DNA of 36,784 bases. Source: Candidatus Chloroploca mongolica. Lineage in GTDB: Bacteria; Chloroflexota; Chloroflexia; Chloroflexales; Chloroflexaceae. The first letter of the stretch is position 1; each line of letters opens with the position of its first letter. This document shows positions 1 to 36,784 of this stretch, piece by piece. Both the position numbers and the translations under genes were made by a program. Under the pieces are notes generated by a model. The model was not told where the DNA came from. It did not search any database and saw only the letters and a list, made by a program, of their open reading frames with translations. The DNA is taken from NCBI RefSeq assembly GCF_004762035.2, contig NZ_SIJK02000051.1:1-36784 (forward strand), read 5' to 3'.

Positions 1-557
1 GCCCCCAGCGCGTCGCGCACCCGTTGAACCTCTGCCGCGACCTCGAGCGCGGCCAGGTGGTACCGCGCCAGATCATGCGGGTTGGCGACCACGAGCAACG
101 CCCGCAGATCAGGGCGTGGCCCGAGCGTCACTGGGCGCAGCTCGCTACTCACCAGGGTGCGTACCAGGAAGATGCGTTCATCACACGCCAGGGGCAGGTC
201 GCTGCTCGGATCGCGCAGCGTTTCCCAGCGCAGGGCGTGGAGGTCAGCGGCGTCGGCGGGAAGGCTGAGGCGCACGCGGAGGGGCCGGTTGGTGCCGTGG
301 GCCAGCGCCCGCGCCTGCTGCCAGGCGTCACGCAGGGCCGGGGCCGCGAAGAGTTGGGTCGTCAGCGCCTGCCCATAGGCCACCGGGTCGAGAGCGTGGG
401 CCAGGAGAGCGACCGGGGCGAGGGCGAGGGGCACCGTGCTCGCCAGCACCGCGTCGGCCTGGCTGCCCGGCTGGGTCAGCCGCGCCTCGGCCACGTAGCC
501 GGGCGGGGTGACACCGAGGGTCAGGGTCAGATCGACGGCGGCGAGGCGATCAGACAT
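1..557 (-). CDS. CHAT-domain protein (caspase-like), N-terminal part, runs off left edge
   Basis: The minus-strand frame starts with ATG at 557 (MSDRLAAVDLTL) and stays open to base 1, giving about 185 residues of an incomplete protein. Residues ~95-170 contain LRVRLSLPADAADLHALRWE, then LACDERIFLVRTL and LRALLVVANPHDLARY. This is the N-terminal pattern of bacterial CHAT domains (caspase HetF-associated with TPRs), which are cysteine-protease-fold proteins often used as effectors in STAND-NTPase immune systems. The catalytic His/Cys dyad would lie beyond the window edge and cannot be checked. The gene is divergent from the antitoxin and NACHT genes, and a TPR gene on the same strand lies at the other end of the window. 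The family call rests on remembered sequence pattern, not on a search; the C-terminal architecture is unknown. Confidence 0.75.
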   Translation of the reverse strand, partial: MSDRLAAVDLTLTLGVTPPGYVAEARLTQPGSQADAVLASTVPLALAPVALLAHALDPVAYGQALTTQLFAAPALRDAWQQARALAHGTNRPLRVRLSLPADAADLHALRWETLRDPSSDLPLACDERIFLVRTLVSSELRPVTLGPRPDLRALLVVANPHDLARYHLAALEVAAEVQRVRDALG

Positions 558-597
558 GGTATGGCCCCTGAAAGGTCGGCTGCGGACACATGCCCCT

Positions 598-603
598 ATT
601 ATA
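598..603 (-). promoter_or_regulatory. Possible -10 element for the CHAT gene
   Basis: The minus strand reads TATAAT exactly, 41 bases upstream of the CHAT ATG at 557, in otherwise GC-rich DNA. No convincing -35 hexamer is visible at 15-19 bases upstream, so this is a weak promoter call. Confidence 0.3.
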
Positions 604-760
604 GGCGATCTGAGGGCGAGGGGAAGGGCTGACGGATGCCGTACGGCTCCGCAGGCAGGCTGGCGCTGGGAACGCGGCCAGGCGGGGCGTTCCTTGATGC
701 CCCACTGAATTAGCTCACAGGCATAGCAGTGGGTTTGTGGGCACCTTTGCCCCTGTTTGT

Positions 761-790
761 TTGGCAACGGATGCGAGGGTGTGGTAGGAT
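761..790 (+). promoter_or_regulatory. Possible sigma70-type promoter for the Phd-like antitoxin
   Basis: TTGGCA (761-766, one mismatch to TTGACA) and TAGGAT (785-790, two mismatches to TATAAT) are separated by 18 bases. They lie 73 bases upstream of the antitoxin ATG at 864. Only sequence similarity supports this. Confidence 0.35.
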
Positions 791-863
791 GACGCCACAT
801 GACCGTATGCCGTTGTCCTCTCAGGCCCCCTTGCCACCTAACCGCACGAAAGGAACCAACCCG

Positions 864-1103
864 ATGCCCGCTTCCACCCGACACATGTTTGATATTGACT
901 TGCAGCATGGTGTGCTGCCGGTCTCCCAAGCGGCCAGTTCGTTGGCGGCGATGATTCGGCGCTCGGCGCAGCAGCAGCGCCCCGTGGTGATCACGCAGAA
1001 GGGCAAACCGACGGCGGTCTTGCTCTCGGTTGAGTTGTTTGCTGTGCTGCGGGCGCTGGTCGACGATGCCCGCCCGCCCGCCGCTGCGCCGCCGGAGGGG
1101 TAG
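864..1103 (+). CDS. Phd/YefM-family type II antitoxin-like protein, orphan
   Basis: This 79-aa protein starts MPASTRHMFDIDLQHGVLPV. The ATG at 864 is preceded by a GAAAGGAA Shine-Dalgarno-like sequence about 7 bases upstream; a longer reading from 729 has no such support. The core VSQAASSLAAMIRRSAQQQR followed by PVVITQKGKPTAVLLSVE is the Phd/YefM DNA-binding fold. In that fold an N-terminal dimer binds the operator and a C-terminal tail would wrap a cognate RelE or Doc toxin. No toxin gene follows: the next 220 bases hold an inverted repeat and then a NACHT ATPase gene. It may therefore be a solitary repressor, an antitoxin acting in trans, or a regulator of the downstream NACHT genes. The tail after residue ~65 (Pro/Ala-rich) does not resemble a toxin-binding helix. 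Confidence 0.7.
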   Translation: MPASTRHMFDIDLQHGVLPVSQAASSLAAMIRRSAQQQRPVVITQKGKPTAVLLSVELFAVLRALVDDARPPAAAPPEG

Positions 1104-1131
1104 GTTTCGCATACGACACTGGTTTGTGTGG

Positions 1132-1199
1132 CGCCACGGCGCGAAGGCGCAAAGGGTTGCGGGATCTGCGTTGCATCTTTGCGTCTTTGCGCCGTGGCG
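1132..1199. repeat. Imperfect 23-bp inverted repeat of the CGCAAAG type
   Basis: Arms 1132-1154 and 1177-1199 are reverse complements at 21 of 23 positions, with a 22-base loop. The right arm contains CTTTGCGTCTTTGCGCCGTG. Similar CGCAAAG/CTTTGCG words flank the GxxExxY gene at 15019-15482, so this appears to be a dispersed palindromic repeat. It lies between the antitoxin gene and the first NACHT gene and could fold in RNA. Confidence 0.7.
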
Positions 1200-1323
1200 T
1201 CGTTGCGTCTCTCGCGCTGCGGCACCTCGGCCCCGGCGCGGGCAGCGCAGGTCGTATGCCGAAGGCGTTGTTGCATGTATCATGACGGCAGGTGGTGGAA
1301 CCCTTCCCTCCAGGAGTACATCG

Positions 1324-4300
1324 ATGACCCAGCGCCGTGACGAACTCCACGCTGAATTGGCTGAGCTTGACGACGTGATTGCGGCGCTGGCCCCCGGTTC
1401 CCCCGTGCGGCTGCGCCAGGAAGCCAAACGTGACCGGGTACGAACTGCGTTGGCAGCCCTTGCAGACGCGGCAGCGCCAGCCGTGCCCGCTGGCGGCGGT
1501 GATACGCTGACCACCGGCGATCTGACCCAGAGCACGGCTGCTATCGGGCAAGGGGCCACGGCGCAGACGGAAGGCTCCCTCACGGTGAGTGGCACGGTCT
1601 ATGGCCCGACGGTGGGCCTGAACCTGGGCACGATCATCTACGGGCGTGATCCGCGTGATGACGAGCGCCGACGGCTGATCTGGTATCTCGATGCGCTGGC
1701 GAATGATCTGCGCACCCTGCCGCTGCGGGGCCTGGATACCACCGACCTGTCCAGGCCGCAGGTACAGGGCCTCGATCTGGCGCGGGTCTATGTGTTGCTG
1801 GCGACAACGACGCTCCTGCCGCTGGCGACCGGCTCGCGGGAAGCGCTGCGACCCTACTTTGCTGATGATGAACTGACGGAACCTGCCGAAGCGTACGATC
1901 CGGAGCATGTGTTGCCCGTTGCAGCGGTGCTGGCGACCAGGGTGGACGAGGCCGACGGCAGTGCCCGTGGGCGTGGCCGCGAGGGTGACGCCGCGCCTCT
2001 GACGTTGCTCCGGGCGCAGGCGGCGACGGAAGCGCTGTCTGCCCATCCGCAGGTAGTCGTGCTGGGCGATCCGGGCAGCGGCAAGAGTACCTTCGTGCGC
2101 CATCTGGCCTGGGCGCTGGCGCGGCGTGCATTAGATCAGGCTGACCCGGCGACGGCCTTGCCAGGGTGGGACGCGGCCCCGCCGCTGCTCCCAGTACTGC
2201 TGCCGCTGCGTCGGCTGGCCGGAGCGCTGGCGAAGCGGGCGGCACCAGCGCAGGCGGTGATGACGGTGCTGCGTACCACGCTTGCTGAGCACGGGGTGGC
2301 TCAGTCCAACGATCTGCTGACCGATGCCCTGGTGCGCGGGGCGGTCATCCTGTTGCTCGATGGGCTGGATGAAGTGCTGCTGGAGCCGACCGCGCAGGCC
2401 GCAGATCGGGCGACCACGCTGCAGGCGGTGCAGGCGTTTGCGGCGCGCTATCCGCAGGTACGCATGGTGGTCACCTGTCGCACGCGGGCGTTCACCGACG
2501 ACTTGCAGGCCGTCCTCGGCTGGCCAGTGACGACGTTGGCTCCCTTGACGCTGGGCCAAGTACGGGCGTTTGTCCCGGCCTGGTATGGGGAGTTGGTGGC
2601 GCACGGGCATCTGGCCCAGGCGCAGGCGGCGGGGTTGAGTGACGATCTGATCACGACGATTGCGGCAAGTCCCCGCCTGCGGGCGATGGCGGCCTCGCCG
2701 TTGCTGGTGACCTTGATGGCCTTGCTACTGTTTCGGCGGGGGACGCTGCCGCGTGATCGCCCGACGCTCTACGAGCAGATCCTGGAATTGCTGTTGGGCG
2801 AGTGGGACAAAGTGCATGAGGGGCGGAACCTGGCCGATGCGCTGGGCCGGCCGGACTGGACAACGGCCCGCTTGCGCCCGTTGCTTGACCGGCTCTCCTA
2901 CGAGGCGCACGCGGCGGGGTCGTCGAAAGATGGGCGCGGGCAGTTGGGTAAAAGCCAGATCCGCGATGCGCTGATCGAGTTCTTTGAAGCGGCAAAGCTC
3001 CCCGAACCCTGGGGGGCGGCCGGGCGCTGTCTGGAGTATATCGAACACCGGAGCGGGTTATTAACCCCGGATGGGCCGACGAGCTATGTCTTTGCGCACC
3101 TGACCTTGCAGGAACACTGCGCCGGGCGGCACATGCTGCTCAGTCGTGATCCGGTGGCGCAGGTCTTAGCGCGGCGGGGCGACGACCGCTGGCGTGAGCC
3201 GCTCTTCTTGGGGGTGGGGGTGGTGCAGGCGACAAACCCGTTTCTCGTCGAGAAGGTGCTGCGGGTGCTGGTTGATCGCCGCGAGCAGGGGGCGGCAAAA
3301 CCCCTTGCGCGTTGGTACCGCGATCTGATCCTGGCGGCGGAACTGGGCGTTGATCGCGACTGGACGTATCTGGCCGAGCAGCAGGTGGATGTCGTTGGGT
3401 TAGAGGCTGACCTGCGTGACGGGTTGGTGACCTTGCTGGCCGACCGCGACCAACCCCTGCCGGTGGCCGAGCGGGTGCGGGCCGGGTTCTTGCTGGGTGA
3501 CTTGGGTGATCCGCGTATGCCCGTGACGGTCGAGGACTGGCAAGCGGAACTGGCCCAGCGGAGCACGGCCTTTGGGCAGCCACAGGGGTACTGGTGCTAT
3601 GTGCCAGCGGGGAGCTACGAGATTGGTGGGTGGGGTTGGGGTGGGGAGCAACCTGCCGCTACGCTGCCCTTGCCCGCCTTTTGGATCGCGCACGCTCCGA
3701 TCACGGTGGCGCAGTACGCTCTGTTTGTCGCTGAAGGTTACGACGACGCAGCGCAACGCTGGTGGACGCCCGAGGGCTGGCAGTGGAAGCAGCGAAACAA
3801 CCATCGACAGCCAGGGTATTGGAATGATTCTCGCTTTACCGGGGCCAATCAGCCGGTGATCGGGGTGCGTTGGTACGAGGCCACGGCCTTTTGCGCCTGG
3901 CTGAGTGAGCGCCTGGCTGAGGTGCTGCCACCAGGCTATGGGTTGCGCCTGCCGACCGAGGCGGAGTGGGAAGTGGCGGCGGCGTATGCTGGGCAGGGCC
4001 AGCGCCGTCCGTATCCGTGGGGTGACGTGGCACCAACGCCCGATCTGGCGATCTATAAAGAGAGCGATGTGGGCCGTCCCGCCCCCGTGGGCTGTTGTCC
4101 GGCAGGGGCGGCGGCGTGCGGGGCGCTGGACATGGTGGGCAATGTCGATGAATGGGCCAGCAGTAGCTCCCAGGGCTATCCAGGCCAGGCTGCGCAGGAA
4201 GTGAAAGACTTTACACCTGATAATGGGGATGTGCCGTTGCGAGGTGGGTCGTGGTGGAATGGTAGTACAAGTGTTCGCTGCGGGGCGCGGTACTGGTTCC

Positions 4301-4386
4301 GTCCCGACGTCAGGGGCGGCAGCCGGGGTTTTCGGGTGGTGGTGGCCCCCCTCGCTCGCACGGATGTCCTGGATGGCGCATCCTGA
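1324..4386 (+). CDS. NACHT-type STAND ATPase with C-terminal FGE-sulfatase (C-type-lectin fold) domain, copy 1
   Basis: The protein is 1020 aa. The ATG at 1324 is chosen because CAGGAG lies 7-12 bases upstream; the frame is open much further upstream but without coding character. Residues 1-60 form a short helical N-terminus that differs from copy 2. Residues ~62-110 are the Gly/Ser/Thr-rich linker (LTQSTAAIGQGATAQTEG). The NACHT ATPase follows, with Walker A GDPGSGKS (248-255), Walker B LLLDGLDE (343-350) and sensor VVTCRTRAF, then the helical ASPLLVTLMALLLFRRGTLP region. Residues ~755-1010 are an FGE-sulfatase/lectin fold (VPAGSYEIGG, LPTEAEWEVAAAY, YPWGD, GNVDEW, RGGSW, VRCGAR, GFRVV). One of the two FGE catalytic cysteines is absent (Ser five residues before the Cys of VRC), so it is probably a ligand-binding rather than enzymatic domain. 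STAND proteins of this type sense a trigger and oligomerise; the effector may act in trans. The last ~30 codons are hypervariable relative to copy 2. Confidence 0.85.
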   Translation: MTQRRDELHAELAELDDVIAALAPGSPVRLRQEAKRDRVRTALAALADAAAPAVPAGGGDTLTTGDLTQSTAAIGQGATAQTEGSLTVSGTVYGPTVGLNLGTIIYGRDPRDDERRRLIWYLDALANDLRTLPLRGLDTTDLSRPQVQGLDLARVYVLLATTTLLPLATGSREALRPYFADDELTEPAEAYDPEHVLPVAAVLATRVDEADGSARGRGREGDAAPLTLLRAQAATEALSAHPQVVVLGDPGSGKSTFVRHLAWALARRALDQADPATALPGWDAAPPLLPVLLPLRRLAGALAKRAAPAQAVMTVLRTTLAEHGVAQSNDLLTDALVRGAVILLLDGLDEVLLEPTAQAADRATTLQAVQAFAARYPQVRMVVTCRTRAFTDDLQAVLGWPVTTLAPLTLGQVRAFVPAWYGELVAHGHLAQAQAAGLSDDLITTIAASPRLRAMAASPLLVTLMALLLFRRGTLPRDRPTLYEQILELLLGEWDKVHEGRNLADALGRPDWTTARLRPLLDRLSYEAHAAGSSKDGRGQLGKSQIRDALIEFFEAAKLPEPWGAAGRCLEYIEHRSGLLTPDGPTSYVFAHLTLQEHCAGRHMLLSRDPVAQVLARRGDDRWREPLFLGVGVVQATNPFLVEKVLRVLVDRREQGAAKPLARWYRDLILAAELGVDRDWTYLAEQQVDVVGLEADLRDGLVTLLADRDQPLPVAERVRAGFLLGDLGDPRMPVTVEDWQAELAQRSTAFGQPQGYWCYVPAGSYEIGGWGWGGEQPAATLPLPAFWIAHAPITVAQYALFVAEGYDDAAQRWWTPEGWQWKQRNNHRQPGYWNDSRFTGANQPVIGVRWYEATAFCAWLSERLAEVLPPGYGLRLPTEAEWEVAAAYAGQGQRRPYPWGDVAPTPDLAIYKESDVGRPAPVGCCPAGAAACGALDMVGNVDEWASSSSQGYPGQAAQEVKDFTPDNGDVPLRGGSWWNGSTSVRCGARYWFRPDVRGGSRGFRVVVAPLARTDVLDGAS
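4237..4326 (+). other. Putative DGR variable region (VR1) in NACHT-FGE copy 1
   Basis: Aligned with 7367-7456 of copy 2, eleven codons between 4270 and 4326 differ (AGT/TAT, TAC/AAC, TTC/CTC, CGT/CAT, GAC/GGC, GTC/GGC, AGG/ACG, GGC/CTC, GGC/AAC, AGC/GTC, CGG/CTG). Every difference is in codon position 1 or 2, and the third base is always kept as C, T or G. This fits replacement of AAC/AAT/AAG template codons by adenine-directed mutagenesis, the DGR signature, in the family's usual place (between RGGSW and GFRVV of a lectin fold). No reverse transcriptase or template repeat is in the window. Confidence 0.65.
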
Positions 4387-4480
4387 TCTGCTGAGTGAGC
4401 ACGGCGTGGAGGAAAGAGGAGCTTTCGCTCGGCCAAAATGAGGACTGATCGCACGAGGGAATGAGAAGGAGCACGCCGCG

Positions 4481-7400
4481 ATGACGCACGACGAACTGAT
4501 CGCGTTGGCCGACGAGCTACGCGCCCTCCGCGCGCGGTGGGGCGCGGCGGCGGCCCGCGCTGCGCTGGCAACGAACACCACGCTGACAGCGGCGCACCGC
4601 ACCTTCGTTGAAGCCGAGGTGTTCGGTGAAGCGACGCCAGCGGGCGGTGGTGATACGATCACCGCAGGCAATCTCACCCAGAGCACGGCTGCCATCGGCC
4701 AAGGGGCCACGGCGACGACCGAGGGCCAGGCGACGGTGAGCGGCGGGCAGGTTGATGCCCCAGTCGTAGGGCTCAACCTGGGCACGATCATCTACCAACG
4801 CGCCCCCAGCGAGGACGAGCAGCAGCGGCTGATCTGGTATCTCGATGCGCTGGCGAATGATCTGCGCACGCTGCCGCTGCGGGGCCTGGATACCCAATTG
4901 GTGGAAGCGCAGGGCCTCGATCTGGCCCGGGTCTATGTGCTGCTCGCGACGACGACGCTCTTGCCGCTGGCGACCGGCTCGCGGGAAGCGCTGCGGCCCT
5001 ACTTTGCCAATGACAACCTGACCCAGCCTGCCGACGCGTACGATCCCGAACGTGTGCTGCCGGTCGCGGCGGTGCTGGCAACCAGGGTGGCCGAGGCCGA
5101 CGACGGCAGTGCCCGTGCGGATGACGCGGCACCGCTGACGCTGCTTAGAGCACAGGCGGCGACCGAGGCGTTGGCTGATCAGCCACGCCTGGTGGTGCTG
5201 GGCGATCCGGGCAGCGGCAAGAGTACCTTCGTACGCCATCTGGCCTGGGCGCTGGCGCGGCGCGGGTTGGATCAGGCTGACCCGGCGACGGCCTTGCCGG
5301 GGTGGGACGCGATCCCGCCGGTGCTACCGCTGCTGCTGCCGCTGCGTCGGCTGGCCGGAGCGCTGGCGAAGCGGGCGACTACAGCGCAGACCGTGATGAC
5401 GTTGCTGCGTGCCACGCTTGCCGGATACGGGGTCGCTCAACCCAACGATCTGCTGACGGATGCGCTGGTGCGCGGGGCGGTGATCCTCCTGCTTGATGGG
5501 CTGGATGAAGTGCTGCTGGAACGGACGGACAAAGCCGCAGATCGGACCACGACGTTGCAGGCGGTGCAGGCGTTCGCGGAGCGCTATCCGAAGGTGCGCC
5601 TGGTGGTGACCTGTCGTACGCGGGCGTTCACCAAGGAGTTGCAGGCGTTGCTCGGCTGGCCGGTGGCGACGCTGGCCCCGTTGACGCTGGGCCAGGTACG
5701 GGCGTTTGTCCCGGCCTGGTATGGCGAACTGGTGGCGCACGGGCATCTGGCGCAGGCCCAAGCGGAGGGGTTGAGTGCGGAGTTGATCGCGACGATTGCG
5801 GCAAGTCCCCGCTTACGGGCGATGGCGGCCTCGCCGTTGCTGGTGACCTTGATGGCCTTGCTGCTGTTTCGGCGGGGTACCTTGCCGCGTGATCGTCCGA
5901 CGCTCTACGAGCAGATCCTGGAATTGCTGCTGGGCGAGTGGGACAAAGTGCATGACGGGCAGAACCTGGCCGATGCGCTGGGGCGCCCGGACTGGACAAC
6001 CGCCCGCTTGCGCCCGCTGCTCGACCGGCTCTCCTACGACGCGCATGCGGCGGGGTCGTCGGAAGATGGACGCGGGCGGCTGGGTAAAAGCCAGATCCGC
6101 GATGCGTTGATCGAGTTCTTTGAAGCCGCGAAGCTCCCGGAACCTTGGGGGGCGGCGGAGCGCTGTCTGGACTATATCGAACACCGGAGCGGGTTGGTGA
6201 CCCCGGACGGGCCGACAAGCTATGTCTTTGCGCACCTGACCTTGCAGGAACACTGCGCCGGGCGGCACATGCTGCTCAGTCGTGATCCGGTGGCGCAGGT
6301 CTTAGCGCGGCGCGATGATGACCGCTGGCGCGAGCCGCTCTTCCTGGGGGTGGGGGTGGTGCAGGCGACGAATCCGTTTCTGGTCGAGAAGGTGCTGCGG
6401 GTGCTGGTTGACCGGCGCGAGCAGGGGGCAGCGAAGCCCGTGGCGCGTTGGTACCGCGATCTGATCCTGGCGGCGGAGTTGGGCGTTGATCGCGACTGGA
6501 CGTATCTGGCTGAGCAGCAGGTGGATGTCGCTGGCTTGCAGGCTGATCTGCGTGACGGCTTCGTGACGCTGCTGACTGACCGCGACCAACCCCTGCCGGT
6601 GGCCGAGCGGGTGCGGGCCGGGTTCCTGCTGGGTGATTTGGGTGATCCGCGCTTGCCCGTGACGGTTGCGGCGTGGCAAGCGGAACTGGCCCAGCGGAGC
6701 ACGACGTTTGGGCAGCCACAGGGGTACTGGTGTTGTGTGCCAGCGGGCAGTTATCAGATTGGCGGGTGGGACAAGGGGCAAGCCGCTGCTACCCTGCCCT
6801 TGCCCGCCTTCTGGATCGCCCGCTATCCGATCACGGTGGCGCAGTACGCTGCGTTTGTCGCCGAGGGCTATGGCGACCGAGCGCAACGCTGGTGGACGCC
6901 GCAGGGCTGGCGGTGGAAGCAGGAGCGGCACCGCCAGCAGCCGGGGGTGTGGGATTATGCTCGCTTCAGCGGGGCCAATCAGCCAGTGATCGAGGTCACC
7001 TGGTATGAGGCGACGGCCTTTTGTGCCTGGTTGAGCGACCGCCTGGCTGAGGCGCTGCCGGCAGGCTGGACGCTGCGTTTGCCGACCGAGGCGGAGTGGG
7101 AGGTTGCCGCAGCATATGACGCGCAGGGCCAGCGGCATCCCTACCCGTGGGGCGAAGCGGAGCCCACGCCAGGCGTGGCGATCTATGACGCCAGCCAGGT
7201 CGGGCGATCCGCTCCTGTCGGCTGTTGTCCCGCAGGGGTGGCGGCGTGTGGTGCCCTTGATATGGCGGGCAATGTGTGGGAGTGGGCCAGCAGCAGCTAC
7301 CGCGCCTACCCAGCCGAGGCCGCGCAGGAGCGGAAAGACTTTACAACTGATAATTGGGATGTGCCGTGGCGAGGTGGGTCATGGCGTCAGGATAGCACGT

Positions 7401-7516
7401 ATGTTCGCTGCGGGGCGCGGAACTGGCTCCATCCCGGCGGCACGCTCAACGTCCTGGGTTTTCGGGTGGTGGCGGCCCCCCTTGTTCGAACGGATGTCCT
7501 GAATTCTGATTTCTGA
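4481..7516 (+). CDS. NACHT-type STAND ATPase with C-terminal FGE-sulfatase (C-type-lectin fold) domain, copy 2
   Basis: This 1011-aa protein starts at ATG 4481, with AAGGAG nine bases upstream. It lies 94 bases after copy 1 and is very similar to it from the linker onward, so the pair is a tandem duplication. Walker A GDPGSGK has its Lys at residue 247. Walker B LLLDGLDE and the VVTCRTRAF sensor are intact, and the FGE-fold domain spans ~753-1000 (LPTEAEWEVAAAY, GNVWEW, RGGSW, VRCGAR, GFRVVAAP). Residues 1-55 (MTHDELIALADELRALRARW) share almost nothing with copy 1. They may be a small adaptor or effector-associated domain giving each copy a different partner; that is inference. The C-terminal ~30 codons are hypervariable, as in copy 1. 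Both copies are probably co-transcribed, since no clear terminator lies between them. Confidence 0.85.
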   Translation: MTHDELIALADELRALRARWGAAAARAALATNTTLTAAHRTFVEAEVFGEATPAGGGDTITAGNLTQSTAAIGQGATATTEGQATVSGGQVDAPVVGLNLGTIIYQRAPSEDEQQRLIWYLDALANDLRTLPLRGLDTQLVEAQGLDLARVYVLLATTTLLPLATGSREALRPYFANDNLTQPADAYDPERVLPVAAVLATRVAEADDGSARADDAAPLTLLRAQAATEALADQPRLVVLGDPGSGKSTFVRHLAWALARRGLDQADPATALPGWDAIPPVLPLLLPLRRLAGALAKRATTAQTVMTLLRATLAGYGVAQPNDLLTDALVRGAVILLLDGLDEVLLERTDKAADRTTTLQAVQAFAERYPKVRLVVTCRTRAFTKELQALLGWPVATLAPLTLGQVRAFVPAWYGELVAHGHLAQAQAEGLSAELIATIAASPRLRAMAASPLLVTLMALLLFRRGTLPRDRPTLYEQILELLLGEWDKVHDGQNLADALGRPDWTTARLRPLLDRLSYDAHAAGSSEDGRGRLGKSQIRDALIEFFEAAKLPEPWGAAERCLDYIEHRSGLVTPDGPTSYVFAHLTLQEHCAGRHMLLSRDPVAQVLARRDDDRWREPLFLGVGVVQATNPFLVEKVLRVLVDRREQGAAKPVARWYRDLILAAELGVDRDWTYLAEQQVDVAGLQADLRDGFVTLLTDRDQPLPVAERVRAGFLLGDLGDPRLPVTVAAWQAELAQRSTTFGQPQGYWCCVPAGSYQIGGWDKGQAAATLPLPAFWIARYPITVAQYAAFVAEGYGDRAQRWWTPQGWRWKQERHRQQPGVWDYARFSGANQPVIEVTWYEATAFCAWLSDRLAEALPAGWTLRLPTEAEWEVAAAYDAQGQRHPYPWGEAEPTPGVAIYDASQVGRSAPVGCCPAGVAACGALDMAGNVWEWASSSYRAYPAEAAQERKDFTTDNWDVPWRGGSWRQDSTYVRCGARNWLHPGGTLNVLGFRVVAAPLVRTDVLNSDF
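7367..7456 (+). other. Putative DGR variable region (VR2) in NACHT-FGE copy 2
   Basis: This is the counterpart of 4237-4326. Invariant islands (GTTCGCTGCGGGGCGCGG at 7403-7420, CCC at 7433, GGTTTTCGGGTGGTG from 7457) alternate with codons that differ from copy 1 only at positions 1 and 2. Just outside, differences are again mostly single and often synonymous (for example CTC/CTT, CGC/CGA), so the hypervariation is local. Confidence 0.65.
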
Positions 7517-7882
7517 AACCTGTTTGCTGCGTTGCTGTTTCCTTCTGGGGCGACCAAGGTGTCAAGGGTTTGCCCCCGCCACATCCGCGATTTTTTTGTG
7601 GGGGGGCGGGGCATCGCAGCGGCGGGGCGGCGCAGGGCACGGGCAGCATCGTAGGGCCGAAGCACGCGCCCCGCACCCGTGCCGCCACCCCACCTCTGCG
7701 CAGGCGCGTGCTTCGGCCTTACGGCCATGGGGTGCGCACGGCGGCGGGGGCATGATCATCGGCGTCATGATGCAGCGAGGGCACGGCAGCGCCGTGCCCC
7801 GACGCTGTGCCATGCCTTCACCCCTCGCCCGCATTGTGAGCGAGGGGCAGCATGGCGCGACCGTTCTTTGGCGGCCACAAAC
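7517..7882. other. Convergent intergenic region between NACHT copy 2 and the membrane operon
   Basis: No supported gene is seen in these 366 bases; open frames here are low-complexity GC-rich shadows. It holds a hairpin at 7574-7606 (CCCCGCCACA against TGTGGGGGGG, one mismatch, with a T7 run in the loop region) and the long inverted repeat at 7651-7722. Either could end transcription from both sides. Confidence 0.5.
7651..7722. repeat. 20-bp inverted repeat with 32-base loop
   Basis: Left arm 7651-7670 (GTAGGGCCGAAGCACGCGCC) and right arm 7703-7722 are complementary at 19 of 20 positions; the odd pair is a possible G-U wobble. It sits where two gene groups converge, so a bidirectional attenuator or terminator, or a small palindromic mobile repeat, are the main options. 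There is no clear T-tract after either arm. Confidence 0.7.
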
Positions 7883-8659
7883 TCACTCCTCGCCCCGGGC
7901 CTGATCCGCCGCCCGGAGCAGTTCCAGCGCACGCTGCTGGCGTTCAACACTGGTGGCCCCGCAGGCGTGGCCGAGCGTGCCGCCGAAGTTGCCGTCGATG
8001 ACCGGCACACAGGTGAGTGCTGGGGCGACGGGGGCCGCTGGCGGCGGCGGCGGGGCCGGGCGCGGGGTCGCGGTCGGCAGCGGGGTGGCGGTCGGCGTCG
8101 CGGTCGGTGGCCCGCTGCCGGTGAGTTCCCAGGCCCGAATCCAGACGGTGCCGGAGCCGTCAGCGGCGATGCGCAGCCAGCCGTCCTGGGTGGCGAGGGT
8201 GGTGTAGGGGCGGCCGGGTTCCAAGGCCCCCACAGCGACACCCTCGGGGGCGGCGAAGGCGACGACGGCGCGGGGCAGGACGTGGCGGGCCGTGGTCGCG
8301 GCGGGCGGCGGGGCCGGGTTCGTGGCGACGGGCGGCGCAGCGGGGTGCGGGCGCGGCCAGGTGGCCCAGAGGCCGCCGCCGAGCAGGAGGCAGGCCAGCG
8401 CGACGGCCAGAATGAGCCGGGCATGGCGGCGCGGGCCAGCCGGGGCGGTCGTTGCGCCAGGCCGGAGCATGCCGAAGGGCGTGGGCGCGTCGGCATGGCG
8501 GGCGGGCGCGGGCGCTCGTGCGGCGGGCGGGGCGTGGGCGCTCGGCGGCGGGTCACTGGTGGGGGCAGCGGCGTCCGCTGGCGGCGGCGGGTCGCCGTCG
8601 CCAAACAAGGGGCCGACGATGATGCGGCCATCGGCCCCGCGGGGGGGAACATAGCCCAT
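7883..8659 (-). CDS. Membrane-anchored SH3-like domain protein, Pro-rich
   Basis: The protein is 258 aa. ATG at 8659 has AAAGGAG eight bases upstream, and the upstream gene's stop lies one base away, so the two are translationally coupled. Residues 1-80 are Pro/Ala-rich and probably cytoplasmic. Residues 81-101 (LILAVALACLLLGGGLW) are one transmembrane helix. Residues ~132-180 (AVVAFAAPEGVAVGALEPGR to TVWIRAWEL) look like a bacterial SH3 (SH3b) fold. A PTATPTATPLPTATP linker (186-200) and a C-terminal region with two cysteines (217, 233) and GNFGGTLGHACGAT follow. SH3b domains outside the membrane usually bind peptides or cell-wall material. Its partner is probably the four-helix membrane protein of the same operon. 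The biological process is not recognised. Confidence 0.65.
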   Translation of the reverse strand: MGYVPPRGADGRIIVGPLFGDGDPPPPADAAAPTSDPPPSAHAPPAARAPAPARHADAPTPFGMLRPGATTAPAGPRRHARLILAVALACLLLGGGLWATWPRPHPAAPPVATNPAPPPAATTARHVLPRAVVAFAAPEGVAVGALEPGRPYTTLATQDGWLRIAADGSGTVWIRAWELTGSGPPTATPTATPLPTATPRPAPPPPPAAPVAPALTCVPVIDGNFGGTLGHACGATSVERQQRALELLRAADQARGEE

Positions 8660-8660
8660 G

Positions 8661-9833
8661 TTAGACGCTCCTTTCGGGGGTGGCCCAGGCGTAGTGGAAG
8701 GCGGGGTCGCTGAGTTCGATCAGGTGGCCTTCGCTGCGCCAGGTGCGGATCAAGGCGGTGGCCTTGGTTTTCTGCACGGACAAGACGGTTTCGAGTTGGG
8801 CGCGCGACCATGCGCCGCTGAGTTCGCGTTGGGCGACGGCGAGCGCGGTCGCGGTGGAGGGAGCCGGGCTGGACGCGGGCGGGCTGGACGCGGGCGGGCT
8901 GGACGCGGGCGGGCTGGACGCGGGCCGGGGCGGTTCGTGGCGGGCCGCTGGTTCGGCTGGTGCGGCTGTTTCGCTCGGGACGGTCAGTGGCGTGGTCAGT
9001 GGCGCGGCAGGCGGTGGTGCCACCGCATCCGGAGCCTCCGCGTAGGCCGCGTTGACCGGCGTGACGAGCTGTTCCATCGCGTACGTCAGGCGGTCGTACT
9101 GGTCGAGCAGGTGGTCGTCGTCGAGCAGCGGCGTGCCGGTGTCAATGCCGGTCAGCAAGCGCATCTGGGCGGCGACCTGGCTGATCGCCTCGTTCTCGGC
9201 GCGTTGCATCGCGATCAAGGTTCCCGCTAATTCGGCGCGTTCGGCGGCGGTGGTGTTGGCCAAGCCCCGCTTGAGCAGGTGCATGGCGCGGGCGTACTGG
9301 ATGCGGGCCGCCATCAGATTGGCCTGCTGCGCGGCGCGTAAGCGCTTGACCTGCTGGGCCTGGACGATCTCCGCGACCCACTGGTCGGGGGCCATTTGCA
9401 CCCACGATAAGGCGGGTACGACGACAAAGACAATGAGCGTGCCAATTGCCAGCGGCAGGTCTTGGCCCGCCGCGACGGTCACGGGCCGGGTTTGCCACCA
9501 GGCCCAGACCGCCACGAAGCCGTGATAAACCATGAAGACGGCGGCCCCCAGCGCAATCGCGTGGCCGAAGGTGCGCCAGCGGGTTTCGGCGAGCAACATG
9601 CCTGCGGGCGTGCCAGGAAAGAGCATGCTGATCAGCATGGGCAAGACCACGGCGTAGGCCAGCGCAAAGGCCGCGGTGAGCACAAGCTCGGTGAGCATGC
9701 TGGGGGTGATCATGAGCCAGAAGAAATGCATCCACCAGAGCAGCCCGGCGAGCAGGCCCACCCAGGCGGCGAGGTCAAGGATGCGCGTCGCGGTCGGGGC
9801 GCGACGCAGACGGGCGGCGGGATCATGGTGCAT
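8661..9833 (-). CDS. Four-helix membrane protein with C-terminal winged-helix-like domain, function unknown
   Basis: The protein is 390 aa. Start ATG 9833 (MHHDPAARLRRAP) has GGAGG about eight bases upstream. The same frame is open for another 179 codons upstream through 105-bp repeats, but those read as low complexity and are not included. Hydrophobic helices lie at ~18-42, 49-72, 90-113 and 126-147. They are followed by a long charged helical segment (~150-255, with QAQQVKRLRAAQQANLMAAR), a Pro/Ser linker containing PASSP repeats (from a 15-bp tandem repeat at 8866-8925), and a terminal ~60 residues (SRAQLETVLSVQKTKATALI) resembling a winged helix. It forms an operon with the SH3-like gene. 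The layout resembles proteins of integrative elements, but I recognise no family. Confidence 0.6.
   Translation of the reverse strand: MHHDPAARLRRAPTATRILDLAAWVGLLAGLLWWMHFFWLMITPSMLTELVLTAAFALAYAVVLPMLISMLFPGTPAGMLLAETRWRTFGHAIALGAAVFMVYHGFVAVWAWWQTRPVTVAAGQDLPLAIGTLIVFVVVPALSWVQMAPDQWVAEIVQAQQVKRLRAAQQANLMAARIQYARAMHLLKRGLANTTAAERAELAGTLIAMQRAENEAISQVAAQMRLLTGIDTGTPLLDDDHLLDQYDRLTYAMEQLVTPVNAAYAEAPDAVAPPPAAPLTTPLTVPSETAAPAEPAARHEPPRPASSPPASSPPASSPPASSPAPSTATALAVAQRELSGAWSRAQLETVLSVQKTKATALIRTWRSEGHLIELSDPAFHYAWATPERSV
8866..8925. repeat. 15-bp tandem repeat, four units, coding
   Basis: GGGCTGGACGCGGGC is repeated four times exactly at 8866, 8881, 8896 and 8911. On the minus strand it encodes repeated PASSP in the linker of the four-helix membrane protein. 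The unit is a multiple of three, so copy-number changes keep the frame. Confidence 0.9.
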
Positions 9834-9858
9834 AGGAGCGCCTCCAAGGGTGTGGTAT

Positions 9859-10173
9859 GGCAAGGCCCCCCTGGGCAGGGGGGTGGTCAGGTCGGGCGTG
9901 CCCAGGGTAGGGCTGACCAGCGACAGGATGGGCGGAACGAGCGAGCGACCAGGGGAGTGATCGGGCAACGCCCCCCTGGGCAGGGGGGTGGTCAGGTCGG
10001 GCGTGCCCAGGGTAGGGCTGACCAGCGGCAGGATGGGCGGAACGAGCGAGCGACCAGGCGTGGGGCATGGCAACGCCCCCCTGGGCAGGCGGCGAGCGCC
10101 CCGCCAGAGGGTCAGGCCGGGCCAGCCCAGGCATGGGCTGACCAGCGACAGGATGGGTGCAACGAGCGAACAA
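9859..10173. repeat. Three tandem 105-bp repeats upstream of the membrane operon
   Basis: Units begin at 9859, 9964 and 10069 with GGCAAnGCCCCCCTGGGCAG. The first two are nearly identical and the third is diverged around 10090-10130. Units 1 and 2 contain the palindrome CCCCCCTGGGCAGGGGGG (9866-9883, 9971-9988), followed by a shared GGGCTGACCAGCG block. They sit directly upstream of the ATG at 9833. They could be operator or iteron-like binding sites, an untranslated RNA, or (105 = 35 codons, frame open) a repeated N-terminal peptide. Nothing decides between these. Confidence 0.8.
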
Positions 10174-10643
10174 CCGCAGGGAGGTGGGCGAACCTCCGCG
10201 ACGGGTAAGGGGCACCAGGGCGGGGGCGGCAGGCTGCCGCCAGCGTGGGGGAGCCAGGGCGCGACCCTGGCCCAAGGATGCCGCTGCTGGCCGCAGCGCA
10301 CCCGCCCTGAGGCAGCGCAACCCACGGACGCCCGGCGCCCTCCTCGCCGGAGGCCGCGCACGAGCGCCACGGGGACAAACCGCAGAGAACACGGCGACCT
10401 CCGGCGCGAGCCAGGAGAGAAATGACAAGCCCCTGGAACGAATACAGCACCTCAACGCCTGCTACGTTGCGGGGCAACGCGGCAACGGGGTGCTGCTGGA
10501 GGACGCCGCACAGTGTGGTACCATGCAGCCCAGCCGCACCGCCTGCTCATCCCAGGTGGTGAGGTTAGCAGCCGTCAGGTGTTACCAGCACCTGGCGGTT
10601 GCGTCATTTCATAGCTCTATATTATCCAAGAAAGTGGATACGG
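10174..10643. other. Gene-poor GC-rich intergenic stretch
   Basis: No supported gene is seen here. Long frames exist on both strands but are compositionally biased (Arg/Ala/Pro) and match nothing I recognise. Composition falls toward AT after about 10600. A hairpin is present at 10572-10598. Confidence 0.4.
10572..10598. terminator. 10-bp stem-loop, possible terminator
   Basis: CCGTCAGGTG (10572-10581) pairs with CACCTGGCGG (10589-10598) around loop TTACCAG, with one G-T pair. It lies 45 bases past the end of the minus-strand HTH gene. The T-run is poor on both strands, so terminator function is uncertain. Confidence 0.35.
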
Positions 10644-10892
10644 TCAAGAGGGTGGACGATATTTCTTGGGGATACTTTTGGTATCACGTGAGGCCAGATA
10701 CGCATCAACCGCCGCATGAGTTGTCACCCATTGCGACCCAAGCTTCTTGGCGCGGAGGCGACCATGCCGGGCATAGGTCAACAATGAATGCCGCGCCAGA
10801 CCAGCGTAGTCCGCTGCCTCGGCTATGGAAATCAACTCACCGACTTTTAGCGGGTCGATGGAGTCACCAGGGGATGTTTCGTCGCCAGACAT
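10644..10892 (-). CDS. Excisionase/MerR-like helix-turn-helix protein
   Basis: This 82-aa protein is read from ATG 10892 (MSGDETSPGDSIDPLKVGEL). Starts at 10934 or 10997 are possible, but none has a strong ribosome site. The core ISIAEAADYAGLARHSLLTY followed by ARHGRLRAKKLGSQWVTTHA is the DNA-binding fold shared by excisionases and MerR-type regulators (HTH_17 pattern: helix-turn-helix, then a wing ending in W and an AAVDAYL helix). Such proteins act as recombination directionality factors or as small repressors. No integrase is in the window. It lies between the membrane operon and the CRISPR array. Excisionase versus regulator cannot be settled from sequence. Confidence 0.7.
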   Translation of the reverse strand: MSGDETSPGDSIDPLKVGELISIAEAADYAGLARHSLLTYARHGRLRAKKLGSQWVTTHAAVDAYLASRDTKSIPKKYRPPS

Positions 10893-11005
10893 TGCGTTCG
10901 TTGCACTCCGCACGGCATTGCTTCGTGCGCCCATGGTAGTTGCTGCGCCGCCGCGAGTCAAGTAGGGGACAACGCGCCGTCTTGACGTTGCCCCCATGCT
11001 ACCGA

Positions 11006-11339
11006 CGGTTCACCCCCGCAGGCGCGGGGACAACAAGATCACAAACAGGTTGCCCGCCCCGGTGTTCGGTTCACCCCCGCAGGCGCGGGGACAACACCGG
11101 CACGCTGTTCCCCTAGGTGCTCAGCGACGGTTCACCCCCGCAGGCGCGGGGACAATGACTACGAGACGGGCGAGCCGTACCCCGTCATCGGTTCACCCCC
11201 GCAGGCGCGGGGACAATGACTACGAGACGGGCGAGCCGTACCCCGTCATCGGTTCACCCCCGCAGGCGCGGGGACAATGAGCATCAACACCCTGGAGGGC
11301 TAAGATGTATCGGTTCACCCCCGCAGGCGCGGGGACAAT
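11006..11339 (+). CRISPR. CRISPR array, type I-E-like repeat, 6 repeats and 5 spacers, one spacer duplicated
   Basis: Repeats of 29 bases start at 11006, 11067, 11128, 11189, 11250 and 11311. Each begins CGGTTCACCCCCGC and ends GCGGGGACAA plus C (first two) or T (last four); the inner CCCCGC/GCGGGG arms form the crRNA hairpin. All spacers are 32 bases, typical of type I-E. The spacers at 11157-11188 and 11218-11249 are identical, so one repeat-spacer unit was duplicated. By analogy with E. coli I-E repeats, the crRNA would be read on the plus strand with the leader on the left, but the left flank is not AT-rich, so orientation is uncertain. No cas genes are in the window. Confidence 0.97.
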
Positions 11340-11624
11340 GACTACCTTGCAAGGCATTCTAATGCGATTCATCGATAAAAACAAGCCCTGAAGTCATTTT
11401 CCGCATTCGGGCGGTGTCGATCTGAACCGTCGAGGGGCGGCAGCACATCCCCTACCGCCGACTGCCCCACCTACGCGATGACCACGCAGCGGGTGCATAG
11501 CCATATGGAGCAGAGAAACGGAGAAGCATAGTGCGCTTTGCCTGAGCTTTTCTGTGTAATTAATCACACTAAAAAACGATACTGTGTACTATGACCAGAA
11601 TGACAGCAAAGAGCTATTGACGTA
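11340..11624. other. Intergenic region upstream of the DISARM cluster
   Basis: No convincing gene is present. It contains the end of the CRISPR flank, which becomes AT-richer after 11520, the CRP/FNR-like palindrome at 11553-11568 and a possible -10 TACTAT at 11587-11592. It is the likely promoter region of the defence cluster. Confidence 0.5.
11553..11568 (+). promoter_or_regulatory. CRP/FNR-family-like operator upstream of DISARM
   Basis: TGTGTAATTAATCACA matches the CRP consensus TGTGA-N6-TCACA with one mismatch and is a near-palindrome. A -10-like TACTAT lies 18 bases downstream (11587-11592). This would suit activation by a CRP/FNR-family factor. The call rests on the motif alone. Confidence 0.4.
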
Positions 11625-11777
11625 ATGGCTCCCCAGGCTTACACTTTGCATATCATGATCGTGAGGTGTCGCTATGCGTCTGCGCGGGCCATTGCTGAGG
11701 CGCTGGTAGGCAAAGAAGGCGATGTTGCGGGTATTCTCGAGCGCTATTTCGATGGAGAGCGATCCGCCGATGCCTAA
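11625..11777 (+). CDS. Small hypothetical protein overlapping the drmD start
   Basis: This is a 50-aa frame (MAPQAYTLHIMIVRCRYASA) ending at TAA 11775-11777, with a possible inner start at 11655. The C-terminal half (ARAIAEALVGKEGDVAGILE) looks protein-like (amphipathic, normal composition). Its stop overlaps ATG 11770 of drmD by eight bases, a coupling-like arrangement. No clear ribosome site and no family is recognised. It may be the remnant of a longer gene or a leader peptide. Confidence 0.3.
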   Translation: MAPQAYTLHIMIVRCRYASARAIAEALVGKEGDVAGILERYFDGERSADA

Positions 11778-14700
11778 CCGCATCGTTGCAAAACATGAGT
11801 CGAGACCATTGATGCCTGTTGTCACTGGAACGTCACTCCCTGAGCAGGGCCAACTCGTCGAGGTTCGTAATCGCCGCTACGTCGTTGCCGAGGTGGTGAA
11901 GAGCAGTCGGCAGCGCAGTCTCCTCGACGCCGGCCTCCTCGGCGCTCAGCACCTTGTCACGTTGACCTCGGTTGAGGATGACGCGCTCGGTGAGGATCTG
12001 CGGGTCATTTGGGAGCTCGAACCTGGGGCGCGCGTCTACGACCAGCGGTCGCTCCCCACTCCCACAGGCTTCGATGCCCCTGAGCGTCTCGATGCCTTCC
12101 TCAACGCGGTGCGCTGGGGCGCCGCTTCCTCGGCTGACGTGCGCGGCCTCCAGGCACCATTTCGCAGCGGCATCACGATTGAGGACTACCAGCTCGATCC
12201 GGTCGCCCGCGCGATTCAGATGCCGCGCGTCAACCTGCTCATCGCCGATGACGTTGGCCTCGGCAAGACCATCGAGGCTGGCCTGGTCGTTCAGGAGTTG
12301 ATCATCCGCCACCGCGCCCGCCGCATCCTGATCGTCTGTCCCTCGGCGCTCCAGATCCAGTGGCGCGATCAGATGCGCGAGAAGTTCGGCCTGGATTTTC
12401 GGATTGTCGATAGCGAGCTGATGCGCGAACTGCGCCGCTCTCGCGGCATCCACGTGAATCCCTGGGGGCACTTCCCGCGCCTCATCACCTCCATCGATTA
12501 CCTCAAGCGTGACCAGCCGATGCGCCTGTTCCGCGAGACGCTCCCCGCTACCGGCGAACTGGCTTACCCGCGTACCTACGACCTGCTCATCGTCGATGAG
12601 GCCCACAACGTGGCGCCTTCCGGTGTCGGCAACTACGCGATTGATTCGCTGCGCACCACCGCCATCCGCACCCTGACCCCGCACTTCGAGCATAAGCTCT
12701 TCCTTACCGCCACACCGCACAACGGCTACGCGGAGAGCTTCTCCGCCCTGTTGGAGCTGCTCGATAATCAGCGCTTCGCCCGCGGCGTCCCGCCCGACCG
12801 CACAATGCTCCAGAGCGTAATGATTCGCCGGCTTAAGTCGGAGCTGACCTACGACTGGAACGACCGCCCGCGCTTCCCGCGGCGCGAGTTGCAGGCGATC
12901 GAGGTGTCCTACACCGATGAGGAGCGCCAGGCCCATCGCGACCTCCAGGCCTACACCCGGCTGCGCCGCCAGCACGCCGGCGACAGCGTCGAGCGCACGG
13001 CCACCGAGTTTGTGCTCAAGCTGCTCAAGAAGCGCCTGCTCTCCTCACCCGCCGCCTTCGCCACCACCATCGAGAAGCACCGCGCATCGCTGAACGAGGC
13101 GACCCGGCCCGAGCGCAGGGCGCATGCGCGTCGCCCCCAGGCCGGCATCCTCAAGGCGATGCTGGCCGAGGTCGAGGAGGGTTACGCCACCGACCAGGAG
13201 CAGCTTGAGGCCGAGAGCGACGCCATCGCGACCACGACGGCGCTCTTCCACGCGCCCACCCCGGAGGAGCGCGTGCTCCTCGACCGCATGCTGGCCTGGG
13301 CCACCGACGCCCGTCGGCGCCCCGACCGCAAGGCCCGCGCCCTGCTGGACTGGGTAAAGGGCATCGTGTGCCCGAACGGCCCGTGGACCGACCAGCGGGT
13401 GATCATTTTTAGCGAGTACCGCGACACCCAGCGGTGGCTCCAGGGCCTGCTCGCCGCCGAGAAGCTCACCGAGGGTGAGCGCCTGATGCTGCTCTTCGGC
13501 GGGATGAATGACGATGACCGCGAGCAGGTGAAGGCCGCCTTCCAGGCCAGCCCCGCCGTGAGCCCGGTGCGCATCCTGCTCGCCACCGACGCGGCCTCCG
13601 AGGGCATCGACCTCCAGCGCCACTGCCACCGGCTCGTCCACTACGAGATCCCCTGGAACCCCAATCGCATGGAGCAGCGCAACGGCCGCATCGACCGCCA
13701 CGGCCAGCGCGAGAACCCGCTGGTCTTTCACTTCGCCCCCGCTGGCTTTTCCCGGCTGCCAATCAGCCGTGATGTGCCGGTCGGCGAGCTGGAGGGCGAC
13801 CTGGAGTTCCTGATGCGGGCGGTGCAGAAGGTCGAGCAGATCCGCGAGGACCTGGGCAAGGTCGGGCCGGTGATCGCCGACCAGGTGACTGAGGCGATGC
13901 TCGGGACGCGCCGCCGCCTGGAGACGACCGAGGCCGAGCGCAAGGCCGAGCCCGGCCGGCGCATGGTCAAGTTTGAGCAGAACCTGAACGAGCAGATCAA
14001 GCGCCTCTATCAGCAGCTCCAAGAGAGCCGCCACGCGCTCCACCTGGCCCCCGAGAATGTCGAGGCGGTGGTGACAATCGCGCTGGAGTTGGCCGGGCAG
14101 TCGCCCCTGATCGAGGCAAAGCTACCGGGCGTCTGGCCCGACCCCACCGGCGAACGGCGGCGCTGCCCGGTGTTTCGCCTGCCGGTGCTGCGCGGGAGCT
14201 GGGAGGCCTGCGCCGAGGGGTTGCTCCACCCGCACACCCAGGCAGTACGGCCGATTGTCTTCGATCACGACCTGGCCAGGGGCCGCGACGACGTGGTGCT
14301 CGCCCACCTGAACCATCGGCTGGTGCAGATGTCGATGCGGCTGCTGCGCGCCGAGGTATGGAGCGGCGAGGGGCGCAAGAAGCTCAACCGCATCACCGCC
14401 CGCGTCGTTCCCGACCACCTGACGACGAATCCCCTGGCGATTGTCTACGGGCGCCTAGTGGTAATCGGCGGCGACAGCTACCGGCTGCACGAGGAACTGA
14501 TCGCGGCGGGCGGCGAGATCAGCCAGGGACGCTTCCGGCGCTGGAACGTGGGCCAGGTGCAGGGCGCGATCGAGGCGATGACAAGCCGCGAGGTCGGCGC
14601 GACGATGCAGGCGGATCTGGCCGCGCTCTGGCCGAGCATCGAGGGCAACGTGCAGACCGCACTGGCGGCGCGCGGGAAGGAGCGCGCCGAGAGCCTCCAG

Positions 14701-15015
14701 CGGCTCCTCGACGAGCGGCGCGACAAGGAGACCGCCGATATCACCCTCGTGCTAGAGGATCTGGAGCGCACCATCCGTGCCGAGTTGACCGAAGTCGAGA
14801 AACCGACCCAGCAACTCATGCTGCCCCTGGCAGAGTTCAGCACAGCCGAGCGTGAGCAGTACCGGCGCAATATCGACGCCCTGCGCCTGCGCCTTGACCA
14901 GATCCCGCGCGAACTAGAGCAGGAGACCAAGGGTATCGCCGCGCGCTACGCCGAGCCCCAGGCCCGCCTCTTCCCGGTGGCGGTGATGTTCCTCGTTCCT
15001 CAACGACTCGCGTAG
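11770..15015 (+). CDS. drmD: DrmD: SNF2-family helicase of class 1 DISARM
   Basis: The protein is 1081 aa from ATG 11770; ATGs at 11722 and 11812 are alternatives. GGAGAG about 12 bases upstream mildly favours 11770, and family-like sequence (LPEQGQLVEVRNRRYVVAEV) begins after 11812. The SF2 motifs are complete: Walker A ADDVGLGKT (Lys ~166), DEAH box VDEAHN (~276), TATPHNG, motif V LATDAASEGIDLQ, and motif VI NGRIDRHGQ (~637-646). A helical C-terminal third follows. SNF2 helicases translocate on double-stranded DNA. In class 1 DISARM, drmD stands at the head of the operon with drmMI and drmABC, and all four are found downstream here. The catalytic motifs look intact, so the gene is probably functional. 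Confidence 0.9.
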   Translation: MPNRIVAKHESRPLMPVVTGTSLPEQGQLVEVRNRRYVVAEVVKSSRQRSLLDAGLLGAQHLVTLTSVEDDALGEDLRVIWELEPGARVYDQRSLPTPTGFDAPERLDAFLNAVRWGAASSADVRGLQAPFRSGITIEDYQLDPVARAIQMPRVNLLIADDVGLGKTIEAGLVVQELIIRHRARRILIVCPSALQIQWRDQMREKFGLDFRIVDSELMRELRRSRGIHVNPWGHFPRLITSIDYLKRDQPMRLFRETLPATGELAYPRTYDLLIVDEAHNVAPSGVGNYAIDSLRTTAIRTLTPHFEHKLFLTATPHNGYAESFSALLELLDNQRFARGVPPDRTMLQSVMIRRLKSELTYDWNDRPRFPRRELQAIEVSYTDEERQAHRDLQAYTRLRRQHAGDSVERTATEFVLKLLKKRLLSSPAAFATTIEKHRASLNEATRPERRAHARRPQAGILKAMLAEVEEGYATDQEQLEAESDAIATTTALFHAPTPEERVLLDRMLAWATDARRRPDRKARALLDWVKGIVCPNGPWTDQRVIIFSEYRDTQRWLQGLLAAEKLTEGERLMLLFGGMNDDDREQVKAAFQASPAVSPVRILLATDAASEGIDLQRHCHRLVHYEIPWNPNRMEQRNGRIDRHGQRENPLVFHFAPAGFSRLPISRDVPVGELEGDLEFLMRAVQKVEQIREDLGKVGPVIADQVTEAMLGTRRRLETTEAERKAEPGRRMVKFEQNLNEQIKRLYQQLQESRHALHLAPENVEAVVTIALELAGQSPLIEAKLPGVWPDPTGERRRCPVFRLPVLRGSWEACAEGLLHPHTQAVRPIVFDHDLARGRDDVVLAHLNHRLVQMSMRLLRAEVWSGEGRKKLNRITARVVPDHLTTNPLAIVYGRLVVIGGDSYRLHEELIAAGGEISQGRFRRWNVGQVQGAIEAMTSREVGATMQADLAALWPSIEGNVQTALAARGKERAESLQRLLDERRDKETADITLVLEDLERTIRAELTEVEKPTQQLMLPLAEFSTAEREQYRRNIDALRLRLDQIPRELEQETKGIAARYAEPQARLFPVAVMFLVPQRLA

Positions 15016-15018
15016 GGA

Positions 15019-15482
15019 TCTCGCGCAAAGCCGCAAAGCCGCAAAGCCGCAGGAGAGCCTGGTACTATGACTGAGAATGAGATTGCAAAGCAGATTGTCG
15101 ATGCGGCATACCACATTCACGCACGCTTTGGGCCTGGACTGCTTGAGTCTGCGTATCAAGCCATGCTTGTGTACGAACTGCGGAAGCGCGGCTTGCGGGT
15201 GGCGTGTGAACAGCCTGTTCCGCTTCTCTATGATGGCCTTGAGCTGGAGATCGGCTTCCGGGCCGATATGATCGTGGAAGAGCGCGTCATCGTTGAGCTA
15301 AAGTCGGTCGAGGCGCTCTTGCCGGTGCACAAGAAGCAGCTTATCACCTATCTCAAGCTTGCGGATAAACGGCTTGGGCTGCTGATCAACTTTGGCGCAG
15401 CTTACATCAAGGACGGGATCGTCAGGTTAGTGAACGGTCTGCAAGAATAGCGGCTTGGCGTCTTCGCGGCTTTGCGCGAGAT
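15019..15482. repeat. 17-bp inverted repeat flanking the GxxExxY gene
   Basis: ATCTCGCGCAAAGCCGC begins at 15018/15019 on the plus strand, and its exact complement GCGGCTTTGCGCGAGAT ends at about 15482. The left side continues as repeated GCAAAGCC units, and the right side has further CTTTGCG words to about 15500. The arms lie immediately outside the GxxExxY coding region, so gene plus arms look like a discrete cassette. Confidence 0.75.
15067..15450 (+). CDS. GxxExxY family protein
   Basis: This 127-aa protein starts MTENEIAKQIVDAAYHIHAR; GGAGAG lies about 9 bases upstream of ATG 15067. The signature GPGLLESAY (G-x-x-E-x-x-Y) is at ~22-30, followed by GFRADMIVEERVIVELKSVE and LITYLKLADKRLGLLINFG, the rest of the GxxExxY family pattern. 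The ELK segment resembles a PD-(D/E)XK nuclease core, and the family is often assigned to that superfamily, but its function is unproven. It sits between drmD and drmMI, where class 1 DISARM does not need a gene, and is bracketed by CGCAAAG inverted repeats. A self-contained mobile or selfish cassette is therefore more likely than a DISARM part. Confidence 0.85.
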   Translation: MTENEIAKQIVDAAYHIHARFGPGLLESAYQAMLVYELRKRGLRVACEQPVPLLYDGLELEIGFRADMIVEERVIVELKSVEALLPVHKKQLITYLKLADKRLGLLINFGAAYIKDGIVRLVNGLQE

Positions 15483-15510
15483 GCGCTGCGCCTTTGCGTG
15501 AGATATACCT

Positions 15511-18500
15511 ATGTCCATTGCCCGCCACCACACCGAATGGCTTGCTCTCGTCGATATCTCGGGGCCGTTCCTCGCGCTGCCGGTGCTCGCCCGCGTCTTC
15601 CCCCAGGGGCTCGATGCGCCCGACGCCGACGTGGCCCGCGAACTGCGCCTGGCCTATGATGAGTGGCTCGACAATACCGGTGGCCTGCAACCCGATCCGG
15701 CGCTCCACCGCACCTGGGTCGAATGGGTGTTGCGGCGTGTGCTGGAGATGCCAGACGTGGTGGTGCGAGGATTGGGGATCGGGGATCGGGGATCGGGTTT
15801 CCCTGCCATTGATCCGGCCCTGGAAGGACGGCTAACGGTACAAGTGCCCGAGCACGGCGAGATCTTGCGCCCCGACTTCGTGATCGCTGAGCCGGCGTCC
15901 GACCCGATCCCTGACTCCCGATCCCCGATCCCCAGAGTGCTGGTCGTCGTCGTCCCGTCCAGGCAGGGCCTGGAAAAGCCCATGGCCCGCACGGCATGGC
16001 AAGCCTCGCCCGCCACGCGCATGATGACCCTCCTGCGCGGCGCAGGCGTGCGCCTCGGGTTGCTCACCAACGGCGAGCAGTGGATGCTGATCGACCGCCC
16101 CGCCGACGAGAACGTCACTACCGGCTTCACCTCGTGGTACGCCCGCCTCTGGCTCGATGAGCCGCTGACCCTGCGCGCCTTCCGCTCGCTCCTCGGCGCC
16201 CATCGCCTCTTCGGCGTACCCGACGACCGCACCCTTGAGGCCCTGCTCACCGCCAGCGCCGACGACCGCCAGGAGGTCACCGACCAGCTCGGCTACCAGG
16301 TACGCCGCGCCGTCGAACTACTCGTGCAGGCAATCGACGTGGCCGACCAGAACGCCGGCCGTGACCTCCTCACCGAGGTGCCCGAGGAGCAACTCTACGA
16401 GGCGGCCCTGACCGTGATGATGCGCCTTGTCTTCCTGCTCTTCGCCGAAGAGCAGAACCTGCTCCTCCTGGGCGACGATATCTACGATCGGCACTACGCC
16501 GTCTCGACGCTGTTGGAGGCGCTACGCACGGACGCCGACAGCCACGGCGAGGAGGTGCTGGAGCGCCGCCACGACGCCTGGGGCCGCCTCCTGGCGATCT
16601 TCCGCGCCGTTTATGCCGGCTTCGACCACGATCGGCTTGATATGCCCGCCTATGGCGGCAGCCTGTTCAGCCCCGACCGCTATCCGTTCCTTGAAGGCCG
16701 CCCCCTGGGCACAAGCTGGCGCGAGACGCCGGCCCACCCCCTGCCGATCTCCAACCGGGTCGTACTGCATCTGCTGGAGGCGCTCCAGGTGCTGCGCGTG
16801 AAGGTGCGCGAGGGCGCGCCCCAGGAGACGCGCCGGGTCTCGTTCCGCGCCCTCGACATTGAGCAGATCGGCCATGTCTACGAGGGCCTGCTCGACCACA
16901 CCGCCGTGCGTGCAAAGGAGCCGGTGCTCGGCCTGGCGGGCACCCGCGAGCAGGAACCCGAGGTGGCGCTTTCGCGCCTGGAGACGCTCGTAGGGATCGG
17001 GGATCAGGGATCAGGGATCGGGAAGAGCGCGGTGGCCGATCCCGTATCCCCGATCCCCGATCCCCTCCTGGCCTTCCTCAAGGAGCAAACCGGCCGCTCC
17101 GAGGGCGCGCTGAAGAAGGCATGGAAAGCCCAGCCCGACGTCTTTCGCGCGGCTCTTTTGCGCGGTGCCTGCGGCAACGACGAGGCACTCTACGCCCGCG
17201 TGCTGCCCTTCGCCGGCCTCATCCGCGACGATGACTACGGTCGCCCGACGGTGATTTCTGCCGGCAGCGTCTACGTCACCACGGGCAACGAGCGCCGCGC
17301 CACCGGCACGCACTACACGCCACGCTCGCTCACCGAACCCATTGTCCAGCACACGCTGGAGCCCCTGGTCTACGTCGGCCCCGCCGAGGGTCTGCCCAAA
17401 GAGCAGTGGAAGCTACGCCCCGCCGCCGATCTGCTCAAGCTGACGGTTTGTGATATGGCGATGGGCAGCGGCGCATTTCTCGTACAGGCGTGCCGTTACC
17501 TGAGTGAGCGACTGCTGGAGGCCTGGGCGTTTGCGGAGGGGTCGGGGATCGGGGATCGGGGGTCGGGGATCGGGGGTCGGGGGTCGGGGGTCGGGGATCG
17601 GGGATCGGGACGCTTGCGTAAGGATAATTCAGATGGCAATTCAGACGTATCGCGACCTCGAGGTGTGGCAGCGGGCGATGGACTTGGCCGAGGAGGTCTA
17701 TCAGCAGACACAGAATTTTCCACGGGAGGAGCTGTACGGGCTGACGAGCCAGATCCGACGGGCGGTAGTCTCGGTGCCGGCGAATATCGCCGAGGGCTAC
17801 GGACGGATTCATCGCAAGGAGTATATCCATCATCTCTCGATCGCGCAGGGCTCGCTCCAGGAGGCGGAGACGCAGCTCCAGATTACCGTGCGACTCCAGT
17901 ACCTGGATCGCGAGCAGGTCAAGCGGGCCTGGAACCTGATGCAGGACGTCGGGAAGATGTTGCGGCGTCTGATGCTCTCGCTCTCAGAGAAGAAGACTCA
18001 GCCCAAAGACCCGAGGCCCGAGACCCAAGACCCGGGGTCCGAAGGCTGATCACTCCCGAAGGCTTCCTCACCACCAACCCCGACGACGCCATCCCCGCCG
18101 ACCCCGCCGAGCGCCTGGTCTTCGCCCGCCGCCTCGTGGCCGATCGTTGCCTCTATGGCGTGGACAAGAACCCCCTCGCCGTGGAGATGGCCAAGCTCTC
18201 GCTCTGGCTGATCACGCTTGCCAAAGGGCGGCCGTTCTCGTTCCTCGACCACGCCCTGCGCGCCGGCGACTCGCTGCTCGGCATCAGCGACGTGGAACAG
18301 TTGATGAACTGGTCGCTCCGCAAGGGCGACGAGGCAAAGCCCGTCCAGATACCCTTGATCCGCCACCAGGTCGAAGAGGCGCTAGAGGTAGCATTACGCG
18401 AGCGGCGCAAGATCGCCGGCACGCTGGTGCGCGAGGCCCGCGACGCCGACCTCAAGGCCGGTTGGCTGAGCACTGCCGAGTCTGCCCTGGCCCTCGTGCG

Positions 18501-20670
18501 CCTCGGCGCGGATCTCCTTGTTGCCGCCGAGCTTGTGCCCGACAAGAGTGTGCGCGAGACGCTGCGGAAGGACTGGCTCGCCCGCTATTCGCTGCTGCTC
18601 AGCGCTGCCGAAGACACCCGTGCCGGCAAGTTCACAATCGGCGGGCAGACTGATGCCGCCAATCGTGGCGCCTTTGCTCAGTTGCGTGCCGAGGCTGAGC
18701 GCTATTTGCAGGGCCGGCGGCCGTTTCATTGGCCGGTTGAGTTTCCTGAGGTCTTCGACCTGATCCTGGAAGAGCGCTCTATCGAGCAGACGCTTGACGA
18801 GGCAAAGGCTGGCAAGCTGAGCGTCGAGAGTCCTTCGCCGGGCTTCAGCGCGGTGGTGGGTAACCCGCCGTTTATGGGAGGATCAAAGATAACGGGGGCT
18901 TTAGGAGAGAACTATCGGGAACTAATAGTTCGAGAACTAGCTGGTGGGGCAAAAGGAAAAGCCGATCTTTGTGCTTATTTTATGTTACGTGCTAAGAATC
19001 TATTAAGCCCTTGGGGTGGTTTTGGTTTGATTATGACAAACTCTATTTCGCAGGGTGATAATCGATTAGTTAGTATTGATTATATAACAAAAAATAAGGG
19101 GAAGATAATTCGGGCTTGGTCGAATTGGACATGGCCTGGTCCTGCTGGTGTTACAGTAGCACTTGTTTGGGTTTCTCTGGCGCAGTGGAGCGGAACTTTC
19201 GTACTGGATGGTAGCCACGTGGCTGGCATTACCCCTTTTCTTACCATAGCGAACGACATAGGCTTTCAAAAGACGCCACAGTACTTAAAGCAAAATGAAC
19301 TTTTGTCCTTTAGAGGTACCGAGATTAAGGGCCTGGGCTTTGTGCTCGACCCATTAGAGGCGCATGCGATACTTGAGCAGGAACCGTCAAGCAAAGACGT
19401 AATATTCCCATACCTTACTGGGGAAGATCTGAACTCTCGGCCAGATCAGTCTGCAAGCCGAATGGTTATCAATTTTCATAACTGGGATTTTGAACGTGCA
19501 AATCAGTACCAACGATGCATGCAGATTGTAACTGAGAAAGTCAAGCCTTATCGAGAAACAATAACAAAGCAGATACACGAATCAGATTACTGGAAGTTTT
19601 GGGATAAGCGGTTGGACTGCTATGCGCGAATCGCAGGAATGCGCCGTGTACTCGTTCGTTCTCAAGTTGGCAATAGACACAGTATGACTTTCCAACCAAC
19701 GAATATCGTCTTTTCTCATAAAGTTTTAGTTTTTATTAGGGATGCTTATTCCGATTTTTCAGTTCTACAATCATCACTTCACGAGGAGTGGGCCAGACAC
19801 TATAGTGGCGCCTCTTTGCGAACCGATATGTGCTATTCAACCAAACAATGTCTTGAAACATTCGCTTTTCCTGAGTTTCAGGACGACAGTGGGCAAAAAA
19901 TCACCAACCTCTCATCATCAAGTAGAAACTATTTAGAGAGCATCGGCGAAAAGTACTATGAATACCGCTATTCTGTTGCCTTAGAGCGAAATGAAGGCTT
20001 AACCAAAACCTACAACCGCTTCCACAACCCCCAAGAGGCGAGCGAGGACATCGCCGAACTACGGCGCTTGCACGTTGAGATGGACAACGCCGTGGCGGCG
20101 GCATACGGGTGGTCGGATCTGGAATTAGACCACGGTTTCCACGAGACAAAGCAGGGGCTACGCTACACCATCAGCGAAGCGGCGCGGCGGGCGGTGCTGG
20201 ATCGACTGCTGGCGCTGAACCATGCGCGTTATGCCGAGGAGGTGGCGGCAGGGCTGCATGAGAAGAAGAAGGGATCGGGGGCCGGGGATCGGGGATCGGG
20301 GAAGCGCAAGAGGGCCGATGGCGCTATGGCGAATAGTGCTGGCTCTGAAATGCACGTTGGTCCCCGATCTCTAGCCCCCGATCCTCAGCTCACCCTAGAC
20401 TTTTTCGGGGCACCCGAGGGCGAGCAGAGCGTGTTGCAAGCGAACAGAGACGAGGGCCAGCCCCCCGATCCCCAATCCCTAATCCCCGAACCCTACGTGC
20501 GGCTCAAGGCCATCCTCTCCCAGCGCGGCTCCCTGGCCAACGGCGACGTCCAGGCGGCCCTCGGCGTAGATGGCGAGACGGCGCGGGCGTTGCTCCAGCG
20601 GTTGGTAGACGAAGGACTGGCGACCGTCGAGGGGCAGCGGCGCGGGACGCGGTATGTGAGGAGGGGGTAG
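15511..20670 (+). CDS. drmMI: DrmMI: class 1 DISARM adenine-N6 DNA methyltransferase, with large in-frame insertions
   Basis: The protein is 1719 aa. Motif I DMAMGSGAFLVQA lies at ~648, LYGVDKNPLAVEMAKLSLWL follows the insertion, and catalytic motif IV NPPF is at 1118-1121, so this is a gamma-type N6-adenine methylase like PglX/Eco57I-type enzymes. Next come a target-recognition region (~1125-1500), a conserved YNRFHNPQEAS tail and a C-terminal winged-helix-like segment (~1660-1719). The enzyme would mark host DNA so that DISARM ignores it. Oddities: residues ~677-846 are a low-complexity insertion (GSGIGDRGSG and a Gly/Ala/Arg run) that is the overprint of a complete four-helix gene in another frame. 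Further GGGGATC/GATCCCC tracts insert at ~88-95, 131-141, 495-518, 1588-1598 and 1650-1660. The target-recognition stretch is AT-richer than its flanks. The frame stays intact throughout, so it could be active. ATG 15511 has no strong ribosome site. Confidence 0.88.
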   Translation: MSIARHHTEWLALVDISGPFLALPVLARVFPQGLDAPDADVARELRLAYDEWLDNTGGLQPDPALHRTWVEWVLRRVLEMPDVVVRGLGIGDRGSGFPAIDPALEGRLTVQVPEHGEILRPDFVIAEPASDPIPDSRSPIPRVLVVVVPSRQGLEKPMARTAWQASPATRMMTLLRGAGVRLGLLTNGEQWMLIDRPADENVTTGFTSWYARLWLDEPLTLRAFRSLLGAHRLFGVPDDRTLEALLTASADDRQEVTDQLGYQVRRAVELLVQAIDVADQNAGRDLLTEVPEEQLYEAALTVMMRLVFLLFAEEQNLLLLGDDIYDRHYAVSTLLEALRTDADSHGEEVLERRHDAWGRLLAIFRAVYAGFDHDRLDMPAYGGSLFSPDRYPFLEGRPLGTSWRETPAHPLPISNRVVLHLLEALQVLRVKVREGAPQETRRVSFRALDIEQIGHVYEGLLDHTAVRAKEPVLGLAGTREQEPEVALSRLETLVGIGDQGSGIGKSAVADPVSPIPDPLLAFLKEQTGRSEGALKKAWKAQPDVFRAALLRGACGNDEALYARVLPFAGLIRDDDYGRPTVISAGSVYVTTGNERRATGTHYTPRSLTEPIVQHTLEPLVYVGPAEGLPKEQWKLRPAADLLKLTVCDMAMGSGAFLVQACRYLSERLLEAWAFAEGSGIGDRGSGIGGRGSGVGDRGSGRLRKDNSDGNSDVSRPRGVAAGDGLGRGGLSADTEFSTGGAVRADEPDPTGGSLGAGEYRRGLRTDSSQGVYPSSLDRAGLAPGGGDAAPDYRATPVPGSRAGQAGLEPDAGRREDVAASDALALREEDSAQRPEARDPRPGVRRLITPEGFLTTNPDDAIPADPAERLVFARRLVADRCLYGVDKNPLAVEMAKLSLWLITLAKGRPFSFLDHALRAGDSLLGISDVEQLMNWSLRKGDEAKPVQIPLIRHQVEEALEVALRERRKIAGTLVREARDADLKAGWLSTAESALALVRLGADLLVAAELVPDKSVRETLRKDWLARYSLLLSAAEDTRAGKFTIGGQTDAANRGAFAQLRAEAERYLQGRRPFHWPVEFPEVFDLILEERSIEQTLDEAKAGKLSVESPSPGFSAVVGNPPFMGGSKITGALGENYRELIVRELAGGAKGKADLCAYFMLRAKNLLSPWGGFGLIMTNSISQGDNRLVSIDYITKNKGKIIRAWSNWTWPGPAGVTVALVWVSLAQWSGTFVLDGSHVAGITPFLTIANDIGFQKTPQYLKQNELLSFRGTEIKGLGFVLDPLEAHAILEQEPSSKDVIFPYLTGEDLNSRPDQSASRMVINFHNWDFERANQYQRCMQIVTEKVKPYRETITKQIHESDYWKFWDKRLDCYARIAGMRRVLVRSQVGNRHSMTFQPTNIVFSHKVLVFIRDAYSDFSVLQSSLHEEWARHYSGASLRTDMCYSTKQCLETFAFPEFQDDSGQKITNLSSSSRNYLESIGEKYYEYRYSVALERNEGLTKTYNRFHNPQEASEDIAELRRLHVEMDNAVAAAYGWSDLELDHGFHETKQGLRYTISEAARRAVLDRLLALNHARYAEEVAAGLHEKKKGSGAGDRGSGKRKRADGAMANSAGSEMHVGPRSLAPDPQLTLDFFGAPEGEQSVLQANRDEGQPPDPQSLIPEPYVRLKAILSQRGSLANGDVQAALGVDGETARALLQRLVDEGLATVEGQRRGTRYVRRG
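15774..15933. repeat. GGGGATC tract pair 1 (in drmMI)
   Basis: (GGGGATC)3 at 15774-15797 is followed by the complementary tract CCCGATCCC...GATCCCC at 15903-15933. Both are within the drmMI reading frame (LGIGDRGSG and DPIPDSRSPIP) and add residues without breaking it. Confidence 0.85.
16993..17065. repeat. GGGGATC tract pair 2, hairpin-forming (in drmMI)
   Basis: G-rich tract 16993-17023 (GGGATCGGGGATCAGGGATC) is followed after 14 bases by its C-rich complement at 17038-17065. This would give a stable long hairpin in the drmMI mRNA. In protein it reads GIGDQGSGIGKSAVADPVSP. Confidence 0.85.
17537..18038. repeat. GGGGTCG/GGGGATC tract pair 3, enclosing the nested four-helix gene
   Basis: A ~70-base G-rich tract (17537-17610, alternating GGGGATC and GGGGGTC) precedes the nested gene. 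A C-rich tract of GACCCGAGG/GACCCGGGG units (18008-18038) overlaps its 3' end. The two are partly complementary and could pair across the inserted gene, as in intervening sequences of 23S rRNA. Confidence 0.8.
17633..18049 (+). CDS. Four-helix bundle protein (23S rRNA IVP family) nested inside drmMI in another frame
   Basis: This 138-aa protein starts at ATG 17633 (MAIQTYRDLEVWQRAMDLAE) with AAGGAT eight bases upstream, so it has its own translation signal. The sequence NFPREELYGLTSQIRRAVVS, VPANIAEGYGR, IAQGSLQEAETQLQ is the full family pattern of the S23/IVP four-helix bundle proteins (TIGR02436/PF05635). The family is known from intervening sequences in 23S rRNA genes and is structurally related to the DGR accessory protein Avd. 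It is encoded wholly inside drmMI, one frame away, and the drmMI frame has no stop across it. G-rich and C-rich tracts flank it. This looks like an intervening-sequence element that landed between methylase motifs I and IV and stayed because it kept both frames open. Function is unknown. Confidence 0.9.
   Translation: MAIQTYRDLEVWQRAMDLAEEVYQQTQNFPREELYGLTSQIRRAVVSVPANIAEGYGRIHRKEYIHHLSIAQGSLQEAETQLQITVRLQYLDREQVKRAWNLMQDVGKMLRRLMLSLSEKKTQPKDPRPETQDPGSEG
18870..20020. other. AT-richer segment of drmMI covering the target-recognition region
   Basis: Immediately after the NPPF motif the composition drops from strongly GC-rich to clearly AT-rich with A/T-ending codons (for example ATATAACAAAAAATAAGG near 19081). 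It returns to GC-rich at about 20020, before the conserved YNRFHNP tail. The boundaries coincide with the specificity part of this enzyme class, suggesting replacement of the recognition domain by recombination with an unrelated allele. Confidence 0.65.
20271..20493. repeat. GGGGATC tract group 4 (3' part of drmMI)
   Basis: G-rich tract 20271-20302 is followed by C-rich tracts 20361-20385 and 20461-20493, all in the drmMI frame (KGSGAGDRGSGK, SLAPDPQ, PPDPQSLIPEP). They separate the conserved C-terminal region from the terminal winged-helix-like segment. Confidence 0.8.
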
Positions 20671-20672
20671 AG

Positions 20673-21845
20673 ATGATCCGTGCAGTTCTTCCTTTTAATA
20701 CGATACATCTACGCCGGCGAAGGTATATTGAATTAAATGTCCCACGAGGCCCAGCCCCTGCCGTGCCTGATGAGCTTATCTATGCACCAATCCACCATCT
20801 CGCCCAGGCTCACTCTAGCACTTATCCTTTCCGGATGTTTCGTTTGCTGCACGTTGCTGGATTAAAAATGCTGCAACCGCGGCGACTAACCATGCCTTCG
20901 CAAACATTAGTGGCAGCTGGCGGGCTATACATGGCTCTTGACCAAGATCATCCAGACCTGGCATATCAAGATTTGTTCGGAGATTTCACTTCAGGTTTCA
21001 GCCATCAGTTTGGTGTGGCACTGGCAACAATGATTATTTCTGAAGCATATGGCGTAGCATGGGATAGCTTTGTACCTATTGCCGTACGCGGCCGGAAAGT
21101 TCTCGATTACATCGCACCTTTGGGAGGCAATGAGGGGTACGTTCAACTGGAGGCAAAGGGAGTTGCTGGTAGTCCATCAGCAGCGCGCAGCGACATTATT
21201 GCGAAAAAGGTCCAGGTAAGATCAACTTTGTCGCCTCAATTTGAGCCCTGTGCAATGCTCGGGGTAATAGTGTCTGCAGGACGACCAGGTAGCAGGAGGA
21301 GAGCAAGGGGACGGATAGATATTGTGGATCCAGCTTTTGGCGAGCCACCTGACCTTCGTAACGAAGCTCTTGTACTGGCAAACAAGTATCTACATTACGT
21401 AGGCGTTGCTCTCTTCGCTGGACTTTATTCAGTCGCCGATGAACTTCTACGGCGCGCCAAGCTTTTACTACAAGGTTCCTCGGATACTACACCTCGTACA
21501 ATTATTGTAGAAGAAGCATCTGGTGCATTTCGTGACTGGGGTGGGTTAAGTACTGTAGGTGTACAATGGCGACTTGGGCTAGAGGATGATCCAGCAGAAG
21601 ATACTTGGTTCCACCACGGCGTGGATCTAGGAAAACTTCGACCCATTGTGGAAAAGGGCATCGTATTTGAGGCCGATTCCTTTCACGACGACCGCGACAT
21701 AATATCAGGCGATGACGACAATGTAGTTAGCGTATTGCCAGATGGCTCCATCTTCGGTATTAGCAGAGGCCCTCGTGACGGGTTAGTTCGTTTTAAACGA
21801 GGTTCTGATCAACTATCACAATTAGATGTTGTCCGAATACAGTGA
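20673..21845 (+). CDS. Unrecognised 390-aa protein, possible PD-(D/E)XK nuclease fold
   Basis: ATG 20673 lies two bases after the drmMI stop, with GGAGGGGG inside the end of drmMI as ribosome site, so translation is probably coupled. I do not recognise the family. VLDYIAPLGGNEGYVQLEAK gives Asp145, Glu160 and Lys162 with the spacing of a PD-(D/E)XK nuclease core, preceded by a helical segment (GVALATMIISEAYG). That assignment is inference from one motif. The C-terminal part (VVSVLPDGSIFGISRGPRDG) looks beta-rich. There is no signal peptide or membrane helix. Codon use is AT-richer than drmD or drmA and like the next gene, so the two probably arrived together. The position inside a DISARM operon suggests a defence role, perhaps as effector for the 1397-aa neighbour. 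Confidence 0.6.
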   Translation: MIRAVLPFNTIHLRRRRYIELNVPRGPAPAVPDELIYAPIHHLAQAHSSTYPFRMFRLLHVAGLKMLQPRRLTMPSQTLVAAGGLYMALDQDHPDLAYQDLFGDFTSGFSHQFGVALATMIISEAYGVAWDSFVPIAVRGRKVLDYIAPLGGNEGYVQLEAKGVAGSPSAARSDIIAKKVQVRSTLSPQFEPCAMLGVIVSAGRPGSRRRARGRIDIVDPAFGEPPDLRNEALVLANKYLHYVGVALFAGLYSVADELLRRAKLLLQGSSDTTPRTIIVEEASGAFRDWGGLSTVGVQWRLGLEDDPAEDTWFHHGVDLGKLRPIVEKGIVFEADSFHDDRDIISGDDDNVVSVLPDGSIFGISRGPRDGLVRFKRGSDQLSQLDVVRIQ

Positions 21846-21933
21846 CCGCAATATTTGAGACCATCTGGAGCAAACAGCAACCAAAGGATTAGAAACACGT
21901 CTGGGTGAAAACGGATAAGTACCGAGGAATGCT

Positions 21934-24900
21934 ATGACGCGTGAGGGATCTTCAGGAAGCCACACATCATTGACGTCTGAAGAGCTTACAAGACAAGCTC
22001 AAGCTAATCTTCGGCGAAGGGTGCAAGGCATCACTACGACGGCGCTAGGTGTAGCTGGTGTATCAACGCTCGTTCTACTTGCAGCAGGTAGCGTACTCCC
22101 ATTTGCCGTCGGCGGCTTTACTACTACGGTCGCTGTCAATTGGCTCATTGGGTTAGGTAGCAATGCCTTAGCTGGATGGCTTGCGGACTGGGCCAACCGT
22201 GCTGGTTCAAAGGCCGTATGGGAAGAGCGAGATGAACAGGAAGTTCTGCGCACCCTGGCAACTGATCTTCAGCAGCATTTATCGAATAATCGGGAGTTAC
22301 AAGATGAGGTTGCGCGTCTGCTAGAGGTAGTGGAAGTTTTGCCTGCTGCTATCGATGCCCTCGCGGGCCAAGCGGAACAGCAAAAGGTTCTTATTGAGGG
22401 CTTGCAGCGTGATCTACGCCGAAGTGATATCATTCAAGGCCGCCTATATCGTCAACTCATCGAGGCTTTAACGGAGCAAACCTCTATACTACGGCAGGAT
22501 ATTTCTCAGTTATCAATAGAACAAAGAGTATGGTTCGAGGCAATCCAACAAGATTTGTATCTACTCCACGCTCAAATCACACAAAGAATTTCGAGGGAGG
22601 ATCGGAGCATAGTTGGCTATATCAAGAACACTTATTGGAGAGAAGTTGTCCTATTTGTGGCACAGCGGGCGCGAGCTGCTCCTCTGGGACCGTTGGGGGT
22701 GCGCTACGATGATGTCATTCATAAGATTGACATGATTCTCGATCACGCCCCAGAGGCGTTAAGCGAGGTGGAAACTCTTGTTCTTCTAACTGCAGTTGCG
22801 ATCCCTCACTTATTCGAAGGAAGCGAAAACGAGCCGAGAGATATAGACGGGCCGCACCTTCGCGCTTTGGTTGAAAAACTTGTATTAGACACAAACTCTC
22901 CTCCTCAACTTGAGCAGGTCTTCAACGAAATTGGAATGGAGCTCGTTGCCGTTACACGTGGTCGCCAAGGGTTTGCGGTGGATGATATTGAATACGGACA
23001 ACGCTCTGTTCGCGGAGAAGTAGTACGCCCTCAACTTCTAAGCGCCTTACTTCATTTAGCTTCCACATTTAATATTGACCAAGTTACATTGCGGACGCCC
23101 CCTGCGACCCTCATGTTAAATTCCGAAGAACGTATCCTCTGGCTTCGTCAAATGTATGTGCGTAGCCTTACCGTTACCTCAAAGCAGGTGCAGGTGTATT
23201 TTGTCCTTCCAAAAGAATTCTCGAACCAATACAAGCCAATTGTAGTCGACCCTTTAGCGCAAGAGATAGAAGAACTTGTTTCCTTCTATTCCTATATCCT
23301 GTTTTCCGCCAATATTTACTTAGGATACCGACAACCATCAATTATAGAAGGGATGGTTCCTGTTATATCAAATGAGGATTGGCAACATTTAAAGCATTGG
23401 ATTGAGGTGCGCCACGCCCGAAGGTCGGAAGAGCGGTTGCATCATCAAGCGTGGGAGAGCCAACGTTTACGCGATACCCTTATCAAAGCCGATGTTGCTC
23501 TCGCAGAAGCAATGGAAACTTCTGGCGAGGCTTTAAAAGCGGCTACTATTTTTTCGCGAGTTACTGCTTGGCTTGCTCAGGAACGGGATGCATACCAAGC
23601 TGCACGCTTTGCCCGACAAGCGGCTCGTCTCTATACTAATATTGGCGATTTTTCTTCTGCCGTCGAGCAATACTTACTCCTAGCGAAGGTTTACTTTCAA
23701 GACACACTCTCACCAGAGTTGGCTCGGCAAGAAATACAAGAGGGAATGCGTATTGCTAATAATTTAGGAAGTGCGCCTCTGCTTATTCAATTAACTCTTG
23801 CACAGGCAAGAGTCGAATTTGCCTCACTCTCTGACCAGAACGTGGCGGTTTGCCTGCTTGAAGCAAAGCGTCTTGTGGGTGAATTAGCGAATGTCGAAGA
23901 ACAATCGCTTTTTGCGCAAGAGATTGCTTTACTGCATGCACGGTTTGCTTGCATATGGGAGGATTGGGCAACTGCCCGTCAAGTTCTCGAAGAAGTTGTC
24001 AGTGCATACCCCCCTTTATCAAGAGAGCTTAGACTTGAAGTTCTTGCGCTATTTCTGGCAGTATTAACCGAATGGAATGATTCAGGGACGGCCGACAAGG
24101 TCTACGCAACTGCTCTAGAGTTGATTGGTGATGCTGATCATCGACGTGCTGGATTGTTTCGCATGCAATACGCTGCAAGTTTAGCACGACGTGGCGACTT
24201 AGAAGCAGCATATACAACTTATCACGATGCTTTGCATAATCTAGACGGTGTGGCCGAGCAGTATGATTTGTGCCTTCTGTATCAGAACATGCAGAGCACA
24301 TTACTGCGATCTTCCGGCTCGTTCTATAAAGGAATGGACAAGTATGAGTCTACACGTATTGATTTATTTAACCGAACTAAGAGCCTTAACCGAGGCTATA
24401 GGCATGAGCAAGAAGCAGCCGAAAGTCTTGCGCAAGGCAAGTATCGTGACGTTATGCGACATCTACGCCTTGCGCTTTATCACTATTGGGCTGACGGTGC
24501 GCTATTTAGCATATTCGGAGTATATCAATTATTTGCTTCGCTCCACGAGACTACTGGCAAAACAGCAGATGCCCTCTTTGCCGCATTGCAATCTGGAGAG
24601 AAAAAGACAGTAGTCAGACTGAGTGAAAAGATTGCCAGTTTTGGTGATGCCAGAATAGTGGAATCAATAATCGCACAACTTATTCAAGGTCAGCCTACTC
24701 CTCGTGAGCTGTCATTAACAGCGGCTGCGTTGGGAGCTCTGGCAGACGTTGCACCTCCGGCAATGCTCGATCAAATCTTAAATTATCTAATCGGGTTGAC
24801 CCGTAATCCAATTCGGGTTGCGAAGCATGGTTATACCCGTCAGGAAGCACTAAAGTCTTTATCGGAGTTTGTACCACAACTTAATGAGATTCAGACGAAT

Positions 24901-26127
24901 TTAATTGTCCGCCTTGCTCTCGAACTGAGTAGGGAGCCTCAGCAGTGGACAATTTTGGACGCCATTATCAAGTTGTTAAACAGTTGCTTTACTGAGTGCA
25001 CTTGTCGTGTAGAACCTGATTTGTACAAAAGTGTGTTCGATTTTGCAGTCACACAAATTGGCGCTGATGCACTTAATCAAGACGCAAAGCGACTCATTGT
25101 GCATCTCGGAAGAACTGCGCCTGCGGATGTTCGTGCAGATGTAGAAAGTAATATTCGCAATTCAGCCCGGGATGTGTACACTTCGCTAATAGATCTTGCG
25201 TTTCTAGGTGCGGACATAGAACCAGAAACCATCAAATTAGTACTGAATAGCATTTTGGAATCAATCAACAAAAAACCTCACACTAGAAGTGAAGATGGCA
25301 AAGAAGTGACCGAATGGCACTTCGGAGGAGTTCCTCCACAAGCTGTACTCCATTTAGTTCCTGTCATTCCGCTTACTGCCCAAGGCAAAGTTGTCGATGG
25401 CCTATTGCAGGCAATTATCAACAAAGACAATGACCTTGGGACTCGCAGTTCTGCGGCTATAACCCTTAGTGAGTTGCCTTTGTCATTTATCAAAAATCGA
25501 GAAGACGAGGTCGCGGATTATTTGTTATTTTGTCTAGAAGAAAATCTTGAGACAGCATCGTATGTTTCGTCAGCACTAGCATCACAGAAAGATATTTTTT
25601 CTAATTTTGTCATGAATTTAGGCAAAGTTGAAGAGGTTCAGCGAAATTGCCTCCGTGGGCTAGGGACAGTTTACGGAAAAATCAGTGAACCTCGTCAAAC
25701 ACGTGTTCTCCATCAGATAGTGAAAGCCAGCCGCCATTCCAACGCTCTGCTCCGTCAGGGCGCATCAATGGCCCTAGACCGCTTCGACAACGAGCAACTT
25801 CCAAGTCGTCTTCTCTTTACGCTAGTTGCGCTCCTACACGACCAAGATCCAAAATCTTGTAGTTGGGCCTGTGCTGCAGTTGCTCGGTTATTGGAACGTG
25901 GTCTAATAAAGGAGTACACCCAAGATATGATTGAGCGGCTAATTGATCTTGCCAAATCCTCAAGTGTCGAAGTAAGGACTGGCGTTGCTGTAGCTCTTAA
26001 AAAAATAAGTGAAAGCGGGTCTACAGACCAAATCGTTCGAGCCGAAGTGTCAACTATGCTTGCCCAGTTAATGCAGGATATTAGTCACACCGTCCGGCAT
26101 GAGGCAGGCCGAGCAATGAAGTCATAG
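21934..26127 (+). CDS. Giant membrane/coiled-coil/TPR/HEAT-like protein, function unknown
   Basis: The protein is 1397 aa. ATG 21934 has GAGGAA about 6 bases upstream and lies 88 bases after the 390-aa gene. Residues ~32-88 are two hydrophobic Gly/Ala-rich segments (ALGVAGVSTLVLLAAGSVLP, then TTVAVNWLIGLGSNALAGWL), probably a membrane hairpin. Residues ~95-215 form a long coiled coil (LQDEVARLLEVVEVLPAAID, QRDLRRSDIIQGRLYRQLIE). Residues ~525-760 carry TPR-like helix pairs (AARFARQAARLYTNIGDFSS). The last ~350 residues carry HEAT-like repeats (CSWACAAVARLLERGL, SSVEVRTGVAVALKKISESG). No nucleotide-binding motif was seen. The plan, a membrane anchor plus a long solenoid, would suit a sensor or scaffold whose activation disturbs the membrane; that is inference. 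AT-richer codon use links it to the 390-aa gene and sets both apart from the DISARM core. Confidence 0.65.
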   Translation: MTREGSSGSHTSLTSEELTRQAQANLRRRVQGITTTALGVAGVSTLVLLAAGSVLPFAVGGFTTTVAVNWLIGLGSNALAGWLADWANRAGSKAVWEERDEQEVLRTLATDLQQHLSNNRELQDEVARLLEVVEVLPAAIDALAGQAEQQKVLIEGLQRDLRRSDIIQGRLYRQLIEALTEQTSILRQDISQLSIEQRVWFEAIQQDLYLLHAQITQRISREDRSIVGYIKNTYWREVVLFVAQRARAAPLGPLGVRYDDVIHKIDMILDHAPEALSEVETLVLLTAVAIPHLFEGSENEPRDIDGPHLRALVEKLVLDTNSPPQLEQVFNEIGMELVAVTRGRQGFAVDDIEYGQRSVRGEVVRPQLLSALLHLASTFNIDQVTLRTPPATLMLNSEERILWLRQMYVRSLTVTSKQVQVYFVLPKEFSNQYKPIVVDPLAQEIEELVSFYSYILFSANIYLGYRQPSIIEGMVPVISNEDWQHLKHWIEVRHARRSEERLHHQAWESQRLRDTLIKADVALAEAMETSGEALKAATIFSRVTAWLAQERDAYQAARFARQAARLYTNIGDFSSAVEQYLLLAKVYFQDTLSPELARQEIQEGMRIANNLGSAPLLIQLTLAQARVEFASLSDQNVAVCLLEAKRLVGELANVEEQSLFAQEIALLHARFACIWEDWATARQVLEEVVSAYPPLSRELRLEVLALFLAVLTEWNDSGTADKVYATALELIGDADHRRAGLFRMQYAASLARRGDLEAAYTTYHDALHNLDGVAEQYDLCLLYQNMQSTLLRSSGSFYKGMDKYESTRIDLFNRTKSLNRGYRHEQEAAESLAQGKYRDVMRHLRLALYHYWADGALFSIFGVYQLFASLHETTGKTADALFAALQSGEKKTVVRLSEKIASFGDARIVESIIAQLIQGQPTPRELSLTAAALGALADVAPPAMLDQILNYLIGLTRNPIRVAKHGYTRQEALKSLSEFVPQLNEIQTNLIVRLALELSREPQQWTILDAIIKLLNSCFTECTCRVEPDLYKSVFDFAVTQIGADALNQDAKRLIVHLGRTAPADVRADVESNIRNSARDVYTSLIDLAFLGADIEPETIKLVLNSILESINKKPHTRSEDGKEVTEWHFGGVPPQAVLHLVPVIPLTAQGKVVDGLLQAIINKDNDLGTRSSAAITLSELPLSFIKNREDEVADYLLFCLEENLETASYVSSALASQKDIFSNFVMNLGKVEEVQRNCLRGLGTVYGKISEPRQTRVLHQIVKASRHSNALLRQGASMALDRFDNEQLPSRLLFTLVALLHDQDPKSCSWACAAVARLLERGLIKEYTQDMIERLIDLAKSSSVEVRTGVAVALKKISESGSTDQIVRAEVSTMLAQLMQDISHTVRHEAGRAMKS

Positions 26128-26204
26128 TGAACAGGCTTAAATAGCGTATGTATTTGACAACATCAAATTGTAGCGCCCTCATTTTGACAGTTAAAGGAAA
26201 CATT

Positions 26205-26624
26205 GTGGATACAGAGCCAAAAGATCTCAGCCTCTCACAACTTGACACCATCCTCGCCTATCTGCCCATTTTTGAACGCCCTGGGTACTTATTCGGGGAG
26301 CGGCAGATTACGCGAGGGGTCTTCCCCTACTGGGCCGCGAGTCCCGAGGCAACAGCGTTTGTCGAGGCGCTCTACCGCGAGCGGTTTATTACCCTTTTCG
26401 ACTGGGGAAGTTGGGCCACTGAGGCGCAGCGCTGCACTGAGGGCGGGAGCGAAGCACTAAGCACTGCTAACCTCACAACTTTCCGCAAGCTGATCACCTC
26501 CTATGTTCGCACGGATCGTTTCTCCGAAAGCACGCTAACATCGCTGTTTCAGCCAGGGCAGTTCACAGTAATGCTGCGCCGGCTCAGGCATTATTTAAGA
26601 TCCGTTCGCGGCAGAGCAGCCTAA
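26205..26624 (+). CDS. DUF6508-like protein
   Basis: This 139-aa protein is read from GTG 26205, which has AAAGGA six bases upstream; ATG 26148 in the same frame gives 158 aa without a ribosome site. The pattern LSLSQLDTILAYLPIFERPG, SPEATAFVEALYRERFITLF, DWGSWATEAQR, LSTANLTTFRKLITSYVRTD, RFSESTLTSLFQPGQFTVML matches my memory of DUF6508. These are small proteins of unknown function with an invariant R-x-DRF-x-E segment, often near helicases and defence genes. It precedes the RelE-UvrD gene by 16 bases and is GC-rich from about 26250, so it belongs with the downstream block rather than the AT-rich pair. The family label is from memory and unchecked. Confidence 0.6.
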   Translation: MDTEPKDLSLSQLDTILAYLPIFERPGYLFGERQITRGVFPYWAASPEATAFVEALYRERFITLFDWGSWATEAQRCTEGGSEALSTANLTTFRKLITSYVRTDRFSESTLTSLFQPGQFTVMLRRLRHYLRSVRGRAA

Positions 26625-26640
26625 AGGATAGATATAGATA

Positions 26641-28767
26641 ATGACTACCTACGAACTCTCCTTCACCCCAACCTTCTACAACGAGTCCCTGAACCTGCCC
26701 AAGCAGGTCAGCAGGCTCGTCAGCCAGAAACTGAAGGTGCTTGCCGACGATCCCTTCTCGGCCCAGGGCGACGCCAAAAAGCTCAAGGGCTACAACAACG
26801 TTTACCGCGCCCGCGTCGGCGACTACCGTGTGTTCTACAGCATCGGCCAGGGCTGGGTGAAGTTGCTCAGCGTGCGCAAACGCGACGAACGCACCTACGA
26901 GGACGATCTGCCGGAGGTGGTGGCGCCTGTAGTCGCGCCTGACCCCGCCGCGCTGGAACCGCAACAGCAGAGATCGGGGATCGGGGATTGGGGTTCAGCA
27001 ACCTGGCACACGTCAACCCAACCCAACACCGATCCCCAGCTCGCCGAAACTGCTCCCCTGAATGCTAAACCCTCCACCGCGCTGCCCTTCGCCATCACTG
27101 AAGCGATTCTCGCTCAGTGGCAGATACCGACCGAGCATCAGCCCGCCGCACTGACGGCCCGCACCGAGGACGATCTGCTTGAACTGCCGATCCCCGAGCG
27201 TTACATCAGCCGCATCCTCGATAACCTCTTCCCACAGCCGCTCGCTGCAATCGCCGCGCAGCCCGAGTTTGTGCTGCCGACGCCGGAAGCGATCGAGCGC
27301 TTCGCCGAGGAAGACCTTGGGAGCTTCTTGCTCCGCCTCACACCTGAGCAGCAGGAGCTTGTGAGCCAGGAGCGCCGCGGGCCCACGCTGGTGAAGGGCG
27401 GGCCGGGCACGGGCAAGTCTACCCTGGCGCTCTACCGCGTCCAGCGCCTGCTTGACCAGGGTGTAACGTCGATCCTGTTCACCACCTATACCAACGCCCT
27501 CGTGGGTTACTCTGAGCAGTTGCTCACCCACCTCCTCGGCAAACCGCCGGCGAAGTGCGGAGTCAAGGTCACAACGGTTGATAGCCTGGCCGCGCACTCC
27601 TTCGCGAAGGGCTCGCGCTGGCCGAAGTTCGCCACCGAGGGCCAGGCGCTGGATCACCTTGGCGTGGCGCTCCGCGAGGCGGACATTCCCGCTGCCAACG
27701 CCTTTGATCGTCAGGTGCGTCAGGCAGGTTTGGAGCGACTCGGCCCCGACTACCTGCTCCAGGAGTTTCTGAGCGTCATCGAGGCGTGGGGCATCGACAG
27801 CGCAGAGGCATACGCCAGCATCGAGCGGCGCGGTCGGCGCACGCCGATCAAACTTACGGTGCGCGAGGCGATCTGGGCCGTCTACACCCACTGGCGCGAA
27901 CTGATGCGCGCAGAGGGCATTGTGCTCAACGAGCAGATCCGGCGCGGGGCGCTCGAGTATGCCGCCACGCTTGATCCCAAGCCCTACCAGGCGCTCGTCA
28001 TCGACGAGGCCCAGGATCTATCGCCGGTTGCGCTGCGCTTCCTGCTGAACCTCGTGCCGTCGCTGGAGCATGTCTACCTCACCGCCGACGCCTCACAGTC
28101 GCTCTACCAGCGCGGCTTCAGTTGGAAGCAGGTTCACAGCGACCTCAGCATGGCCGGCCGCACGTTACTGCTGAAACGCAACTATCGCAACACTGCCCAG
28201 ATTATGACGGCCTGCGGCACGATCCTCGCCGGTAGCGGCGCAGGTGACAATGAAAGCCTCAATCAAGAGCCTTCGGCGCACCAAGGCGATCCGCCGCTCA
28301 TCCGGTTGGTCGACGATGCCGCCGTTGAAGCCGCAGCAGTCCACACATTCTTTGTTGAGTCGGCCCGACGATATCGCTTGCCTGCCCATAGCGGAGCCGT
28401 GCTCTGTATGAGCAAGAATACCGGCGAAGCGCTGGCAAGACGTCTGAGCGAATTGGGCCTGCCTGCCGTATTCCAGTCCGGCAAGGATGTTGACATCACT
28501 GCGCAGAAGATCAAGGTGCTCACGCTTCACTCGGCCAAGGGGCTGGAGTTTCCCTTTGTCGCCGTAGTGGGGCTGGACGGCGGTCGCTTCCCTCGAGTCA
28601 TTGAAGATTACCCGGTCGAGGAGCTCGCGGCGATGGAAGACGAACAGCGCCGCCTCTTCTTCGTCGGCTGCACGCGCGCGATGCGGTCGCTGCTGGTCTG
28701 TGGCTCACAGGAAACACCTTCCGCCTTCCTCGATCCGTTACAGCCGCCCACCTGGGCCAGGGACTAA
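26641..28767 (+). CDS. RelE-fold / UvrD-like SF1 helicase fusion
   Basis: The protein is 708 aa. Residues 1-90 (SFTPTFYNESLNLPKQVSRL, KKLKGYNNVYRARVGDYRVF, VKLLSVRKRDERTY) are a RelE/ParE-type toxin fold. A linker with a GGGGATC-derived RSGIGDWGSAT insert follows. Residues ~225-700 are an SF1A helicase: Walker A GGPGTGKST (Lys259), motif II VIDEAQDLSP (455-459), KRNYRNTAQI, TLHSAKGLEFPFVAVVGLD and RRLFFVGCTRAM. RelE-fold proteins usually cleave mRNA on the ribosome, so the fusion may couple RNA cleavage or ribosome contact to DNA unwinding, or the fold may serve only for binding; neither is shown. It ends four bases before drmA and is probably in the same operon. It is not part of the published DISARM core. 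Confidence 0.85.
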   Translation: MTTYELSFTPTFYNESLNLPKQVSRLVSQKLKVLADDPFSAQGDAKKLKGYNNVYRARVGDYRVFYSIGQGWVKLLSVRKRDERTYEDDLPEVVAPVVAPDPAALEPQQQRSGIGDWGSATWHTSTQPNTDPQLAETAPLNAKPSTALPFAITEAILAQWQIPTEHQPAALTARTEDDLLELPIPERYISRILDNLFPQPLAAIAAQPEFVLPTPEAIERFAEEDLGSFLLRLTPEQQELVSQERRGPTLVKGGPGTGKSTLALYRVQRLLDQGVTSILFTTYTNALVGYSEQLLTHLLGKPPAKCGVKVTTVDSLAAHSFAKGSRWPKFATEGQALDHLGVALREADIPAANAFDRQVRQAGLERLGPDYLLQEFLSVIEAWGIDSAEAYASIERRGRRTPIKLTVREAIWAVYTHWRELMRAEGIVLNEQIRRGALEYAATLDPKPYQALVIDEAQDLSPVALRFLLNLVPSLEHVYLTADASQSLYQRGFSWKQVHSDLSMAGRTLLLKRNYRNTAQIMTACGTILAGSGAGDNESLNQEPSAHQGDPPLIRLVDDAAVEAAAVHTFFVESARRYRLPAHSGAVLCMSKNTGEALARRLSELGLPAVFQSGKDVDITAQKIKVLTLHSAKGLEFPFVAVVGLDGGRFPRVIEDYPVEELAAMEDEQRRLFFVGCTRAMRSLLVCGSQETPSAFLDPLQPPTWARD
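26973..27037. repeat. GGGGATC tract pair 5 (in the RelE-UvrD gene)
   Basis: GATCGGGGATCGGGGATTGGGG at 26973-26994 is followed by a single GATCCCC at 27031-27037, in the linker between the RelE and helicase domains. The reading frame is preserved. Confidence 0.75.
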
Positions 28768-28771
28768 ACCA

Positions 28772-31700
28772 ATGAACCGCATCAAGCTTTCCACAGTGCT
28801 GAAATCCGGGCCGGCTGCCATCATGGAGATGAGCGGGCGACTGGCCCGCGGCGAGATCGTCCTCGACGGCGGCGGAGTCGCTGCGCTCACCCCGGAGCAA
28901 CTCGAGTTCCTCCTCTCCGCGATCCCCACGAGCTGGGACACGCCCGAGCTCGGTGAAGTAATCGACGCGCCCACTCTCAGCCCCGCCCTGGGTGATCAGC
29001 TGATCGACTGGCTCAACCGCCGCCATGGGCGGGCGGCGAGCGGGGATCAGGGAGCAGGGATCGGGGATCAGGAACCGCCGCCCGGCCCACCTATCCCCGT
29101 TAGTGACCAGATCCCCGGCCCCCGATCCCCGGCCCCCGAACCCCGATCCCCGGCCCCCGAACCCCGATCCCCAAACCTGCGCGACCAACTCGAGGATCTG
29201 GTCATCCGGCAGCTCCTCGGCCCCTGGGATGGCCCGGAGGAGGTCGTGGACGAGGCGACCGTGCGGGGGCGCTACCTGGTTGGGATGCTCGCCCCCCGCG
29301 CCAGCAGCGGTATCCCCGAGGAGTACGACGACGGCGACCTGGGCGGCAGCGATGGCGAGGACGGCTCGGCTGATGCGCCGCCCCCGAAGGCTACGACCGC
29401 GATGCTGCCATCGTCAATCGGGCTGACCTTCGCCGTCTCCCTTGAGGCCGACGCCATTGCGGTGACGGCACGCTGGGGCTCCTACGAGCGGGTCGAGATC
29501 AAGGAGGATCGCTACCGGCGAAAGGACGGCAGCTACCAGCACCCATGGAAACGCACCCCGATCGATGTGATCCTCCCGCCGATCTCACTGCGCCACGGCA
29601 AGGTCGGCCCGCTCGTGATCAGCAAAGAGCATGAGCGCGTCACCCTCCAGGGCGTCATCCGCAAGCGCCTGGGCGAGTGGATTGTGACCCTGTTTCTCGT
29701 GAATGGCCAGGAGGAACCAAAGCGCAGCAAGGACAGCGCGTGGGTCTTCCAGCCTGAGCTTGTGGTTCGCGCGCCCGACGGCACAGGGATGTTCCGCCGG
29801 CGACCGCTTTCCGGCGACCAGCTCGATCCCGAAGACCAACTCACGGCGATGCTCTACCGCAATGAGGTTGAGTTCGCCGTCGGCCACGGCGTGGCTGTGG
29901 ACGCAACGACGGATCGTGATGCCGATGGCCGGAGCATCCACGACTGCGCGGTCGAGGTGCGGACGGTCGTCGTGCCGACCTATGAGGTGCCCCGCACCAC
30001 GCCGCCGACGCCGGATGACCCAGGGTTCGCACGCCTGGAAAGCCTAACGGTAGACATGGCGGCCCTTGCGGTTATCCCCGACGGACAGTTCGCCGCCCAC
30101 CTAGCGCCGCTGGCCGAAGCCTACGCCGAATGGATCGAGCGCCAGGCAGCACGCCTGGAGGCGCCGACGCCCGACCTCCAGGCGTTTATCAACCCTGGGC
30201 AAGAGGCACTGCGCCGCTGCCGCAAGGCGCTTGAACGCATCCGCGCCGGCATCGACCTGCTCGACACGAACCCCCAGGCGGCGGCGGCCTTCCGCTTCGC
30301 CAACCGCGCAATGGCCATGCAGCGCACCCGCTCCCTCTACGCCGCCTCGGTACGTCGCGGCGAGAAGAAGGCGCCGGCTGACTTTGATCGGCCCGAGGAT
30401 CATACCTGGCGCGCATTTCAGTTAGGCTTTCTGCTCCTGAATCTACCCCCGCTCACCGACCCTCGCCACACCGATCGCGCCCTACCCGCCGACAGCCTTG
30501 ACAGCAACCCCGCCGCATCGGTCGCCGATCTGCTCTGGTTCCCGACCGGCGGCGGCAAGACGGAGGCGTATCTCGGCCTCACCGCCTACACCCTCGGCAT
30601 CCGGCGCCTTCAGGGCGAGATCGCCGGGCGCAGCGGACTGACCGGCGTCGCCGTGCTGATGCGCTACACGCTCCGCCTGCTGACGCTCCAGCAGTTCCAG
30701 CGCGCCGCTACGCTGATCTGCGCCTGCGAGGTGATACGCCGGGAAGACCCGGCGCGCTGGGGCGAAGAGCCATTCCGCATCGGCCTGTGGGTGGGTCAGC
30801 GCTCGACACCAAACTGGGTTGAGGATGCCGATGAAGCGATCAAGCAGATGAAAAAGGGCGGCAACGCCAGCGGCGGCACCCCCTACCAGTTCAAGCACTG
30901 CCCCTGGTGCGGCACGCCGATTGACCCGGGCCGCGACCTGGCCGCCGAACCACCGGAGCAAGGTCGCAGCCGCGTGCTGATCTACTGCGGCAGCCTGATG
31001 AACCACTGCCCTTTCAACGCGCGGCAGGCGGACGGCGAAGGGCTACCGGTGATGGTGGTGGACGAGGAGATCTATCATCGCTTGCCCTCGCTCCTCATCG
31101 CGACGGTCGATAAGTTCGCCCAGATGCCCTGGAACGGGCGCGTGGCCGCCCTCTTTGGGCAGGTGACCGGCTACTGTGAGCGGCACGGCTACCTGACCCC
31201 GGACTCCGACCACCCGGCCCAGAGCCATCCTGCCACGAAGGGCGGGCGGCACAGCGCCGCTCGCGTTATCCCCGTAGCTCCGCTGCGGCCGCCGGATCTG
31301 ATCATTCAGGACGAGCTCCACCTGATCAGCGGCCCCCTTGGGACGCTCGTCGGCCTCTACGAGACCGCCATTGATCACCTCGCGACGTGGACCGTAGATG
31401 GGATGAAGGTTCGGCCGAAAGTGATCGCCTCCACCGCTACCATCCGCCGCGCCGACCAGCAGGTGCACAGTTTGTTCCTCCGGCGTGTCGAGATCTTCCC
31501 GCCCCAGGGACTCGATGCCGGCGACAACTTCTTCGCGCTGCAGCGGTCGCCAAGCGACGAACACCCCGGCCGGCGCTACATAGGCATCTGCGCCCCCGGC
31601 ATTCGGCACAAGACGGCGCTCATCCAGTCCTACGTGGCCTTCCTCGCGGCCGCCCAGCAACTCTACGAGTCGGCGCTGCACCGCGCTGACCCGTACATGA

Positions 31701-32686
31701 CTCTGGTGGGCTACTTCAACGCCCTGCGGGAACTCGCGGCCATGCGCCGCGCCGTCGACGACACCGTAAGCACCCGCCTCAAGAAGATGCAGCAGCGCGG
31801 CCTGCCGCGGCGCTTCCTCGACCCGTGGAGCGTCCGCGAACTAACCTCGCGGCTGAGCGCCTCGGATATTCCCGAGATGCTTGATCGCCTCGAAGCCTCG
31901 TTCGACCCCAGCAAGCGAGCCGAGAAGGGCACCAAACGGTCGCCCGCCCAATTCCCCGTCGATGTGCTGCTGGCAACCAACATGATCTCCGTCGGCATTG
32001 ATGTCAGCCGCCTCGGCCTCATGGTGGTAGCCGGGCAACCGAAATCAACCGCCGAGTATATTCAGGCCACAAGCCGCGTGGGTCGTCAGCACCCCGGTCT
32101 TGTGGCCACGGTCTACAACTGGGCCAGGCCGCGCGATCTGAGCCATTACGAGCGCTTTCAGCACTACCACGCAACCTTCTACCAGCACGTCGAGGCGCTG
32201 TCGGTCACCCCATTCTCGCCGCGAGCGCTCGACCGCGGGCTGAGCGGGGTGTTGATCGCGATGACGCGGATCGGGCAACCGGCCTACAACCCGAATCTAG
32301 GTGCAGGCCGCCTTAACTCGAGTGACCCCACGATCGAGGACGCGCTGGCAGCCGTTATTCGCCGAGCCGAAGCAGTGGACGGCCCGAAGCGGGCCGGGCT
32401 GATCCAGGACGCGCTCAAGGAGCGCCTCGACCACTGGCATGCCCGCATTGCCGCAACCGTCAGCGCCAAGCTCGGCTACCAGAAAGCGGGCGGCGACACG
32501 GTTGGCCTGCTCTCACCGCCCGGTGAGGGCGACTGGTCGCTCTTCGCTATCCTCAACTCCCTGCGCGACGTCGAGCCGACGGTGAACCTGGTGCTTGAGG
32601 ATAGTGGGCTCGATGGCGGCGGACAGAGCTGGAACTACGAACTCGAAAGCGCACCTGATGCCGGAACGCCGGCAGATGAGGAATAA
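28772..32686 (+). CDS. drmA: DrmA: core DISARM helicase-domain protein
   Basis: The protein is 1304 aa from ATG 28772 (MNRIKLSTVLKSGPAAIMEM), four bases after the preceding stop; the frame extends upstream only as an overlap with the UvrD gene. Residues ~90-135 are a GGGGATC/GATCCCC-derived insert (PDPRSP-like repeats). The large middle region is followed by Walker A FPTGGGKTEAYLGLT (Lys596), a Cys pair CPWCGTP, DEAD-type box IIQDELHLISG (~847), TNMISVGIDVSRLGLMVVAG and motif VI ATSRVGRQ (~1101), all as in DrmA. In structural work on DISARM, DrmA pairs with DrmB on DNA ends and loads on unmodified DNA. It precedes drmB with a 3-base gap. All helicase motifs seem intact. Confidence 0.92.
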   Translation: MNRIKLSTVLKSGPAAIMEMSGRLARGEIVLDGGGVAALTPEQLEFLLSAIPTSWDTPELGEVIDAPTLSPALGDQLIDWLNRRHGRAASGDQGAGIGDQEPPPGPPIPVSDQIPGPRSPAPEPRSPAPEPRSPNLRDQLEDLVIRQLLGPWDGPEEVVDEATVRGRYLVGMLAPRASSGIPEEYDDGDLGGSDGEDGSADAPPPKATTAMLPSSIGLTFAVSLEADAIAVTARWGSYERVEIKEDRYRRKDGSYQHPWKRTPIDVILPPISLRHGKVGPLVISKEHERVTLQGVIRKRLGEWIVTLFLVNGQEEPKRSKDSAWVFQPELVVRAPDGTGMFRRRPLSGDQLDPEDQLTAMLYRNEVEFAVGHGVAVDATTDRDADGRSIHDCAVEVRTVVVPTYEVPRTTPPTPDDPGFARLESLTVDMAALAVIPDGQFAAHLAPLAEAYAEWIERQAARLEAPTPDLQAFINPGQEALRRCRKALERIRAGIDLLDTNPQAAAAFRFANRAMAMQRTRSLYAASVRRGEKKAPADFDRPEDHTWRAFQLGFLLLNLPPLTDPRHTDRALPADSLDSNPAASVADLLWFPTGGGKTEAYLGLTAYTLGIRRLQGEIAGRSGLTGVAVLMRYTLRLLTLQQFQRAATLICACEVIRREDPARWGEEPFRIGLWVGQRSTPNWVEDADEAIKQMKKGGNASGGTPYQFKHCPWCGTPIDPGRDLAAEPPEQGRSRVLIYCGSLMNHCPFNARQADGEGLPVMVVDEEIYHRLPSLLIATVDKFAQMPWNGRVAALFGQVTGYCERHGYLTPDSDHPAQSHPATKGGRHSAARVIPVAPLRPPDLIIQDELHLISGPLGTLVGLYETAIDHLATWTVDGMKVRPKVIASTATIRRADQQVHSLFLRRVEIFPPQGLDAGDNFFALQRSPSDEHPGRRYIGICAPGIRHKTALIQSYVAFLAAAQQLYESALHRADPYMTLVGYFNALRELAAMRRAVDDTVSTRLKKMQQRGLPRRFLDPWSVRELTSRLSASDIPEMLDRLEASFDPSKRAEKGTKRSPAQFPVDVLLATNMISVGIDVSRLGLMVVAGQPKSTAEYIQATSRVGRQHPGLVATVYNWARPRDLSHYERFQHYHATFYQHVEALSVTPFSPRALDRGLSGVLIAMTRIGQPAYNPNLGAGRLNSSDPTIEDALAAVIRRAEAVDGPKRAGLIQDALKERLDHWHARIAATVSAKLGYQKAGGDTVGLLSPPGEGDWSLFAILNSLRDVEPTVNLVLEDSGLDGGGQSWNYELESAPDAGTPADEE
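29042..29174. repeat. GGGGATC tract pair 6 (N-terminal part of drmA)
   Basis: G-rich tract 29042-29072 is followed by a long C-rich tract 29110-29174, in which GATCCCC alternates with GGCCCCCGAACCCC units. They are in frame and code for a GIGD- and PRSPAPEP-type low-complexity loop. The tracts could pair into a hairpin. Confidence 0.85.
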
Positions 32687-32689
32687 ACG

Positions 32690-34567
32690 ATGCCACCGAT
32701 GAAGAACCCCCGTGTCGGCGAGGTGCGGCCAAGCCAAGTGATCTTCAGCTACGGCGTGGGCGCCCTGGTTGACCTACCACACCTCTCGGTCATTGTCATG
32801 GGCCTCGACGACTGGACGGTGGACGGCGGCCTGGCTCGTGTCATCGAGGAGGAGCGGCTGCTCCGCGCCGTTCGCTCGCAGCTCGGCAGTCAAGTTCAAA
32901 AGCTGCTCGCCCCACCTGCGCTGCCGCCGGGTAACGGCCCGGTGGACCCGTTCAGCGATCTCGCACGGGTCGGCGTACCCGTGGCGCTCTTCCCCCGCTG
33001 GATGCTCTGCCCGCGCTGCCAGCGCCTGTCGCCGCTCAGCAGCGGCCTGTTTACGCGTAGTAGGGACGACGCATTCCACCCGGAGCGCACGCGCTACGTT
33101 CACGTCGGCTGCGAGGAAGGCAAGCAGCCGATCGTTGTCCCGGCACGCTTCCTGGTCGCCTGCGAGCACGGGCACCTCGATGACTTCCCATGGGTCGAGT
33201 TTGTCCATCGCGGCCCGACGACATGCGCGACACAGTTGCGGCTCATCGAATACGGCCCAAGCGGTGAGGCGCGCGACCTGGTCGTGCGGTGCGACACGTG
33301 CGAAAGGAGTCGGCAGCTCTCGGACGCCTTCGGCGAGGAGGGACGGGCACGCATGCCCAAGTGCCGTGGGCGCCGGCCGCACCTGCGCGACTTTGACCCG
33401 CAAGGCTGCGCTCAGCAGGTGCGGGCTATTCTGCTCGGAGCCTCCAACCTCTGGTTCGGCGACACAGTCATCGCCCTGGCGATCCCGACTGAGTCGGTCA
33501 AACTGGCCCAGTTGGTTGAGAGCAAGTGGACCTCTCTCCAACAGGTGCCCAACGAGCAGTTCATCACCGTGATGCGTGGGATGACGCCAAACCCCTTCAG
33601 CGAGTTTATCGGCTACAGCGACAACGAGATCTGGCAAGCGATCGAGCGGCGACGTGCGCAGGCCCAGAGCGGCGAGAGCGATGATCCCGTTGATCTGAAA
33701 GGGCGTGAGTGGGAGCAGTTTGCTCACCCCGCGAGCCATACTCCCTCCAAAGACTTTCGACTGCGGGAGGTTGCGGTGCCAAGCGGCTTTACGCAGCCCA
33801 TCGCACGCGTCGTGCTCGTCGAGCGGCTGCGGGAGGTACGTGCGCTCATCGGCTTTACGCGCATTGACGCGCCGGGCGAGATCGGGGCGAACCCCGAGGG
33901 CAGTGAGCAGCGGCGGATGACGCTTGCACGCAAAGCGCCGGCCTGGGTCCCGGCGGCCGAGGTGCGCGGCGAGGGGATCTTTATCCAGTTCGACGAAGCT
34001 GCCATCCAGCAATGGCTGTCCCACGAGGTAACAGAGCGCCGCGAGGAGCAGTTCCGAGCGTCACACACAAGCTGGCGTCGCGCGCGGCGGATTGAGCCGC
34101 CGGAGGCCGACTTCCCCGGTATGCGCTACATCCTGCTGCACACGTTCACCCACGCGCTCATGCGGCAGTTGGTGCTGGAGTGCGGCTACAACGCCGCCAG
34201 CCTGCGCGAGCGTATCTACGCGCGGAACCCGAAGGAGATCGATGGGCGGCCCGAGCCCATGGCCGGCGTGTTGATCTATACGGCTGCACCGGACAGCGAA
34301 GGAACCCTCGGCGGGTTGGTCGGGCTGGGGGAGCCTGAGCAGTTGCGCCGCCACCTCCAGGCGGCGCTGCGTGATGCGATGCAATGCGCCTCAGACCCCC
34401 TGTGCGCCGAGCATGAGCCGAGCGTGCGCGGAACCACCGTACACGCTGCGGCCTGCCACGCTTGCCTCTTTGCCCCTGAGACATCGTGCGAGCGGGGGAA
34501 CCGCTACCTCGACCGATCGGTACTCGTATCGACCGTTGAGCGCGAAGACCTGGCGTTCTTTCAATGA
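32690..34567 (+). CDS. drmB: DrmB: core DISARM DUF1998 protein
   Basis: The protein is 625 aa. ATG 32690 has GAGGAA about 8 bases upstream and lies 3 bases after drmA. The N-terminus VRPSQVIFSYGVGALVDLPH is the conserved DrmB start. Zinc-type Cys pairs occur at CPRC (107-110) and in VVRCDTCERSR, with CEHGHLDDFPW between. The DUF1998 domain begins near 480 (LLHTFTHALMRQL) and ends with a Cys/His cluster (CASDPLCAEH, ACHACLFAPETSCERGNRYL). DrmB is the partner of DrmA in the DISARM core complex. Its stop overlaps the drmC start (ATGA). Confidence 0.93.
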   Translation: MPPMKNPRVGEVRPSQVIFSYGVGALVDLPHLSVIVMGLDDWTVDGGLARVIEEERLLRAVRSQLGSQVQKLLAPPALPPGNGPVDPFSDLARVGVPVALFPRWMLCPRCQRLSPLSSGLFTRSRDDAFHPERTRYVHVGCEEGKQPIVVPARFLVACEHGHLDDFPWVEFVHRGPTTCATQLRLIEYGPSGEARDLVVRCDTCERSRQLSDAFGEEGRARMPKCRGRRPHLRDFDPQGCAQQVRAILLGASNLWFGDTVIALAIPTESVKLAQLVESKWTSLQQVPNEQFITVMRGMTPNPFSEFIGYSDNEIWQAIERRRAQAQSGESDDPVDLKGREWEQFAHPASHTPSKDFRLREVAVPSGFTQPIARVVLVERLREVRALIGFTRIDAPGEIGANPEGSEQRRMTLARKAPAWVPAAEVRGEGIFIQFDEAAIQQWLSHEVTERREEQFRASHTSWRRARRIEPPEADFPGMRYILLHTFTHALMRQLVLECGYNAASLRERIYARNPKEIDGRPEPMAGVLIYTAAPDSEGTLGGLVGLGEPEQLRRHLQAALRDAMQCASDPLCAEHEPSVRGTTVHAAACHACLFAPETSCERGNRYLDRSVLVSTVEREDLAFFQ

Positions 34568-35385
34568 GCCGCACGATGGATGAGCAGCGGCAAGTCATGG
34601 TCACCGAGGCGGCGCGGCTCGCTGCCGAGCTTCCGCTCTCGGCGGTGATCACCCTCGCGCACACGCTAGAGCGCCTGGGCGATGCTGCTTCGCACGAGGC
34701 ACGGCGGGCACAGGTATTCCAGGCGGTGCCCCAACCCTCGCAACGTGCACACGTCCGTACGCTGCTCGACGAGTGGCTTCAGCGCGCCGCCGACATTCCC
34801 GCGCTGGAGGTCGCTCTGGCGCTTCGGGCCGCCGTCGCAGCAACCCGGCGTGCGCGTGAGCAGCAGCATATCGAGTTGGTGTGGACCGGGCCGCTTGCCG
34901 TCGGCGTTTCAATGCGCCGCACCGACCAGGCCCTGCTCCAGGTTATTAACAGCGCGCGCCAGGAACTGCTCATCGTCAGCTTCGCGGTCTATAAGATCCC
35001 AGTGATCGCGGAGGCAATCGTTCGGGCAGCGACCCGGGGTGTCGCCATCCGCATCTGTGTTGAGGCGCCCGAGCCGAGCGGCCAGAAAATGGCTTACGAC
35101 ACCATCCGAGCCCTGGGGACTGAGGTAGGCGCGATGACGACGATTTACATCTGGCCCGCTAACCAGCGCTTCACAGACTCCAGCGGCCGAACCGGCGTCC
35201 TCCACACCAAATGCGCCGTCGCCGACCGGCGGCTCCTGTTTCTCTCAAGCGCCAACCTGACGGAGTACGCACTGAACCTGAACATGGAGCTCGGCGCCCT
35301 CATCTACGGCGGCGGCGAGCCGGAGACCGTCGCCGCCCAATTCGAGCGCATGATCGCTGAAGGCATCCTCCAAAAAGCGCAGTAG
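34564..35385 (+). CDS. drmC: DrmC: phospholipase-D-fold protein of DISARM
   Basis: The protein is 273 aa. ATG 34564 overlaps the drmB stop by 4 bases, implying coupled translation. The fold is PLD-like: QVINSARQELLIVSFAVYKI, then the catalytic HKD motif HTKCAVADRRLLFLSSAN (His214, Lys216, Asp221) and NMELGALI. One HKD motif per chain means an active site would form in a dimer, as in PLD nucleases. The residues for phosphodiesterase chemistry are present. In the one tested class 2 system drmC was reported as dispensable, so its contribution may be accessory. It is the last gene of the DISARM core here. Confidence 0.92.
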   Translation: MSRTMDEQRQVMVTEAARLAAELPLSAVITLAHTLERLGDAASHEARRAQVFQAVPQPSQRAHVRTLLDEWLQRAADIPALEVALALRAAVAATRRAREQQHIELVWTGPLAVGVSMRRTDQALLQVINSARQELLIVSFAVYKIPVIAEAIVRAATRGVAIRICVEAPEPSGQKMAYDTIRALGTEVGAMTTIYIWPANQRFTDSSGRTGVLHTKCAVADRRLLFLSSANLTEYALNLNMELGALIYGGGEPETVAAQFERMIAEGILQKAQ

Positions 35386-35462
35386 GCACGCCAAATGGCA
35401 CGCCAGATCTACATGGTTGATCGAAATCACGTACCCGTCTCCCGGATACGGCCAAACACTCT

Positions 35463-35476
35463 GTGCCAGGAGGCAC
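35463..35476. other. Short hairpin between drmC and the truncated gene
   Basis: GTGCC-AGGA-GGCAC forms a 5-bp perfect stem with a 4-base loop, 25 bases upstream of ATG 35501. It is too short and lacks a T-tract to be called a terminator. Confidence 0.3.
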
Positions 35477-35500
35477 ACTCAATCGTAAGCGAGGACGTGC

Positions 35501-35941
35501 ATGAGCCAGGATCTACAGGGATTGGATGACACTGCTCCCGAGCTTGCGAGCAACGAGCAGCCGCCGCCAGCACGACGCGCAGGCGAAGAGGATGTGCGGC
35601 GTCTCATCGAGGGCTTTGTCCCCGACAGCGAGGCATGTCGGCTCGTGCTCACATACCTATCCGACCTGATCGGTGAGGCTCACGGAGTCGGCGCAGAGCG
35701 CTGGGCGATCACCATCCGCGAGCGCCTGCGTTTTATCGCCGGCCTCTACTTCGTTCTCGACATTGAGCGCCGTGGTGTTGGTCTCGCCCTCGATCGCTCT
35801 ACCCTGCAGCCAGAAGATGTGCCACGCCTCCAACAGTTGGCCCATTGGGATATTCGGAGGCGTCCAGCGCATCCTGTGGGTTCGGCGCTTTCCGCGTTCC
35901 GCTTTCCGCTTTCCGCTTTCCGCGTCTTGGCATCAACCTAG
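35501..35941 (+). pseudogene. Probably truncated gene of unknown family at the right edge of the island
   Basis: ATG 35501 has GAGGA five bases upstream. Residues ~1-120 (DVRRLIEGFVPDSEACRLVL, ERWAITIRERLRFIAGLYFV, GVGLALDRSTLQPEDVPRLQ) read as a normal folded protein start and resemble N-terminal regions of some restriction-type proteins, but I cannot name the family. After about 35860 the frame runs into (G)CTTTCCG repeats and ends with FRFPLSAFRVLAST, which is translated microsatellite. The natural C-terminus therefore appears to be lost. GC-rich minus-strand genes resume directly after, so this marks a likely recombination boundary. It could instead still be a functional short protein. 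Confidence 0.5.
35888..35925. repeat. TTCCGC hexamer microsatellite
   Basis: GCTTTCCGCGTTCC followed by repeated GCTTTCC units forms a short tandem tract at the 3' end of the truncated gene. It lies at the junction between the plus-strand defence cluster and the minus-strand genes. Confidence 0.75.
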
Positions 35942-35950
35942 CCGCGAGGC

Positions 35951-36160
35951 TCATGCGGCGAGCACCGTGATCCCCCTGGACGGCTCGACGGTCGCGGCCA
36001 GCAGGTCGGCCAGCAGGCCGTCCAGCAGGCCGTCCAGCAGGGCGACCAGGCGGGCGGGCGGGACGCGGGCTGCGAGGCTGTCCAGGAGGGCCTGGGTTGC
36101 CTCGCGGTCGTTGCGCCGCATGGCGGCGGCGAGGGCGGTGAGCATCGCATCGGTGGTCAT
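35951..36160 (-). CDS. Small hypothetical protein, Leu/Asp/Gly repeats
   Basis: This 69-aa protein starts at ATG 36160 (MTTDAMLTALAAAMRRNDRE). The AAAGGAGG about 7 bases upstream is a near-perfect ribosome site and favours this ATG over the in-frame ATG at 36187. The protein is helical, with a repeated LLDGLLDGLLADLL stretch encoded by a 12-bp near-repeat (CCAGCAGGCCGT) around 36009-36045. It has no cysteine, signal or recognised domain. It lies 125 bases downstream of the TPR gene on the same strand and may be co-transcribed. A small adaptor for a STAND/CHAT protein is conceivable but unsupported. Confidence 0.6.
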   Translation of the reverse strand: MTTDAMLTALAAAMRRNDREATQALLDSLAARVPPARLVALLDGLLDGLLADLLAATVEPSRGITVLAA

Positions 36161-36285
36161 GGTAGGGGCCTCCTTTGCCTCCAACATAGCGAGTCCTCCA
36201 TGCTAGACCGTCTGCGCACCGGAAAAGATACGCTCCCGTGGCAAGATCGCCGTGCATGCGGCGCCGGGCCGGGCAACGATGATCA

Positions 36286-36784
36286 TCAGGGCGACGCGAT
36301 CAACGCCAGCACCCGCTCGATCAGCGCCGCGTCTTGCTCGTCGAGGCCCGCCACCAGTGCAGCCAGATCCCGCTCCCCCGCCCAGATGCGTTCGACCGGC
36401 CCGCGCAACATCCAGCCGTTTTGCTCCAATTGGGCCAACGCCTGGGTTACGGCTTCCTGTGGCCCAGTATCGCCGTTTGCCACGGTGACAATCGCGGCGA
36501 GCAAGGGGGCAAAGCGTTCGAGGGGATCGCTCGGTTGCGGCGTTGCGGGGCGACCACGTTGTTGCTGCATAACGGCAAGACTCTGGCGTGAACCCTGCGT
36601 ATGGGGGTGATCAGGGCCAAGACGGGTCTCACGAATCTGAAGCGCCCGGCGCATCAGTCGTTCGGCAGTTGCCAGATCGCCCTGATCGTAATAATTGATC
36701 GCCAAATTGTTGAGGCTGGTGGCGGTAGCGGGATGCTCGGGGCCGAGCACGCGCTCGCTGATGTCCAGGGCGCGTGCATAGAGC
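36286..36784 (-). CDS. TPR-repeat protein, C-terminal part, runs off right edge
   Basis: The frame is open through the right edge; the window holds the last ~165 residues. LYARALDISERVLGPEHPAT, SLNNLAINYYDQGDLATAER and MRRALQIRETRLGPDHPHTQ are kinesin-light-chain-type TPR repeats (TPR_12) with the usual LGPxHP turns. A non-TPR tail of ~75 residues (AGERDLAALVAGLDEQDAAL) follows to the stop at 36286-36288. Proteins with such terminal TPR arrays are commonly STAND ATPases or CHAT proteins in which the repeats sense the trigger; the N-terminal domains are outside the window. The GTG at VLGPEHP is not a real start, because coding sequence continues upstream of it. Confidence 0.8.
   Translation of the reverse strand, partial: LYARALDISERVLGPEHPATATSLNNLAINYYDQGDLATAERLMRRALQIRETRLGPDHPHTQGSRQSLAVMQQQRGRPATPQPSDPLERFAPLLAAIVTVANGDTGPQEAVTQALAQLEQNGWMLRGPVERIWAGERDLAALVAGLDEQDAALIERVLALIASP

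Follow-up and report, generated by a model that had tools for sequence, protein, structure and literature searches.

A complete gene of the IVP family (four-helix bundle) lies inside the DISARM methyltransferase gene drmMI of Candidatus Chloroploca mongolica, on the same strand and in a second reading frame. The window, meaning the whole stretch of 36,784 nucleotides that was analysed, is contig C107 of a 6.3 Mb draft genome (G000). The insertion, the two open frames, purifying selection on the IVP codons and recurrence in 11 host/site groups are all evident at the level of sequence. The arrangement is probably best explained by an IVP cassette that is tolerated as a dual-coding insertion, repeated across hosts and read through by the host frame. 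The cassette, consisting of a heptad array, the four-helix gene and a roughly inverted heptad array, would have been inserted in the drmMI loop after motif I. Ribosomes from the drmMI start would pass through the insert in IVP frame +2 and generate a methylase with a ~170-residue disordered loop; other ribosomes would start at the internal Shine–Dalgarno sequence and ATG, producing the IVP protein from the same mRNA. We infer production of both proteins from this mRNA and activity of the methylase. The relevant features of the window are as follows.

11722–15015, + strand: drmD, operon member with drmMI (PADLOC DrmD, 1418 bits)
15511–20670, + strand: drmMI, the host gene, a DISARM class 1 methyltransferase in a single ORF of 1719 aa (ORF list; PADLOC DrmMI, 1655 bits)
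17452–17481, + strand: DMAMGSGAFL, 5′ of the insert (conserved in the DrmMI alignment)
17536–17613, + strand: upstream heptad array of ~11 units GGGATCG/GGGGTCG, left end of the insert (repeat scan)
17563–18084, + strand: stretch of the drmMI product predicted to be disordered (AlphaFold2 residues 102–258 and 262–275, pLDDT <50)
17620–17624, + strand: Shine–Dalgarno-like AAGGA, 8 nt ahead of the nested ATG (sequence)
17633–18049, + strand: nested IVP (four-helix bundle) gene, ATG to stop, 138 aa, frame +1 relative to drmMI (PF05635, TIGR02436, NF008911, PDB 2gsc)
18008–18040, + strand: degenerate downstream C-rich heptads inside the IVP tail, right end of the insert (sequence; missed by the array scan)
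18157–18180, + strand: GVDKNPLA, host sequence 3′ of the insert (conserved in the DrmMI alignment)
18859–18876, + strand: GNPPF (sequence)
28568–35385, + strand: block of drmA, drmB and drmC (PADLOC)
28568–32683, + strand: drmA (PADLOC, 1053 bits)
32690–34564, + strand: drmB (PADLOC, 272 bits)
34564–35382, + strand: drmC (PADLOC, 248 bits)

DISARM class 1 is defined by the gene set drmD, drmMI, drmA, drmB and drmC, and all five genes occur together in the window. The drmMI product matches Eco57I, MmeI_Mtase and MmeI_TRD in Pfam, and a sequence search returned no PDB relative of DrmMI at E 0.001. We take DMAMGSGAFL to be methylase motif I and GNPPF to be motif IV. A first-pass annotation had placed the insert between these two motifs, a position that can now be given more exactly as between DMAMGSGAFL (17452) and GVDKNPLA (18157), with GNPPF at 18859. 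Elsewhere in the window, two tandem large proteins, each with a NACHT and an FGE-sulfatase domain, are encoded upstream of the DISARM operon at 1030–4386 and 4481–7516. Inside the DISARM region, 26641–28767 encodes a UvrD-like helicase with a ParE-toxin-like match (25.6 bits, cut-off 23) close to the N-terminus.

The open stretch of the nested frame extends back to GTG 17504, and the likely start is ATG 17633. The nested product matches PF05635 with 139.5 bits (cut-off 33.8; positions 1–105 of the 106 in the profile), TIGR02436 with 132.1 bits (cut-off 24) and NF008911 with 162 bits, and its PDB match is 2gsc (E 1.4e-23). The drmMI frame is stop-free across the entire nested gene. The first-pass description of a complete four-helix gene one frame off in drmMI, with both frames open and its own Shine–Dalgarno sequence, is borne out by these results, as is its view of an IVS-type element in a protein gene rather than in rRNA. 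The borders proposed there, 17537–18049, are accurate to a few bases: the upstream heptad array begins at 17536, and host-like sequence resumes at about 18040 with RRLITPEG, which is shared with the DrmMI gene of another genome, G030. The window's genome contains seven PF05635 matches, of which only the C69/C83 pair is near-identical; the window IVP does not have the many near-identical dispersed copies of an element of the Rickettsia palindromic type (RPE). With respect to phage origin, the window IVP protein is unmatched in 50,697 phage records at E 1e-5. Avd of diversity-generating retroelements belongs to a related four-helix family, but the nested IVP scores 37.7 bits against bAvd PF22296 (cut-off 40) and 41.1 against DivGenRetAVD (cut-off 80), and does not classify as Avd.

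The insertion is apparent from the length of the loop after motif I. Both flanking motifs were located in 57 of the 80 DrmMI homologues examined. Comparison with homologues lacking the insert, suggested at first pass for defining the borders, showed shorter sites: the motif-to-motif span is 213–399 nt in the 55 homologues without an IVP (213–252 nt in 41 of them and exactly 225 nt in 23), compared with 630 and 678 nt in the two homologues with an IVP and 705 nt in the window. As in RPE-like in-frame insertion, homologues without the insert exist and the host frame is preserved, with both motifs in one frame. A second DrmMI gene in the same genome (contig C16; its 5′ end lies beyond the contig) carries an IVP at the matching place with the host frame open, and so do the DrmMI genes of genomes G002, which belongs to the same genus, and G030. 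Since Chloroflexales relatives without an IVP (L087–L089, L091 and L092; 285–318 nt) carry other repeat-like sequence there, the DrmMI loop seems to be a general landing place for inserts. The loop repeat of L087, L089, L091 and L092 is a different one, AAAGCCGCAAAG and, reversed, CTTTGCG-type sequence.

An AlphaFold2 model of DrmMI (44 sequences) has 279 of 649 residues at pLDDT ≥90, and the core flanking the insert is mostly above 90. The disordered stretch in the model is bounded by helix 72–94 after motif I and helix 282–296 before GVDKNPLA. This prediction, with pLDDT <50 over the insert, agrees with the ~170-residue disordered methylase loop proposed at first pass.

The two overlapping frames differ in the constraint that they display. 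Between the window and C16 IVP genes, 19, 11 and 42 changes fall at codon positions 1, 2 and 3 of 118 codons, and amino acid identity reaches 0.77 in the IVP frame, against 0.57 and 0.58 in the host and third frames, respectively. Correspondingly, identity between the window and G030 is 0.77 in the IVP frame, 0.62 in the host frame and 0.61 in the third frame. Pairs of IVP genes nested in HmaB methylases have a codon pattern like that of the window/C16 pair, and outside the insert, changes in five host segments are most frequent at position 3. The position-specific changes and frame identities indicate purifying selection on the IVP codons; inside the insert, openness is the only constraint visible in the host frame, and its residues are not conserved. 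The first-pass annotation had asked whether homologues carry the same residues as conserved sequence; C16, G002 and G030 do carry the IVP, and their host-frame residues are no more alike than those of the unused third frame.

IVP copies were read from the window's relatives, its phylum, the phylum of a Verrucomicrobia genome and four plasmids. The census is a sample of matches, in which 170 loci gave 166 distinct copies of at least 280 nt; the loci read were those supplied with matches plus 80 chosen regions, mostly the best of the match lists, and some chosen regions have long open IVP frames and may favour fusions. L136 entered via the DrmMI search rather than the IVP search, one duplicate sequence was merged, and L048 is the same contig as L093. 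The census omits the divergent PF05635 matches L005–L007 of the window's own genome, L182–L186, L284 and L285, which have no HMM match, and matches below 280 nt in L073, L200, L216 and L321. Four free copies with 3–4 stops in +2 (L280, L282, L283 and L286) were read outside the 166. The initial split gave 21 copies in a long host ORF in +2, 143 free copies and two set aside, L320 and L190. A search with the host parts against the 144 other IVP loci then gave one further nested locus, L320, which is open in +2, and a weak one-sided match of L047_N to L296 (27% identity); this search lacked the true N-terminal part of L051, L167 and L342, of which an earlier host-homology check had that of L051. 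L190, on a Gemmatirosa plasmid, is open in +2 only from 57 nt upstream, and was dropped as no host was recognised. A further candidate, H4, beside a ribonucleotide reductase gene on a Nostoc plasmid, looked nested and is actually intergenic.

In all, 22 of the 166 copies are nested in a host gene. They make up 11 host/site groups, of which 10 have a DNA methyltransferase (DrmMI, PglX, HmaB, type IIG or type III) as host and one has Mfd.

DrmMI, Chloroflexales: L001, L002, L047, L093
DrmMI, Verrucomicrobia genome: L136 (matching place judged from the downstream side only, as the contig ends upstream)
HmaB: L060, L063, L168, L169
Type IIG-1: L051, L167
Type IIG-2: L059, L181
Type IIG-3: L342
Type III-A: L201
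Type III-B: L298, L306, L320
PglX, C-terminal part: L287, L291
PglX, N-terminal part: L289
Mfd (transcription-repair coupling factor), the only non-methyltransferase host found: L337

Hosts were named via PADLOC or Pfam, except that L167, L168 and L169 were named via similarity to L051 and L060, and the downstream side of L201 and the N-terminal side of L342 from plasmid records annotated as DNA methyltransferase. Uninterrupted sites were also found in other host families. Both motifs were located in 14 of 17 HmaB loci, with spans of 129–180 nt in nine, 585–672 nt in the four with an IVP and 1083 nt in one with a transposase domain. Type IIG-2 sites were readable in 6 of 20 loci, four at 171–228 nt and two with an IVP at 552 and 585 nt. 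Of five type IIG-1 loci, four were readable, two without an IVP in register at 231 and 438 nt and two with an IVP out of register. The HmaB methylase of L279 (800–4855, − strand), and also that of L249, has an in-frame Y1-transposase-like domain (Y1_Tnp, 37.1 bits) at the IVP-cassette loop.

A tree of 94 rows (Chloroflexota, plasmids and L136) requires seven changes of the nested label, at least five of which are forced by well-supported branches; the 14 rows labelled nested include the dropped L190, so at least four forced changes is the safe figure. The tree is without other Verrucomicrobiota copies, and L181 was too short to enter. The Chloroflexales DrmMI rows and the IIG-1 rows each form a supported group, and the four HmaB rows form a weakly supported one (97/15) next to a single free copy. 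Outside their own groups, the IIG-1, IIG-2, HmaB and type III-A copies have free copies as their closest relatives. This topology is consistent with recurrent insertion and subsequent co-inheritance of insert and host.

In each of the 22 nested copies, a host half continues through the IVP without a stop, sharing its strand and using frame IVP+2. None of the 143 free distinct copies is open in +2, a contrast that is partly built in because 21 of the nested copies were chosen by +2 openness. The host-homology check, which is free of this bias and covers already known hosts only, encountered no +2 stop in any nested copy. The per-copy chance of an open +2 frame, calculated from codon usage in the 15 free copies closest in GC, ranges from <0.001 (at GC 0.42) to 0.13, and lies at 1–13% where GC is ≥0.57. 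Multiplying the chances for one copy from each group gives 7e-20, a figure that is overstated since 21 copies were chosen by openness. For the window IVP protein, 8% of draws leave +2 without a stop (codon usage taken from the 15 free IVP genes closest in GC); the window case taken singly is therefore weak evidence, and the parallel cases carry the strength. That figure, and the repeat-rich region, are what could be said for a high-GC ORF open by luck or for contigs misjoined in repeats. Such an account is scarcely credible for an arrangement that recurs in separate assemblies and in two phyla. Coincidence from GC alone is unlikely, as the low-GC copies L287 (0.42) and L298 (0.43) are also open where 6–7 stops are expected.

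The choice of frame has a simple candidate explanation in the coding sequence. Under synonymous recoding, a stop-free frame was attainable in +2 and in antisense frame a0 for 166 of 166 proteins, a set slightly different from the 166 census copies, in +1 for 93, in a1 for 83 and in a2 for 74. Frame +2 is the one that selection could have left, as it and one antisense frame are the only two always openable by synonymous changes alone. Among the 143 free copies, 11 have the antisense in-register frame open as they stand. No convincing antisense host was found; one 277-aa antisense span occurs in L136, which also has a sense host. A passive filter would predict antisense cases, yet 22 of 22 are same-strand and +2, and so sense direction seems to matter, through IVP expression or the mode of element entry.

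The predominance of DNA methyltransferases (10 of 11 host/site groups), together with the uniform strand, might instead reflect a functional partnership, in which the IVP protein works on or alongside the methylase and nesting ensures that the two are expressed together. Such a partnership is improbable in view of the Mfd host, the varying position of the insert within the host between families, and L181, which has a stop in the IVP frame and has kept the host frame without one. Nor is there a methylase neighbourhood of free IVPs among the families listed. For 130 of the 265 ORFs flanking 141 free loci, the commonest Pfam families were ordinary ones, GDP-mannose dehydratase/epimerase (10) and HMGL-like (5), and no DNA-methyltransferase models were present among the 25 most frequent of 112 Pfam families and the 25 of 61 PADLOC families listed. 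Because free-IVP flanks give no sign of methylases among these families, IVPs generally seem to have no methylase association, and methylases seem to be where in-gene insertions survive. DNA methylases are probably the usual hosts of the tolerated cassette by virtue of tolerant loops that collect such inserts.

Heptad arrays are a common feature of IVP flanks. Strongly periodic flanks (at least 28 of 35) are found upstream in 32 of 91 loci and downstream in 28 of 91, with period 7 in 29 and 24, respectively. The heptad unit varies between loci, and the arms tend towards mutual reverse complementarity: for 52 of 91 loci (nested 6/14, free 46/77), the inverted score of the locus itself exceeds those of all 25 other loci tried. 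In the window, the inverted complementarity of the arms scores 12.0, which is not above the other loci but within their range (up to 19.5). The drmMI frame also stays open through three inverted heptad-array pairs that contain no IVP.

15765–15802 / 15903–15936, + strand: inverted heptad-array pair, open drmMI frame, no IVP (repeat scan)
16991–17025 / 17035–17068, + strand: inverted heptad-array pair, open drmMI frame, no IVP (repeat scan)
20270–20306 / 20457–20493, + strand: inverted heptad-array pair, open drmMI frame, no IVP (repeat scan)

Another heptad-array pair lies at 29034–29178, within the drmA frame.

Complementary arms raise the question of removal at the RNA level as in 23S rRNA, whereby the ends would form a stem, RNase III would cut it and the mRNA or protein would be fragmented. 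A cut rRNA is held together in the ribosome, but a cut mRNA has no ribosome-like scaffold to hold its pieces. Furthermore, a stop-free, in-register host frame would be needless if the insert were cut out. The precedent is the Coxiella IVS, which carries 28-bp terminal inverted repeats and undergoes cleavage by RNase III (PMC4990558), and the arms are mutually reverse complementary at many loci. In the window itself, the minimum free energy fold of the insert RNA pairs the ends, but its z of −0.58 is no better than shuffles, and an RNA stem was rejected as the organising feature of this copy. No Rfam match to a structured RNA or intron was found in 17200–18400 at E up to 0.1, and neither Pfam nor NCBIfam gave a match to an intein or splicing domain in drmMI or the nested ORF. 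RNA-level fragmentation is very unlikely on this evidence. The stop-free host frame in all 22 nested copies argues for read-through rather than excision, and removal of the insert from drmMI, which the first-pass annotation had offered as one possibility, appears unlikely.

The host register could be read on both sides in 20 nested loci, L136 and L298 having one unreadable host side; 16 are in register and four are not.

In register: L001, L002, L047, L093, L059, L181, L060, L063, L168, L169, L201, L287, L289, L291, L306, L337
Out of register, with the break in the array stretch: L051, L167 and L342 upstream of the IVP; L320 downstream

At the four out-of-register loci the full methylase is not makeable as written. 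In L342, the N-terminal half of the type IIG gene runs open through the heptad array into the IVP, forming a 633-aa N-half::IVP ORF, and the C-terminal half is in +2. Phasevarion methylase genes may have a switchable frame, with simple repeats inside. The 7-nt heptad units could shift the frame and make the methylase phase-variable, the cassette being kept as a contingency switch for defence methylation: one register would give the full methylase, and in another the N-terminal half would enter the IVP or stop. Modulation of the methylase via such a register switch is possible, and phase-variable N6-methyltransferases are known (PMC11475388, PMC4525171). Decay is an equally simple reading of the four loci, which may be dead genes or assembly errors in repeats, and many nested copies have degenerate arrays in which slippage would be rare. 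The DrmMI genes of C16 and G002, compared over 4065 aligned bases of which 839 differ, have array indels in multiples of three except for two gaps of 38 and 13 nt, which lie 62 alignment columns apart and sum to 51, so that the overall frame is preserved. A contingency switch is rather unlikely as the explanation of the cassette. A broader proposal is doubtful, though slightly less so: an unrecognised class of dual-coding insertions in the DNA methyltransferases of bacteria, chiefly those belonging to defence systems, would be sense-only, use the always-openable sense frame, have a selected IVP, and undergo heptad slippage that switches the host among three states: full methylase, N-half::IVP fusion and off.

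The tolerated dual-coding cassette has partial counterparts among known systems. Phase-variable N6-methyltransferases (phasevarions) are also DNA methylase genes, whereas here a whole gene is inserted besides, and switching is only a candidate property. The 23S rRNA IVS of Coxiella, Leptospira and others likewise has a PF05635 ORF within an insert in a host gene, that of Coxiella lying between inverted ends (as outlined in PMC4990558). Here, in contrast, the host is protein-coding rather than an rRNA gene, its frame is open through the element, the ends are heptad arrays and excision is unlikely. RPEs are likewise repeat elements in frame in protein genes, but are ~150 bp long according to the section on them in PMC10969869, whereas here a complete gene is carried in another frame. 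The heptanucleotide repeats GGGGATT/GGGAATC of Nostoc and Xanthomonas form similar G-rich heptad arrays; the text of PMC4692102 contains none of the terms helix bundle, S23, intervening and in-frame. The literature matches listed (for the IVP family, nested elements, heptad repeats and phase variation) cover rRNA IVS, a MITE review with RPEs, and heptad repeats, and none of those listed reports an IVP gene nested in a protein-coding gene.

The nested copies would provide a repeated natural case in which a complete gene enters another in a second frame without destroying its host, with a simple coding reason for the frame. For the poorly understood IVP/S23 family, they add a further habitat besides rRNA and spacers, as well as a testable bias towards DNA methylases. 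They also carry a warning for annotation: long low-complexity methylase loops can hide real genes, and either gene may be missed.

A second DrmA gene is present in the window's genome at 3–4519 of L045 (G000 contig C68). A free IVP gene lies directly 3′ of it, flanked by other heptad-like units.
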